The notes under the pieces: generated by a model
The model's database searches: none
What the model was told of the DNA's origin: nothing
Seen by the model: only the letters and a program-made list of their open reading frames with translations
IMG/VR virus record: IMGVR_UViG_3300009786_000020
Location: 1-50,843 of that record
Length of the DNA: 50,843 nucleotides
Source of the DNA: a virus
Direction: 5' to 3' (one strand)
Translations under genes and position numbers: made by a program
Part shown: one piece after another, positions 1-50,843 of the stretch
How positions within the stretch are numbered: position 1 is the first letter of the stretch
Layout of the letters: each line of letters opens with the position of its first letter

Positions 1-163
1 AGACCTATCAATACCCATCAATCTAGCCTTCCATTAAATGCAAATGGAGTTAATGGTTATGGTTATCAATATGATACTTATGACGAAGGTCAAGATGTAT
101 ATGGAATGAGTTATGGTCATAGTAAACATTATAATAATGAATATAAAGAATATGTTGATTTAG
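1..163. repeat. Left copy of 163-bp terminal overlap
   Basis: Bases 1-163 are repeated at 50681-50843 with three substitutions: at window positions 72 (T here, C there), 76 (A/G) and 88 (G/A). In the reading frame of the JAMM protease these are one silent Tyr change, Thr to Ala, and Gly to Ser. The repeat lies inside a coding gene that reads through it in frame. It is best read as the overlap of a circular or circularly permuted genome assembled from a slightly mixed population, not as a true exact terminal repeat. Confidence 0.9.
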
Positions 164-432
164 ATTCTGTTCCTGAAGTTATCATGGATAGAGCTTTAAA
201 GATATTAAATTCATTATTAGATGAATGTTATGATTTATCAGCTGAGAGAATTGAGAGTAAACAAGCTCTTGACATATGGAGAAAGAAAATCCAAAGTGTT
301 GAAAAGCTTGTGAAACCTCATGGACTTGGTATTCGTGAATATAAAACAAGTAAAGCATTAAGTCATGCGTTGTATACGTTATGGCCTGATGATTTCTTTT
401 ACGAATTGAAGAAGGAGACTTCTCTTGTCTGA
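1..432 (+). CDS. JAMM/JAB protease, C-terminal part (continues from window end)
   Basis: Frame 1 is open from the first base and continues the protein that starts at 50132; joined across the circular junction it is 326 residues. This half lies outside the JAMM core. It has a Gly/Tyr/Asn-rich linker (GVNGYGYQY and following) and then a helical tail with many charged residues that ends at TGA 430-432. An internal ATG at 106 could be mistaken for a start, but it lacks a ribosome site and splits an otherwise continuous frame. The stop overlaps the TTG start of the E1-like gene by 8 nt, so the two are translationally coupled. The tail may bind substrate or partner; its function is not recognised. 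Confidence 0.85.
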   Translation, partial: RPINTHQSSLPLNANGVNGYGYQYDTYDEGQDVYGMSYGHSKHYNNEYKEYVDLDSVPEVIMDRALKILNSLLDECYDLSAERIESKQALDIWRKKIQSVEKLVKPHGLGIREYKTSKALSHALYTLWPDDFFYELKKETSLV

Positions 433-1087
433 TATTAATCTTAGAAGCAGTGGAATAACTGACGATTTGAAAGATTATCGATATCATATATTGGGTTGCG
501 GGGCTATAGGTAGTTCCGCAGCTTTTCAATTAATAAGGATGGGTGCGTCCTCATTGACCTTATATGATATGGATAAAGTTGAAGTTCAAAACGTTGGAGT
601 GTCAAGGTATATCTTGTCAGATATTAATAAACGAAAAGTAGATGCTCTCTCTGAGCATTTAATGTCAATTAATGATACTGCAGATATAACTAGAGTGCGG
701 GGAAAGTTCAAGACTTTCAGAACCACTTTAGATGATAAAGATATCGTAATATTAGGATTCGATAACATGCGAAGCAGGTTGAAAGCTGCTAAAGAATGTT
801 TTGAACGTAATAGTAAACCTTATCTTTTAATAGATGGAAGGATGGGAGCAGAGCAGTACCAGCAATATACTCTGTTAAACCCATCATTAGAAGCCTATAA
901 AGCTACTTGGTACAGTGATGCAGAAGGTGAATCAACACCATGTAACGCAAAAGCTACAAGCTATTGCTCAGACATGGCAGGTGCGTTTATTACAAATGCA
1001 GTAAGAAAAGTTTTGACGGACAATCCAGTTCCTCAAGAGTTTTATTTTGATTTTCCATCTTTTGTTCTTGCAAGAGTAGTTAATTAG
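425..1087 (+). CDS. E1/ThiF-like adenylating enzyme
   Basis: Predicted to adenylate the C-terminal glycine of a ubiquitin-like protein and carry it as a thioester. The 220-residue protein is one Rossmann-type ThiF/E1 domain: glycine-rich loop GCGAIGS at 24-30, acidic YDMD at 47-50, Arg61, and the GFDN motif with Asp114. Two cysteines sit in the crossover segment STPCNAKATSYCSDMAG (C173 and C181); C173 fits the position of the E1 catalytic cysteine. It lacks the CxxC pairs of MoeB/ThiF zinc forms and is near the minimum size for the family. The start is TTG at 425 with AAGGAG at 412-417, overlapping the end of the JAMM protease gene. The neighbours (beta-grasp modifier, E2-like, JAMM) make a conjugation role more likely than cofactor synthesis. 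Confidence 0.9.
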   Translation: MSDINLRSSGITDDLKDYRYHILGCGAIGSSAAFQLIRMGASSLTLYDMDKVEVQNVGVSRYILSDINKRKVDALSEHLMSINDTADITRVRGKFKTFRTTLDDKDIVILGFDNMRSRLKAAKECFERNSKPYLLIDGRMGAEQYQQYTLLNPSLEAYKATWYSDAEGESTPCNAKATSYCSDMAGAFITNAVRKVLTDNPVPQEFYFDFPSFVLARVVN

Positions 1088-1106
1088 GGTTAAATTACTA
1101 ACTCTG

Positions 1107-1129
1107 GAGTAGCCCTATATGGGCTGCTC
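1107..1129 (+). other. Hairpin after the E1-like gene
   Basis: GAGTAGCCC (1107-1115) pairs with GGGCTGCTC (1121-1129) around a TATAT loop, nine pairs including one wobble. It lies 20 bases after the E1 stop and before the ribosome site of the next small gene. No T-run follows directly, so it is a weak terminator or an mRNA processing or stability element at the end of the conjugation cassette. Confidence 0.45.
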
Positions 1130-1164
1130 TAAGGGTATTAGTTCAATTTTAATAAGGATATTGT

Positions 1165-1344
1165 ATGTCAAGTAATGATAATGAAATCTGGTTAGCGATA
1201 GAAACAATATCTAATAGAGTAAGTGAATTAACTGCTCTAGTAGGTATTATTTTAGATGCCCCAGTATTAACGAAAGTAACCAACGTGGAGGAAGTATATG
1301 CCGCTGACGAAAGTAAAGAGGAAGCCAAAGAGCTTGAATCCTAA
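1165..1344 (+). CDS. Small acidic protein, 59 aa
   Basis: ATG 1165 is preceded by AAGGA at 1154-1158. The product starts MSSNDNEIWLAIETISNRVS and ends in a Glu/Lys-rich stretch (ESKEEAKELES). A short helix of alternating hydrophobic residues (IWLAIETI and ELTALVGIIL) could pack as an amphipathic helix or dimer. It overlaps the start of the Sak4-like gene by 47 nt, so it belongs to the same transcript. The family is not recognised. The good ribosome site and tight spacing support a real gene. Confidence 0.6.
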   Translation: MSSNDNEIWLAIETISNRVSELTALVGIILDAPVLTKVTNVEEVYAADESKEEAKELES

Positions 1345-1981
1345 AATAACACTTCTATATGGAGCCCCTAAAGTAGGTAAATCTACAGTATTAAGTCAAT
1401 TAGATAGTTGCTTAATATTAGATACTGAAAATGGCTCTGATATGTTAGGAGGTTATATAGACAATATTAACAGTAGAGAAGAACTCTTAGAGTTTTATAA
1501 ACTCGCAAAAGAGGGGCATGAGTATAAGTATTTTGCACTTGATACTGTCGATAAGCTTGTTGAATGGATAGAGAAGTCCATATTAAAAGAATACCAAATA
1601 GAATCAATTAATGATTTACCTTATGGCAAAGGATTTGGTTTAGTAAGAAGCAAGGTACTTAATCATATAAAGAAGTTGTCTTCTTTAGTACCTCATCTTA
1701 TCATCGTAGGACACCGTAAAACTGCAGTAGCTATTGATAATAGTACCGCTATTGAACCGGAATCCCTTGATATTTCAGGTAAGTTAAAAAATATGATTAT
1801 GGCTGCATGTGATGCAATAGGTTACGTCTTTAGAGATGAAGAAGAAACTTTAATGGTATCGTTTAAGTCAGGGCTTGCCCTAGAGGCAGGCAGTAGATGC
1901 GCTCACTTAAGAGGCGAAATATTCCCTTTTAATTGGGATTTAATATACAAGAAAGAAAAAGAGAAAGCGAGTAAAAAGTAA
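1298..1981 (+). CDS. Sak4-like RecA-fold ATPase (recombinase)
   Basis: A 227-residue P-loop ATPase with Walker A GAPKVGKST at 22-30 and a Walker B-type strand YKYFALDT ending at Asp82. A strand ending LIIVGHRK follows as a candidate sensor. Size and motif layout match the AAA_24/Sak4 group of phage recombination proteins, short Rad51/RecA relatives that promote single-strand annealing together with an ssDNA-binding protein. The next gene, overlapping by one base, has the features expected of that partner. The C-terminus is lysine-rich. ATG 1298 has GGAGG just upstream. A role in recombination-linked replication is inferred from the family and from the primase-helicase two genes downstream. 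Confidence 0.8.
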   Translation: MPLTKVKRKPKSLNPKITLLYGAPKVGKSTVLSQLDSCLILDTENGSDMLGGYIDNINSREELLEFYKLAKEGHEYKYFALDTVDKLVEWIEKSILKEYQIESINDLPYGKGFGLVRSKVLNHIKKLSSLVPHLIIVGHRKTAVAIDNSTAIEPESLDISGKLKNMIMAACDAIGYVFRDEEETLMVSFKSGLALEAGSRCAHLRGEIFPFNWDLIYKKEKEKASKK

Positions 1982-2595
1982 TGGCTATATTTAAACCAGA
2001 GATGAAAAGTTCAGGTGGCGGTAATAAATTTATGGGTGTATGTGAAATGGGAATATCTAGTTTTGTAGATAAATCCGCTGAGTTTGATTGGTGTGACTTA
2101 CTGTTAGAAGCAGAAGTTCATCTTAAAGATTCAGAATACCCTAAACGGTTAGCTATTAAAGGTGATTATGAAAAAGATGCAGAAGGTAATATCAATGGTG
2201 GCTATGTTTTAAATCGAATGTATCGATTCTTTGAAGCCATTGGGTGTACTGCAGGAATTAATCTTAAGGGAGAATTTGAAACCTCTGAAGGAGATGTAAT
2301 CCCAGATATTGCTCAATATCTAAATGATAATCATACAAGCTCAGGTATCCCTGGAACTACTCCAGAATTAACCCATGTAGGATATGTATATAAACGTCAA
2401 AATACTAAAACTAAAAAAGTATATACTGAAGTTTATACACGTTTATACCCTAATACTGAAAAGGGTAAAACTGAGTTAGAAGAATACATTAAATGGATGA
2501 AAACCAACAATTATCTCAAAGAGTATACTGAAGTTGGTGGTGACAAAGATGGTGACGGAGTAACTGTAACAGCTGAAGCTGACAGTAACTTTTGA
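1981..2595 (+). CDS. Putative ssDNA-binding protein
   Basis: A 204-residue protein whose ATG overlaps the preceding stop (TAATG). It has a compact beta-rich body with the segment VLNRMYRFFEAIGCTAGINL and then an acidic C-terminal tail (VGGDKDGDGVTVTAEADSNF). This resembles the phage proteins commonly found directly after Sak4-like ATPases and annotated as ssDNA-binding; an acidic tail is also typical of SSBs. No canonical OB-fold motif can be proven by eye, so the call rests on position, the tail and general resemblance. Confidence 0.55.
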   Translation: MAIFKPEMKSSGGGNKFMGVCEMGISSFVDKSAEFDWCDLLLEAEVHLKDSEYPKRLAIKGDYEKDAEGNINGGYVLNRMYRFFEAIGCTAGINLKGEFETSEGDVIPDIAQYLNDNHTSSGIPGTTPELTHVGYVYKRQNTKTKKVYTEVYTRLYPNTEKGKTELEEYIKWMKTNNYLKEYTEVGGDKDGDGVTVTAEADSNF

Positions 2596-4430
2596 ACTAC
2601 GTTGAAATTGCTATTAAGACCCCGTCTAGTCGCGGGGTTTTAATTCCTAAAGCAAATATTAAAACGTTTATCAAAACTGATGAGCCTCTATATCGTTCTA
2701 TGTATACCTATGATGATGAAGCTAAGAACTTCGTTGACGACAAGGGGAGTATAAAGGATTATTATGGCACCAGAAGTATTGACAATGTGCTTATCGATAT
2801 TGATAGGAAAGATAATAGTGACCAATTCACCTTAGATAAGGTAAAGGGATTACTGTTTGAATTAGAAGATAACTTCGAAGTAAATCCTATGAAATCTGCT
2901 CAAGTATATTTTAGTGGAAGTGGTTATCATATATCATTACCTGGAGGACTGTTTAACTTTACAGATTCGCCAGACTTACCATTCTTTGTGAAGGCCACTA
3001 TGGATTCATTGTTTGATGGTATAGATTTAATGATATATATGAGACCTGGAATTTATAGAGTTCAACATACTGTTAATTTAAAGACAGGGTTGTATAAAAT
3101 TCCACTTACTTATAAGGAAGTTCATACATTAACTCCTGAAGCTATTCAAACTTTAGCAAAAGGGCAAAGGCTAGATTATCCTTATACTGAGCTTTTATCA
3201 GATGGGGAGCTAGAGGATAGAGTAATTAAAAATGCTCCTAGAATCAAGCAATTTAAGGCTGTGGCAGAGCCTATAAATATGGTGCCTTGTGTTCAGAAGA
3301 TGTTAACTGCTGGGCCCAATGAGGGGAATCGAAATAACACTATTATGCGTATAGCAAGTCATTTTAGACGCCATGGTATTCCTAGTGAATATGCCAAGGT
3401 TTCTTTATTGCACTGGAATAACAATTCTTTAAATGAAGAAATAGTTATTAATAAAACAGAGCAAACGTATGATAGGGGGTATAAATACTCCTGTAATGAC
3501 CCTTTAATGAAAGAAAATTGCAGAACAAACTGCATATTCTTTAAACGTAAAGATTACGATGTGGAAGTCAAAGATGCTTTAACGTTACAAGAAGAATACA
3601 CAAATAGGTTGGCAACTGACTTTGCTGGACGAACACTTAATTTAGGTGGGATGCTTGGCTTAGATAATAATACAGATGCAACTATATATCCTGGTGAACT
3701 AGTGACTATCTTTGGACCTACGGGCTCAAATAAAACAACATTAGCTCAGAATATAGCTTTAGGTGTAGATATGGTAAATGATTGTATCCGAACTGAATGG
3801 CAAATACCCACACTCTTCTTATCATTAGAATTAAGTGGTTGGTATATGCATCGCAGACATTTACAAATAGTATCTGGATTAAGTAAGGATGAGATTAATG
3901 TGTCTCCTGATGAAGTATTTAAATGTCATGAAGGCGCTCTTAGTCATATGAATATCCAAACTATATCTCCAACCTTAGACCAAATAAGAAAAAAAGTTCA
4001 AGAGTTACAACCGGCTGTTGTGGTAGTAGATTATATTGATTTAGTTGAAACACCTCCTCATATAAGAGGAGAATATGAACAAATTAAGTATATCTCACAT
4101 ACATTGTCAAATATGGCAGTGAATATGGATATTATAATTATACAAATATCACAAGTAGCACGAGAGTACTCAAGAAATGATGTTTTAGACCTCTATGCTG
4201 GCAAGGGTTCTGGAGCAATTGAAAATGCCAGTAGAAAAGTTATTGGCCTACAAGGACAAGCAAATAGTGACATCAAGAATGTTGAAATGTTCAAGAATAC
4301 TGATGGTGAACTATTTAAAGCTCAGGTCCAATGGAGGCCAAGCTTTAGATTGCGAAGGACTTATAATGACGACAATGAAGAAACGAGTGTCAAGAAGCCA
4401 AAAACTGCTAACGCATTTGCTCAGCGGTAA
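2592..4430 (+). CDS. AEP primase fused to DnaB-type helicase
   Basis: A 612-residue replication protein that would make RNA primers and unwind the fork. The N-terminal half is an archaeo-eukaryotic primase. NVLIDIDRKD gives metal-binding Asp69 and Asp71, FSGSGYHISLP (107-117) is the sGxGyHi nucleotide motif, and RVQHTVNLKTGLYKIPL is the third motif. A cysteine module follows (C233, then C301, C310, C314 in SCNDPLMKENCRTNC), as in PriCT/PriL-like regions. The C-terminal half is a RecA-fold SF4 helicase with Walker A GPTGSNKT at 375-382, Walker B VVVVDY ending near Asp480, and a QISQVARE sensor. The TTG start overlaps the previous stop and lacks an obvious ribosome site, implying coupled translation. 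No DNA polymerase gene accompanies it, so host polymerase is presumably recruited. Confidence 0.88.
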   Translation: MNYVEIAIKTPSSRGVLIPKANIKTFIKTDEPLYRSMYTYDDEAKNFVDDKGSIKDYYGTRSIDNVLIDIDRKDNSDQFTLDKVKGLLFELEDNFEVNPMKSAQVYFSGSGYHISLPGGLFNFTDSPDLPFFVKATMDSLFDGIDLMIYMRPGIYRVQHTVNLKTGLYKIPLTYKEVHTLTPEAIQTLAKGQRLDYPYTELLSDGELEDRVIKNAPRIKQFKAVAEPINMVPCVQKMLTAGPNEGNRNNTIMRIASHFRRHGIPSEYAKVSLLHWNNNSLNEEIVINKTEQTYDRGYKYSCNDPLMKENCRTNCIFFKRKDYDVEVKDALTLQEEYTNRLATDFAGRTLNLGGMLGLDNNTDATIYPGELVTIFGPTGSNKTTLAQNIALGVDMVNDCIRTEWQIPTLFLSLELSGWYMHRRHLQIVSGLSKDEINVSPDEVFKCHEGALSHMNIQTISPTLDQIRKKVQELQPAVVVVDYIDLVETPPHIRGEYEQIKYISHTLSNMAVNMDIIIIQISQVAREYSRNDVLDLYAGKGSGAIENASRKVIGLQGQANSDIKNVEMFKNTDGELFKAQVQWRPSFRLRRTYNDDNEETSVKKPKTANAFAQR

Positions 4431-4593
4431 AACTATAAATGGTAGACAAGCCTTAACAAGGTTTGGCCTATATAGACTTTCATCTTATATCCATAACTGG
4501 AGAAAGAAAGGGTTTAATATAGATACTAAAATGGTTAAGCGACAAGGCTCAACTTACGCTGTTTATAGCCTCACAGGTACTCCTGTAGCATAA
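4366..4593 (+). CDS. Small helix-turn-helix protein, 75 aa
   Basis: The start ATG 4366 lies inside the primase-helicase gene in another frame, with GAAGGA at 4354-4359 as ribosome site. The reading frame runs 163 nt beyond the helicase stop. The core (GKTINGRQALTRFG, then RLSSYIHNWRKKGFNI, then a short wing ending TYAVYSL) is a winged helix of the small phage HTH type: a recognition helix, then a beta hairpin. Likely a DNA-binding regulator or replication accessory. The frame is also open upstream to 4195, but that part overlaps the helicase and reads like a shadow. Confidence 0.75.
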   Translation: MTTMKKRVSRSQKLLTHLLSGKTINGRQALTRFGLYRLSSYIHNWRKKGFNIDTKMVKRQGSTYAVYSLTGTPVA

Positions 4594-4603
4594 GGAGCTA
4601 AAG

Positions 4604-5107
4604 ATGGCTAAAAAGCCTATCCTGATTCATAAAAAAGGTACTCGGGGGCGCAAGTCCCCTAGTACTCTCTACTGGGAAGAGAAGTTTCTTGGCAAACTCA
4701 GGGAAATCCATGGAACACATTTTAGGGGAGCATTTCATAAAATTATGAAAAAAGCTTCTAGCACAAAGTCTTCTTTGAAAAGAAGAAGTGCAGAATTTGA
4801 GGTATTATTTGACCTTGAATTAAATGATATAAAACGGATGATATTAAAAGCATATGGTAATGGATGTAGATATTGTGGAAATGAATTAGTGCATAGGAAT
4901 ATGGCATTTGACCACAAAGAAGCTATATCTAGCGGAGGGCCATCAACAAAAGCAAACTTACATATTATATGTAGGCGATGTAATACAAGAAAAGGCCCAA
5001 TGTCACATGAAGATTATTCAAAATTTCTTAATTTAATATCAAGTTTAGACTCTGAAAGCATAGCTTATATATTTAGAAAGCTTGCCAGTAGAGAAGTGTT
5101 TAGTTAA
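4604..5107 (+). CDS. HNH endonuclease
   Basis: A 167-residue protein starting 10 nt after the HTH gene, with AAGGAG upstream. The HNH core is complete: zinc pair C88-x2-C91 (CRYCG), AFDHKEAISSGG with Asp103/His104, ANLHIICRRC with Asn118 and His120, and second zinc pair C123-x2-C126 followed by NTRKG. The N-terminal 80 residues are basic (KKGTRGRKS and following) and may bind DNA. It could be a homing-type nuclease or a host-DNA or recombination nuclease. It stands alone, with no sign of an intron around it, and is in the replication block on the same strand. Confidence 0.88.
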   Translation: MAKKPILIHKKGTRGRKSPSTLYWEEKFLGKLREIHGTHFRGAFHKIMKKASSTKSSLKRRSAEFEVLFDLELNDIKRMILKAYGNGCRYCGNELVHRNMAFDHKEAISSGGPSTKANLHIICRRCNTRKGPMSHEDYSKFLNLISSLDSESIAYIFRKLASREVFS

Positions 5108-5217
5108 ATTCCCAATAAGAGCCACAAGCAATTATTATTTAACCAGGTATTTATTTACTCTAAGTTAAGTGATTTTCAGTTGCTGACCACGAATTAGCAG
5201 TCTTGTGGCTATGGGAA
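5108..5217 (+). ncRNA. Structured RNA element between HNH and small genes
   Basis: The gap after the HNH gene folds on itself. TTCCCA (5109-5114) pairs with TGGGAA (5212-5217) and AGCCACAAG (5120-5128) with CTTGTGGCT (5202-5210), a 15-pair closing stem around about 73 bases. Inside, GCTGA (5182-5186) can pair with TTAGC (5194-5198) over a seven-base loop. No T-run follows; the ribosome site AAAAAGGAGA of the next gene begins a few bases later. It may be a small RNA or a 5' leader. The family is unknown. Confidence 0.5.
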
Positions 5218-5235
5218 CATAAAAAGGAGAAAAGT

Positions 5236-5352
5236 ATGTGGACATGTATAGAATGTTCAAACAGCTATGATGAAAATACAGGAGATGTAGATGAAAGAGT
5301 CTGCAATGAATGTATGGATATGATAGATGAGGATGAAGTGAATGAAACTTAA
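5236..5352 (+). CDS. Tiny zinc-binding acidic protein, 38 aa
   Basis: ATG 5236 follows AAAGGAGA at 5223-5230. The product MWTCIECSNSYDENTG... has two CxxC pairs (CIEC and CNEC) spaced as a treble-clef or zinc-ribbon knuckle and an acidic end (DEDEVNET). It overlaps the next gene by 11 nt. It is one of several tiny Cys4 proteins in this block. Its function is unknown. Confidence 0.7.
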   Translation: MWTCIECSNSYDENTGDVDERVCNECMDMIDEDEVNET

Positions 5353-5533
5353 AACTAGAATTATCAAGGTGAACGGTAAAGATTGCATTAAATGTAGCAT
5401 TTGTAGTAAAAAGCGAATGCTAAAGTTTTATTATTATTCAACTAAAAGCGTATGTGGATACACAGGACAATGTAAAAGTTGTTATTTAATTCGCGACAAA
5501 CAATATAAAAACCAAATGGAAGGAGTACTATAA
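5342..5533 (+). CDS. Small zinc-ribbon protein, 63 aa
   Basis: A 63-residue basic protein with CIKCSIC near residue 15-21 and CKSC near 44-47, a probable Cys4 zinc site. The C-terminus (QYKNQMEGVL) matches the end of the 76-aa protein at 7480 (NKRMKEGVL), including the shared DNA GAAGGAGTACTA that also serves as ribosome site for the next gene. The two are likely paralogues. Its function is unknown; nucleic acid or protein binding is the usual role of such ribbons. Confidence 0.8.
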   Translation: MKLKTRIIKVNGKDCIKCSICSKKRMLKFYYYSTKSVCGYTGQCKSCYLIRDKQYKNQMEGVL

Positions 5534-5643
5534 TGTTTGATATGATTACATCTGCATGGGATAATTTATCAATTATGGAGCGTGTCTTAGCTATTGGCGC
5601 ATTCGTAGTAGCAGCAGTATTACTGACTGAACTTATCTTTTAA
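5533..5643 (+). CDS. Single-pass membrane micropeptide, 36 aa
   Basis: ATG 5533 overlaps the preceding TAA (TAATG) and uses GAAGGAG at 5519-5525. After a short polar head (MFDMITSAWDNLSIMERV), a 17-residue hydrophobic run (LAIGAFVVAAVLLTELI) ends the protein, which predicts one transmembrane helix with almost no C-terminal tail. It may be an early membrane-acting protein, for example for exclusion. This is inferred only from its topology. Confidence 0.65.
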   Translation: MFDMITSAWDNLSIMERVLAIGAFVVAAVLLTELIF

Positions 5644-5774
5644 TGAAAGATAGAAGTGTTAAAGGGACTTGGCATCGGAATAACTCTGATGCCGAGTTCA
5701 AGAGAAGGTGGGACAAAATATTCAAACCTAAAAAGAAGGAAGCTGATGAGAGACAAGATGGGAGATTACCATGA
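5643..5774 (+). CDS. Tiny basic protein, 43 aa
   Basis: ATG 5643 overlaps the preceding stop (TAATG). The product (MKDRSVKGTWHRNNSDAEFK...) is strongly basic and rich in Lys/Arg/Asp, with a FKPKKKEADERQ stretch. It is probably coupled to its neighbours. The overlap arrangement is the main support for it; nothing in the protein points to a function. Confidence 0.5.
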   Translation: MKDRSVKGTWHRNNSDAEFKRRWDKIFKPKKKEADERQDGRLP

Positions 5775-5922
5775 TGATTTAGATTCTATTTTTAATCGAT
5801 TATTAATAATAGAAGAACAAATCCGTATTGTAATGCAAAGGATTAACTGGTTAGAAAATCCTGAAACTGCCCCTAAATCAAAACAACCGAAACCCAAACC
5901 CAAAGAGGAGGAAAATCTATGA
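5746..5922 (+). CDS. Small coiled-coil-like protein, 58 aa
   Basis: The chosen start ATG 5746 has AAGGA at 5736-5740 and overlaps the previous gene by 29 nt; ATG 5758 is the alternative. The body LDSIFNRLLIIEEQIRIVMQ has leucine/isoleucine heptad spacing, suggesting a short coiled coil. A Pro/Lys tail follows (KQPKPKPKEEEN). The family is not recognised. Confidence 0.6.
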   Translation: MRDKMGDYHDDLDSIFNRLLIIEEQIRIVMQRINWLENPETAPKSKQPKPKPKEEENL

Positions 5923-6248
5923 TAGATGGCCCAATACTAAGCAATGGTGAAATAACGGTACAGTTACTATTTACATTAGAGTCTAGACAAAGAATGCTTG
6001 GCTCAGAACCTGAAAATATTGAAAACGGTGTAGAAACACATGGTAGTTATGTTATAGCAGATAAAGAAGGTTATGCAATTGATTTAGACTTATTAGAAGA
6101 TGGACAAGAAGTCCTAGTTATACTAAATGAAGATACTGATAGATTAGAATTACGTACAAAAAATAAACAAAAATATATATGCGACTTCATCTTATCCAGA
6201 GATGCTAAAGAACGTGATGAAGAAGATGATTGGGAGACTAACTTATGA
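5919..6248 (+). CDS. Hypothetical protein, 109 aa
   Basis: It starts 4 nt inside the preceding gene with a strong GAGGAGG upstream. Predicted beta-rich (EITVQLLFTLES, EGYAIDLDLLEDGQEVLVIL) with an acidic C-terminus (KERDEEDDWETN). No cysteines or catalytic motif are visible. It may be a small beta-barrel or OB-like protein. The family is not recognised. Confidence 0.75.
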   Translation: MIDGPILSNGEITVQLLFTLESRQRMLGSEPENIENGVETHGSYVIADKEGYAIDLDLLEDGQEVLVILNEDTDRLELRTKNKQKYICDFILSRDAKERDEEDDWETNL

Positions 6249-6397
6249 GTGGCGAACTAGTATGTGTTGAATGCGGTATTTGGGTAGATAATCCATTTAG
6301 TGAACTTATATGCCCTAGATGTCAAGAAATACTTGATGGTAATCTTGAAGATGGTGGAGAATTAGAAGATAAAGATGGAGAACCTGATTATGACTAA
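6245..6397 (+). CDS. Tiny Cys4 acidic protein, 50 aa
   Basis: ATG 6245 overlaps the preceding stop by 4 nt (ATGA). CVEC at residues 7-10 and CPRC at 23-26 form a rubredoxin-like or zinc-ribbon knuckle with 12 residues between the pairs. The second half is almost entirely acidic (LEDGGELEDKDGEPDYD). Such knuckle-plus-acidic-tail proteins often act as adaptors. Its target is unknown. Confidence 0.7.
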   Translation: MSGELVCVECGIWVDNPFSELICPRCQEILDGNLEDGGELEDKDGEPDYD

Positions 6398-6590
6398 AAA
6401 GGACTTCGAAGCTATAGCTTTAGCCATTAGAACTAATCTTGATACTATAGATAATTCAGATTTCTTCTTTGACTTTTTAGCAGACCTATGCAAAGCCTTT
6501 AAAAAAGCTAATCCCAGGTTTGATAGTGTTAAATTTAGACAAGCTTGTTTAAATATGGAGTGGAAGAAAGAATACAATGAAAAACTCTAA
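6390..6590 (+). CDS. Conserved small phage protein, 66 aa
   Basis: The start is placed at ATG 6390 (MTKKDFEAIALAIR), overlapping the previous stop, with GGAG at 6377-6380; ATG 6375 in frame is less likely. The pattern KDFEAIALAIR ... FLADLCKAFKKANPRFDSVKF matches a small protein seen in many phages (typically KDY..IA..I... LA..F...NPRFD...F..AC), including the final RQACLN. Its function in those phages is not known to me. It is helical and probably soluble. Confidence 0.75.
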   Translation: MTKKDFEAIALAIRTNLDTIDNSDFFFDFLADLCKAFKKANPRFDSVKFRQACLNMEWKKEYNEKL

Positions 6591-6894
6591 ACTCAATACA
6601 GAACGCCGCAAAAACGGATGGTGGAGTGATGTCTATAATGCATCCTTTAAAATGATGGATATTAAAAGATATAAACGGGGGCTAACTTTAGAAACAGAAT
6701 CTTCTGGAAAAGCCTCACAAATGTCAGCATCATTATGTCCTGTTTGTAATAAAGCATGGGAGTCTGATACTGTTAGTAATCCACGTAAAGTCCTCATTCA
6801 TTATCATGATGAGTTCCCCACATTTAAAATACCTAGGAACACATGTTTAAAATGTCAGGAAGGAGGAGAGAATGGGACAAGGGAAGAAGATTAG
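6577..6894 (+). CDS. Zinc-ribbon protein, 105 aa
   Basis: ATG 6577 overlaps the preceding gene by 14 nt. It has a basic N-terminal part (TERRKNGWWSDVYNASFKMM) followed by two CxxC pairs, CPVC near 54-57 and CLKC near 90-93, with a His between them (LIHYHDEF). This is a probable zinc ribbon. The larger spacing between the pairs differs from the tiny knuckle proteins nearby. It may bind nucleic acid; the function is unknown. Confidence 0.75.
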   Translation: MKNSKLNTERRKNGWWSDVYNASFKMMDIKRYKRGLTLETESSGKASQMSASLCPVCNKAWESDTVSNPRKVLIHYHDEFPTFKIPRNTCLKCQEGGENGTREED

Positions 6895-7006
6895 CCTGAT
6901 TAAACGATTAGCATTAAAAGTGTTAACAAAAACACCACTACAAAAAAATCGTATAGCGAGATGGTTAAAGATACACAGAACGACTCTACACAGATATGTT
7001 AAATAA
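6872..7006 (+). CDS. Small basic HTH peptide, 44 aa
   Basis: ATG 6872 follows a very strong AGGAGGAGA and overlaps the previous gene by 23 nt. The 44 residues are highly basic, and the second half (PLQKNRIARWLKIHRTTLHR) has the shape of a resolvase or Fis-type helix-turn-helix, close to the common pattern of a helix, IA.WL.I.R.TL.RY, and stop. A likely DNA-binding regulator or nucleoid-acting early protein. The small size makes the call tentative. Confidence 0.6.
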   Translation: MGQGKKISLIKRLALKVLTKTPLQKNRIARWLKIHRTTLHRYVK

Positions 7007-7063
7007 ACATTGCTTGATTATTAGTATAGCATTAAATTAACACCAATCTGTAAGGAGTATTAT

Positions 7064-7243
7064 ATGAAATTTAAATCAATGGGGAATGGAATAATTCATG
7101 AAGGTGACTCAAGGAAGGACTTGAAGTTCACTACTCAATTGCATTTACATGGACGGTTATATGACTTAGAGGTATGGAATAACGGATTATATAGAATCAA
7201 AGAAGTAAAATACGGAAAGGATTTGTATGGCGAGTCTAACTAA
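7064..7243 (+). CDS. Hypothetical protein, 59 aa
   Basis: ATG 7064 has TAAGGAGT upstream and starts a new small cluster after a 57-base gap. Predicted beta-strand rich (FTTQLHLHGRLYDLEVW, GLYRIKEVKYGKD). It overlaps the next gene by 17 nt. The family is not recognised. Confidence 0.6.
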   Translation: MKFKSMGNGIIHEGDSRKDLKFTTQLHLHGRLYDLEVWNNGLYRIKEVKYGKDLYGESN

Positions 7244-7514
7244 ATGTTGTCAGTGTGAAGATGTTACAGAACAACTACTAGGAATATGTGTGGAATGTAT
7301 AGAATCAATTATGAAGAGCTTAGATGCTCCTATTAAGCCACAAACCAGTTCACAGGTCTCTCCCACTACAACGCAGAAATGTAGCTGTAGATACAATGAT
7401 ACGGACGCCACAAGGAAGGTTGCCTTTTTAATCCAAGATTGCGATGCTGCAACCGCAAAAATGAATAAGAGGAATATAAATGAAACCGAGCGTCGTAAAG
7501 CTACTAAGTCCTAG
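7227..7514 (+). CDS. Cysteine-rich small protein, 95 aa
   Basis: It begins MASLTKCCQCEDVTEQLLGI with CCQC and then CVEC (residues 21-24), giving an N-terminal Cys4 knuckle. A Ser/Thr-rich linker and a second CSC motif follow, and the end is basic. It overlaps both neighbours. It is one of the cluster of zinc-knuckle proteins; the function is unknown. Confidence 0.7.
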   Translation: MASLTKCCQCEDVTEQLLGICVECIESIMKSLDAPIKPQTSSQVSPTTTQKCSCRYNDTDATRKVAFLIQDCDAATAKMNKRNINETERRKATKS

Positions 7515-7710
7515 AATCCATTTTACTTGTGAAATGTGCGGAACTACAGCTAATAGTAAGATGTACCAATATCAAGCTATTAGCATGGTTCCCGGTTATA
7601 AACCAAGATTGTTTAATAAAATGTGTCGTAAGTGCACTTATCGTGAAGTATACGGCAGTAAAAATTATAATAAACGGATGAAAGAAGGAGTACTAGATGG
7701 CGAAAGCTAA
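7480..7710 (+). CDS. Small zinc-ribbon protein, 76 aa (paralogue of 5342)
   Basis: CEMC near residue 17-20 and CRKC near 49-52 make a Cys4 site. The region from the second pair to the end (KCTYREVYGSKNYNKRMKEG) resembles the 63-aa protein at 5342, and both end in EGVL encoded by GAAGGAGTACTA. A duplication within this early block is likely. That DNA also provides the ribosome site for the next gene at 7697. Confidence 0.75.
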   Translation: MKPSVVKLLSPRIHFTCEMCGTTANSKMYQYQAISMVPGYKPRLFNKMCRKCTYREVYGSKNYNKRMKEGVLDGES

Positions 7711-8005
7711 AATGCCTAAGGCTAATAAGAGTAATAAAAAACCTACAAATAAAGAGATAGTTCAAGTATGCAATTCATTAATACAAAATGTAGAGTATAT
7801 GAACCATCAAATTATGACTTTAACTTCGGTCCTTGACATATATGTTGAGTTTAAAGAAGGTGACCCAGAGATATTTAAAGCATTTGCAACCAAAGAATTA
7901 AAACGTAGAATGGATGAACATACAGCGAAAGTAAAGAAAGAAACGGAGGAAGCAAAAGCTAATGACACACAAACAGATGTGCCAATTGATGCAGAAAGCG
8001 CTTGA
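7697..8005 (+). CDS. Hypothetical helical protein, 102 aa
   Basis: It has a Lys/Asn-rich basic head (MAKAKMPKANKSNKKPTNKE), a central helical part (EIVQVCNSLIQNVEYMNHQI) and a charged C-terminal helix with many Lys/Glu that could be a coiled coil. The start uses GAAGGAG within the previous gene. It is a probable oligomeric accessory protein. The family is not recognised. Confidence 0.7.
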   Translation: MAKAKMPKANKSNKKPTNKEIVQVCNSLIQNVEYMNHQIMTLTSVLDIYVEFKEGDPEIFKAFATKELKRRMDEHTAKVKKETEEAKANDTQTDVPIDAESA

Positions 8006-8267
8006 TGAAGTTGCAGAGATGCGTGACGCAGGTCAAAAAGAATACGCTCATACTGAAGACAACGTGTTCGCAAACTTTGAAAGAGTTTCGGAACTTACTG
8101 ATGTCTCTAGGGAAAAAGTACTTTTAGTGTATTTATTAAAACATATTGATGGTATTTCAGCTTATATTAAAGGGCATCAATCACAACGTGAAAGCGTTAA
8201 TGGTAGAATTACAGATGCAATAGTTTATCTTTTACTTTTAAAGGGGATGGTACATGAAGCCAGTTAA
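7962..8267 (+). CDS. Conserved all-helical phage protein (DUF1599/MazG-like), 101 aa
   Basis: The sequence AGQKEYAHTEDNVFANFERV ... SREKVLLVYLLKHIDGISAY ... GRITDAIVYLLLLKGM follows the pattern of small helical phage proteins related to DUF1599: a K.YA...D.. segment, a four-helix core, and an acidic D..Y.LL end. These resemble MazG/dUTPase-type helical bundles, but I cannot see a full metal-binding EExxE/ExxD set, so enzymatic activity is doubtful. It overlaps both neighbours. Confidence 0.6.
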   Translation: MTHKQMCQLMQKALDEVAEMRDAGQKEYAHTEDNVFANFERVSELTDVSREKVLLVYLLKHIDGISAYIKGHQSQRESVNGRITDAIVYLLLLKGMVHEAS

Positions 8268-8463
8268 TGCCCCAAGTAAATTGTTTAGTAATTGCGATGT
8301 CTGCAAGGAACTAATAGGCGGTAGTAGTCCTGTTATTGAAATATCCTATGGGTTCATTGATGAGGATGGTTCACTATGGGTTGAAGAATCTATTGTAATC
8401 CATAATGATTGTAGGACTGATGATTTACTTCACATGCTATCTGCTAAAATCGAAAAGAATTAA
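8254..8463 (+). CDS. Small protein with CxxC, 69 aa
   Basis: The last gene of the early strand. CDVC near residues 14-17 and a later His/Cys pair (IHNDC near 49-53) could form a Cys3His zinc site, with strands between them (VIEISYGFIDEDGSLWVEES). ATG 8254 overlaps the previous gene by 14 nt. The strong terminator begins about 20 bases after its stop. Its function is unknown. Confidence 0.7.
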   Translation: MKPVNAPSKLFSNCDVCKELIGGSSPVIEISYGFIDEDGSLWVEESIVIHNDCRTDDLLHMLSAKIEKN

Positions 8464-8483
8464 GTTTTTCTCCTTGGGGATAA

Positions 8484-8530
8484 AGATGGTGAGTTAGCTT
8501 GATTGTTGCTAACTTACTGTCTCCCTTTTT
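8484..8530 (+). terminator. Intrinsic terminator ending the early unit
   Basis: A 15-pair stem with three G-T wobbles runs from AGATGGTGAGTTAGC (8484-8498) to GCTAACTTACTGTCT (8508-8522) around a nine-base loop, followed by CCC and TTTTT at 8526-8530. It sits between the last plus-strand gene (ending 8463) and the end of the late minus-strand block (8558). It terminates early transcription; on the minus strand the hairpin lacks a clean T-run but may still separate the converging units. Confidence 0.85.
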
Positions 8531-8557
8531 GTAATCTAATTATACTCTATAAAGTTC

Positions 8558-11500
8558 TTATTTCTTATAAGACCCGGGGTATACCATGTCATCCTTATAA
8601 GCGCCCTCTTTCCTCTTCTGAGCTTCCTTATGCAATCCTACTAATGGTATGCCAGTAACCTTATTCATAGCCCCTATTGGGTTGTCTATGATATTGTTTT
8701 TACCAAATTCGTCCTTTGCCATACGGCCAAAAGGGAACATTGTCCAAGCATGATACTCAGCAACCCTACTCCAGTCATCATCTACCATAGCTCTAATGGA
8801 TGGAGCTATCATACGAAGAATGGGAGGGCTGATAACTTGCAATGGAGCTACAGGTCGAGGGTAGGCACCAAAGAAAGCTTTATTTCGTTCTTGCTCGTCA
8901 CCAAATACCCAATCAGCCGTATCTTGCATCCAGTTCCAAGGAGCTGGTAACGTGTTGTCAAACAACGAGTATGCAAACATATTGGCTAAGGCGAGCACAA
9001 AAATATCAATCTGTGCCATTCTAGTAAACTTTTCGTAAGAAGCTGTTCCAGGAATCAATCCATAGATACTAGCCTCCTTCATAACATCTTTTCTAAATCT
9101 AACAGCATTCCAACCCCATAGCTGGAACCTTGTCATAACTTTGCCAAGTGCTGTCCTTGCAAAGGCTGGTCTATAGGTGGCACTATATAAAAACTGTGTT
9201 GCTTTCACACCTTTCTTTGCCATTTCTATTAGGAATGGATGGTCAAATCTTTCAAAAGCACCACCAAATTTACGCCAAGTCTGCAGATAGTGAGCCATAA
9301 ATGCATCTCTACGAATAGCTCGTTCAGGCACACTCATAAACTTAGCTGCAAATTCCATTAACTTTTTAGGGATATTACTTTTAATAGCTATATCTCTAAC
9401 AGTTTGTTCAGATAATTCAGGGTCTCTAGTTAACTTTCTAGATATATCTTCAATAAAAGACTTGTTCTTAGCGGTCTGGAACTCCTTACTTAATCCAAAA
9501 TCATGTATAAGGAAGTCAGGAAAGACACCTTGTTGAATAACAAACTTATCAACGTCTGCCATAGTTTTCAATTCTGGATTAATTTTCATTAATACTTTAG
9601 GATTTCTTGCATCTAAAAAGTTCTTCCACCCAGCACTTTGAATAGTATGGGTAGTACCACCAAAGATATTAGCAATCATAGATTTAGGATGCGCCAACAA
9701 TGAAGCCATTTCAAATTGAGCTTCAAGATTAGATAAGTGTCTTACTTGCTGAAGGTCTATACCACGCATATTCTCTGGTAATTCCATATTAGTAACACCA
9801 ATCTTATCCATCATCTTATTAATTCTATCCCTTACTCTATTGTCAGCCCACCATCCATATGGAGTGCCTTTAATTTTCATCACTGGATTATCATATATTT
9901 TTTGAGGGATATTTGACGGATTACCAAGAGCATCCTGTGCATATAATTTAGCATGTGTTTGCCAGGCATCTGTCTGTTCAGGCCCCCACTTTTTATACAT
10001 GCCTCGTCCCATTTCTTCAATAGTTTGTTTTGAGAATATTTGTCCCAACTGTTTAAAATAGGATTGAACTGTACTTCTAGTATATGTATCTACAGCAGCT
10101 TCATCCATAGTCCAGCCTTCCATATGGGTTATTCTATTATTCATAGCTCCACTACGTTCATCTGGATTAAAGTAATCAATTAAGTCATCCTTGACTTTCT
10201 TTTTAGCTGATATTTCTTTAACAATTTCTTCTGATACATTCCATTCTTCTAAATCTTGAGTTGGCCATTCTCCGTCAACAGCTTTATATTTATACATGAG
10301 CTTAGCAAGAGCTTCATTACGCTGCTTCTGAGTCATTTCACTATCAGGAGTTTCCATAATCTTCTTCAATTCAGCTTCTTTCGCTTTCTTTGCTTCAACC
10401 CTATCAAACATCATATGTGGCCAATATGCCTCATAGTCAATTTTGCCTGTTTCAGCATGTGGCTGACGTAAAAAAGCAGCTCTAATCTTAGGGTCTTTCT
10501 TCATCATTCCAGCCATCATAGTTCTTGCAACTCGACGAACGCCATCGTTACCTATGTTAGTCCAGAATGCTTTGTCTGTTTTATTGCCCATCCACTGGGT
10601 TTCTAAATGCTTTAAAAAACTCTTAACATCAACCATAGGGACTTCTCCCTTATCAATATTCATATCGGTAACAGTCCAGTCATCTAAGGCTCTGTCATTC
10701 CCTTTTATAAATGCATGAAACTCACTAAAATATGAAGTGTAAGCATCATTAATTCTCTTAACAACCTCTTCGCCAGTCATTCTCTTACGTCCATCTGGAG
10801 TATCAACAACAAACTCACGTACTTTTAATTTAGGCCAATTATGAGCTGCTTCAGTATCTGAACGTCGCTTAAAGTAACCCATAGCAGCCTTCTTATCTTC
10901 CTTCTCAATAATTTTACCCTGCAATGCATTTCTCTGTGCTACAGCTATTTGTCTTAATGCTTCTCCTTGAGGTATATCACCTAAGAATAGCATTCGCTCT
11001 TTTAAGTCGCTGACAAATTCATCACCTATATTAGTTGCTTCTTCCATAGCGCGACCAATAAAGTTTTGAAGTTTGCCTATATATCCAGTCGGTGTATACA
11101 TCGTACCTTTTTGTGCTCTACCAGAATAATCAAAATACATACCCTGTTTTTCCATTAACTGTATTTCATCTCGCATTAACTCTTCATTAATAGCTCGAGG
11201 GAATAACATAGTATGCCGCTTACCTAGTTTAGTGGGCCCATCCTTATCAAACATTTGTTGCCAGATACTGCCTGACTTTATATCAGTCAAGTAATTCCGT
11301 AATGCTATAAAATCCTGCTTATTCATTGCATTTAAATCTTTATTTAATATACCTCTAACTAAATCATTAAGCTTAGTCTTGACATACTGCCCTTCACCAT
11401 TTAGAATGGTTGCTATTTCTGATACGACACTACTGTACTCTTTGTCAATTTTACCCTCTTTCAAGTGCTCATATCCTGTATTAGCAAACATCTTAGCTAT

Positions 11501-14500
11501 AGGATTCTTATCAGCAGTCTCTCCTTCAACTGGTATACCAATCTCTTTAGCTTTTTCAGCAACCAAATCTTTCTCAGATTGCTTTTCTACAGCCTTTAAT
11601 TCTTTATCCATAGGCTGCTCCCATGTAGATGAGAATTTATCATTAAATGCACCTATGTGTTCCTTAGCATTTACTACGTCTATAGCGTTACTTAAGAATC
11701 CTAGCTTAGACATAGATGTTTTCGCAGCTTCCATATTAATTGCATGTATAGCGTCAAGAGTTACTCTGCTGAGTTTCTTATTAGAGTACATAAATTGTTC
11801 TAATGCTTCAACATTCCCTTTACGTAAACTACCAAGCATTAAATGGTCATATAGACGTCTACCTTCAGGTGTAAGCTGAGTTTTATAATCTCTAATTCTA
11901 CTATCAATTTCAACTTGGTCAAGTGAAGCTGACTGTTGACCAGATACTTTTTTATTAATCTCTTGGATTATCTTCTTGGCTTCAGCATTATTAGTTTCTT
12001 TATAGATTTTCTCAACTCCAGCCTTAACCTCTGCTTCAAAGTTTATCCAATCTGGGTCATTCTCTTCAATCTCAGTTAACATATCCTTCATTTGATTTCT
12101 TTGCTTATTTTTAAGCCAAGATAAATCCTTTAGTGCTTCTACATGTCCAAAGATTTCAGCTACCTGCTCCTTAAAGTTCATTCCAGTTGCATTATATAAT
12201 TTACCACTTTCCTTGCCAGTATTTAGAGCATCCTTGACAAGTTCTACAGTAACCATATCAGTTAAATCATTTATTAGATAATCTTCTGCTAGCATATTAA
12301 GCCCAGATAACATTTCTTTACGCTTCTTAGTACCCTTTTCACCAGCTTCTTTAGCTATTCTTAATCCATAATGGTCAGTCTCATAAGGAGTACCTTTTAT
12401 CATCCGCATAAAACGTTTATAAGTTTTAGCTGCATGCCTTAATCCCTCAGGAGTATGTAAGTCATTTTCCTTAACTCTCACAATGTAATCAGACATAACG
12501 CTTTTTAATGAGGAACGTCCTAATAAAGTCTTCATCCATTTTAAATCTTCAACATTACTATCAAAATCAACATATAATTTGTTAAGCTGAGGCAAATCCA
12601 CTCTATTGAATATAGGGTCGCTCCAGTCTAGTCCCGCTAAGTCTACTCCGATTTTACCTAGGAAAGAGTTAAGCATCTCAGGCTTTGCTGCCAGAGAGTA
12701 TGCTCCAACTCCAAGCTCTTTGATTTCTTCCATAGAATGCTTGCGACCCTTTGACCAGTTACGACCCCAATATGCATCATTAATATCTCTAAAAGTTCCA
12801 TATACCCCAGCCTTGAGATTATTAGCAGTGAGAGCTTTTTCAATTTTGAATTTCATACCACTCTTTATTGGTACTACTCTACCTTTAACAACTTGCTTCA
12901 TATCTGCAACTTTAAAGTGAGCATTCCATAAATATTCAAACCATTCCTCTTTAGATTTTAAGCCAAGTTCATCCATTGGGTCAGAGGCTAAGCCAATCAT
13001 AGCTCTTTTTAAGTTACGTTGATGAAGCTTATCATCAGCTGTCTCTTTTGGCTTAACAGTTAGCTCTATTTCTCTATATTTATATACATCTTTACCAGCT
13101 TTATCAGACTTTACAAAATCTTTTTTACCCTTAACAGATATTCTAAATTTATCTTGCTTATCAGGGACTGCCATAATCGCATTATATGCAGCCTGCATAA
13201 TTTGAGTTGATGATGCTGCTGGACCTAACTGATTACGGCCATCTACTGCAGCTTGAGAAATACGTATTCTTTCTACAGGAGAATATTGGTATGCTTTAGA
13301 GTTATATCGTGCTTTAGCTAAGCGGTTTTTGTCATTAGCTGGTGTATCTTTAGTAATAATAAACTTAGCTAATAGTTCTCTGTATAGGGATTGCTTTTTA
13401 TGTACTGAAGCGGGAACCCTAGATTCTTTATTATCTCCAACAAGACGTCTCTTCTTCTTCCCAGTACCTTCTTCAAAATAGAACTCTTCTTTATTAGATT
13501 TATACATTTCTTTCCATGCTGGTTTCATGCCATTTTCACCGCCAAAGAATACAAATGATTTATCTCCATCCAAATCTGCTCCACCTTCAGCTCTCATAGC
13601 CCTAGAGTGAAGTAAAATACCATGGCCATCTCTACCTGTAAAACCTTTAAAATGAAGGACTTGTGCACCTGACATTGAATCCATAGGAACACGAACTGTA
13701 ACAGCATTAAAGAACTCTTCTACAGCAGCTTTAGTTTCTGGTTGTGCCTCATATTCCTTACCTTCATAATTCTTCCATAACTCACCAAGAGTTAATCGTG
13801 GATGGTCTATACCACTGATACCTGTTTTAATTTTACGCTTTGCATATTTATCATCTAAAAAGAATATCTCATCAGCATATATATCTTCACCTAAAACTTT
13901 ACCAATAGCTTTTCCACCTACTTCATCAAGCTTCTTTAACCATTTATTAGCACCATCTAAATCTGCACGTAAACCTTCGTCATATGGACGCATAACAGAT
14001 GTTAATGAGTTACCCATCTTAGGTCTAGTAGCTGACTTGACAATATAATTCTTGACAGCGGTCATTCGATAATCTCTAACATATTTATGAAGCATTGTAC
14101 CTAAAGCAGAAGCTTCCATACCCTGTTGTCGTTTATCTCTCGCCCATTCAAGAGCTAGCTTAATATGTCTACCAGTAGCATCATTCTCTTCTTCCCATCG
14201 GAGAACCTCAGCATTAAATTCTTCTTCAGTATATTGCTTATCCCTCATCTCTTCTTTAACTAAATCAAGAGACTGTTTTAATATCTTCTGATACACAGCA
14301 GCTGATATCTGCTCAGAATGATTAGCTTGTAATAATCCAATAGTCTCAGCGATACCTAATTTGTCAAGGTCTTTTAGTATTGCATTTTGTTCTTTGACAA
14401 GTTCAGTGCCTAGTGCGCCATCTTTACGAGCAGCTATATATTTTCTTGCATTTTCATTAACAACTGCATCACCTGTCATGCGTTCACCTATAATAGATGA

Positions 14501-17500
14501 GTACATCTCATTAATTACATCAGGGTCAAGCTTTCCCCAACTTAGTGGCATCAATGCAGTAAATAATTGTTTAGGGATGGCCTGGTCTTCTAGCATATGC
14601 TTACTCTGCTTAACAGAAAAGTTACCCTTAACCTCAGAAGGTAGTAAGTGATTTAACTCAGAGTTATGTATATTAATTTCACCATTTTCAATAGAGTATC
14701 TACCAACTTTACGCGTACCTAATTGCTTGACAGCAGATTCCTGCATAATCATATGTAAACCTTTAGCCTTCATCATCTTAGACATCTCTGGGCCAACAGT
14801 ATGGAACATAAATTTGCCTAATAACGCTCCTTGAGCTTCAGATACTACTGTACCATCACTTCTGGTCGTATATTTAGGATTCCTTGCTACAATAAATGAT
14901 TTATTTTGCCCTGAATGAGGCATACCAAAGTCTTTATTCATCCCATCAACTACTTCTTGAGTTACTAGAATTGCACCGTCTACATTTTCTGATAATTCGG
15001 TGGTTTTCCTTATAGTATCCCAAGAATAAAAGCCATCTTTAGCCATGGCATCTTCAACTTCTTTAGACAAGTCTCGTGCAATTATATATTGATAGCCAAG
15101 TTCACCTTTAGCATTTTCTACTAATGGCTGCTTACCACGACCAACTTGTTCAACACCATCAGCATCTATATAAGTTTTATTTAATTCCTTAGCCATAGCT
15201 ATTCTATCACCAGGATATGAGTTTGTGAACCATATTTGTCCACGCTTATTAAAGCCAGTTGAGTTCTTTATAAAACCCTTATTTGTCATTAGGAGCTCTA
15301 TATTAGCCCTTGTAGGCTCTAACCTATTCAAGGCAAGGTCATACATCACATTGGACCAAAACGAGCGTTTAAAGGAATCTAAGGCTTCTGTCTTTGTTAA
15401 ACCTTTAAATTTGGGGTTCCCAGAGGTAAAGGTCTTTAGAAATTCAGCTTGAGCTTCATCCCGATATTTCTTAAAATCTTTAATCTTACTTGTGAATTTA
15501 GATAACTCTTGCCATTGCTTCTCAAAATTAAGTCTATTTGCACGCATATGTGGATGATGTTTCATCCAGATTATTCTATCATTATCACCTTTACCACCAT
15601 ACATATACCATCCACCACCACCTTTACGACGATTCCCTTTACCATCAATATAGGTATCTTTAACACCCATATACTTTATCATAGCAGATAGCTCTCTATT
15701 AAATTCCCCCTTACCTACATCATCAAGCTCTCTATACCTACTTAACTCATAATCTCTGTATTGCCCTTCTTCCTTGCGACTAATATGGTCAAGTATCCCA
15801 TATACAGTTTCTTCTGGTCTGCCTGTGAGTTCATGGTGGACATCCTCAATAATCTTTAATGGCTCTCTCATATCTTTTCTAAGTCCAGATAAGCTAGTCT
15901 GCCTGTTCTTCGACTCAATATGCATTATGCGGCCAGGAGTAGCTCTAAAGTGCTTAACAGGTATACTTTGATTAAACATAGTAACCCATTGTCTTAGTTC
16001 TGCTATAGCTTCATTCTTACCAAGCAAAGAGACACCTATATCTTCTTGTATGTCATTTATAATTTGGTCAACTTTATTAAGTTTAGACCCCTTTTCAACA
16101 TGCCTCTGAAAAATCTGTTCTATTTGTTGGATAATTTTAAATCGTGTTGCATGTACATCTTCAATACTAGTAGCACCCTTAGTCCAAAGTTCTTCTGGCA
16201 TATGATTTCTAGTAAACCATTCAGCTTTTAATCCAGGTTGTATCATAGAGATATCATCTGCTGGTATATCGGCAAGTTCAGCTCTTAATAAGGACTCATC
16301 ATGAATCTTAACTTCGTCACGATAGCTTAGTTCAGTTTCTAATTCTTCTTGCTTATTCTCCAAAGTACGTTCTCTTAATACATAAGTATCTAATTCAGCC
16401 GTAGCTTCTTTGAGCTTTCCAGATGCTTTGGAATCAAGTTCAAGGTCAATAGCTTCGCCAAATTCATCCTTATTAGACTCTAGTTCATCATGGAGTTTTT
16501 CTATACTATCATCTAATTTTTTAATTTTCTTCTTAACTTTATCGAGGTCTACTTGCTCTTCTTCAGTAAGTATAGAGCGTTCATTAAACTCAACAGCTTC
16601 ACCAGACGCTTCAAGCTCTGCAGCTCTACGACCCTTTAAGCTTTCCAGCATTTGTGTATAATGCTCTCCCCATAAGGGGTCCTTACTAGGTACTCTAATA
16701 TTACCAGCGCTATCAACAGCATTAGAAAAATCTCTATCTGCATCATATTTCTCAGCCATTATTTCAGAAAGTAATTCTTCTCTACGAGCCCTACCAATAG
16801 TCTTAACACCCTTTTCAGATTTTAATCTATTATTAACTTGCCATCCAGTAAGCTTAGTATAACCCTCACGATATTCTCCTGTTTTCCATGCTTCATAAGC
16901 GCCTGAAATAGTTTTAAAATGCTTACCTCTAAACTTAAAGAAGGACTGGTCAAAGGTAGACAGCTTCATATTTGTTTTACTGCCATAATCTACATAAGTA
17001 GTCCTACCAGTAGAGCTAGCTTTCTTTAAATCTAATGCTGCATACTTTGCAGTTTTATTTAGATTCTGTGCAAAGAACTCTTCTATTGCTCTTACTGCCT
17101 GAGGGTCTTTAATAAACTTACCGCTAGATGTTTCTCTTCCAGGATTGCCAAGTCCAGCTATTATTTTAGGCGGTCTTTTTGGCATTCCTTCTATTGGATT
17201 GAACCTACCAGAGCCTCTAGAATATTGATGCCATTTCTTAGTTCCTAAATCATATACAAATGTAGGCTTCTTCATATCAAGAGCCATTTGCACGCCCCAT
17301 TTAGCTTTACCCTTAACTTGAGTGAATGAAGGACGAGCCTTTGCCCACTTGCTTTTATTAGATGCTTCAGCAAACTCACCGACAGCATATACAGCTTCAG
17401 CCCTGTTCACTAGGTAGTATTGTTTTCTAATATTATTTAATTGGAATCTTGAACTATAATCTGTATTTTGTATTAGATTATTTAGATTAGCGCCAAGTGA

Positions 17501-18868
17501 TTCATTAGCAGCTTTTATAGCTCTATTAACATGTGGGGATTCTAACTCACTAGGCTGTAGATTGATGCCAAATACATCAGGCCCAGTGTTCTTTTTTTCA
17601 CCAACTTGCTTATATGAAAAGGGTTTATAACCATACTCTTTACCTTGGTTAAGCCAAGTAGCTTCTGTATTTGGACCAGCTCCAGATAATATCTGCAGAC
17701 TAGGCTCCTTTTCTAATACAAGACGCTTCTCACCCTCTATATATTCTTCAGTCGTTTCCATACCAGCTATCTTTTTGGTCTTCTTATCAACTTGCCATAG
17801 TTGGTCAGTTAATTTAGATAACTCATAACCAGCAGCTAGATTTTCAGCATTCTTGCCATAGCGCTTTGTTATTTCTTCTTTAAGTATAGGCTTTACTTGT
17901 TCAGGTAATTCCGCATAACCTTCCATAGTTTCAGGGTCTTTAAGCGTATTAACATAATCTTCCATACTTTCTTCTTTAGTCTTCTCAATTTTGCCTAATT
18001 CTTTTCGGGCTCTATGTCGAGCCCAACTAACCTCATTACTACCAAAGTAAGCTCCCATCATATATTCATACACCTGTTCTGGTGTAGTAGCCCCATGCAT
18101 TGTTGATGGGAGTCCCATAAATAATGACCCAGCTAATCCTCTAGCAAGTTTAGTTCCCATAGGATTATCCATCTTAAGATGATTCCCTATTAGTCTAAAT
18201 ACTCCTCCTGCTTGAGCTCCACCAATAAATCCTTGAATCATTTCATCAACACCGCCTTGCCAAGAAGATACACCAGATGCTACACCTAAATGGAATGCTC
18301 CTTCAACAATATGCTTTGCTTTATTGCCAAGGAAGAAGTTTGATACTTCTTGAACAGCACCTTTTCTTGATACGGTACTAGCTTTAGCGGCTCTTGTAAA
18401 TATTTTTGAAGTTTCTTTAGTGACCCTATCTGCAACAAGCATAGGGATTGATTTAATAGCACCTAGTTTATTAGCAGCATGCACCAATGATTTAGCTTGC
18501 ATTGCTTTTCCAAGTACATTTAAAGGCTTAGCAAGCATACCTGGAACAAACCCAGACAAGTGTCCTATATTACGAGCGACTGCTTCATATTCATTATCTG
18601 GATGGTCAGTTACATTAAGAGTAGTAAAGCCTTCAATAAAGCCGCCACCAAACTGCTTAATAGCTTCTGTTAATTGAAATTCACCCTCATAAAATGTCTT
18701 ACCATAGTACTCTGCATGTTTCTTTATTCTATCAATGTCTTCATTTGAAAAACGTGAAGGAGTCTTATCATAAACATCCATTATACGGGCAAGAGCTGAT
18801 TCTGTCATCTCTGGCTTCCATTGTTGCTGTTGCTGACTGGGTTCTGCTACTCGACCTTGTGGTTCCAT
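8558..18868 (-). CDS. Giant virion protein with two-barrel RNA polymerase core, 3436 aa
   Basis: The longest gene and the last of the late unit. The middle carries GADLDGDK, with the three aspartates at 1765, 1767 and 1769. It is preceded by RVPMDSMSGAQVLHFKGF from 1726 and a strand, turn and GILLH segment. This mirrors the second double-psi beta-barrel of multisubunit and crAss-like phage RNA polymerases (RxPT..S, then DxDGD/DxDxD). About 390 residues upstream, MIMQESAVKQLG (Glu1377-Lys1381) resembles the start of the first barrel. Flanks: an N-terminal hydrophobic, Gly-rich region (IKQFGGGFIEGFTTLNV), a long charged coiled coil near 770-860, and a C-terminal domain with TRFQLWGWN and a hydrophobic helix (IDIFVLALANMFAYSLF). 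Position after ejection-type proteins suggests injection with DNA, as for N4 vRNAP. Polymerase activity is inferred, not shown. Confidence 0.7.
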   Translation of the reverse strand: MEPQGRVAEPSQQQQQWKPEMTESALARIMDVYDKTPSRFSNEDIDRIKKHAEYYGKTFYEGEFQLTEAIKQFGGGFIEGFTTLNVTDHPDNEYEAVARNIGHLSGFVPGMLAKPLNVLGKAMQAKSLVHAANKLGAIKSIPMLVADRVTKETSKIFTRAAKASTVSRKGAVQEVSNFFLGNKAKHIVEGAFHLGVASGVSSWQGGVDEMIQGFIGGAQAGGVFRLIGNHLKMDNPMGTKLARGLAGSLFMGLPSTMHGATTPEQVYEYMMGAYFGSNEVSWARHRARKELGKIEKTKEESMEDYVNTLKDPETMEGYAELPEQVKPILKEEITKRYGKNAENLAAGYELSKLTDQLWQVDKKTKKIAGMETTEEYIEGEKRLVLEKEPSLQILSGAGPNTEATWLNQGKEYGYKPFSYKQVGEKKNTGPDVFGINLQPSELESPHVNRAIKAANESLGANLNNLIQNTDYSSRFQLNNIRKQYYLVNRAEAVYAVGEFAEASNKSKWAKARPSFTQVKGKAKWGVQMALDMKKPTFVYDLGTKKWHQYSRGSGRFNPIEGMPKRPPKIIAGLGNPGRETSSGKFIKDPQAVRAIEEFFAQNLNKTAKYAALDLKKASSTGRTTYVDYGSKTNMKLSTFDQSFFKFRGKHFKTISGAYEAWKTGEYREGYTKLTGWQVNNRLKSEKGVKTIGRARREELLSEIMAEKYDADRDFSNAVDSAGNIRVPSKDPLWGEHYTQMLESLKGRRAAELEASGEAVEFNERSILTEEEQVDLDKVKKKIKKLDDSIEKLHDELESNKDEFGEAIDLELDSKASGKLKEATAELDTYVLRERTLENKQEELETELSYRDEVKIHDESLLRAELADIPADDISMIQPGLKAEWFTRNHMPEELWTKGATSIEDVHATRFKIIQQIEQIFQRHVEKGSKLNKVDQIINDIQEDIGVSLLGKNEAIAELRQWVTMFNQSIPVKHFRATPGRIMHIESKNRQTSLSGLRKDMREPLKIIEDVHHELTGRPEETVYGILDHISRKEEGQYRDYELSRYRELDDVGKGEFNRELSAMIKYMGVKDTYIDGKGNRRKGGGGWYMYGGKGDNDRIIWMKHHPHMRANRLNFEKQWQELSKFTSKIKDFKKYRDEAQAEFLKTFTSGNPKFKGLTKTEALDSFKRSFWSNVMYDLALNRLEPTRANIELLMTNKGFIKNSTGFNKRGQIWFTNSYPGDRIAMAKELNKTYIDADGVEQVGRGKQPLVENAKGELGYQYIIARDLSKEVEDAMAKDGFYSWDTIRKTTELSENVDGAILVTQEVVDGMNKDFGMPHSGQNKSFIVARNPKYTTRSDGTVVSEAQGALLGKFMFHTVGPEMSKMMKAKGLHMIMQESAVKQLGTRKVGRYSIENGEINIHNSELNHLLPSEVKGNFSVKQSKHMLEDQAIPKQLFTALMPLSWGKLDPDVINEMYSSIIGERMTGDAVVNENARKYIAARKDGALGTELVKEQNAILKDLDKLGIAETIGLLQANHSEQISAAVYQKILKQSLDLVKEEMRDKQYTEEEFNAEVLRWEEENDATGRHIKLALEWARDKRQQGMEASALGTMLHKYVRDYRMTAVKNYIVKSATRPKMGNSLTSVMRPYDEGLRADLDGANKWLKKLDEVGGKAIGKVLGEDIYADEIFFLDDKYAKRKIKTGISGIDHPRLTLGELWKNYEGKEYEAQPETKAAVEEFFNAVTVRVPMDSMSGAQVLHFKGFTGRDGHGILLHSRAMRAEGGADLDGDKSFVFFGGENGMKPAWKEMYKSNKEEFYFEEGTGKKKRRLVGDNKESRVPASVHKKQSLYRELLAKFIITKDTPANDKNRLAKARYNSKAYQYSPVERIRISQAAVDGRNQLGPAASSTQIMQAAYNAIMAVPDKQDKFRISVKGKKDFVKSDKAGKDVYKYREIELTVKPKETADDKLHQRNLKRAMIGLASDPMDELGLKSKEEWFEYLWNAHFKVADMKQVVKGRVVPIKSGMKFKIEKALTANNLKAGVYGTFRDINDAYWGRNWSKGRKHSMEEIKELGVGAYSLAAKPEMLNSFLGKIGVDLAGLDWSDPIFNRVDLPQLNKLYVDFDSNVEDLKWMKTLLGRSSLKSVMSDYIVRVKENDLHTPEGLRHAAKTYKRFMRMIKGTPYETDHYGLRIAKEAGEKGTKKRKEMLSGLNMLAEDYLINDLTDMVTVELVKDALNTGKESGKLYNATGMNFKEQVAEIFGHVEALKDLSWLKNKQRNQMKDMLTEIEENDPDWINFEAEVKAGVEKIYKETNNAEAKKIIQEINKKVSGQQSASLDQVEIDSRIRDYKTQLTPEGRRLYDHLMLGSLRKGNVEALEQFMYSNKKLSRVTLDAIHAINMEAAKTSMSKLGFLSNAIDVVNAKEHIGAFNDKFSSTWEQPMDKELKAVEKQSEKDLVAEKAKEIGIPVEGETADKNPIAKMFANTGYEHLKEGKIDKEYSSVVSEIATILNGEGQYVKTKLNDLVRGILNKDLNAMNKQDFIALRNYLTDIKSGSIWQQMFDKDGPTKLGKRHTMLFPRAINEELMRDEIQLMEKQGMYFDYSGRAQKGTMYTPTGYIGKLQNFIGRAMEEATNIGDEFVSDLKERMLFLGDIPQGEALRQIAVAQRNALQGKIIEKEDKKAAMGYFKRRSDTEAAHNWPKLKVREFVVDTPDGRKRMTGEEVVKRINDAYTSYFSEFHAFIKGNDRALDDWTVTDMNIDKGEVPMVDVKSFLKHLETQWMGNKTDKAFWTNIGNDGVRRVARTMMAGMMKKDPKIRAAFLRQPHAETGKIDYEAYWPHMMFDRVEAKKAKEAELKKIMETPDSEMTQKQRNEALAKLMYKYKAVDGEWPTQDLEEWNVSEEIVKEISAKKKVKDDLIDYFNPDERSGAMNNRITHMEGWTMDEAAVDTYTRSTVQSYFKQLGQIFSKQTIEEMGRGMYKKWGPEQTDAWQTHAKLYAQDALGNPSNIPQKIYDNPVMKIKGTPYGWWADNRVRDRINKMMDKIGVTNMELPENMRGIDLQQVRHLSNLEAQFEMASLLAHPKSMIANIFGGTTHTIQSAGWKNFLDARNPKVLMKINPELKTMADVDKFVIQQGVFPDFLIHDFGLSKEFQTAKNKSFIEDISRKLTRDPELSEQTVRDIAIKSNIPKKLMEFAAKFMSVPERAIRRDAFMAHYLQTWRKFGGAFERFDHPFLIEMAKKGVKATQFLYSATYRPAFARTALGKVMTRFQLWGWNAVRFRKDVMKEASIYGLIPGTASYEKFTRMAQIDIFVLALANMFAYSLFDNTLPAPWNWMQDTADWVFGDEQERNKAFFGAYPRPVAPLQVISPPILRMIAPSIRAMVDDDWSRVAEYHAWTMFPFGRMAKDEFGKNNIIDNPIGAMNKVTGIPLVGLHKEAQKRKEGAYKDDMVYPGSYKK

Positions 18869-18876
18869 TTATATTC

Positions 18877-20412
18877 CTATAATGTGCCTGATGGGGCGTT
18901 CTTTTGAGAGCTTCCTCCGAAATCTTCAGGAACCATTGAGCCAAGTACCTTAGAAACTTCGTAGATAGTCCATGCATCCATAGCTAATCCTGCAGCTGTA
19001 CCTACTCCAGAGCCAGTTAAGAGGCCTCCTAAGGCTCCTTTAGCAAATAGTTTACCTGCTGCTTTCCATCCCATTTTCTTAGTAAGAGCTCTTAATAATC
19101 CCATACTACCGTATCTTTTCTTAAGTTTTGCGATTCGTTTTAGAGCATGCTTACCTTTGAAGGTTTGGGCTTCAGAAGTCATTCCTTTAAATTTCTTATA
19201 GCTCTTATCGTGTGCACCTTTCTTTTCTTCTAGTGCTGCGATAGCCTTTTTAAGTGAACCTTCTTTACCCTTCTTGCCACCAGTACCTGAGATTTTATCT
19301 ATGATTGATTGATGCTCTGCAATTTTCTTATTAACTTTTGCTATAGCAGCATTCTTAGCTATAACGGAACCTTTACCTTTAGGGGCTCCAGTTTTTAGTT
19401 TAGCAATTTTCTTTTTATAGTTATCAATTGATTTTTGTGCTTTGGATACAGCTGTTGGCTGTGATAGCATCTTAGCCTCTAATGCAGCTCTATCAGCGGC
19501 ATATGTAGGAGACTTTTTATCAAGAGCCTTAATACTTGCTTTTAACTTATCAACAACCTTCCCTTTACGCCCCTCTACTTTCAGTACAGCAGCTTTTGCA
19601 GCATCTCGTGCACTACGAGATTTAGTTAAGTCTTCAGCTTTAAATTTATTAATAGCATCTTGAAACTTCTTAGCTGCCGCAGTAGTAGTTTTAGAGTTCT
19701 TTAAGTCAAGGTTGTCAGCTAAGAATTTATCGAACCCAGGTTGTTTGGCAATATCTCTAAGCCCAGAGCCAGGAACTAATCCTTTTACTCCTTTCCAGGC
19801 ACCTTCTCCAGCGCCAGAAAGTGAACCCTGCTTAACACCTTCCATAAGAGCTCTACTACCTACAGCAAGTCCAGCAAATGTAGGATATTCAGACTCAGAA
19901 GCTGTATTTACACCTCTAGCTATCCATCCTCTATTTGGGATAACATATCCTGCTGATAAAGATTCAGGATTTCGAGCTGCTTGACGTAGTATCTCACGAT
20001 ACATATCAGGATTAGACTTCATAAAAGCTTCTATAGCAGGCCTGTCATAACCCATCTGCTCTATTTTAGCTAGCTTTTCATCTATTAAGCCCCCACGCTC
20101 GTCTTCTAAATTCTTATACAACTGAGCAAATTCCTTATAATTAGCTTGGGTACCAGCGACTTGCTTATATTGGTTCCACTCTTGAGACATTGAACTGTCT
20201 CCAGGAGTAAACTGCCCCTTACTATATTTAGGAGCATTGTTTTCAATAGAAAACTCGCCTATATCATAAAACTTATTGTATAAGTTATTCATATATGATT
20301 GAGTAGCTTCTTGCTGTATCTCAGCTTGAGACTTAATGTGGATTCCTTGAGTCATAGGAGCTCTCCCACCCTCAAGCCTTTGTCTATTCATCATTCCAAA
20401 ATTGATTGCCAT
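18877..20412 (-). CDS. Putative ejection/internal virion protein, 511 aa
   Basis: A basic, Ala/Lys-rich protein with a long central coiled-coil region (repeated AKAA, KKI, KLK patterns from about 240 to 420). A C-terminal Gly/Ala hydrophobic stretch (LFAKGALGGLLTGSGVGTAA) could insert into a membrane. It lies directly upstream of the giant protein (8-nt gap) and downstream of two more candidates of the same kind. This is the usual place and composition of podovirus ejection proteins that form the DNA conduit across the cell envelope. The function is inferred from context. Confidence 0.6.
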   Translation of the reverse strand: MAINFGMMNRQRLEGGRAPMTQGIHIKSQAEIQQEATQSYMNNLYNKFYDIGEFSIENNAPKYSKGQFTPGDSSMSQEWNQYKQVAGTQANYKEFAQLYKNLEDERGGLIDEKLAKIEQMGYDRPAIEAFMKSNPDMYREILRQAARNPESLSAGYVIPNRGWIARGVNTASESEYPTFAGLAVGSRALMEGVKQGSLSGAGEGAWKGVKGLVPGSGLRDIAKQPGFDKFLADNLDLKNSKTTTAAAKKFQDAINKFKAEDLTKSRSARDAAKAAVLKVEGRKGKVVDKLKASIKALDKKSPTYAADRAALEAKMLSQPTAVSKAQKSIDNYKKKIAKLKTGAPKGKGSVIAKNAAIAKVNKKIAEHQSIIDKISGTGGKKGKEGSLKKAIAALEEKKGAHDKSYKKFKGMTSEAQTFKGKHALKRIAKLKKRYGSMGLLRALTKKMGWKAAGKLFAKGALGGLLTGSGVGTAAGLAMDAWTIYEVSKVLGSMVPEDFGGSSQKNAPSGTL

Positions 20413-20427
20413 ACTATACTCCCATCT

Positions 20428-21840
20428 CTATTTAAACTTGCTTTTCAATTTGTCCCAAAAATTTAAATCTTGTCCTGCCTTCTGCAATGGGAATGGATAT
20501 TTTCCTGTACCTGCTCCAAACCCACCTTTTTCTTCAAGCAACTTATTAAGGTCATCCTGAGACAATTCGCCCATTTTCCACTGACTAAAAACGTCAATCC
20601 CTAATTGCGCTACTAATTCATCCGATGCGTCCTCAATATTACTACCACCAGATTTATATTCCTCATAAGCCTTGTTAAACTCTGTGTTTGATGCGACTGC
20701 AGTCTTAAACTGTTCTTTAGGGTGCTTATTAGGTGCATACTTTGTAAGGGCATTAGGGTCGTTAAGATTTATAAGATTGTTAGCTAGTTCATTTTGATTT
20801 AATGCATTCGCTTTATCTATAGCCTCTGTTTGGGAAGTATTTACATTAGAATTTGCTTGTCTAGCCTTTATTCTCTCTTGTTGTGCTAGCAATTTTTCAT
20901 ACTCTTCTTGGTCAGTAAGATTAGTAGTTCTAACCTCGTCAACCTCTTCAGAAGACTGATTATTTGATGGTTGCCAATTAGGGTCTATAAATGGGTCTGT
21001 GCTAGTATTGTTACTGATTTCGTCTAATACCTCATTTGAAGGTATATCATTAGAAGATATAGCGTTTGAAGTACGGTTCATGCCTGTAACTGCACCATTT
21101 TGGCTTTGTCGTCCAAATGTTAAGTTGTACTTAGTCTTTTCGTCCTCTGACATATTCCCATATATATCATCATCAGTTCTTAAAAGGGTTGATGGCTTCG
21201 CTTCTAGCGATTTCAGGTATGCTTCATAACCTTCTTGGTTACCTGAATGGTCTGGAGCAGTATGCTTATTCCATGCGTCTGTGAGGGCGTCATAGGCAAA
21301 TCCTGCGCCTTTTTTTAATCCGCCATAGGTCCAGGCACCTGCAGCTCCTGCGCCGCCTAGGACAGCACCTGCGCCCTGAAGTGCACCCTTCCCTACTGCA
21401 AGAGCACCCTTGCCAATAGCTCCAGGTATTTTTCCTATATGAGGTGCGGCCATATAACCTATCTTGCCCCAGTCACTCATTTCATTTGGGTCTACTTTAA
21501 ACTTAGACGCCTTTTTCAGCGCTTGTTTTGCATTGAAAGCCTCTTTTCTAGTGGTTTCCTTACCAGTACTACCAGATTCAGGGTCGTCCTTAAAGTACTG
21601 CTCGTCAATATATTCTCTCTTACCACCAAAGGAGCCTTCAAAATATGGCTTACCATTCTCATCATATTGTAAGTCCATATCCCATGGATTCCACCAGCCT
21701 GCATCCTTAGCCATATTTCCCTGAATCCCCCCTTGAGAGAAGTCAAGTGAACTGTCGGTACCTGATTGATATCTGTCCCAATCTACTTGAGCTCTATTAT
21801 TAGGTCCATATTGTATACCTGGTTTATAGTCTTCTGCCAT
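20428..21840 (-). CDS. Putative ejection/internal virion protein, 470 aa
   Basis: The N-terminal half contains an amphipathic Gly/Ala-rich region (GAIGKGALAVGKGALQGAGA, then VLGGAGAAGAWTYGG) typical of membrane-inserting phage internal proteins. The C-terminal half is polar, Asn/Glu/Gln-rich and probably disordered. It has a ribosome site (GGGAGTATAG type) at its neighbour and tight spacing with 21843 and 18877, so all are co-translated. No enzymatic motif was seen. Confidence 0.6.
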   Translation of the reverse strand: MAEDYKPGIQYGPNNRAQVDWDRYQSGTDSSLDFSQGGIQGNMAKDAGWWNPWDMDLQYDENGKPYFEGSFGGKREYIDEQYFKDDPESGSTGKETTRKEAFNAKQALKKASKFKVDPNEMSDWGKIGYMAAPHIGKIPGAIGKGALAVGKGALQGAGAVLGGAGAAGAWTYGGLKKGAGFAYDALTDAWNKHTAPDHSGNQEGYEAYLKSLEAKPSTLLRTDDDIYGNMSEDEKTKYNLTFGRQSQNGAVTGMNRTSNAISSNDIPSNEVLDEISNNTSTDPFIDPNWQPSNNQSSEEVDEVRTTNLTDQEEYEKLLAQQERIKARQANSNVNTSQTEAIDKANALNQNELANNLINLNDPNALTKYAPNKHPKEQFKTAVASNTEFNKAYEEYKSGGSNIEDASDELVAQLGIDVFSQWKMGELSQDDLNKLLEEKGGFGAGTGKYPFPLQKAGQDLNFWDKLKSKFK

Positions 21841-21842
21841 TA

Positions 21843-22385
21843 TTATTTACCTCCAGGTAAAAAGTTCTCTAAGCCTTTAGTAAGTAAACCTTGTCCAAAG
21901 TCACCAATGTTATCAAACATCCCACTTTGCCATTCATCTTGATTAGATTGATTAAGTAAGTCTTGATTAGCCATAGTTTCACCATAGGCTCTCTCATTAC
22001 CCATTACTTGACCTAAGATACCAGCGCCACGTTGTTGTGACTTCCCAAACCAGTCAAGGAATTGTCCACCTACTTTAGACATTGAGTTCGACATTGCTTC
22101 TCTGCCTTGTTGTGCAGCAATACCTGAATATTGTCCAAATTTTCCCATCATTCTACTAGCCTGGTTACCTATTTGAGAACCAGTATTAGCGGCTTGATTT
22201 GAAAGATAAGACTTGACTCTCCCGGCTTGGTCGCCGCCCCAGTCCATCATATCCTCACCAATTTCACCCATCTGGTCCATTCTTTGTTTCCATGGCTCCA
22301 TTTGACCTGATATATCTACTTCTTTTGGTTTATTTAAATATTGGGAACCCATACTTAGGAGCCCGCCTATTATTGTTGGCCACAT
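21843..22385 (-). CDS. Putative internal virion protein, 180 aa
   Basis: The N-terminus starts with a hydrophobic short segment (MWPTIIGGLLSMGSQYLN), followed by Gln/Met/Gly-rich helices (NQAANTGSQIGNQASRMMGK) and a Gly/Asn-rich end. Composition matches small ejection proteins of podoviruses, rich in Ala/Gln/Gly with an amphipathic start. It precedes the two larger candidates. The exact role is unknown. Confidence 0.6.
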   Translation of the reverse strand: MWPTIIGGLLSMGSQYLNKPKEVDISGQMEPWKQRMDQMGEIGEDMMDWGGDQAGRVKSYLSNQAANTGSQIGNQASRMMGKFGQYSGIAAQQGREAMSNSMSKVGGQFLDWFGKSQQRGAGILGQVMGNERAYGETMANQDLLNQSNQDEWQSGMFDNIGDFGQGLLTKGLENFLPGGK

Positions 22386-22386
22386 A

Positions 22387-22605
22387 TTAATCTCCTTTCA
22401 GGGTTTTCCACCCGCTTCTATCTCTATATTGCAGACCTTTATCAGTAACCCTAACATCACCTTGTCTACCCTGGTGTTCGCGTTGGTTATTAAATCCGTT
22501 TACTGCATTAATTATCATATTTAAATCATCATACACCTGCTTGAATACTCTATCTACTGCAGGGTCTTCACTGTATCTAGGTGGCTTTAGATTTCTTATT
22601 GCCAT
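22387..22605 (-). CDS. Small virion-block protein, 72 aa
   Basis: The ATG overlaps the stop of the 1522-residue tail protein (TAATG). The sequence VFKQVYDDLNMIINAVNGFN is a helix of the kind found in small phage tail or fibre adaptor proteins, and the C-terminus (GDVRVTDKGLQYRDRSGWKT) reads like a short beta meander. It resembles small conserved proteins found beside podovirus nozzle genes. The function is unknown. Confidence 0.65.
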   Translation of the reverse strand: MAIRNLKPPRYSEDPAVDRVFKQVYDDLNMIINAVNGFNNQREHQGRQGDVRVTDKGLQYRDRSGWKTLKGD

Positions 22606-25600
22606 TACTTAACCCTCCTAGGCTTACCTGAGAAGCTTATAGCCTCTAGTGAACCTGTTTGGTCTACTAGCCTAACTTGTATAGTCATACCCTTTTTCAC
22701 ACTAAATTTGTATAATTCTATAACATTGTCCTGAACTTTGATATCAAAACCAACAGACACTCCATCCACAAGGACCCGAAAATTGTCACCTTCTGTTACA
22801 AGCCCCTTACCTCTAATATATATTTTGCTAAATTTCTTATTAACATTAGCTACATCAAAATCGATTTCTTTACTGTCCCATGTCCATAATCGCTTAGAAC
22901 TCCCCTTATTAAAGGACTTGATTGCTTCGGGAGTTGCCATATATATTTCGCCCAAAGGTCCTTGTGTAACAGTTGAAATATATTCTGAATCTGAAAATGT
23001 CCATGAGCCAGACAGTCTATTATAAATAAAGGCTTTATTGTCATATTGATTAACATTAGGGATATGTGATGTTACTTCATCATATGAATAGTAGGTACCT
23101 CCGTCAGGTTGTTCTGAGGACGTCTGAACATATTTATATGAGACAGATGCATAAGTAACTAAGGTTCCGTGTGCTACAGAGACAAGTCCGCCGCTCGTAA
23201 CAGAATTAATAGTTGGTGTAAGGGCAGTACCTCCAGCGTTATAAAAGGTAATCATTGTAACGTCCGTCACAACATCATGAATTTTACTTAACTGTACAGT
23301 ATCATCAGCTGGTGACCCAGTGGCTGTGTATACGGTGTTAGCAAATACGTCTGTGTACGGAGTGTTCCACGCATACGTTGTTACTGTACTCTCTATAGCA
23401 TCCTCAGCCGGAACAACTCCAGTTAATTCTCTATAGAAAATAACATATGAGTTAATAGTGGCATCATATGCAACATGAATCATATCCTTTGTTATCTCTT
23501 GCCACCCCTTAAACTCTGAGGTCTCTAAGGAGGTTAAAATAGGTGCTCCAATAGATGTAGGTTTAGAACCGTCATGTAAGTATATATTATTATGGTCTGC
23601 AAAGCACATTCCATATTCAGTTACTACAAATGCATTTCTGCCAAAGCAACCAACACCTTCATAAGTATCTTCTATAAACAGTGTATCTGGATTAATTCTA
23701 TATGTATTGACATCATCCCATACATATATGCGTCCATTAAATGCTGCTATTGCAGTAGGAATATTAGGTAATACTGCAATTTCATTTGCCCAGTCAAAAA
23801 TATGAAAATTGTTTGGTTTAGATGAACATATTAAATGCGACATATCTTCATGAGGATTACCAGGACTTGCCAAGTTTACAGCATATAATCTGCCTCCAAG
23901 AACCGCAGACTGTTCAAAATATACAATAGGTCGTCTAGCTATTTCACTTAGACCGGTATCTCCTGAAAAGGTCCCTAATACATCCCCGTCATCTAACACT
24001 GAGCACCTAATCTGCAACCCTGATGTATCTACTGGCATAAACCGCCCTAACTTAATAGAAAGAGCTTCTGCATAATATTGACTAGTAGGGTCCTTACGAT
24101 ACACTAATACATGTGTAACACGTGGGTCCGGCTTACTTATTACTAAATTAACTTTCAATGAGTCAGCTGAATCCAAAGGGTCTGAACCTAGGATAGTCAC
24201 TTCATGGGTCCAAGCTCCTTTTCCCATAGGGCTAATATAACTACCTTCATATAGATAAGCTATCTTATATTTATATTCTTCGCCGTCTTTAAAGTACCCA
24301 CCCACTACTTCAGTTCCGTTTTCTATATCAGTATACATTGATTGGCCCCAAACGCCATCCCAAGCTGGGGTAGTAGCAGATGCATCATATTCATGATAAC
24401 CTAATGCTTCTGATGAAAGGCAACCTAATGAACCATCAGCTATAGCAGTGGTCCCATCAGACTCCAAACTAATAGGGAATAGTATAGGCCTTGTAATTAC
24501 CCTTGTTGAGGCACCACCAAAATCACTACTCATATTATCTACACTTTTGAATCCGGTACCAGTCGTACCTAATTTAGTAAAGTATGTAATACTTTTACTT
24601 CTTATATTTGTTACATTTCCATCGTGCTCAAGTTTTAATACATAAAATTCACTACCGCGCCCATTTTCATCCTCTGTAATTAGTGCAATATGAAGAGGAT
24701 TGGCTGTATCAACACTGGCCTCATGAATGAGAACAGGGTCAGTTATAGTGGCTATATTTGTACCTGCAGTTTGTATCTGTTGAGATACTGTGTCAGCTAG
24801 ATTTGTCATTTCACATTGAACAGGAGCCCATTGAACTATCTCTTCATTAGATACATCTATTGGTATAGGTAGCATAGCCTTTGTAAGACTCATATAAGCA
24901 GTACCATTAAGTGTTTCATATTGGGGCGAGAGTTTAGATAATGACCATAAGGCTGACCAATAAGAGTTATATGCTCCACTCCAAGCAGCGCCTGACCAAG
25001 TAGCACTAGGGTGTACATACTGAGTAAGATGCGGTAAGGTGTATGTTCCTTGCATTGCTCCAGAACCCTGAACAAAATCTTCGCTCCAGTCTCTATCATT
25101 GAAGGTGTATAAGAATGAGTCAACTGCTTCTGTTGAACCAGCAGCCTTACTCCCTATTGCAGGTAGGTCTACCACCCCAGAATAATCGTCTTGCCACTGA
25201 GCAATTCCACCAAATTTAACCCATGCATTATCTGAGTGCGCTACTACTCCTATAATAGGGTCAAATGTCTCATTAATTTTATAGTTATCAATTATGCCTA
25301 TGCCGAGTCTAGGAAGATATATAGATACTCCGCTAGACCATCCTGTATCAAACCCTAATGCATAATATTTATCAGTACCTCCTGGAGCTATCTGTGCCTG
25401 TATATAGCTATTAATAAATGTCCCCATCGCAGATATCCCAGCTGAACCGCCAAATGTAAATAGTGAGGCTAAAAAAACTTTCCCTATAGTAGGCAAAACA
25501 AATGACCTAAAAAAGCTTGTGGCTAGAGGTCCTAATGGCCCTGCCCCGAATGTTCCTGCTATAAGCCATGCAAAGGCAACTACGTCAATAAGCACTTCAA

Positions 25601-27173
25601 GTAACCCTGCAAAGGCACTGGCCCACCAATCACCTGTACTTGTATAAGCTGACTCCTGATACTCGGTAGTTTGTTCTGTATAGCTGCCCTCATCAGTCTT
25701 TATTTTTGTTATAATTGTTAAATAGTTATAAAAAGCACCATCCCAATCTTTAGGGTCTTTAAATTTTATTCTGTCCTTATCATGATATATTGCATGCCTA
25801 CTATTACTTTTAACTTCACCCCACCAATGGTAAGATTTAAAGTGTCCAGGTGAAGTTTTAGAGCAGATATTATTAGGTATGCTTCTATTAGAAAGCTGTA
25901 ATGTATGAAAAATAGACACACCTGTCTGATAATTTTCTTCCATCTCTCCGATGCTACCTGTAAATATTTGAGCTTCACCCTCACCGAAACCAGTATTCTT
26001 GTAGGCAGATACAACCATTGTAACATCTTCTCTAAAACAAGGAGTCACAGAAGCCCAGTTCCCATCCATTGAAGTATTATTTCTATAAGTAGCAATATCC
26101 CCTATTGTTGAACCTTCAGGGAATGATACTAGGGGATTCTTAAAGTCAAATGTAATATCTTGTAACATATTAATTGTAAGTTCGCCACTAACTATAGTGA
26201 GCTCAGCTTTGGCAACTCGAAGGACTTCATAGCCGGAAATATATATACTTGGAGTTGCATTTACGTTCACCTCTCCAGTTTCCCAATCATATTCATAAGC
26301 AAGGGCTATAGATGAAATTGGAAAACCTAAGTCATCTGATATAATAATATCAGATGAAGATTTGCTAATTGCATATAACTTCTTGTGGGATACAGAAATG
26401 CCTATATTATAATGTTCAAAATTAGTATTATCAGGTAATAGCATTTTCAGCCCAGGTACTTCAATAACCTTATCAATACTTTCCTCAGGAGAGTTAGCTG
26501 TCTTAGGCGCTCTTATTTCTAATGGAGCCATAGAATAGCTCCCTTTGCCAGCAACATCCCTTTTATAAGAAACAATCATTGGTTCTGATTCAGGTCCATA
26601 TCCTACAAATACATTTTTATCATAGACATCCATATCAGTAGGCTTACTTTTAGCAACGCCCTCTGTACCAGCACCTTCTAATGTAATACCCGCCTGGTCT
26701 ATGCTGACTTCTGTATATTGCCCATTTTCATTAGGCTCTGTATCAAGGTTAAAAAACTTTATAATACCAGTATCTGCGTCTGTATAAATAAGGTCTGTAG
26801 TTCTTTCGTGATGAATTGGAGCAATCATATAAGCATCAAACTCATCTAGTGAATAGACGGACTGCCATATATCTCCAGCAGCATAATTTGTAACTGCCAT
26901 GTCCCAATAGGCACTAATTGTGGCTTCAAGTCCACTACCTATATCTTCGGTAATTATACCTTGCCAACCAGAAGTAATTGCTCGTGGCGTATAAGCAACA
27001 TTAGTAGCAGGGTCAACTGTCTCAATCCACTGAGACCACGACTCATTTGTTCCTTGTGTTATAGAATAAAAGCTCCTAAAGTGTGTGGTGGAAGTCATTA
27101 TTACAAATACTTTAAACCTAATGAAATTGCCACCATAGTCTTTTGACATATATATATCTGTATTTGCGGCCAT
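22605..27173 (-). CDS. Large tail nozzle/stabilisation-like protein, 1522 aa
   Basis: A beta-rich structural protein. From about residue 1130 it reads like a beta-propeller tail hub of the P22 gp10/T7 nozzle type. It contains GGRLYAVNLASPGNPHEDMS, SSKPNNFHIFDWANEI, then IPTAIAAFNGRIYVWDD, GCFGRNAFVVTEYG and NNIYLHDGSKPTSIG: the repeated pattern of value readout, G..yvw..., G..s.v...g, and it.p.l. The middle has a hydrophobic stretch (ALLEVLIDVVAFAWLIAGTF). It is much longer than typical gp10 (about 470 aa) and starts one base within the stop of the previous 798-residue gene, whose N-terminus looks like the N-terminus of this family. Confidence 0.6.
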   Translation of the reverse strand: MAANTDIYMSKDYGGNFIRFKVFVIMTSTTHFRSFYSITQGTNESWSQWIETVDPATNVAYTPRAITSGWQGIITEDIGSGLEATISAYWDMAVTNYAAGDIWQSVYSLDEFDAYMIAPIHHERTTDLIYTDADTGIIKFFNLDTEPNENGQYTEVSIDQAGITLEGAGTEGVAKSKPTDMDVYDKNVFVGYGPESEPMIVSYKRDVAGKGSYSMAPLEIRAPKTANSPEESIDKVIEVPGLKMLLPDNTNFEHYNIGISVSHKKLYAISKSSSDIIISDDLGFPISSIALAYEYDWETGEVNVNATPSIYISGYEVLRVAKAELTIVSGELTINMLQDITFDFKNPLVSFPEGSTIGDIATYRNNTSMDGNWASVTPCFREDVTMVVSAYKNTGFGEGEAQIFTGSIGEMEENYQTGVSIFHTLQLSNRSIPNNICSKTSPGHFKSYHWWGEVKSNSRHAIYHDKDRIKFKDPKDWDGAFYNYLTIITKIKTDEGSYTEQTTEYQESAYTSTGDWWASAFAGLLEVLIDVVAFAWLIAGTFGAGPLGPLATSFFRSFVLPTIGKVFLASLFTFGGSAGISAMGTFINSYIQAQIAPGGTDKYYALGFDTGWSSGVSIYLPRLGIGIIDNYKINETFDPIIGVVAHSDNAWVKFGGIAQWQDDYSGVVDLPAIGSKAAGSTEAVDSFLYTFNDRDWSEDFVQGSGAMQGTYTLPHLTQYVHPSATWSGAAWSGAYNSYWSALWSLSKLSPQYETLNGTAYMSLTKAMLPIPIDVSNEEIVQWAPVQCEMTNLADTVSQQIQTAGTNIATITDPVLIHEASVDTANPLHIALITEDENGRGSEFYVLKLEHDGNVTNIRSKSITYFTKLGTTGTGFKSVDNMSSDFGGASTRVITRPILFPISLESDGTTAIADGSLGCLSSEALGYHEYDASATTPAWDGVWGQSMYTDIENGTEVVGGYFKDGEEYKYKIAYLYEGSYISPMGKGAWTHEVTILGSDPLDSADSLKVNLVISKPDPRVTHVLVYRKDPTSQYYAEALSIKLGRFMPVDTSGLQIRCSVLDDGDVLGTFSGDTGLSEIARRPIVYFEQSAVLGGRLYAVNLASPGNPHEDMSHLICSSKPNNFHIFDWANEIAVLPNIPTAIAAFNGRIYVWDDVNTYRINPDTLFIEDTYEGVGCFGRNAFVVTEYGMCFADHNNIYLHDGSKPTSIGAPILTSLETSEFKGWQEITKDMIHVAYDATINSYVIFYRELTGVVPAEDAIESTVTTYAWNTPYTDVFANTVYTATGSPADDTVQLSKIHDVVTDVTMITFYNAGGTALTPTINSVTSGGLVSVAHGTLVTYASVSYKYVQTSSEQPDGGTYYSYDEVTSHIPNVNQYDNKAFIYNRLSGSWTFSDSEYISTVTQGPLGEIYMATPEAIKSFNKGSSKRLWTWDSKEIDFDVANVNKKFSKIYIRGKGLVTEGDNFRVLVDGVSVGFDIKVQDNVIELYKFSVKKGMTIQVRLVDQTGSLEAISFSGKPRRVK

Positions 27174-29569
27174 TATGCAAAATCTCCCATATCATCTTGT
27201 GTATAATGCCAGAATGATGATGCCAGCTCTGTCTCCCAGCTTGGTAAAGCTCCAGAAATAGGATTACCAGCGCCCAAGCTTGTGGAGCCAACCGCCCTAT
27301 GAATATGAAAGTATAGTCCGTTATGAGTACCTCCGTTGTTTGAAGCTGTCCAGTTTGAATTGGTCGGGAATTGAGCAGCTAACATAGTTTGTAATTCCGC
27401 TTCAGTGTAATTTAATGTGAGTACAATTTTTGCTTTGCCAGTGGTAGTGGCCGAAATATCGACAATAGGAGTTATTGCAGAGTCATTGCCAAGGTCATAG
27501 TTTAGGGTCTGCATAGTATTTAAGCCATTCCCACCAATAGATGTGAAAAACTCAGTTTCAAATCTGTAATTATTAACAAACCAAGCTAAATCTTCTGTGC
27601 CAACGGGGGTGTGAAACGAATCAGTAAATGAAATTAGTAGACGCCCTGTCAGAATATCAGACATTGTAAAGGCTAGTGATGCAGGGTTACCAGTAGCTAC
27701 ATTATTGTGAACTCTAGGTAGTGGTATTAGATTTCCGTTTGCATCATCAATAGCAGCTGAAAGATGGCTGAGTGCAGTTATGTGAATAGTCTTTGGTGCT
27801 GGCATATAATTGGCAAAGTCATCTGTACCATAATAATTCATCTGCCCGGGATTAGCTATACTCATAATAGTAGCAGTATTATACAGTGTAAGAGATTGAG
27901 TAAAATTCCAGTTGTCATTATAGACCTGCTTATAGGCCTCCCTATAATCGCTCTCTTGAGGTATTCCATACCCAGCCCCAGTATCTTTCGTAGCATACCA
28001 CTGACTTAACTGATAGGCGCCCTGATAGTTATTACCATGGTGTGTCAATAGGTTCCCCCAATCCGCCGAGCCCCCACCACTCTGGTACTGCTCTAAATCA
28101 AGAACCGCCACCGCAACTAGTTTATAAGAATGCCATTTTTCTCTTGTCTTCATTGAGTCCGTAACCATTGCAGGAAATTCTACTGTTCTATCATGGTCTT
28201 CCCAATAATCATTGGTATCTGGGTATATACTACTAAACATCCAGTCGTCAATATAAGTATCACTATAATATTGAGAATAGAGTAATTGTGCGAATTTGTC
28301 ATCCTCTGTTGGGTTAAGGTCGTTTGTAAGCCAGATATCTATATGATGCACCTTACCCTGACTCACTATTCGCCAGTCATTAGTGTGTTGGTGCCAGTCA
28401 TCAATTACTTGAGACGAACCGTCGCCCCCAATAGCAAAATACGAATGAGAATGAGGGGCATCAAAAGCCTGGCTCATGTCTAATCGTATTCTGAATTTTT
28501 GATTTATACCATTATAATGAGCGGTAGAGTACTTAGCCGTACTATTAGGCTGGATTACGTCCCAATCTCCTCCAGTAAAATCAGGAGGCAAATTGTCTGC
28601 CCACACTGGTCTACAAAAGTCGTCCCCGTTTGTCGGGAAGTACACATCAGTATCCTCTTCAACTCCACCAGTAGTATCTTCTAAGTGTACATTAAAGAAA
28701 ACTTGGCCTAAAAAATCCCAATCAGCCGATGACTGCTCTTTTGAGTAAGCTCTAATCTGAAAATTTGCATAAGTATCAGGGGCTACTAATACTCCTTCAA
28801 ATGATGTAGCCGCAGTCTGGTCGAATCCGCAATAAAAAGTCCCTGTTGCAATATCTGGGTCAAGGACGCCCGATACTGTCGTTATTTCAGTCCATATTCC
28901 ATTCACCTTATGAAGCAGCTGCCCCTTAACATCAATAGGGTCACCAAAATTAAGGTGACACATAAATACGAGATATCTAGTTACCCAAGTAGGGGCAGCA
29001 GGAAGTGCGATGTCGTCAGTACCTTGGTTTCCTCCAGTGACTTGATGCTCTATTTTCTGAAGATAGTCTATATAGATAGGTGTGGCTATAGATGTATTCC
29101 ATGTCCCACCAGTGACTTGCAATTCATGCTCACCCCAAGGCACCAACTCAGCAATTCCACCTGGCACAGCAACAGCGCTATTCCATTGTACGGATGGATT
29201 TACAGCTAAGCTTGGTGAAGCTATATTGATAGCAGAATTACCAACAATGTCTACACTAAATGCTAGAGGTGTAGACGCATCTAATATCTGGTCTTTCCCA
29301 GTGTATGCGAATCCAACCGTGTCGGTGGATATATCATAATTGGCCTCTAGAATGCCGCCTCCATCGGATATATACCCAGTAGAGCCTTTAGAAAAATTAG
29401 CGCCTGCAATTAAGACGTGGTCTTCATTAATAGCTTTTAATATTCCATGAGCTGAATGAGGATGCACATTCTTTGAATAAGGGGATGCACTATCTGGCAT
29501 GTCTTCAGGAGACACCGAGTTAGCTATTCCTTTTCCAAATCCTCTTATCTCTTTCAGCTGTTTTGCCAT
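27173..29569 (-). CDS. Tail nozzle-associated structural protein, 798 aa
   Basis: It begins MAKQLKEIRGFGKGIANSVS, then PEDMPDSASPYSKNVHPHSA and GILKAIN, closely resembling the conserved N-terminus of podovirus tail nozzle/stabilisation proteins (GxGKGI ... DIPdxAA.YA.NVDP...GKLKGI). The rest is rich in Trp, Tyr, Asn and Thr, beta-strand dominated, with no enzymatic motif visible. Its stop overlaps the start of the 1522-residue protein, so both should be made in step and assemble together. It could also serve as a fibre or spike attachment. Confidence 0.6.
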   Translation of the reverse strand: MAKQLKEIRGFGKGIANSVSPEDMPDSASPYSKNVHPHSAHGILKAINEDHVLIAGANFSKGSTGYISDGGGILEANYDISTDTVGFAYTGKDQILDASTPLAFSVDIVGNSAINIASPSLAVNPSVQWNSAVAVPGGIAELVPWGEHELQVTGGTWNTSIATPIYIDYLQKIEHQVTGGNQGTDDIALPAAPTWVTRYLVFMCHLNFGDPIDVKGQLLHKVNGIWTEITTVSGVLDPDIATGTFYCGFDQTAATSFEGVLVAPDTYANFQIRAYSKEQSSADWDFLGQVFFNVHLEDTTGGVEEDTDVYFPTNGDDFCRPVWADNLPPDFTGGDWDVIQPNSTAKYSTAHYNGINQKFRIRLDMSQAFDAPHSHSYFAIGGDGSSQVIDDWHQHTNDWRIVSQGKVHHIDIWLTNDLNPTEDDKFAQLLYSQYYSDTYIDDWMFSSIYPDTNDYWEDHDRTVEFPAMVTDSMKTREKWHSYKLVAVAVLDLEQYQSGGGSADWGNLLTHHGNNYQGAYQLSQWYATKDTGAGYGIPQESDYREAYKQVYNDNWNFTQSLTLYNTATIMSIANPGQMNYYGTDDFANYMPAPKTIHITALSHLSAAIDDANGNLIPLPRVHNNVATGNPASLAFTMSDILTGRLLISFTDSFHTPVGTEDLAWFVNNYRFETEFFTSIGGNGLNTMQTLNYDLGNDSAITPIVDISATTTGKAKIVLTLNYTEAELQTMLAAQFPTNSNWTASNNGGTHNGLYFHIHRAVGSTSLGAGNPISGALPSWETELASSFWHYTQDDMGDFA

Positions 29570-29570
29570 A

Positions 29571-30344
29571 CTAACCCTTTATGTATTCGCCCCATAAGTG
29601 AGCTTTACCATTTATAATTTTAATAAGTTGCACTGAAAACTCACCGCCCCTATGAAAATCTACTATAGCAAAACAATGCGCCCAATCGATAGGACGCCCT
29701 TTAAGCCACTGATTCTTCTCTTTGGACATATCCTTCAAGCAACCTATGGACCAAGCCTCTAAGGGCCCTTGTAAGCTCGTAGCAGACATCATCTGTATTC
29801 CATGCCAGTGCCCATACATAACTGAGGTTCCTAGCTTTCTTAAATGGTTTGCAGTATGATACTGCCCGCCATAATGATGCCCATGATAAAAATGTAATTT
29901 ACCTACATGCATATAATCACCAGCTTTATGGTATTTATATCCCCTAGCTTTTAAGTCTAAAACCTTATCGAACTTATAGTCAAGGTAAGGGTGTTCTTCA
30001 ACAAACATGTCAAGCCATTCATCATGGTTTCCCTGAATCATATGCTTAATCTTTACATTAGCCTTGTCAAGGGATTCATCAATATCATCCATAAGAGATA
30101 CTGCTGAGGCTACATCCTTATCCACTCTAGGAATTATATATTCCAATGGTGGTTTCTTTTTTCGTTTCCACTGCCAGTGAGAGCATGAGTTCCATTCTCC
30201 AAAATCACCTAAGTCTATGTAGCCATCTGGCTTGACTATTTCTATTGCTTTCTTTAAGACATTAATAGCCTTTTGGTCGTGCAATGGTGCATGTTTATCT
30301 GGAGTAACAATATAGCGCTTAGTAACGCCTTTATCATTTTTCAT
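29571..30344 (-). CDS. Calcineurin-like metallophosphoesterase, 257 aa
   Basis: The full metal-binding set is visible: PDKH with Asp16/His18, DLGDF with Asp47, GNHDE with Asn106/His107, YHGHH with His154/His156, and YGHWHG with His179/His181. This is the classic DxH, GD, GNHD, GHxH order of two-metal phosphoesterases. No signal peptide is visible. In phages such enzymes occur near tail or lysis genes, or act on DNA or nucleotides. Its late position between lysis-type membrane proteins and tail proteins is unusual. The substrate is not predictable from sequence. Confidence 0.9.
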   Translation of the reverse strand: MKNDKGVTKRYIVTPDKHAPLHDQKAINVLKKAIEIVKPDGYIDLGDFGEWNSCSHWQWKRKKKPPLEYIIPRVDKDVASAVSLMDDIDESLDKANVKIKHMIQGNHDEWLDMFVEEHPYLDYKFDKVLDLKARGYKYHKAGDYMHVGKLHFYHGHHYGGQYHTANHLRKLGTSVMYGHWHGIQMMSATSLQGPLEAWSIGCLKDMSKEKNQWLKGRPIDWAHCFAIVDFHRGGEFSVQLIKIINGKAHLWGEYIKG

Positions 30345-30357
30345 ATATTAAAAAACC

Positions 30358-30681
30358 TTAATTAAAGTGACTGCGCGGAGGGACCTCCCAGCTTAGCTCG
30401 TCCGTCCACAGATGTTTAACTTGGCTAAACTTGCCGGTAATATACGACAAACTATACCTTAAGTACAATGATAAACATCCATTGCATTCCCATAACACGG
30501 GCTTATCGTGTATGGCTAATAATTCTACCTTATCAAACTCTGTAGAGTGGCAGTGCCTACAAGCCTTCGGCTTATTTTTATAGACTTTCTGCCCTCGTAG
30601 ACCCATCTCTTCCAATAAGTCAACGGGGTTTTGAAAGGTGTCTCGTAATGCTAAGATATTAGCAACCTTAGTTTCTAGCAT
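30358..30681 (-). CDS. Zinc-ribbon protein, 107 aa
   Basis: Two CxxC pairs (CRHCHST near 41-44 and CNGC near 70-73) with strands between them (FDKVELLAIHDKPVLWEC) predict a zinc ribbon of the DNA/RNA-binding type. The N-terminus is helical and contains NPVDLLEEMGLRGQKVYKNK. It sits in the late block next to the metallophosphoesterase, 13 nt from its ATG. Similar small ribbon proteins occur near podovirus tail genes; their role is unknown. Confidence 0.75.
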   Translation of the reverse strand: MLETKVANILALRDTFQNPVDLLEEMGLRGQKVYKNKPKACRHCHSTEFDKVELLAIHDKPVLWECNGCLSLYLRYSLSYITGKFSQVKHLWTDELSWEVPPRSHFN

Positions 30682-30682
30682 A

Positions 30683-30838
30683 TTATACTTTTAGAACTTT
30701 CTTAACCTTTGCCCACATTAAATCGTCAAGCTTATTCTTACTGCTTTTAACTAAGTAGTCACCTAAAACGCCTAATAATTGTTTTAATACTTTCTCAGTT
30801 AAAACAGTCCTTAATAACATAGAAATTATACTTGTCAT
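30683..30838 (-). CDS. Small amphipathic helical protein, 51 aa
   Basis: ATG at 30838 follows AAGGAGTAGTAT. The product starts MTSIISMLLRTVLTEKVLKQ, continues LLGVLGDYLVKSSKNKLDDL and ends in a basic amphipathic helix (AKVKKVLKV). It is one nucleotide upstream of the zinc-ribbon gene and 11 nt after the holin-like gene. It resembles small conserved phage proteins with the SKNKLDD core near lysis genes. Membrane association is plausible. Confidence 0.7.
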   Translation of the reverse strand: MTSIISMLLRTVLTEKVLKQLLGVLGDYLVKSSKNKLDDLMWAKVKKVLKV

Positions 30839-30848
30839 ATACTACTCC

Positions 30849-31124
30849 TTATCTATCTCGATTATTATTCAGTCCATTCCCTGTCAATTTAGACAAGATA
30901 TGTTCAATTCCTTCTATGTAACCTTTAACTTGTTTTACATCAAGTTGAGTTATCTTCTGCTGGTCTATCAGCTTAACAATAATACTCTCAAGCCTTCTGA
31001 AATTATCATCAAGGTCTTCAACTAACTCTTTCTGAATCCAGTGTTGTTGTTTCCATATGAAGTATCCAAAGGCAATACATATTGCTATAGGCAACCCATA
31101 CTGGTCTATAAGAGTTAAGTCCAT
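30849..31124 (-). CDS. Holin-like membrane protein, 91 aa
   Basis: An N-terminal transmembrane helix (IDQYGLPIAICIAFGYFIW, residues about 5-24) is followed by a charged helical coiled-coil tail (NFRRLESIIVKLIDQQKITQ). One membrane segment with a long cytoplasmic tail, encoded beside a second single-pass protein (31124), fits small phage holins or pinholins. The start overlaps the previous stop (TAATG). No dual-start motif is evident, so the holin call is by topology and context. Confidence 0.55.
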   Translation of the reverse strand: MDLTLIDQYGLPIAICIAFGYFIWKQQHWIQKELVEDLDDNFRRLESIIVKLIDQQKITQLDVKQVKGYIEGIEHILSKLTGNGLNNNRDR

Positions 31125-31348
31125 TAACTAATATGTAACCAGCCCATTTTAATCATAAATGCAAAGAGTCCTACAACTAGGAGGCACACCTTTAGTCCAC
31201 CTGTAAGTTGAGATTTCCAATCCTCTAATCTACCAACTCTTCCATTGGTTCGCTTCACTTGGTCAAGTATTTCATCAGTACGTCTATGAATAGCCTTTAA
31301 CTTATCATGCATCTCGTCCCTTGTTTGTTCCACAGTTAGTGTAGCCAT
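31124..31348 (-). CDS. Coiled-coil plus C-terminal membrane protein, 74 aa
   Basis: The start is placed at ATG 31348, which shares bases with the stop of the FnIII-like gene (TAATG); an in-frame ATG at 31369 is an alternative. The helix DEMHDKLKAIHRRTDEILDQ and the motif TNGRVGRLEDWK precede one hydrophobic helix (LKVCLLVVGLFAFMIKMGWL) at the C-terminus. Topology is opposite to that of the next gene. Together they look like a lysis-type pair (holin plus antiholin or spanin-like), inferred from topology only. Confidence 0.6.
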   Translation of the reverse strand: MATLTVEQTRDEMHDKLKAIHRRTDEILDQVKRTNGRVGRLEDWKSQLTGGLKVCLLVVGLFAFMIKMGWLHIS

Positions 31349-31575
31349 TATGGTGTGTACGTTAGCCATATTGGAGGACTAGGGTCTCCGAATCCATTTT
31401 GGTCATATGGTGTGACCCTATATAGATGAGTACCCTCGACTAAAGACAATTCTCCAGTAAACGAGTACAGAGTATCTGGTATTACAGAAGTAATAGCGTT
31501 GCCATCCAGCCAAGCTCTTCCTATCCAGTTGCCTATAGAATTTTGGTACTGTACATATATCGCACCTAAAGCCAT
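31348..31575 (-). CDS. Single FnIII-like domain protein, 75 aa
   Basis: The second half, LSLVEGTHLYRVTPYDQNGF followed by GDPSPPIWLTY, matches the end of a fibronectin type III or Ig-like domain (Tyr-x-Val-x-x-Tyr-Asp, x-x-x-Gly, then Pro-x-x-Pro and a final strand). The whole protein is about one such domain. The start overlaps the stop of the preceding gene (TAATG). It is probably a virion surface or fibre decoration that binds carbohydrate or mucus, as FnIII/Ig domains on phages do. Confidence 0.55.
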   Translation of the reverse strand: MALGAIYVQYQNSIGNWIGRAWLDGNAITSVIPDTLYSFTGELSLVEGTHLYRVTPYDQNGFGDPSPPIWLTYTP

Positions 31576-32405
31576 TAAGATATATACCAGACTGTACCAC
31601 CAATAGTAACAAGTCTATTTGAGAAGACAGAGTAATTGGCAGGTTCAGATATTACAGCATATCCTGGTTGTATTAAGTCAATGACTATACTGCCGGCGGC
31701 AATATCAGGACTCCAATTACCAGAACGATAATCTCTCCACGCAAAGGAGATGTCCATATTATAAATAGCATCTATAGGAAAAAATGTATCGGATAAAACT
31801 ACTGTTTCCTGAAAACTAATTATAGCGTCCCCATTGTCTATGGTAGTCCAGCCCCAGTTTGTGGAAAGCCAATTAGTGCCCAAATACGCATTGTCTGCAT
31901 ATAATGAATCACTTCTTGCAGTGTTTAGATGTACAGTACCATCGATTGTTTGGGTGTTAGCACCATCATCTAGTTTAATCCGAACTCCAGTAGGTTGCTC
32001 AATTAACGCCAAATCTATATTCGTCTCGATGTCTTCAGGAAACCAACCCTCAAAATCATCTCTTTTGGGGATTCTTAAAGCAACCTTTAGGCCAAAGGTA
32101 TTTATATTGAGACCGGGGTGAGTACTAAAATCTCCAGCATGAAAGGTTTCACTGCCGTGAAACTCTGTAACTCCAATCTCTGTAAGATTGGCCCCGTCAT
32201 ATACTTCTAGCGTTGACGACGCGCCTTCATAATCTACGCCACCTACAGTCGCAATAGGTACAATACTTAAATGAGTCTGCCCGCTTATATCGATATTTGC
32301 AAATTCAAATGCCCCCTGAGCATCGAGTGTAGTTGTTCCAAGAGGAGTACCAACAGCACCTGAATTACCCCCATATACTTTTATAGATGTTGCTATTCTT
32401 GCCAT
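31575..32405 (-). CDS. Beta-rich tail fibre/appendage protein, 276 aa
   Basis: The N-terminus (IKVYGGNSGAVGTPLGTTTL then DAQGAFEFANIDISGQTHL) looks like a carboxypeptidase-regulatory or FnIII-type beta sandwich. The remainder (EVYDGANL, TVHLNTARSD, NWGWTTIDNGDAIISFQETV) is rich in beta strands and Trp/Asn. It ends VTIGGTVWYIS. There is no catalytic motif. Its neighbours are small structural proteins, suggesting a fibre or appendage component. Confidence 0.5.
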   Translation of the reverse strand: MARIATSIKVYGGNSGAVGTPLGTTTLDAQGAFEFANIDISGQTHLSIVPIATVGGVDYEGASSTLEVYDGANLTEIGVTEFHGSETFHAGDFSTHPGLNINTFGLKVALRIPKRDDFEGWFPEDIETNIDLALIEQPTGVRIKLDDGANTQTIDGTVHLNTARSDSLYADNAYLGTNWLSTNWGWTTIDNGDAIISFQETVVLSDTFFPIDAIYNMDISFAWRDYRSGNWSPDIAAGSIVIDLIQPGYAVISEPANYSVFSNRLVTIGGTVWYIS

Positions 32406-32918
32406 TTAAATACTCCCTTCATTCCATGCTTCAGTAGCAGGATTATTGTTTTCATTCCATGATATATCATCAGAATTATTATTTTCATTAAATGCCGCAT
32501 TAGCAGCATTAGATGTATCCCAATTGGAACCATTTTCAATCATTGTCATTGAGGCTACGCCAGATATTGCAACAGACCCATATGAAAATATATCATCCTG
32601 GACTGCTTCTACAATACTTTGCCCAACAGTGTCGCCAGCCCATTCCAAATCCCATTCTGCTGATGATTCCGTACCTTGTGTAGTCCATAATGATGATATT
32701 TGGCTACTGCTATTATTCCAATTATTAGCAGGATTATTGTTTTTATTCCACGATATATTTGTGGATTCTGCATTTGCATCCCAATCATGGAGTGTTGGAT
32801 TCCATCCTATAACGTACTTACCATCTTGGTCCCACCCAGAGGAAGATGTATTATTCCCATCATTCCAATTTTGATTGGACCCACCCCCTCCTTGTACTGC
32901 CTGCTCAGTCCATGCCAT
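32406..32918 (-). CDS. Trp/Asn-rich repeat protein, 170 aa
   Basis: A low-complexity structural-type protein with repeated ISWN[KE]NNNPA units (one near 52-65, one near 150-163), shorter WN, WD and NENNN motifs, and many Trp residues. The middle contains AEWDLEWAGDTVGQSIVEAV. The composition suggests an extended virion appendage or a glycan-binding beta structure. The ribosome site AGGAGCAGTT is good. It lies between connector-like genes and a beta-rich fibre-like gene. No known family was recognised. Confidence 0.6.
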   Translation of the reverse strand: MAWTEQAVQGGGGSNQNWNDGNNTSSSGWDQDGKYVIGWNPTLHDWDANAESTNISWNKNNNPANNWNNSSSQISSLWTTQGTESSAEWDLEWAGDTVGQSIVEAVQDDIFSYGSVAISGVASMTMIENGSNWDTSNAANAAFNENNNSDDISWNENNNPATEAWNEGSI

Positions 32919-32927
32919 AACTGCTCC

Positions 32928-33314
32928 TTAAAAATCGTGTGGACTAATCAAGCCCGTTGAAACCTTCTGTGATTTCACAAAGGTTTTTGCTCTTTTAATA
33001 GCATCTAAATATTGTGCTGTAAAAAACTCACTTAATTGTGGGTTTATAGCGGGCGGTTTCTGGTACCCCAGTGCAATTGCTTTTAAAACTAGTGCCTCAT
33101 GAAACTGTTTAGGTATCTCAGTACAGATTTCTGACTGCCAGAGTGGTCCACTTGTAAAATAAGACGCATTACTTCCATTTACAGGTATAGCAGTAGCATT
33201 TAGTTGCATTACAAGCCCATCACTTTTAACGCTTATCCATTTATTATTGTCTTTTTGTACAAGCGCTATCTGATTTCTATCAATATACCATGCATATTGA
33301 GGTGTAGTTCCCAT
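32928..33314 (-). CDS. Head-tail connector-type protein, 128 aa
   Basis: A beta-start protein (YAWYIDRNQIALVQKDNNKW) followed by helices (FHEALVLKAIALGYQK and PQLSEFFTAQYLDAIKRAKT). The ATG overlaps the stop of the upstream gene (TAATG). Two-layer beta plus helical-tail architecture, and position after two adaptor-like genes, suit a head-completion or tail-adaptor protein. This is inferred from context. Confidence 0.5.
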   Translation of the reverse strand: MGTTPQYAWYIDRNQIALVQKDNNKWISVKSDGLVMQLNATAIPVNGSNASYFTSGPLWQSEICTEIPKQFHEALVLKAIALGYQKPPAINPQLSEFFTAQYLDAIKRAKTFVKSQKVSTGLISPHDF

Positions 33315-33580
33315 TAAGTTCCATCCTCATCTTCATTAGGAATACCTGACAGTCGTGGTATTTGCACATTATCAAGCATCAATCGCTTTATTCTTAATAC
33401 ATTGTCTGATAAATTATAATATCTTTGGGCTGCTGAAGTAGTTTGTGTAAAAATAGTCTCATGTATCTCTGTTTCAGCTGTAAAGTTGTCAAGAGCTCTA
33501 TTAAGTAACCTTCTAACCTCAGTATCACCCATAGTAGGATGATGTTGTTTTATTAATTCAATCATTTCTAATTGTTTCAC
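33314..33580 (-). CDS. Head-tail adaptor-like protein, 88 aa
   Basis: GTG start at 33580, overlapping the previous stop by 4 nt (GTGA). Helical start (MIELIKQHHPTMGDTEVRRL, then LNRALDNFTAETEI) followed by a strand region (RYYNLSDNVLRIKRLMLDNV). This helix pair plus Y.LP..VLRIkrl pattern is frequent in short podovirus and siphovirus adaptor proteins that bind the portal. Confidence is moderate without a profile search. Confidence 0.6.
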   Translation of the reverse strand: MKQLEMIELIKQHHPTMGDTEVRRLLNRALDNFTAETEIHETIFTQTTSAAQRYYNLSDNVLRIKRLMLDNVQIPRLSGIPNEDEDGT

Positions 33581-34308
33581 TCGGTAGCTCCCTCCATATA
33601 GCGTTTCAGTTCAGCTTGATAAGCTCCTTGATAGGCCTCTATTTGAGATGCCACTAATGCGACTATCTCATTATCCTCTTCTTCATGTACAGCCCATGCT
33701 AAATAAGCATTTAATACATAGGTCGCTGTTCGAAATAAAACTGCCATCGTTAATTGAGTCGGCATACCTGCAATAATAGATGTCGAAGGCTCAGGCATCT
33801 CTGTAGGATACTCAAATAAATATACCTCTCCAATTGATACACCGCCCTGACTAATAGGAAGAGGTAATATTTGTAATACCGGTTCTCCTCCATAAGGAGC
33901 AACTACATATACAGGACTTTCAATTGTAGCTGCATATATACTATCTTCTATATTAGCATACTGGAACTGTGATATAGTAACCTCTGTGCACTCATAAAAT
34001 GGTCCACCTTCTTGCACCAGATTATCTTGCCTCCGAACATATAACACCTTTGCCCCAGTAACTGGAACAGAGTCCTCAGCAACATTTAATACTATTGGTC
34101 CCGAACAATAGTCTACTAGAGTTTCAGGTGGTAATAAATCAGCCACTTCTGCAACAGCAGCAGCGTACATACCATCTAAGTCTACTTCCCATTCTCCGTC
34201 AGCTAAATGGATGTCACCTAATAGCTCATCTAATCTAGTTGTAAGAGGGGCTGTAAAAACAATAGGAGGTGCCCAATTGCCTGGAACATTAGGTATAACA
34301 TTACTCAT
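33577..34308 (-). CDS. Head-tail adaptor/tail connector protein, 243 aa
   Basis: A mixed helical/beta structural protein with the segment VAEVADLLPPETLVDYCSGP, long beta stretches, and a C-terminal helical part (LTMAVLFRTATYVLNAYLAW) ending AELKRYMEGATE. Helix-rich C-terminus after a beta domain, together with position between capsid and tail genes, suggests an adaptor ring protein. The start overlaps the 31-aa gene by 4 nt. Confidence 0.55.
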   Translation of the reverse strand: MSNVIPNVPGNWAPPIVFTAPLTTRLDELLGDIHLADGEWEVDLDGMYAAAVAEVADLLPPETLVDYCSGPIVLNVAEDSVPVTGAKVLYVRRQDNLVQEGGPFYECTEVTISQFQYANIEDSIYAATIESPVYVVAPYGGEPVLQILPLPISQGGVSIGEVYLFEYPTEMPEPSTSIIAGMPTQLTMAVLFRTATYVLNAYLAWAVHEEEDNEIVALVASQIEAYQGAYQAELKRYMEGATE

Positions 34309-34400
34309 TTACCCTTACCTCCTTGATTATGTTTTCGCCTATCATTAGGCTGTATGCCTTTAATTGGCTTTCCAATCTTATTAGATTTTACTGTTGACAT
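34305..34400 (-). CDS. Tiny basic peptide, 31 aa
   Basis: ATG at 34400 immediately follows the TAG of the 74-aa gene, and the TGA overlaps the next ATG by 4 nt (ATGA). The product, MSTVKSNKIGKPIKGIQPND then RRKHNQGGKGK, is entirely basic and polar, like the Lys/Gly/Asn-rich ends of its neighbour. The perfect coupling on both sides is the main support. It may be a DNA-contacting packaging or capsid peptide. Confidence 0.55.
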   Translation of the reverse strand: MSTVKSNKIGKPIKGIQPNDRRKHNQGGKGK

Positions 34401-34625
34401 CTACTTTTTCTTAGCTTGTGCCTTCGAAGGAGGTGGGCTTGAAGGTGCTTGTTGAGAGCCTGTGAGATTGACTATTACTTCTTTCCCCTTGGTCCTACTA
34501 AGTATTGGTTTGTGTGTATAGTCCTCATGACTTGGCATCATGTCGTCTGGATGAGGTGCCCCAGAATTTGCTTTATTGCCCGGACCTCTCCACCCGTGAC
34601 CTTTTTTATCTAAAATATTTGCCAT
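34401..34625 (-). CDS. Small basic Pro/Lys-rich protein, 74 aa
   Basis: MANILDKKGHGWRGPGNKAN opens a Gly/Lys/His-rich protein that ends SSPPPSKAQAKKK. It is probably disordered and positively charged. It has a clear ribosome site (TTAGGAGATAAT). It sits among capsid-associated genes, where such proteins can bind DNA or the capsid lumen. The family is not recognised. Confidence 0.65.
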   Translation of the reverse strand: MANILDKKGHGWRGPGNKANSGAPHPDDMMPSHEDYTHKPILSRTKGKEVIVNLTGSQQAPSSPPPSKAQAKKK

Positions 34626-34633
34626 ATTATCTC

Positions 34634-34903
34634 CTAACTTGTTATGATTTTTGAACGTTCATGGACTGATACGACCATATCAGTTTCTATTGTCGTATAC
34701 ACTGCCTTTGTGAATGGGCCATATAGGCTATCACCGGTCTTAACCTTTAGTGCGTTTGTATTGCCATGATTATCAGTCATAGTAATTACTGCTGTTCCTG
34801 CACCTGCGCCACCAGTACATTTAACATAGTCAATAACGCCTTCTACTTCGTCTAAAGCGGTATCCATGACTGTCGAATAAGGTGAATAAAAACTCTTTGC
34901 CAT
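34634..34903 (-). CDS. Small beta-rich capsid-associated protein, 89 aa
   Basis: It begins MAKSFYSPYSTVMDTALDEV, followed by strands (YVKCTGGAGAGTAVITMTDN, ALKVKTGDSLYGPFTKAVYT, METDMVVSVHERSKI). The Gly-rich strands with TGDSLYGPFTKAVYT recall small head-fibre or decoration proteins. Its ribosome site (AAAGGAGAAATT) lies just downstream of a stable UUCG hairpin. It is a probable capsid-associated protein. Confidence 0.55.
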   Translation of the reverse strand: MAKSFYSPYSTVMDTALDEVEGVIDYVKCTGGAGAGTAVITMTDNHGNTNALKVKTGDSLYGPFTKAVYTTIETDMVVSVHERSKIITS

Positions 34904-34925
34904 AATTTCTCCTTTGTTAGATTGA

Positions 34926-34941
34926 GAGCCCCGAAGGGCTC
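34926..34941 (-). other. Stable UUCG hairpin in late unit
   Basis: On the minus strand, GAGCCC-TTCG-GGGCTC forms a six-pair stem capped by a UUCG tetraloop, one of the most stable RNA hairpins known. It lies between two capsid-associated genes, about 20 bases before the next ribosome site. There is no T-run, so it more likely sets message ends, blocks exonucleases or attenuates than terminates fully. Confidence 0.7.
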
Positions 34942-34957
34942 ATAATCATTTTCTTTA

Positions 34958-35329
34958 TTACGATGGGTCAGCTCCGATACCATCACTCATATCCACTGTA
35001 CCTTGAGCTTCAGATGTAATTTCAACATACACCTCAATAAGGCTACTTCCACCTGTTACGTCCTCAACTTTCAGCATATGAGCACCTCTTGGAATAGTAT
35101 AACTACTTCCATTAGGCCCAGTAATTATTTCTTCATATACATATTCACCTGAAGAATCTTTCTGACTATCAGCTGTATGAACTTTAATATCACTTTGCTC
35201 AGAAGAAATAAGCGCTGAAGCTCCATTTAAAGCAAGGGCTGAAGTTGTAGCCTCACTTCCTAAGGAAATGTAACTATAAAGAGTAAATCCTCCACGTTTT
35301 GATTTAACCCATCCTGCACCGCCAGCCAT
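34958..35329 (-). CDS. Capsid decoration-like protein, 123 aa
   Basis: The ATG directly follows the stop of the preceding gene. It starts MAGGAGWVKSKRGGFTLYSY. Beta-rich, with Ser/Ala-rich strands (ALALNGASALISSEQSDIKV; GSSYTIPRGAHMLKVEDVTG), and ends GIGADPS. Position right behind the major capsid and its neighbour suggests a decoration or head-fibre protein. There is no sequence motif that proves it. Confidence 0.55.
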   Translation of the reverse strand: MAGGAGWVKSKRGGFTLYSYISLGSEATTSALALNGASALISSEQSDIKVHTADSQKDSSGEYVYEEIITGPNGSSYTIPRGAHMLKVEDVTGGSSLIEVYVEITSEAQGTVDMSDGIGADPS

Positions 35330-35887
35330 CTAAGAAGGGTCCGGATTGTTAACAACTGAACCGGAGAGGTTCTTAGCTGCTGATGAATCTAGATTGAAAT
35401 AAGCCATAAATGCGTCTGCGGCATTCAAATCATCCTCATTTCCTGCAAGGCTTGTAATCCATGTCACCTTTACCCTAAATTTAGTAGCATCAATCAGAGC
35501 TTTATTATCAGAGGAATCCTTACCCTCTAATATCTCTTCTTGAGCAGCTTGTAAAAGTGTGCCTAGGTCATACCAGGTACCTTCAACCTTGCCGGCAGCT
35601 AATGTTGGGTCATACCACTGCCAGCAGGACTTGATTTTCGGGTCCCCTGAAGCAATCGTAGTAAATCTAGAACCTTTCAATAAAGAACCTTTAATAGCTA
35701 GCTCTTCTGAATAAACAGTACCTCCTGCGCCTGATACATCGGGGACGATAAGCGTCTTGCCTAGCACACTTGCGTATTTCCGTGTACCTAATATATCAGT
35801 TTCGCGCCATTGTGCATCGTACTGGCTATAGGACCCCGAAGGGTCCCCACCAATACCGCCAATAATAAGCTTATCTTGGTTAGCCAT
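35330..35887 (-). CDS. Capsid-associated protein, 185 aa
   Basis: The first gene after the major capsid protein. A mostly beta protein (LGKTLIVPDVSGAGGTVYSE; KFRVKVTWITSLAGNEDDLN) with an early Gly-rich GGIGGDPSGSYSQYD and end NNPDPS. The DPS endings of this and the following protein are similar, so they may be partners. Its start region carries a stable hairpin (35831-35846). Minor capsid or decoration role inferred from order. Confidence 0.55.
   Translation of the reverse strand: MANQDKLIIGGIGGDPSGSYSQYDAQWRETDILGTRKYASVLGKTLIVPDVSGAGGTVYSEELAIKGSLLKGSRFTTIASGDPKIKSCWQWYDPTLAAGKVEGTWYDLGTLLQAAQEEILEGKDSSDNKALIDATKFRVKVTWITSLAGNEDDLNAADAFMAYFNLDSSAAKNLSGSVVNNPDPS
35831..35846 (-). other. 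Second UUCG hairpin, inside start of capsid-associated gene
   Basis: On the minus strand, GGACCC-TTCG-GGGTCC makes six perfect pairs and a UUCG loop. It lies 42 bases after the start codon of the 185-residue gene, in its GDPSG codons. Ribosomes must melt it, so it could slow early translation or mark an mRNA cleavage site. It may also be incidental to Gly-Asp-Pro-Ser-Gly codons. Confidence 0.55.
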
Positions 35888-35899
35888 ATCTTATACCTC

Positions 35900-37234
35900 C
35901 TAAACGCCGAATTTCAAGATAGCGTGAGTTTCAGGTAGTGAGATTTCCAAACCAGCTTCTGTGATGATTTGGTCTCTACGACCGTCTTCGTCATTCCCTT
36001 GAATATTCGTTTCGATGAAAGTATCACGAGAAACACCGTTACCAACCAATGGTCGATAAGCAACATTCTTCATATCTACTGCAACAGCATAGTTTTCCCA
36101 AGGTCCACGCAATAGAGGTTCAGCTACGAAATGTAGATTACCAAAGATTGTGTTAACCATAGTTACTTGGTGACCAAATGAACCAGGAATAGTATTGATG
36201 TCAAGCTTATACTGAGATGCTCCTACAGTATTATTCATAAAAGAACCACCACCTAATTTGTTTAGATAAGTGATAATTTTACGAGAAGCTAACACAAGTT
36301 TATTACCTGAGTTACCTGATTCCAATGCGAAGAAGTCTTCCATTGCATCTAAGAATGCATCATAGCCTGATGAAGAATAGCTAAAGTTATAAACTTTACC
36401 ATTTGCTTCAGTGTAAGGTACGATACCATGAGTATAGCGTTCGCCAGAGTCATCTAATAGTGCAGTTGAACCACCGGCACTACCAATACCATACAAGAAT
36501 CCTTGCTCTAGGTCCATCTTGTGTTCCATAAGCTTTTCTGTCCATGTACGTTTAAATTCATCAGCTACACCACGATAGCGAGTTGCCATTGCTGTGCCTG
36601 AGAACATATTGCATGCAGTTTTGAAGATTTGACAGTATCCTTCTGAGTTGGATAAGTCGTCTTCCCAACCAGCAGGTGCACCAGTGCCTTCAGCCCATGC
36701 TGAGCCAATTACTTGACCCTTAGGAGCTGCTGAAAGGTCTAAGATAGAAGAAGCTGCTGTAATATCAGAGCCACCTACCCATGTCAATGTCCAGTTTGTA
36801 GTTGACTCAGCAACCTTATAATTAACAACTGAAACTGCACCAGCACCATCAACATCTGTCTCTAAGGCAATAATTTGCCCTGCTAAGATAAATGGGGCGG
36901 TAACTGCAGTAGTCACTGCTTTGCCTGCACTATCATAAAAACATTTTAATTCTGTTTTTGCAACAGTGAATACACCATTGTCCCCTACAGGACTTTCATC
37001 AGCAGCGCCGTCAAAAACAAAATTACGTCGTTGCCATTGGTGTCTTTGTTCCATAAATTTAAAAACTGGGTCATCAGTCGCTTTCTTTGCTACTTTAGAT
37101 AAGTAAACGAAGAAAGGAGAATGTTGAGGAGCCAGTTCTGCCACTCTTTCACCGAAGTTATACAGTCTACGGTCATTGCCTAACGCAATACCACCTACTG
37201 CATCTCCAGTATGTATACTGAGTACATCACTCAT
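35900..37234 (-). CDS. Major capsid protein, 444 aa
   Basis: It directly follows the scaffold gene and has the strong ribosome site AAGGAGGTAG. Features of HK97-fold coats of the DUF5309/SU10 type: an early arm (YNFGERVAELAPQHSPFFVY), a helix-rich spine (FKRTWTEKLMEHKMDLEQGF, then LYGI), a region with VLASRKIITYLNKLGGG, a Gly-rich loop with ETNIQGNDEDG, and a terminal strand ending LPETHAILKFGV. The length is normal for the family. It should form the icosahedral shell. No head-maturation protease gene was seen nearby, consistent with podoviruses that use a separate scaffold. Confidence 0.82.
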   Translation of the reverse strand: MSDVLSIHTGDAVGGIALGNDRRLYNFGERVAELAPQHSPFFVYLSKVAKKATDDPVFKFMEQRHQWQRRNFVFDGAADESPVGDNGVFTVAKTELKCFYDSAGKAVTTAVTAPFILAGQIIALETDVDGAGAVSVVNYKVAESTTNWTLTWVGGSDITAASSILDLSAAPKGQVIGSAWAEGTGAPAGWEDDLSNSEGYCQIFKTACNMFSGTAMATRYRGVADEFKRTWTEKLMEHKMDLEQGFLYGIGSAGGSTALLDDSGERYTHGIVPYTEANGKVYNFSYSSSGYDAFLDAMEDFFALESGNSGNKLVLASRKIITYLNKLGGGSFMNNTVGASQYKLDINTIPGSFGHQVTMVNTIFGNLHFVAEPLLRGPWENYAVAVDMKNVAYRPLVGNGVSRDTFIETNIQGNDEDGRRDQIITEAGLEISLPETHAILKFGV

Positions 37235-37262
37235 ATTCTACCTCCTTAAGGTATTAATGTGA

Positions 37263-38204
37263 CTACCAAGGATTATCCTTTTTGTAGCCACTAATCATTG
37301 AATCCATAAGTTGATTAGCATCAGAGATTTCGGGATTACCAGCACTACCAGGCATTACTCCCATTGGGGAAGGTAATTGCTGTGCTTGTGCTTGTTGCCG
37401 AAAAGCGGGACTTGGCTGAGCCACAGGCTCTGCAGGTACACCACCCTTTTGTAATCTATATAATGCAACCAAATTATCCATTGAGACGGAGTCGGGTTTT
37501 GCCATGGTACGCATGAAGTCAGCAGCTTCCTCGTTGCTCATGCCATGATGGCCAGTGACATATTCACCAATTTCTTGGGCTTGTCTGGCTTGTTGGCGTT
37601 GAGCTTCTTGGACATCAGAGGCTTGCTTTTTTTCTGCTTCGATAGTTTCAAACTTATCTTGCATAATTGCTAGCTCATACTGATGCTTTAAACCGTTATA
37701 TTCACCCATTGTATCTTGCCAAGACTCAACTTCGTCGAGATATTGAGCACTCACGCTAGACGGGTCAGACCACGCCTCTTCTCGAGAGAACCCTTGTGGT
37801 TTTCCAGGTTTAACAGGAGGGGGCGGAAATTCTTCAACTTGGCTAGCTGGTTCAGGTACTTGAGCGGCTTCAACCGGGGGCACTGCCCCTACTTGGTCTC
37901 TTAGAGCCTGTAACTCGTTCTCTTTTTGAGCTGCCTGAGATTGCCAGTATTCAAAACGTTTCTCATCGTTTTTAGGACTGTTATCTGTTTGAGCTGTAGG
38001 TATTGCCTCAACTACTGGAGCCTGCTCCTGAGAGGGAGGGGTATCCGTTGTTGTGTTCTCCGTGTTACCAAAAAACGCATCTTCAACGGTAAGATTTTCT
38101 TGAGAGGGGCTCGCTACTGGCTCCGAAGCTACTGGGGGTGCAAATGCACCATCTGTATCATTCGTGTTAGCGCTCGCTGAGGTACCCTGATTAATATCTT
38201 CCAT
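37263..38204 (-). CDS. Capsid scaffolding protein, 313 aa
   Basis: Acidic, Pro/Gln/Glu-rich and probably helical. It has an N-terminal Ala/Pro/Thr-rich region (AFAPPVASEPVASPSQEN), a long charged coiled-coil (YELAIMQDKFETIEAEKKQA then SDVQEAQRQQARQAQEIGEY) and a Pro-rich tail. Its location between portal and major capsid is the standard place for a scaffold, and its composition is typical. It would be removed or extruded after assembly. Confidence 0.82.
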   Translation of the reverse strand: MEDINQGTSASANTNDTDGAFAPPVASEPVASPSQENLTVEDAFFGNTENTTTDTPPSQEQAPVVEAIPTAQTDNSPKNDEKRFEYWQSQAAQKENELQALRDQVGAVPPVEAAQVPEPASQVEEFPPPPVKPGKPQGFSREEAWSDPSSVSAQYLDEVESWQDTMGEYNGLKHQYELAIMQDKFETIEAEKKQASDVQEAQRQQARQAQEIGEYVTGHHGMSNEEAADFMRTMAKPDSVSMDNLVALYRLQKGGVPAEPVAQPSPAFRQQAQAQQLPSPMGVMPGSAGNPEISDANQLMDSMISGYKKDNPW

Positions 38205-40388
38205 TTACTTTTCCTTTTTATTTTTGCTGCTTCCGCTACCGGCGGAAGGTGAGCTTTGTTTAGTAGCTAAAGCGACATCGCGCTTAGCGGTAGATAAAGT
38301 GTCATCGAGTCTCTTTTCAAATATTTGGCCCGCAGCTTTGCTCTTATTGGCAACGCCATCCAATTGACCTTTGAATTTCTCGACTTCCACTTTCTTTCGT
38401 AAGCTGACAGCTTCTCTATCTCTAGATTGCATATCACCCTTAAGACTTTTAATTTGTTCTTGCGCGCCTTGGAGTGCTTGCTGTAATTTAGCAATCTCAT
38501 CGGTACGTTGTAATACACCTTCCATATCGAATACTTCTGTCTTCTTAAGAACTTCTTGTTTGTCAATAAGTCCTTTTTGATAGGCATCCATATAGAACTC
38601 AAGCTCCGCATATCTATTAGTTGGGAGTGTTGAGCCTGATACGTAAACTATATCATACTTTCCTATAGTAATATCATTTATAACTTTAATTTCGCCAGTC
38701 TTATCATCTACTAACTTCTTATTAAGAACATAGTCATCAATAGAGTTATTAGGCTGAACGACTCTGAATATCTTTTCTTCAGTATATAATTGTTGCATTA
38801 GAGCAAAAGACACCTTAGCTAACCTTGTAAGGCCTGCTTCAATATCTGCAAGCTTAGATTTCATTTTCCTTTGACCAAACTCATCTATGCTAATAGTAGC
38901 CTTGTAAGTCTGAGGAGCTGCTGCAGAGTTACCCATCATCATTTCATATAATCCTAATTGATGGTCTATATCAGCTTTAGCTGATGTCTCATTATGATAT
39001 AACTCATTAGGCAAAGGACTTGGTTGAACTGGCATAGGAGCACCATCAGTTGGGTCAAATGGTATTGCGACCCCTGGTTGTGCCCACTTCTGTTCAAACT
39101 CAGCCATATCTACTGAACCTTCTGGTACAAGTATCTTAGTATTAGTACTTGTAGTAGCATGTGCTATTATCAAAGAGCGTGTCTTATTAATATATTGTTG
39201 TATACCTTTAATCATACGTACATCTGATGTAGGATAAGGTGTTCTTGTGTGTATATTCATAAAAGGGACTATAGGATAATCCTCTGTAGGGAGTATTCTG
39301 CTATATAAATAAGCGTCACCTATTATTATACACATCTTAATCCTAGACACTTCAGTCTGGACTACTTTAATTTTTCCATTTTTTATAAGGTCTTGATGAG
39401 TTACCTGTTCTATCTCCATTTCAGGAGGAGCAGCCTGCTCACTATAACCTAATTGAGCCATCTCTTGTTGTTGCTGCATTTGTATTTGTTGTACTAATGC
39501 TTGCACCTGTTCAGGGTCAGTCATAATATTCTTACCCTGGAATACCCATGCAGGCTTTTGTACATACTCTGCATAGTTATCTTTATCTAATAATTCTTCT
39601 TTTCCTGTAAAGGTTTCATATATTCTATATTTAGGTACTAATATCTTCTCATAACGCTCATAGCCACGTACATATTCATGTCCTTGGACTTGTCCCACAT
39701 CTTCTGGGAATGTAGCTGCTAGATTTTCTTTAGCTAATCCAGTACTTATCTCATTCCAATTTTGGTCTGAATTAGCATTTTGGATAGCCTTATCATACAT
39801 AGGATACATTTTCTTAGCCTGAGGCTTAGTAAACATCCTAGATACAATAATATTCTCTGCATCATCAAAATATCTACTTCTACTATTAGGGTCTATATAA
39901 ACATCAAGAGGGTCAAGGTCTTTTATTATAACCTCTCCTTTACCCATATCTTTAGTAGGGTCTTGAAAGACCTGCATAATGCCCATACCCATCACATAAT
40001 AATCATCTACAGACTGTCTTACCGCTGTTCTTCCATCAGAAATGTCAAACATATAAGACAATAGCGCTGATATTACTTGCGCTACTTTATTATCTGAATC
40101 TTCTCTAGGAGCTACCCTAAATGACGGACGATTAGCTGTCAGCATAGCTTTAGCCGACTCAACCGCAGGATGGATTCTATTAATAACAACAGGAGATTGA
40201 CCCCTATTGATAAGAGTCTCTTCCTGTTCTTCGGTCCATTGACGCCCTAATCTAAACTCTTTATCCTCTTTCGCGTTTCTAGCCCAGGTATCTCGGCTTT
40301 GCGAATAAGTATTAAATATGTCTAAAGTTTCATCAACAAGAGTCTTTTCAGATGAATCATTTGAATTTGTAGTATTTAACATCCCCAT
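38205..40388 (-). CDS. Portal protein (P22-like), 727 aa
   Basis: The dodecameric ring through which DNA is packaged and ejected. Recognisable P22-like portal segments: EFRLGRQWTEEQEETLINRG, PVVINRIHPAVESAKAMLTA and NRPSFRVAPRE, VMGMGIMQVFQDP, the DPLDVYIDPNSRSRYFDDA clip region, and a C-terminal charged helix (VSLRKKVEVEKFKGQLDGVA). The start is set at ATG 40388, 10 nt after the terminase stop; upstream TTG 40418 would add 10 residues and overlap TerL. Length is in the range for podovirus portals. Confidence 0.9.
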   Translation of the reverse strand: MGMLNTTNSNDSSEKTLVDETLDIFNTYSQSRDTWARNAKEDKEFRLGRQWTEEQEETLINRGQSPVVINRIHPAVESAKAMLTANRPSFRVAPREDSDNKVAQVISALLSYMFDISDGRTAVRQSVDDYYVMGMGIMQVFQDPTKDMGKGEVIIKDLDPLDVYIDPNSRSRYFDDAENIIVSRMFTKPQAKKMYPMYDKAIQNANSDQNWNEISTGLAKENLAATFPEDVGQVQGHEYVRGYERYEKILVPKYRIYETFTGKEELLDKDNYAEYVQKPAWVFQGKNIMTDPEQVQALVQQIQMQQQQEMAQLGYSEQAAPPEMEIEQVTHQDLIKNGKIKVVQTEVSRIKMCIIIGDAYLYSRILPTEDYPIVPFMNIHTRTPYPTSDVRMIKGIQQYINKTRSLIIAHATTSTNTKILVPEGSVDMAEFEQKWAQPGVAIPFDPTDGAPMPVQPSPLPNELYHNETSAKADIDHQLGLYEMMMGNSAAAPQTYKATISIDEFGQRKMKSKLADIEAGLTRLAKVSFALMQQLYTEEKIFRVVQPNNSIDDYVLNKKLVDDKTGEIKVINDITIGKYDIVYVSGSTLPTNRYAELEFYMDAYQKGLIDKQEVLKKTEVFDMEGVLQRTDEIAKLQQALQGAQEQIKSLKGDMQSRDREAVSLRKKVEVEKFKGQLDGVANKSKAAGQIFEKRLDDTLSTAKRDVALATKQSSPSAGSGSSKNKKEK

Positions 40389-40398
40389 AATATACGAC

Positions 40399-41892
40399 TT
40401 ATAATACCATCCAATCAATAACTTTTTTCACTATTGTTCTTTTATTATCAGTTTCTGACCAATTTTCTAGTCTACAGGGCTTAGCACCGTCTAATGCGGT
40501 CCATATAGCGTCCATGACATCATCGTGCTTACCCTTAGGATAGGATAAGAACTCTTGTTGTCCTGTCAAGTCCTGCGGCCTCCAGTAGAACTGACCTTTA
40601 GCAAACATAGGAACCATAGATAATAAGCGTTCAGATTTACGATTGCGAGGTTTTACACCCTTTTCAATCCCTGGTATATAAATCCCTTCCTCCTTTTGAA
40701 TTTCTCTTACAGCAGTTCTCAAAGCTTCTTGATATCCTACTGTTTCGATTTTAACACGCCTAGGCTTGTATTTTTTATACATCTCCACTATTTTAGCGGG
40801 TTGCTTTTCAGGGGACAGTCTCTCCCTAAAGATATCTACGGCATACCTATTCCCCTCATAATCCATTCCTATAGCAGCTATAACAAAGAAATCCGCATGT
40901 GCTGCTAAAGAAGAGGCAGGGTCTACACCCATATAAACCTCTACTGGTATAATAGTTCTTTCTTCACCTACAGTCCTTGTCATGCAGGTCTGACCATCTA
41001 TCATCTCAAAGTCATTATGATGCATTTTCATCCATTCTGGTTTAAATGGAGCTGAATCAGGACTCTGTGCTATATTCATGTATTCTTGATAAAATCCATT
41101 AATATTGCCTACAGATGACATATCATTCTTAATTTCTAATATTCGCTCTCTAGGGAACTTAGCCTCCCATAAAGGGACTTCATCTTCATCCCAAATAGAA
41201 TACCACAGCACTTGCCATGATTTAGCCTCCTTTACCCAGTATAAAAAGCAATCTTCGGAGATAACAGTCCCTATCATTACTATCTTACCTTCATCAGATA
41301 AAGATGGCATAACAGCTTCTGTTATCCATTTCCTATTCTTTGTACGGGCCTCTGCAGTATACGCATTCAGCTCCGATTCAAAGTCATCCACTATAATAAG
41401 ATTCGGTCGAGTATCCCCTTCGATAAAACCCCGAACACGCTGACCAGTTCCAACGGCGATAATTCTTGTGCCATTAGCTAGCACTATATCATTGTTGGTC
41501 CAACGTTTCGCAGTATTACCACTCATATCTCCGAATAATGCCTTAAATTTATGAGAATTAGTTAAATGATGTTTAATACGGCTAAGAAAGTTAATAGCCT
41601 GTTGTTGTGATTCAGATACTATTACTATGAATAAATCTTCATCACTTTTCTTAAAAGCCACTCTCCATAAAGGAAAGATAAGTGAAGTTGTGGTACTCTT
41701 AGCTGTACCTCGTGGGGCTGCTATAGCAACCTTCTTTTGCCTATCATTAGCTAAGGCTTTATATACTTCCCCATGAAAAGGGGGTATATCCTTATTTAAT
41801 GCAGTAGGAAAACAATGTACGCCAAATAAAGCCATGTTCTCATAAAGTTTCTTATAAGCTTGCTTCTGGGCGTAAGCTTCTTCATAATCCAT
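40399..41892 (-). CDS. terL: Terminase large subunit
   Basis: A packaging motor with ATPase and nuclease domains, 497 residues. Walker A is APRGTAKST at 59-67 and Walker B is IIVDDFES with Asp169/Asp170. The RNase H-like nuclease shows VDPASS with Asp322, KIETVG with Glu381, and KHDDVMDA with Asp455, Asp456 and Asp459. The C-terminus ends WMVL. The start ATG follows GAGGACGATATAC. Family and length match P22/T7-like podovirus terminases; headful packaging is plausible given the lack of a defined end in the map. Confidence 0.95.
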   Translation of the reverse strand: MDYEEAYAQKQAYKKLYENMALFGVHCFPTALNKDIPPFHGEVYKALANDRQKKVAIAAPRGTAKSTTTSLIFPLWRVAFKKSDEDLFIVIVSESQQQAINFLSRIKHHLTNSHKFKALFGDMSGNTAKRWTNNDIVLANGTRIIAVGTGQRVRGFIEGDTRPNLIIVDDFESELNAYTAEARTKNRKWITEAVMPSLSDEGKIVMIGTVISEDCFLYWVKEAKSWQVLWYSIWDEDEVPLWEAKFPRERILEIKNDMSSVGNINGFYQEYMNIAQSPDSAPFKPEWMKMHHNDFEMIDGQTCMTRTVGEERTIIPVEVYMGVDPASSLAAHADFFVIAAIGMDYEGNRYAVDIFRERLSPEKQPAKIVEMYKKYKPRRVKIETVGYQEALRTAVREIQKEEGIYIPGIEKGVKPRNRKSERLLSMVPMFAKGQFYWRPQDLTGQQEFLSYPKGKHDDVMDAIWTALDGAKPCRLENWSETDNKRTIVKKVIDWMVL

Positions 41893-42022
41893 GTATATCG
41901 TCCTCTACCCGCCTATGTTTACGATAGTTTGCGTTCCTATCGGCTTTTTCCTTAAAATTATTCGACTTCTTCGTTATCTTCTTGTCGAGAGACTTCTTCC
42001 GACGATGATTCGTGTGGCTCAT
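41882..42022 (-). CDS. Small overlapping basic protein, 46 aa
   Basis: ATG at 42022 lies inside the end of the small-terminase candidate in another frame, and the stop overlaps the TerL start by 11 nt. The product, MSHTNHRRKKSLDKKITKKS then NNFKEKADRNANYRKHRRVE, is strongly basic. A GAGGAAG ribosome site lies close upstream, at tight spacing. The gap between the terminase genes would otherwise be uncovered. It may bind DNA during packaging. Evidence is position and composition only. Confidence 0.45.
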   Translation of the reverse strand: MSHTNHRRKKSLDKKITKKSNNFKEKADRNANYRKHRRVEDDIHGL

Positions 42023-42779
42023 CTACTTCCTCATAAGTTGTTCTTGTGGCTGTAATAGCCTGTTCTTCTGTTCTTAATTCATCAATAAGGGATGTAGCAC
42101 TATGTGACTCTAACTTATCAATAGTTTTGACAAGATGCTTGTCTTTCATCCCATGCATATCCTGTAGGTTCTCTACGGCACGCATTAGATTAGTAGTATC
42201 ATTCTTATCTTTACACTTATCAATAGCTTCCTTTAATAAATCAAGGGTGTATTCTTCAGTTAATCCATGGTCTGTTAGTAGACCTTGAAGTTCCTTTTTA
42301 ACCATAGTCTTAAATATCTCCGACTTCATGGTGCGTTTCCATTTTCTACGCTCCATATCGTTTACAGCACCCATAGCCCACTCTATAGCCAAATCATAAT
42401 CTGGTTTAAGGGCAAACATAGTTGCTAGATTTTTCATTTTATCTTGTCCTGATTGGACCTCGATGTAACTCTTACCAGTAAAGGTTACATTAGTCTTTCG
42501 ACCTCTTACATTTAATTGTTTAGATTTATACTTTGGACTAAAGAATGTATAGCCCCAAGGAAAGCGGAGGTATATGTTAATCCCACCTGACTTATGAGGA
42601 TAGTTACGTTTTGAAATAACCTTAGCAACATACCCATCATCTGAAATAGCATAGTCCCCCGCATCAGCTTCCTTCCAATAAGAGTAATCAACCCCCTTTT
42701 GCTTAGCTTCCTCTTCCCCATACACAGAATATGTAGTGGGTCCTATGTCACCTTTATGGTGAATATCAATTGTATACAT
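41958..42779 (-). CDS. Candidate terminase small subunit, 273 aa
   Basis: It sits directly upstream of TerL. The N-terminal part is beta-rich (YAISDDGYVAKVISKR, GGINIYLRFPWGYTFFSPKY). The middle is helical with a DNA-binding-like patch (WAMGAVNDMERRKWKRTMKS) and a helical bundle follows (ELQGLLTDHGLTEEYTLDLL). The C-terminus is acidic (EEVDEPHESSSEEVSRQEDN). Order and size suggest the DNA-recognition subunit of the terminase; no clear HTH is visible, so this is context-based. Confidence 0.55.
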   Translation of the reverse strand: MYTIDIHHKGDIGPTTYSVYGEEEAKQKGVDYSYWKEADAGDYAISDDGYVAKVISKRNYPHKSGGINIYLRFPWGYTFFSPKYKSKQLNVRGRKTNVTFTGKSYIEVQSGQDKMKNLATMFALKPDYDLAIEWAMGAVNDMERRKWKRTMKSEIFKTMVKKELQGLLTDHGLTEEYTLDLLKEAIDKCKDKNDTTNLMRAVENLQDMHGMKDKHLVKTIDKLESHSATSLIDELRTEEQAITATRTTYEEVDEPHESSSEEVSRQEDNEEVE

Positions 42780-42789
42780 TGTTAGTTAC

Positions 42790-43083
42790 TTAAAATCTCC
42801 ACTTAGCGCCTACCGTGATATTGCCTGGGCTATACCCCACGCTGTAGCTAGAACTGTCATTAGGAGAATATTCAATCCTATCCATATTAACATCGAAATT
42901 ATCCCCAAGCTTAGAGTTAGCATAAGCCCCAAGAAGGCCACTGGCCACCTCACCACCTTTAAGGTTCTTAATTGAATTTTGAAGGGAATTAAGCTCATCT
43001 TCTGCCATTTTCGGCAGCTGTGAGAACTTCATCTTCTGCATCTTCGGGTTCTGCATCACTTTGTACAACATCTCTAAATTCAT
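42790..43083 (-). CDS. Small protein with beta C-terminus ending WRF, 97 aa
   Basis: Strong ribosome site AAGGAGAGCG. The N-terminal half is a helical region (MNLEMLYKVMQNPKMQKMKF) with a Lys/Glu coiled segment. The C-terminal half has alternating short strands (FDVNMDRIEYSPNDSSSYSV, GYSPGNITVGAKWRF) that end in aromatic Phe, like a two-strand porin-type hairpin. It could be a virion tip or membrane-interacting protein, or a secreted lysis accessory. It overlaps the next gene by 89 nt. Confidence 0.6.
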   Translation of the reverse strand: MNLEMLYKVMQNPKMQKMKFSQLPKMAEDELNSLQNSIKNLKGGEVASGLLGAYANSKLGDNFDVNMDRIEYSPNDSSSYSVGYSPGNITVGAKWRF

Positions 43084-43225
43084 CGCTCTCCTTGTGTTTG
43101 TGAGCTATATCACAATATTCTGGACAATTTGGTACTAATTCTTCATTGTACTCTTCAAATAGGTTCATAAATATAAAAATGGAGATAACTATAGAACCTT
43201 CCCATAGTATTTCTCCGAAAGACAC
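42995..43225 (-). CDS. Small membrane-anchored protein, 76 aa
   Basis: GTG start at 43225 with AAGGAG upstream. An N-terminal hydrophobic stretch (ILWEGSIVISIFIFMNLF, residues about 6-23) predicts a signal anchor, followed by a Glu/Asp-rich tail (NCPEYCDIAHKHKESDEFRD) with two cysteines. It overlaps the 97-aa gene. Its late location next to a lysozyme-like gene suggests a lysis or entry role, possibly spanin-like. This is uncertain. Confidence 0.55.
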   Translation of the reverse strand: MSFGEILWEGSIVISIFIFMNLFEEYNEELVPNCPEYCDIAHKHKESDEFRDVVQSDAEPEDAEDEVLTAAENGRR

Positions 43226-43241
43226 TAGAACTCCTTAATCA

Positions 43242-44297
43242 TTAATAGTTTGCTCTAGCTGTATTATAGTACTCGGGGTCATTTTGCTCGGTTTCTCCAC
43301 GCCATTTAGGTATAAAGTCGTCGAATGAGCCATCAGTATCCTCATAAGTTCTAGTCATAAGCTTCTTAGCCACCTGGTCATACATAGCCTTGTCTGAGTC
43401 AGATGTTAAGTCACCAGTACCTCCATACTCATATCTAGCCTTAATATCATCCTCCGTTAGACCATCATAGGTAACAGAGCCATCTTCATTAGTCTCACCA
43501 AAATTCTTGTAGTCCCCAGCTCCATATTTTAGGAATTTACCAGCCTGGTCAGAGAATCTATTCATATAGTCTACTTCATTATTATCCCAGTCAATACCTG
43601 TGTTACCAAGGTTATCTAACTGGTACTGGACCATACTATCTTTACCGCCTGTCATTTGAACAGGGCCATAAGCAGAGCTTCCACCACCAGCTTTTGTACG
43701 TATCCAGGGGTCATAACCTTCAGAGCCTAAAGCCCCTCTATGTTCTGCATTCATTAGAGCATTATAAGTCTTATCAATATTATTAGGGTTATTTGTATTT
43801 CTTAGGGTGCTATCCATGCCTTCCATAGCCTGAGGAGATACTTCATTGACTAAAGCATCCTGTATTGCAGGCTCTGTGGATGTAACGCCATCCCAAGAAT
43901 AAGGTGCATTCTCATAACTAGAGCCACTATAGTCTTGTGGGGCTGGAGTCCCTACGCTTTCACCAGCATAATACTCTTCTTCTGTCTGACTTTGTCCAAT
44001 TGGCTGATTAGCAGCCGCTGCACCCCATATATTAGTCTCAGCACTACGGCTATCAGCTAAAGGTAGTCTACCATCGGTCATACCAAGTCTAGATGCCCAG
44101 TCTGTGGGCTGTGGAGTAGGTACATCCATCATTTTACTGCGGTTTACCTCATCTACTAGGGGGTCAGGAGCCTGTTCATCGGGTCTAGACCCTTGTCTCT
44201 CGTAGCTCCGCTCTAATTGCTCCTGCTCAGCTTGCCTATGTTTCCATCCACCCTGATAAGGGTCAAACATCTTACTATACTTATCAAATATACCCAT
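43242..44297 (-). CDS. Virion lysozyme/transglycosylase-like protein, 351 aa
   Basis: The first gene of the late unit. The N-terminal 180 residues are polar and disordered. The segment LMNAEHRGALGSEGYDPWIR with candidate catalytic Glu185, followed by GGSSAYGPVQMTGG (205-218), resembles the E...(G/S)S.xYGpyQ motif of phage lytic transglycosylases and endolysins. The C-terminal part is rich in Asp/Gly. It could be the endolysin or an internal virion lysozyme that opens peptidoglycan during entry. No signal peptide was seen. The start has AGGAGTATT. Confidence 0.65.
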   Translation of the reverse strand: MGIFDKYSKMFDPYQGGWKHRQAEQEQLERSYERQGSRPDEQAPDPLVDEVNRSKMMDVPTPQPTDWASRLGMTDGRLPLADSRSAETNIWGAAAANQPIGQSQTEEEYYAGESVGTPAPQDYSGSSYENAPYSWDGVTSTEPAIQDALVNEVSPQAMEGMDSTLRNTNNPNNIDKTYNALMNAEHRGALGSEGYDPWIRTKAGGGSSAYGPVQMTGGKDSMVQYQLDNLGNTGIDWDNNEVDYMNRFSDQAGKFLKYGAGDYKNFGETNEDGSVTYDGLTEDDIKARYEYGGTGDLTSDSDKAMYDQVAKKLMTRTYEDTDGSFDDFIPKWRGETEQNDPEYYNTARANY

Positions 44298-44326
44298 AAT
44301 ACTCCTAATTTTATATTAAGGACAAC

Positions 44327-44449
44327 AATTTACCCGGTGTCCTCTATAGTGTAGCTCACTAACGCGAGCTTATTAAAATTGAACTAACACGTAAAGTGTT
44401 AGTAGAGCTGCTAACTCACATAAAGGTGAGTGTATCCACCAGGTAAATT
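44327..44449. ncRNA. Cloverleaf-like structured element
   Basis: AATTTACC (44327-44334) pairs with GGTAAATT (44442-44449), and after one C/A mismatch GGTG (44336-44339) pairs with CACC (44437-44440), closing a 12-pair stem. Three hairpins lie inside: AGCTC/GAGCT (44353-44370), CTAACAC/GTGTTAG (44384-44402, loop GTAAA) and ACTCAC/GTGAGT (44414-44431). A competing pairing GTAGCTC with GAGCTGC is possible. The strand is undecided. It could be an RNA element, a DNA cruciform origin structure or a leader for the late unit. Confidence 0.55.
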
Positions 44450-44698
44450 TAAGCCTATTTCCTTAAAAAAACAATAAGAAATATATATATGTGTAAAATA
44501 AGTCTTATATAGAGGAAAATACCCCTTTGCAAAAAGTAGGTTGAGATTGGGTGTGTGGGATATACATCGCTCCCCACCCCATCGAAAATAGGCTGCGGGG
44601 GTCAAAGCTCGGTTGAATCTTCGGTTCCTACGTCACTGATGATTAAACCTGACCCCACTTGCTATTTGATGTGCTGCGTTCGCCTTAGGTGCCCCTGT

Positions 44699-44718
44699 TG
44701 TTCTTGGTACCAAGAACA
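44699..44718. promoter_or_regulatory. Perfect 20-bp palindrome, candidate operator
   Basis: TGTTCTTGGTACCAAGAACA is its own reverse complement over all 20 bases. It lies 57 bases upstream of the first early gene in the divergent control region. A perfect dyad of two full turns suits a dimeric regulator; as RNA it would form a hairpin but has no T-run. The small HTH proteins at 4366 and 6872 are candidates to bind it. Confidence 0.6.
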
Positions 44719-44775
44719 GCGCGCTTGTTATCACTTCACTAATGCACCAACTAAAATAATGTCAAAGGAGAAACC

Positions 44776-45018
44776 ATGACAGCATTTCAGCTACTTAAAA
44801 AGTTGGGGACCGTAAAGAAAGGCCCCAAATCTTTTACCGTATACAATCCCACTTCAACTGATGTAGAACCTATCAGAAAGAAGTTGGCTAAAGACCATCC
44901 AAACTTGGAGGTCGTATACAAAGAGAAGTCTCTGAAGGACCCAGAGCCTTTCGTTCGTATTCAGAAGCCTGTAATCGTTGATGAAGATACCTTCACCGAT
45001 TGGGCTGACGACGAGTAA
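44776..45018 (+). CDS. First early gene, hypothetical protein 80 aa
   Basis: ATG 44776 has a strong AAAGGAG at 44764-44770. The product starts MTAFQLLKKLGTVKKGPKSF and ends in an acidic tail (VDEDTFTDWADDE). It is basic at the front, beta/alpha mixed, and reads like a small regulatory or host-takeover protein. It is alone between the control region and its own terminator (45044-45070), so its expression can be separate from the rest of the unit. The family is not recognised. Confidence 0.75.
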   Translation: MTAFQLLKKLGTVKKGPKSFTVYNPTSTDVEPIRKKLAKDHPNLEVVYKEKSLKDPEPFVRIQKPVIVDEDTFTDWADDE

Positions 45019-45043
45019 GCGAGCTTACTGTCTTTAATAATAT

Positions 45044-45070
45044 AGGGTGCGCGTGCGTACCCTTTATTTT
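45044..45070 (+). terminator. Intrinsic terminator after first early gene
   Basis: AGGGTGCG (45044-45051) pairs with CGTACCCT (45056-45063) with one G-T wobble and a four-base CGTG loop, followed by TTATTTT. It sits 26 bases behind the stop of the 80-aa gene. It can end or attenuate transcription entering the early strand, making everything downstream depend on readthrough or a further promoter. Confidence 0.8.
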
Positions 45071-45638
45071 ACTACACAGGTTTCATAATGGAGGTAATGC
45101 AATGACAGATGTCTAAGAGGATTTTTCGCTACGAAGCAGCACGTCTTTGTCCTCACCAAATAAAGGCGTAATTCAGCAGTGGAGGTGGCTAACAGTGCAC
45201 CCCTAGTTTACAATTAATAGACCTATGCTTAATAGGTTAAAGCAACTTGATTAGAGGAATCTAATTCGTGCTTGTAAAGTGCGTTAATGGGAATAGAGAT
45301 TAAATTCGGAACTCCCATATTGAAATGATTCGAGAGTAAGGTGTACTGCGAGAAAGTAGTACTTTATTAGGAGTATAAGGGAATTGGGTTGCGCAGAAGT
45401 ATAAGCCCACTGATACCTAAACAAGCTCTCGAACACAGAATTAGGTGGTATAAATCGGACTAAGTAGGGCTACGTCCTCCGAAACATGTTCCGAATCATT
45501 TCGATGGAAATGGTACATATCACCTGATAATATTGAAGGTGTCACCGTTATCTCATTGTGATGATAAATAGTGAACTAAATGTATTGAATCAGATACAGC
45601 CAATAGTTTATTTTGAACAAACAAACAAAGGAGTAACA
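45071..45638 (+). ncRNA. 568-base gene-free region with many hairpins
   Basis: No credible reading frame occupies this stretch. It carries a series of perfect or near-perfect stems. These are ACCTAT/ATAGGT (45221-45237), ATTAGA-GGAA-TCTAAT (45250-45265), ATGGGA/TCCCAT (45287-45318), ACCTAA/TTAGGT (45415-45446) and ATTTC-GATG-GAAAT (45498-45511). It is higher in GC than the flanking genes and keeps many short paired blocks, as in large structured RNAs such as the GOLLD/ROOL class known from phages. I cannot match a specific family. Promoters for the following genes may also lie here. Confidence 0.5.
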
Positions 45639-45755
45639 ATGGAAACAATACTACTAATGTTAGGATACTGTATATTCTTTATGTTTATATTGTTTATTAG
45701 TATAGGCATCACTTTAAGAGTTATGCTATGGATAGATGAAAGGCGTAAGATATGA
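45639..45755 (+). CDS. Single-pass membrane protein, 38 aa
   Basis: ATG 45639 follows AAAGGAGTAAC. METILLMLGYCIFFMFILFI starts a near-continuous hydrophobic helix of about 30 residues that ends in a short basic tail (IDERRKI), predicting a membrane micropeptide with its C-terminus in the cytoplasm. It is an early-expressed membrane protein of the kind often involved in exclusion or depolarisation. A longer frame opening at 45558 is less likely because it has no ribosome site. Confidence 0.65.
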   Translation: METILLMLGYCIFFMFILFISIGITLRVMLWIDERRKI

Positions 45756-45931
45756 GAAGTGGAAAGACTGAGTACATTCATCATAATGCATGCCCTTATA
45801 AGCATAAACATCAGCTTGTAGAGTGGTTAGTTAAGTACCGCAATTTTACTAAATCTGGTGCTAATAAGTTGAGTAAGAAACAATGTTATGCCATATGGTA
45901 TAAGCCTTCTGAATCTAAGGAGCTTGTATAA
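45752..45931 (+). CDS. Small basic protein, 59 aa
   Basis: ATG 45752 overlaps the previous stop (ATGA). His/Lys/Tyr-rich (YIHHNACPYKHKHQLVEWLV then KYRNFTKSGANKLSKKQCYA). It has CP and Cys/His residues but no clear zinc pattern. The helical second half is basic and may bind nucleic acid. The overlap and lack of a better frame support it. Confidence 0.6.
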   Translation: MRSGKTEYIHHNACPYKHKHQLVEWLVKYRNFTKSGANKLSKKQCYAIWYKPSESKELV

Positions 45932-46071
45932 TGAATGACATAAAATGGTTTAAGAGGGTAAGCGTAAGGTTTGCCCTTGTTGTGTATTTGTTAATTGGAC
46001 TTTCATATACATATCCCCAAATCCTCAAAGTCCTATTCTGGCCCTTTCATTATGGGCCTACAGGTCATTAG
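45931..46071 (+). CDS. Small membrane protein, 46 aa
   Basis: ATG 45931 shares bases with the preceding stop (TAATG). A basic head (MNDIKWFKRVSVR) is followed by a hydrophobic helix (FALVVYLLIGLSYTYPQIL) and a short aromatic tail. It has the N-in topology of a single-pass protein. Its function is unknown. Confidence 0.6.
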   Translation: MNDIKWFKRVSVRFALVVYLLIGLSYTYPQILKVLFWPFHYGPTGH

Positions 46072-46079
46072 GAGAACAA

Positions 46080-46376
46080 ATGACAAAAAATGATGCAAAG
46101 AATACAGTCTTTAGAGAAATTGACCCTATAATGATACTTACGACTATGTTTCATATGGGAACTCTTTCAATAAAGGCTGCCGGGATGGTTATGCCTAAAG
46201 ATGTTATGATAGACCATATTAAATTGATATCTACAATGCAAACAGCAATGGCGACAGCTATGAATGCTACTGAAAAAGAAGTTATAGAAGCACTAAAAGC
46301 TGCTAATGAATTAGAAGAAGTATCCGAAATGTTAAATGTAGATGGTATTAATGAAAGTATAATAGGCGAAAGCTAA
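46080..46376 (+). CDS. Hypothetical helical protein, 98 aa
   Basis: ATG 46080 follows TAGGAGAACAA. Methionine-rich amphipathic helices (PIMILTTMFHMGTLSIKAAG, DHIKLISTMQTAMATAMNAT), then Lys/Glu helices (EKEVIEALKAANELEEVSEM). It is probably oligomeric. No cofactor motif was seen. It is followed directly by an intrinsic terminator. Confidence 0.7.
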   Translation: MTKNDAKNTVFREIDPIMILTTMFHMGTLSIKAAGMVMPKDVMIDHIKLISTMQTAMATAMNATEKEVIEALKAANELEEVSEMLNVDGINESIIGES

Positions 46377-46380
46377 AATA

Positions 46381-46430
46381 AAGAGAGTAATGGATTATTG
46401 GGACTATGTTACCATCCCTGCTCTCTTTTT
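46381..46430 (+). terminator. Hairpin terminator with T-run
   Basis: AAGAGAG (46381-46387) pairs with CTCTCTT (46421-46427), and inside it ATGG can pair with CCAT. TTTTT at 46426-46430 follows the stem. It begins 5 bases after the stop of the 98-aa gene. It is a second transcription stop or attenuator within the early strand, before the next structured segment. Confidence 0.75.
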
Positions 46431-46455
46431 ACTATGGTCTAACCATATCGTCGTG

Positions 46456-46567
46456 GATGCCTGGGCGATTATAAAAGGGCATCATCATTCAATTTCCAGC
46501 GATAAATAGCCTCATGGACACAGTCCGTTTGTTTAAAACCTGTCTCAACTGGCTGACAGGCGCTGGA
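46456..46567 (+). ncRNA. Compact structured RNA with pseudoknot potential
   Basis: GATGCC (46456-46461) pairs with GGCATC (46478-46483). Then TCCAGCG (46495-46501) pairs with CGCTGGA (46561-46567), enclosing hairpins GGAC-ACA-GTCC (46516-46526) and CCTGTC/GACAGG (46539-46560). The second hairpin stacks directly on the closing stem. AGCC (46508-46511) matches GGCT in that hairpin's loop (46551-46554), a possible pseudoknot. The closed part is 73 nt and looks tRNA-like, but the arms do not fit a real tRNA. It ends 20 bases before the next gene. Confidence 0.6.
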
Positions 46568-46586
46568 TTAATTTAGAAAGGCAATA

Positions 46587-46802
46587 ATGAAATACCATAT
46601 TAAACAGAACAAACGTTTAGGAGGCTATAGTAAAGTATACTGGTCACGACCACAATCTTATTGTAACAGATATACTAAGACAATAAACTTTATAGAAGAT
46701 GCCTATCGTAGAACAGATGGTAGGTATGTATTAACAATAGATTCAATATGCACAGCTTGTAAAAAAAGCTTTATTAGGCAACAATTAAACATAAAGCAAT
46801 AA
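46587..46802 (+). CDS. Small basic protein with CxxC, 71 aa
   Basis: ATG 46587 has GAAAGG upstream. Rich in Lys/Arg/Tyr (MKYHIKQNKRLGGYSKVYWS then RPQSYCNRYTKTINFIEDAY). The end has SICTACKKSF, giving CxxC that could join with the single Cys26 in a zinc site. Likely nucleic acid binding. The upstream structured RNA may regulate it. Confidence 0.65.
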   Translation: MKYHIKQNKRLGGYSKVYWSRPQSYCNRYTKTINFIEDAYRRTDGRYVLTIDSICTACKKSFIRQQLNIKQ

Positions 46803-46820
46803 AACGGAAGGAATTGTTAA

Positions 46821-46928
46821 ATGTTAGATATCTTTTATCTCTTTATATGGCTGTATGCATGCTTTATTGTCGCAACAGTTATATTTAGTTACGCAACCTC
46901 ATTATTTAAGGAGAACGACAATGAGTGA
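46821..46928 (+). CDS. Single-pass membrane micropeptide, 35 aa
   Basis: ATG 46821 follows GGAAGGAATTGTTAA. MLDIFYLFIWLYACFIVATV continues IFSYATSLFK: about 25 hydrophobic residues then a short charged tail (ENDNE). It overlaps the next gene by 8 nt. It is probably coupled with it and membrane located. Confidence 0.6.
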   Translation: MLDIFYLFIWLYACFIVATVIFSYATSLFKENDNE

Positions 46929-47232
46929 ATATCAAGCAATGCTATGTCTGATTATAATGTCCGCAACACTGATTATATTAGCCATGGTAACTAACGAGGG
47001 TAAGTATCCTACAAAATATGAAGACCCTATAGAACAATACTACTATAATACTGATACTTATATGGTAGAGCCCAAAACCGATAATATCGATTATATTGAT
47101 ATTGATGACCTCACATTTGATGAAGCTTTTAATTTAATGAGGAGATGGAAAGGGGCCAAGTCAGACTTCTTCTGGCACGGTGAGCGATATAATACCAATC
47201 ATCGTGAAGAAGGAGTTATACCGAGCAACTAA
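46921..47232 (+). CDS. Membrane-anchored protein with acidic tail, 103 aa
   Basis: The start ATG 46921 has AAGGAGAACGAC upstream; an upstream in-frame start at 46855 is not needed. An N-terminal hydrophobic helix (AMLCLIIMSATLIILAMV) is followed by a Tyr/Asp-rich soluble part (YYYNTDTYMVEPKTDNIDYI) and a basic end. Type II membrane topology is expected. The function is unknown. Confidence 0.65.
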   Translation: MSEYQAMLCLIIMSATLIILAMVTNEGKYPTKYEDPIEQYYYNTDTYMVEPKTDNIDYIDIDDLTFDEAFNLMRRWKGAKSDFFWHGERYNTNHREEGVIPSN

Positions 47233-47255
47233 ACTAACGTTTGTTTGTTCTCAAC

Positions 47256-47305
47256 AGGATAAGGGAGGAGCGTTTTTCTATATTTTGACGTTCCTTCCAA
47301 ATCCT
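47256..47305 (+). other. Long imperfect hairpin before 47323 gene
   Basis: AGGAT (47256-47260) pairs with ATCCT (47301-47305), and GGGAGGAGCG (47263-47272 region) pairs with CGTTCCTTCC (47289-47298) with two G-T wobbles, separated by a two-base internal loop on each side. The 16-base loop contains TTTTTCTATATTTT. It ends 17 bases before the ATG of the next gene. It could sequester the message, act as an attenuator, or be a processing site. Confidence 0.6.
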
Positions 47306-47322
47306 ATATATAGGAGCCTGTA

Positions 47323-47541
47323 ATGGCAAAAATAGAATATAGCCTACAACGTCTGTTAAGGACCACTCAAACTGTTCCCATTAAAGAAGTAGATAATAAT
47401 ATTGACTATTATGAAATTGACAACCCCCCCGAACCTCATGATGATAGAATTGATATGCTTTGTAATTTAAGAAGTATGTTAGGCTCGAAATTATTTAAAC
47501 AATGGGCAGAAGTAAGTAGTGTGGAAACATACGATGTATAG
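47323..47541 (+). CDS. Hypothetical protein, 72 aa
   Basis: ATG 47323 follows TAGGAGCCTG. Acidic middle (EVDNNIDYYEIDNPPEPHDD) after a basic start (MAKIEYSLQRLLRTTQTVPI) and a helical end (LCNLRSMLGSKLFKQWAEVS). No motif was recognised. It overlaps the next gene by 8 nt and is two genes upstream of the ubiquitin-like modifier. Confidence 0.65.
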   Translation: MAKIEYSLQRLLRTTQTVPIKEVDNNIDYYEIDNPPEPHDDRIDMLCNLRSMLGSKLFKQWAEVSSVETYDV

Positions 47542-47785
47542 CGTTATATACAAAATGGATACTTATATGACCAAAGAATTTAAGGAGCTTGAACAAGCAC
47601 TCAAATTCGCTGAATATAAGATTGATAATGGTACATTTATAAAAATTAAAAGCTCAAAGACCCTTAAGCAATATAAAGGTAAAAGTAGCTATAATTTAAA
47701 TATATGGTACAATGAAGAATCTGCTAAGGTAGCAGATATGTTAGCTAACAACACGCCGAAAGGCACAGGTAAAAAGGAGACTTAA
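47534..47785 (+). CDS. Hypothetical protein, 83 aa
   Basis: The start is placed at ATG 47534; a GTG at 47519 is the alternative. Mixed alpha/beta with the segment YMTKEFKELEQALKFAEYKI, then KIKSSKTLKQYKGKSSYNLN and a Lys-rich end. It ends directly before the modifier gene (stop 47783-47785, next ATG 47786), with the modifier's AAAAAGGAGA inside its last codons. The tight coupling may link it to the conjugation cassette. Confidence 0.6.
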   Translation: MYSVIYKMDTYMTKEFKELEQALKFAEYKIDNGTFIKIKSSKTLKQYKGKSSYNLNIWYNEESAKVADMLANNTPKGTGKKET

Positions 47786-48019
47786 ATGTCTAGTAATTCA
47801 GATAGCAAGGTTATAAACCTCTATATTCAAGGTGTTACAGGGTTCGCCCAACCAACAGAAGTTAAAGCAAACACGGTACGTGAGTTGCGAGCTGATGAAC
47901 GTTGGACCCTCGAAGGTCACATCGCAGTAAATGGCATTGTTGCCACAGACGATACCGTTATTGAAGAAGGTAACGACGTCGCACATCACATTACCAAGAA
48001 TACTGGTGGTGCGGCATAA
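47786..48019 (+). CDS. Ubiquitin-like beta-grasp modifier, 77 aa
   Basis: Predicted to be conjugated or activated through its C-terminal glycine. The fold pattern is MoaD/ThiS-like: first strand pair (KVINLYIQGVTG), a short helix (TVRELRADERW), the hallmark HIAVNGIVATDDTVIEEGND of the sulfur-carrier/ubiquitin group (VAVNGxxVxxDTVLxxGD), and a last strand leading into a flexible tail KNTGGAA. Gly74-Gly75 is followed by two alanines, so the diglycine is masked and must be exposed by a protease. The JAMM protein in the same cassette is the obvious candidate. The ribosome site AAAAAGGAGA is strong. Sulfur-carrier function is less likely given the E2-like and JAMM partners. Confidence 0.8.
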   Translation: MSSNSDSKVINLYIQGVTGFAQPTEVKANTVRELRADERWTLEGHIAVNGIVATDDTVIEEGNDVAHHITKNTGGAA

Positions 48020-48289
48020 CATCCGAAAAATGTTAATAGGTAACAGATTTAATATTACACTCATAACTACTATGTTTTGCACGCAGAGTGTCACGAACTA
48101 ACATCAAATCTTAATATAGGTGCAATATCCTTGAAAGATGCGCTGAGTACTCACGACCACAGCTAGGCCACTTCCTCTGGTAGTCTCGACTAATACTAAA
48201 TCATTCAGGTTCATAATTCCAGGGCGCTAGTTCCAGTAGGAGCAGCCGAAGGTTCCACCCAACGAAATAATATTGTAAAGGTAAAGAAA
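48020..48289 (+). ncRNA. 270-base structured leader between modifier and E2-like gene
   Basis: No credible reading frame. Paired blocks include AGATTT (48045-48050) with AAATCT (48106-48111), enclosing ACACTC/GAGTGT (48057-48091); the perfect palindrome TGAGTACTCA (48144-48153); and TAGTC-TC-GACTA (48181-48192). It ends with GTAAAGGTAAAGAAA (48275-48289) next to the E2-like ATG, and the same 15 bases precede the JAMM gene (50110-50124). A leader controlling the ratio of modifier to enzymes, or an internal promoter, is plausible. Confidence 0.5.
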
Positions 48290-50104
48290 ATGGAAACATT
48301 AAAAAAAGTAATAAAGTCAAATATACTACCATTTGATGGTAAACGTTATTTGTCCCATATATTTGAAAAGATAGCAACTAATATTGATAGTTATACTATC
48401 ATGTATAAAGACTTTAGCTTAAAAGGTAAAGTAATCGAAAGATTAAGAGCATTCTGTGAGTTCTTTAATATAACGCTCGAGCTTAATAATAACATGACGT
48501 TTAAAAGAGGCTCATATGCAAAAATAAAAGAAACTTACATAAACGCTAGATATCCTCACTGGTTCACTAAAAAGGGAACAAATAAGATATGGAAAATCTT
48601 TCGTCCTCCAGAAAACCATGGATATAAATTTGAGCAAGATATGATAAATATTGATGCTTCTTTAAGTAATTTAAGGCGTGATGGACATACTTTAGATAGT
48701 GATGATGATAGTACAATTAAGGAGAAATTTCAAGTATTCTTAAATAATATCAGTCAAACTAATCATCCTGATATAGAGTATGATATATCAGATAAACCAT
48801 TGGTATATTCAAGACGCTCTAAATGGGTCAGTGAATCAATAGGTAATTCTGATGCTTATATACAACATAAACAAAGGCTTGCTTATGATATTCCAACTAT
48901 AACGCTTCCATTATTTTGCAATATAAAAGTAAAATTACCGGATACTAATATAGTGTTTCATGAATCAGATGGCGGAAGTGATGTAACTGTTTATAAAACA
49001 ATAGATTGGGGCGATTTAGTTGTATATATGACCTTCCCAATTCAAACAGTTTTAGAGCATGATAATGGGTCTCGTGAAAAAATATGTATACATACAGACC
49101 TTTTTCCAAATTATCCAGGCACTATGCATCCTTTTGTTTCTATAGAATGGGGTGGATATGCACATGGTAATACTTGTTTTGGCTCTTTCCCAATAGAAAG
49201 GTTAATTCTAGAAGGTAAGCTAATGGAAGCTTTAACTCACATGCAATCATGGGCGAATAGTTATGATGTACATAGAACCTCTCCAATTAATAATGCGAGA
49301 AGAACTTATTATAGCTTGAATAGTAGCAATGGTGCTTTGTCTAATGATAGTGATTGTTGTGATACGGCGTTTCAGTATTATAAGAATGAAACTGTAGATG
49401 CTGAAGTAGTCATTCCAATTGTAGAGGCACACTTAGCTCAATTCTGTGATGATTGTATATGTTCATCTGATTGCATAATCCAAGATAGAATGCTTGAGTT
49501 TCTAACGGCAAGGAGTCCATTAGAAGACTTAGCTTTATTAGAAGATTTTGTGAGAAGAGAATGGTGCAATATGTTCCCTGAAGGTCCAGCAATAAAAGAA
49601 CAGCAATTAGAAATACTTGCAATGTTTGATACGTTTAGAAGTTATATACCTCACACTATAACAGTACGAGGAATGACTTCTGCTGCTAAGTTACTATTTC
49701 TTGATTTAAGTCATATTAAACAATCTGGCTTTGATTCTTGCATTGTAGATACATTACATAATCTACATGTTACTGACTGTATCGGTCGTGCTATGCGAAC
49801 ATCAGCACGCTTAAATTACAGACATAATATGTGTGTTGAAAATGGTACAATAGTTGAAGATATAGAACATGGACATACTATAATTGAAAGTTTAAAGGCG
49901 TATCAAGCGGCTTTAAATGTAGCTTATTTAGTTAGCTTATTGATAGTAACAGGCAAGGTGGGCTATAGTAATCTATCTGCACTTGGTGAACAATATACAA
50001 TAGGTGAATTATATAATCTCTTGTATGACTCATGTAAAACTAATGCATACATCAGTAAAATGAAAATAGAATTACCATTTCCAGATGAAGATGGTATTCA
50101 CTAA
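48290..50104 (+). CDS. E2-like conjugating protein with extra domains, 604 aa
   Basis: A large protein in the E2 position of the cassette. The core around residues 200-345 has strands (TITLPLFCNIKVKLPDTNIV; DLVVYMTFPIQTVLEHDNGS) and then FPNYPGTMHPFVSIEWGG with His280-Pro281. AHGNTCFGSF follows with Cys296, and then a helix (RLILEGKLMEALTHMQSWAN). This is the P.yP..HP....G..C...... pattern of prokaryotic E2-like folds, with Cys296 as candidate thioester site. A cysteine cluster CDDCICSSDC (C386, C389, C391, C395) may bind zinc. N-terminal 1-190 and C-terminal 400-604 are helical and unrecognised. It is several times longer than ordinary E2s (about 150 aa), so it may combine E2 with target recognition. 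Confidence 0.62.
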   Translation: METLKKVIKSNILPFDGKRYLSHIFEKIATNIDSYTIMYKDFSLKGKVIERLRAFCEFFNITLELNNNMTFKRGSYAKIKETYINARYPHWFTKKGTNKIWKIFRPPENHGYKFEQDMINIDASLSNLRRDGHTLDSDDDSTIKEKFQVFLNNISQTNHPDIEYDISDKPLVYSRRSKWVSESIGNSDAYIQHKQRLAYDIPTITLPLFCNIKVKLPDTNIVFHESDGGSDVTVYKTIDWGDLVVYMTFPIQTVLEHDNGSREKICIHTDLFPNYPGTMHPFVSIEWGGYAHGNTCFGSFPIERLILEGKLMEALTHMQSWANSYDVHRTSPINNARRTYYSLNSSNGALSNDSDCCDTAFQYYKNETVDAEVVIPIVEAHLAQFCDDCICSSDCIIQDRMLEFLTARSPLEDLALLEDFVRREWCNMFPEGPAIKEQQLEILAMFDTFRSYIPHTITVRGMTSAAKLLFLDLSHIKQSGFDSCIVDTLHNLHVTDCIGRAMRTSARLNYRHNMCVENGTIVEDIEHGHTIIESLKAYQAALNVAYLVSLLIVTGKVGYSNLSALGEQYTIGELYNLLYDSCKTNAYISKMKIELPFPDEDGIH

Positions 50105-50131
50105 CCCCCGTAAAGGTAAAGAAAGGTCTAA

Positions 50132-50843
50132 ATGAAAACTAACAATGCTGTAGTGGTCTCATCACATAGATTCTACATTAGCAAAGAAGATAAAAAGAAG
50201 GTTTGGGATTATGCTCAATCTGCTTTTGATGTATATCAATCAGAAATCACAGGAATGATGGTAGTTTTACAAGATGCCGAAGGTGATTACATAATGCAGG
50301 ACCCAATAATTCTTAAACAAGAAGTATCTGCCAGTGCGTGTGAAATTGATGAAGATGAAATGGCTATGTATACTTGTAAAATGATGTCTAAGTATTCTGG
50401 ACAAGAAGTTCGCTTTTTATGGTGGCACAGCCATCATAACATGGGTGTCTTTTGGTCAGGTACAGATGATAAAAATATCTTGGTAAATAAAACACAAGAT
50501 TTCAATTTATCATTAGTAGTTGGGTTAGATGGAGATTACTTGCTTAGGTTACAATTCTTTGAACCAGTAGAAACTTATGTTAATACTGAAATGCATGTCT
50601 TAGGTCAAGACTCAGGTGTTCCTGATGATATCACTAAGGAAGTCAAAGAACTATGTAATAAAACAACTTATGCTGTTACTAGACCTATCAATACCCATCA
50701 ATCTAGCCTTCCATTAAATGCAAATGGAGTTAATGGTTATGGTTATCAATACGATGCTTATGACGAAAGTCAAGATGTATATGGAATGAGTTATGGTCAT
50801 AGTAAACATTATAATAATGAATATAAAGAATATGTTGATTTAG
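50132..50843 (+). CDS. JAMM/JAB metalloprotease, N-terminal part (continues at base 1)
   Basis: ATG 50132 with AAGAAAGG upstream. A full JAMM zinc motif is present: Glu38 (SEITGMM), then WWHSHHNMGVFWSGTD with His99, His101, Ser109 and Asp112 (HxH, seven residues, S-x-x-D). The catalytic core covers about residues 5-150. Such enzymes remove C-terminal extensions from ubiquitin-like proteins or cleave isopeptide bonds. The modifier's GG-AA end is a natural substrate. The frame continues across the map junction to 432, total 326 residues. The copy at the window end differs from the left copy by Thr/Ala and Gly/Ser. Confidence 0.9.
   Translation, partial: MKTNNAVVVSSHRFYISKEDKKKVWDYAQSAFDVYQSEITGMMVVLQDAEGDYIMQDPIILKQEVSASACEIDEDEMAMYTCKMMSKYSGQEVRFLWWHSHHNMGVFWSGTDDKNILVNKTQDFNLSLVVGLDGDYLLRLQFFEPVETYVNTEMHVLGQDSGVPDDITKEVKELCNKTTYAVTRPINTHQSSLPLNANGVNGYGYQYDAYDESQDVYGMSYGHSKHYNNEYKEYVDL
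50681..50843. repeat. Right copy of 163-bp terminal overlap
   Basis: This is identical to bases 1-163 except for three substitutions and is read in the same frame of the JAMM gene. It marks where the circular or permuted genome was opened and shows that the underlying population is not clonal. Confidence 0.9.

What the first reader, a model, noticed from the sequence alone, without database searches (positions are those of the whole stretch)
47786..50843. A complete ubiquitin-like conjugation cassette carried by a phage (Ubl, E2-like, JAMM, E1)
Seen: a beta-grasp modifier (47786), a large protein with HP...C E2-like pattern (48290), a JAMM protease with intact E/HxH/S/D (50132 through 432) and a ThiF/E1-like enzyme with GCGAIGS and cysteines C173/C181 (425). 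They lie in this order on one strand, with the last two genes overlapping. Known: the bacterial Bil antiphage operon has the same order (BilA Ubl, BilB E2, BilC DUB, BilD E1) and tags phage tail proteins. Inference: here the phage itself carries the pathway, in its early unit next to replication genes. It may tag host or rival-phage proteins, counter a host system by supplying decoy components, or process its own early proteins. This is the best candidate for a novel system.
Basis: partly seen in the sequence, partly recalled or inferred. Interest (0 to 1): 0.95.

Follow-up and report, generated by a model that had tools for sequence, protein, structure and literature searches.

The report
Phage-borne ubiquitin-like tagging cassette
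A widespread group of marine bacterial viruses carries its own four-gene kit resembling the ubiquitin system of our cells (a small tag, two enzymes to attach it and one to remove it), so the virus itself may tag proteins during infection, a job so far linked to bacterial defence against viruses.

Summary
On one strand of this complete-looking 50.8-kb phage contig lie four genes in the order Ubl (77 aa, ends in TGGAA), 604-aa E2-like protein, JAMM protease and short ThiF-type E1. The JAMM gene spans the contig ends, which overlap by 163 bp. The cassette recurs in IMG/VR: 91 loci show the full same-strand order. Of 71 marine-type loci with enough upstream sequence, 71 keep the E2 and 69 the Ubl. 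Catalytic residues are invariant: JAMM E/H/H/S/D in 97/97, E1 C173 in 103/103, Ubl GG in 67/67. In the E2 family only P281, C296 and P332 are invariant among 325 well-filled columns, and these fall on three UBC-family signatures (HPx, C, SPxN). All four proteins match, by profile comparison and in the same order, a cellular Planctomycetota cassette whose E2 carries a RING-like tail. Some close relatives hold a divergent version of the same four genes at the same site. E1 and JAMM homologues lie in the same order in crAss-like and Flavobacterium phages. It works like Bil but fails Bil's defining features. Conjugation, targets and purpose are inferred; the E2 model found no PDB match by Foldseek. 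New variant of a known kind.

The parts
47786..48019 (+). Ubl modifier, 77 aa, beta-grasp, C-terminal ..TGG|AA
   Evidence: phmmer/HMM relatives upstream of E2 in 69 of 71 marine-type loci; GG invariant 67/67; AF2 model pLDDT 79 matches ThiS/MoaD-type and ubiquitin folds
48290..50104 (+). E2-like protein, 604 aa; UBC-like core about 205-345 with HP (280-281), C296, SPxN (331-334); four-Cys cluster C357/C386/C389/C395; N- and C-terminal helical regions
   Evidence: C296 81/81; P281, C296, P332 the only invariant columns in 77 rows; profile match to planctomycete E2
50132..50843 (+). JAMM protease, residues 1-237 (gene continues at 164-432 across the contig ends)
   Evidence: E38, H99, H101, S109, D112 invariant in 97/97; profile matches Caldiarchaeum Rpn11 6fjv at 9.5e-5
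1..432 (+). C-terminal part of the JAMM gene; bases 1-163 repeat the contig's last 163 bases
   Evidence: 160/163 identical terminal overlap; open frame joins
425..1087 (+). short ThiF-type E1, 220 aa, GCGAIGS, catalytic Cys C173
   Evidence: PF00899 4.5e-24; R7, D48, D50, N56, K71, D113, C173 invariant in 103/103
1298..1981 (+). context: Sak4-like recombination ATPase directly downstream of E1
   Evidence: phrog_124 1.6e-30
2592..4430 (+). context: primase-helicase; follows E1 in 80 of 85 loci with room
   Evidence: phrog_19 3.3e-30

Best explanation
This is a phage-encoded, self-contained ubiquitin-like conjugation pathway placed among the replication genes. Proposed steps: (1) the JAMM protease trims the two residues after GG in the Ubl precursor and later removes the tag from conjugates; (2) the short ThiF-type E1 adenylates G75 and forms a thioester at C173; (3) the Ubl passes to C296 of the E2; (4) the E2, whose N-terminal helical region, four-Cys cluster and C-terminal helical region may bind substrate in place of a separate E3, attaches the Ubl to lysines of one or a few proteins. 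I think the likeliest targets are host or phage proteins acting early around DNA replication. Shown: gene content, order, conservation, residue invariance, kinship to a cellular cassette, a confident fold for the Ubl. Inferred: every catalytic step, the role of the accessory regions, early timing and the targets.
For: Same-strand Ubl-E2-JAMM-E1 order in 91 loci; E2 in 71/71 and Ubl in 69/71 marine-type loci with >4 kb upstream. GG invariant 67/67, with tails of 1-126 residues in 50; the archaeal Rpn11 that is the best PDB match of the JAMM cleaves its Ub precursor exactly after GG (PMC6043591). JAMM and E1 active sites invariant. E2: only P281, C296 and P332 invariant; E2 core scores 20.1 against bacterial UQ_con E2s versus at most 12.8 in 60 column-shuffled controls, with HP, C and SPxN in register. 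Each protein matches its counterpart in the planctomycete cassette (Ubl 94%, E2 78-91%, JAMM 95%, E1 99.7%) while off-diagonal pairs stay below 3%. Of 7 near-complete genomes with a related terminase, 5 keep the cassette and 2 hold another version of it at the same site.
Against: Foldseek found no PDB match for the full-length 604-aa model (best E 1.3) although the core is predicted with high confidence. E2 profile probabilities are moderate and come from pairwise comparisons, not a calibrated database search. H280 is Phe or Tyr in 23 of 81 relatives, so the HPN-type histidine is not universal. Two loci lack a detectable Ubl. No conjugate, target, host or expression data.
Confidence: 0.77

Rival explanations
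1. Sulfur-carrier module: the Ubl is a ThiS/MoaD-like thiocarboxylate carrier charged by the ThiF-like E1 and trimmed by JAMM, serving a thiolation reaction (for example of tRNA); the 604-aa protein is the sulfur acceptor enzyme rather than an E2.
For: Nearest PDB sequence matches of the Ubl profile are MoaD and ThiS and fold matches include ThiS/MoaD types. E1 is a short ThiF-type enzyme. Iyer 2006 describes ThiS/MoaD-JAB-E1 sulfur clusters (PMC1779556).
Against: Invariant HP/C/SPxN signatures and profile kinship of the 604-aa family to HPHV..C E2s with RING-like tails. No rhodanese, thiouridylase or sulfur-pathway gene was recognised among the neighbours examined.
Confidence: 0.12
2. Inter-phage weapon: the cassette tags structural proteins of competing phages, as Bil tags tail proteins, giving superinfection exclusion.
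For: Same four activities and order as Bil; Bil is known to interfere with phage assembly (Hor 2024, cited in PMC12660748).
Against: The cassette sits among replication genes: primase-helicase follows in 80/85 loci. No data on targets. Near-universal presence in the group would require the phage's own virions to be spared.
Confidence: 0.12
3. Counter-defence decoy: the phage proteins poison a host Bil/CBASS-like system by competing for its Ubl or enzymes.
For: Such systems exist in bacteria and phages do carry decoys (general knowledge).
Against: All active sites are preserved under long divergence, whereas a decoy would tolerate dead enzymes; the four genes stay together, also in the divergent version.
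Confidence: 0.05
4. The four genes are chance neighbours, or the Ubl and E2 calls are motif over-reading.
For: Ubl and 604-aa protein match no Pfam, PHROG or NCBIfam model convincingly.
Against: Linkage, GG invariance and profile matches with clean controls.
Confidence: 0.03

Closest known systems
Planctomycetota Ubl-E2(RING-like)-JAMM-E1 cassette (found here, L152, L154, L157-L184); probably of the kind Burroughs, Iyer and Aravind 2011 described for prokaryotic RING/E2 systems (recalled; paper not held)
   Same: Same four proteins in the same order on one strand; all four match by profile; E2 core with HPHV..C; cysteine-rich module behind the E2 core
   Different: Cellular, sometimes several copies per genome (5 in one); about 350-aa E2 with long RING-like Cys-rich tail instead of four Cys; Ubl mostly ends EG|A rather than GG
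Bil (BilABCD) antiphage operon
   Same: Ubl, E2, JAMM DUB, E1 in the same order; presumably the same chemistry
   Different: BilA has two Ubl domains, BilB a CEHH motif, BilD two adenylation domains plus a Cys domain (PMC11354881); none is seen here; Bil is host-encoded defence
crAss-like and Flavobacterium phage gene block (crAss001 gp79-gp76)
   Same: Homologous JAMM and E1 in the same order near primase; small N-terminal Ubl-like domain (KxKSG) two genes upstream of the JAMM; the gene between has an HSH..CxG pattern
   Different: Ubl match weak (24%), E2 counterpart not supported by profile (0.1%); annotated only as ThiF, metalloprotease and hypothetical
PRTRC plasmid cassette (operon type 6d of Iyer 2006, an identification from my own knowledge)
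   Same: Ubl, E2, JAB and ThiF-like E1
   Different: No PRTRC_B or PRTRC_C match; PRTRC_A 0.018 and ThiF 4e-6, far below cut-offs; type 6d E2 lacks the His before the Cys (PMC1779556)
CBASS Cap2/Cap3
   Same: E1, E2 and JAB activities; Cap2 structures among E1 profile matches
   Different: Cap2 fuses E2 and E1; the tag is cGAS itself; no separate Ubl (PMC10097602)
Phage lambda-type tail assembly TAPI/TAPK
   Same: Phage Ubl domain plus JAB
   Different: No E1 or E2; tail assembly gene cluster (PMC1779556)

Membership tests
Bil operon | BilA with two consecutive Ubl domains | tested here: not met
   Ubl is a single 77-aa domain
Bil operon | BilB CEHH motif (C, +6 E, +8 H, +13 H) | tested here: not met
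   After C296 the residues at +6, +8 and +13 are I, R and G (sequence)
Bil operon | BilD with inactive plus active adenylation domains and Cys domain | tested here: not met
   E1 is 220 aa, one ThiF domain over residues 12-203
Bil operon | Host-encoded, modifies phage tail proteins | not testable with these tools
   no expression or conjugation data; here phage-encoded
PRTRC system | Matches PRTRC A/B/C/ThiF models above cut-off | tested here: not met
   A 14.6 bits (cut-off 101.8), ThiF 26.3 bits (144.75), B and C none
UBC/E2 superfamily | HPx loop, catalytic Cys and SPxN-type signature in UBC register | tested here: met
   His itself only 58/81
UBC/E2 superfamily | UBC/RWD fold | tested here: inconclusive
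   AF2 core confident but Foldseek on the full chain found no PDB match
Ubiquitin-like (beta-grasp) modifier | beta-grasp fold with exposed C-terminal GG | tested here: met
JAMM/JAB metalloprotease | E, HxH, S, D active site | tested here: met
   97/97; Rpn11 match
E1/ThiF adenylating enzyme | ATP site residues and catalytic Cys | tested here: met
   103/103; PF00899 above cut-off
ThiS/MoaD sulfur carrier | linked sulfur transfer partner (rhodanese, thiouridylase, cofactor genes) | tested here: not met
   none recognised among the window proteins scanned; not every small ORF was scanned
Planctomycetota Ubl-E2-JAMM-E1 cassette | all four counterparts, same order | tested here: met
Planctomycetota Ubl-E2-JAMM-E1 cassette | long RING-like Cys-rich tail on the E2 | tested here: not met
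   only four conserved Cys behind the core

The most novel reading that the evidence does not exclude
A complete ubiquitin-like conjugation pathway is a near-core part of the replication region of a large marine phage group and, in diverged form, of crAss-like and Flavobacterium phages. Different versions occupy the same site in related phages and are kin to RING-bearing planctomycete cassettes, so phages may be an old reservoir and carrier of such systems. The pathway would act for the virus by modifying host or viral proteins early in infection.
Probability: 0.5. Interest if true: 0.93.

Novelty: new variant of a known kind. Interest (0 to 1): 0.82.

Why it matters
Bacterial ubiquitin-like conjugation has been presented as host defence (Bil, Cap2/Cap3). 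A virus that carries the whole pathway, with active sites kept across many divergent phages, would turn the picture round: protein tagging as a viral tool. It would explain four neighbouring unexplained genes in crAss001 (gp76-gp79, annotated ThiF, metalloprotease and hypothetical), add a phage branch to the prehistory of the ubiquitin system, and offer cultured phages (crAss001, Flavobacterium Fpv phages) in which to look for the tag.

Tried and rejected
Foldseek of the 604-aa model against PDB: no usable match; against BFVD: six strong matches, E 6e-18 to 3e-13, all without names in the tables at hand, so relatives but no function. Profile of the E2 family against PDB sequences: noise only. 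tblastn of the 604-aa protein in named phages: none; JAMM only weak Flavobacterium phage hits. PADLOC: only generic E1-E2 models for E1 in the rows shown, nothing for the other three window proteins. crAss E2 counterpart by profile: not supported (0.1%). Filing as Bil or PRTRC: rejected on defining features. Reading the phage E2 as E2-RING: rejected, four Cys are too few. Literature: no paper on a phage-encoded Ubl/E1/E2 cassette found in the open library; Burroughs 2011 is not held, so priority for the cellular form is not checked.

Full report
What is there. The window is a virus record of 50,843 bases. Its first and last 163 bases match at 160 positions, so the contig is circular or terminally redundant and one gene is cut by the ends. 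Reading across, four genes lie on the + strand: a 77-aa ORF (47786-48019), a 604-aa ORF (48290-50104), a 326-aa ORF (50132-50843 plus 164-432) and a 220-aa ORF starting with TTG (425-1087) that overlaps the third by 8 bases. They run into a Sak4-like ATPase, a 204-aa protein, a primase-helicase and an HNH endonuclease. Capsid (SU10-type), P22-like portal and terminase are on the other strand.

Direct family searches recognise only the E1: ThiF at 4.5e-24. Prok-JAB is sub-threshold for the JAMM, and nothing matches the first two genes. The case therefore rests on relatives.

Relatives and linkage. Profile scans of IMG/VR with the E1 gave 388 confirmed relatives and with the JAMM 271; the best 80 of each were fetched. 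ORFs of all loci were searched with iterated HMMs seeded by the window proteins. The order Ubl-E2-JAMM-E1 on one strand is seen in 91 loci; most other loci are cut by contig ends. Of 75 loci with more than 4 kb upstream of the JAMM, 71 have the E2 and 69 the Ubl; the four without either are the crAss-like and Flavobacterium phages, and two more lack a detectable Ubl. A primase-helicase like the window's follows in 80 of 85 loci with room. Some loci overlap the same contig or near-identical phages, so the counts are not all independent; residue statistics below use distinct sequences.

Residues. In 97 distinct JAMM sequences E38, H99, H101, S109 and D112 never change; in 103 E1 sequences R7, D48, D50, N56, K71, D113 and C173 never change, while C181 is C in 99. 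In 67 Ubl sequences the GG never changes; 17 end exactly there, 34 have one to three more residues and 16 have longer tails. GG within the last five residues occurs in 51 of 67 Ubl ORFs but in 18 of 1715 other short ORFs of the same loci; the family profile itself contains the GG, so this contrast is partly built in. In 77 E2-type rows with 325 well-filled columns, only three columns are invariant: P281, C296 and P332. They correspond to the HPx loop, the catalytic Cys and the SPxN stretch of UBC enzymes. A four-Cys cluster (C357, C386, C389, C395) is kept in 70-77 of 81 rows; zinc binding is my inference.

Folds. The Ubl model (pLDDT 79) has the beta-grasp order and matches ThiS/MoaD-type proteins, Caldiarchaeum ubiquitin and NEDD8 at Foldseek probabilities 0.8-1.0, with E-values 6e-3 and weaker. 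The JAMM profile matches Caldiarchaeum Rpn11 (6fjv) at 9.5e-5, an enzyme shown to cut its ubiquitin precursor precisely after Gly-Gly (PMC6043591). The E1 profile matches MccB, UBA6, UBA5, ThiF, Cap2 and BubCD. The E2 model has a confident core (residues about 205-330) but Foldseek found no PDB match. This is the main weakness.

A cellular counterpart. The E1 scan of genome contigs returned two planctomycete loci (L152, L154) and three crAss-like phage contigs binned as bacteria. A search with the planctomycete E2 found relatives in 14 of 392 genomes of that phylum, up to five copies in one. The loci hold Ubl, E2, JAMM and E1 in the same order. Their E2 has HPH(V/I)..CxG in 30 of 30 and a RING-like Cys-rich tail. 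Profile-profile comparison gave Ubl 94% (2e-7), E2 78-82% (1e-5; core only 91%, 9e-7), JAMM 95% (4e-8) and E1 99.7% (8e-27), while non-corresponding pairs stayed below 3%. These are pairwise E-values. Within planctomycete genomes the phage E1 profile separates cassette E1s (mostly 1e-21 or better) from other ThiF-type proteins (1e-15 or weaker), apart from a few hits not checked for context. Against bacterial UQ_con E2s the phage E2 core scored 20.1; 60 column-shuffled controls reached at most 12.8; HP, C and SPxN align.

Another version at the same site. Fifteen long contigs with related terminases were searched. Of seven near-complete ones, five carry the E1, Ubl and E2; two (G402, G405) and a fragment (G397) have a much diverged E1 instead. 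Their sequence shows another version of the same four genes at the same place, next to the same replication genes: a Ubl ending near NKSG, an E2 with HPHIS..C that matches the planctomycete E2 HMM at 4e-5 to 1e-3, a JAMM and an E1. Whether this came by exchange or divergence in place was not tested. The six remaining contigs, all shorter than 47 kb and without a hit, may simply lack that region.

crAss-like and Flavobacterium phages. JAMM and E1 homologues are clear (97% and 99.9%) and stand in the same order beside replication genes. The Ubl match is weak (24%) and the E2 counterpart rests on position and an HSH..CxG pattern only.

Mechanism and rivals. The chemistry of ubiquitin-like conjugation is the best reading; see the statement of each step and the rivals. 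What it is for remains open. The position among replication genes and the upkeep of all active sites argue for an active role that serves the phage, probably early, and against a dead decoy.

Known or new. It is not Bil, PRTRC, Cap2/Cap3 or TAPI/TAPK by their defining features (PMC11354881, PMC1779556, PMC10097602). The open literature searched holds no account of a phage-encoded cassette of this kind; subscription papers were not available.

Noticed in passing
1-163 and 50681-50843: Contig ends repeat each other with three mismatches, as if a population variant was joined; the contig looks complete and the JAMM gene spans the joint.
   Followed up: yes
48020-48289: About 270 bases between Ubl and E2 without an in-frame continuation of either gene; spacing varies in relatives.
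   Followed up: no
8558-18868 (-): A 3436-aa protein with a DLDGD stretch, reminiscent of phage virion RNA polymerases of N4 or crAss type; no Pfam match.
   Followed up: no
L291 (1839-5149), L292 (507-4190), L293 (2178-5673): Divergent second version of the four-gene cassette at the same site in phages with related terminases.
   Followed up: partly
L024, L031, L042, L057: Ubl genes with tails of more than 100 residues after the GG, possible precursor fusions to be cut by the JAMM.
   Followed up: no
L133, L135: Loci with an 835-aa E2 relative, JAMM and E1 but no detected Ubl.
   Followed up: no
L009 4232-8642 (crAss001 gp79-gp76): Annotated hypothetical, hypothetical, metalloprotease and ThiF; probably a related conjugation block.
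   Followed up: partly
G001 contigs C8, C13, C64, C70, C131: Five copies of the planctomycete E2 gene, four or five of them with the whole Ubl-E2(RING-like)-JAMM-E1 cassette, in one genome; one E2 match holds an in-frame stop.
   Followed up: partly
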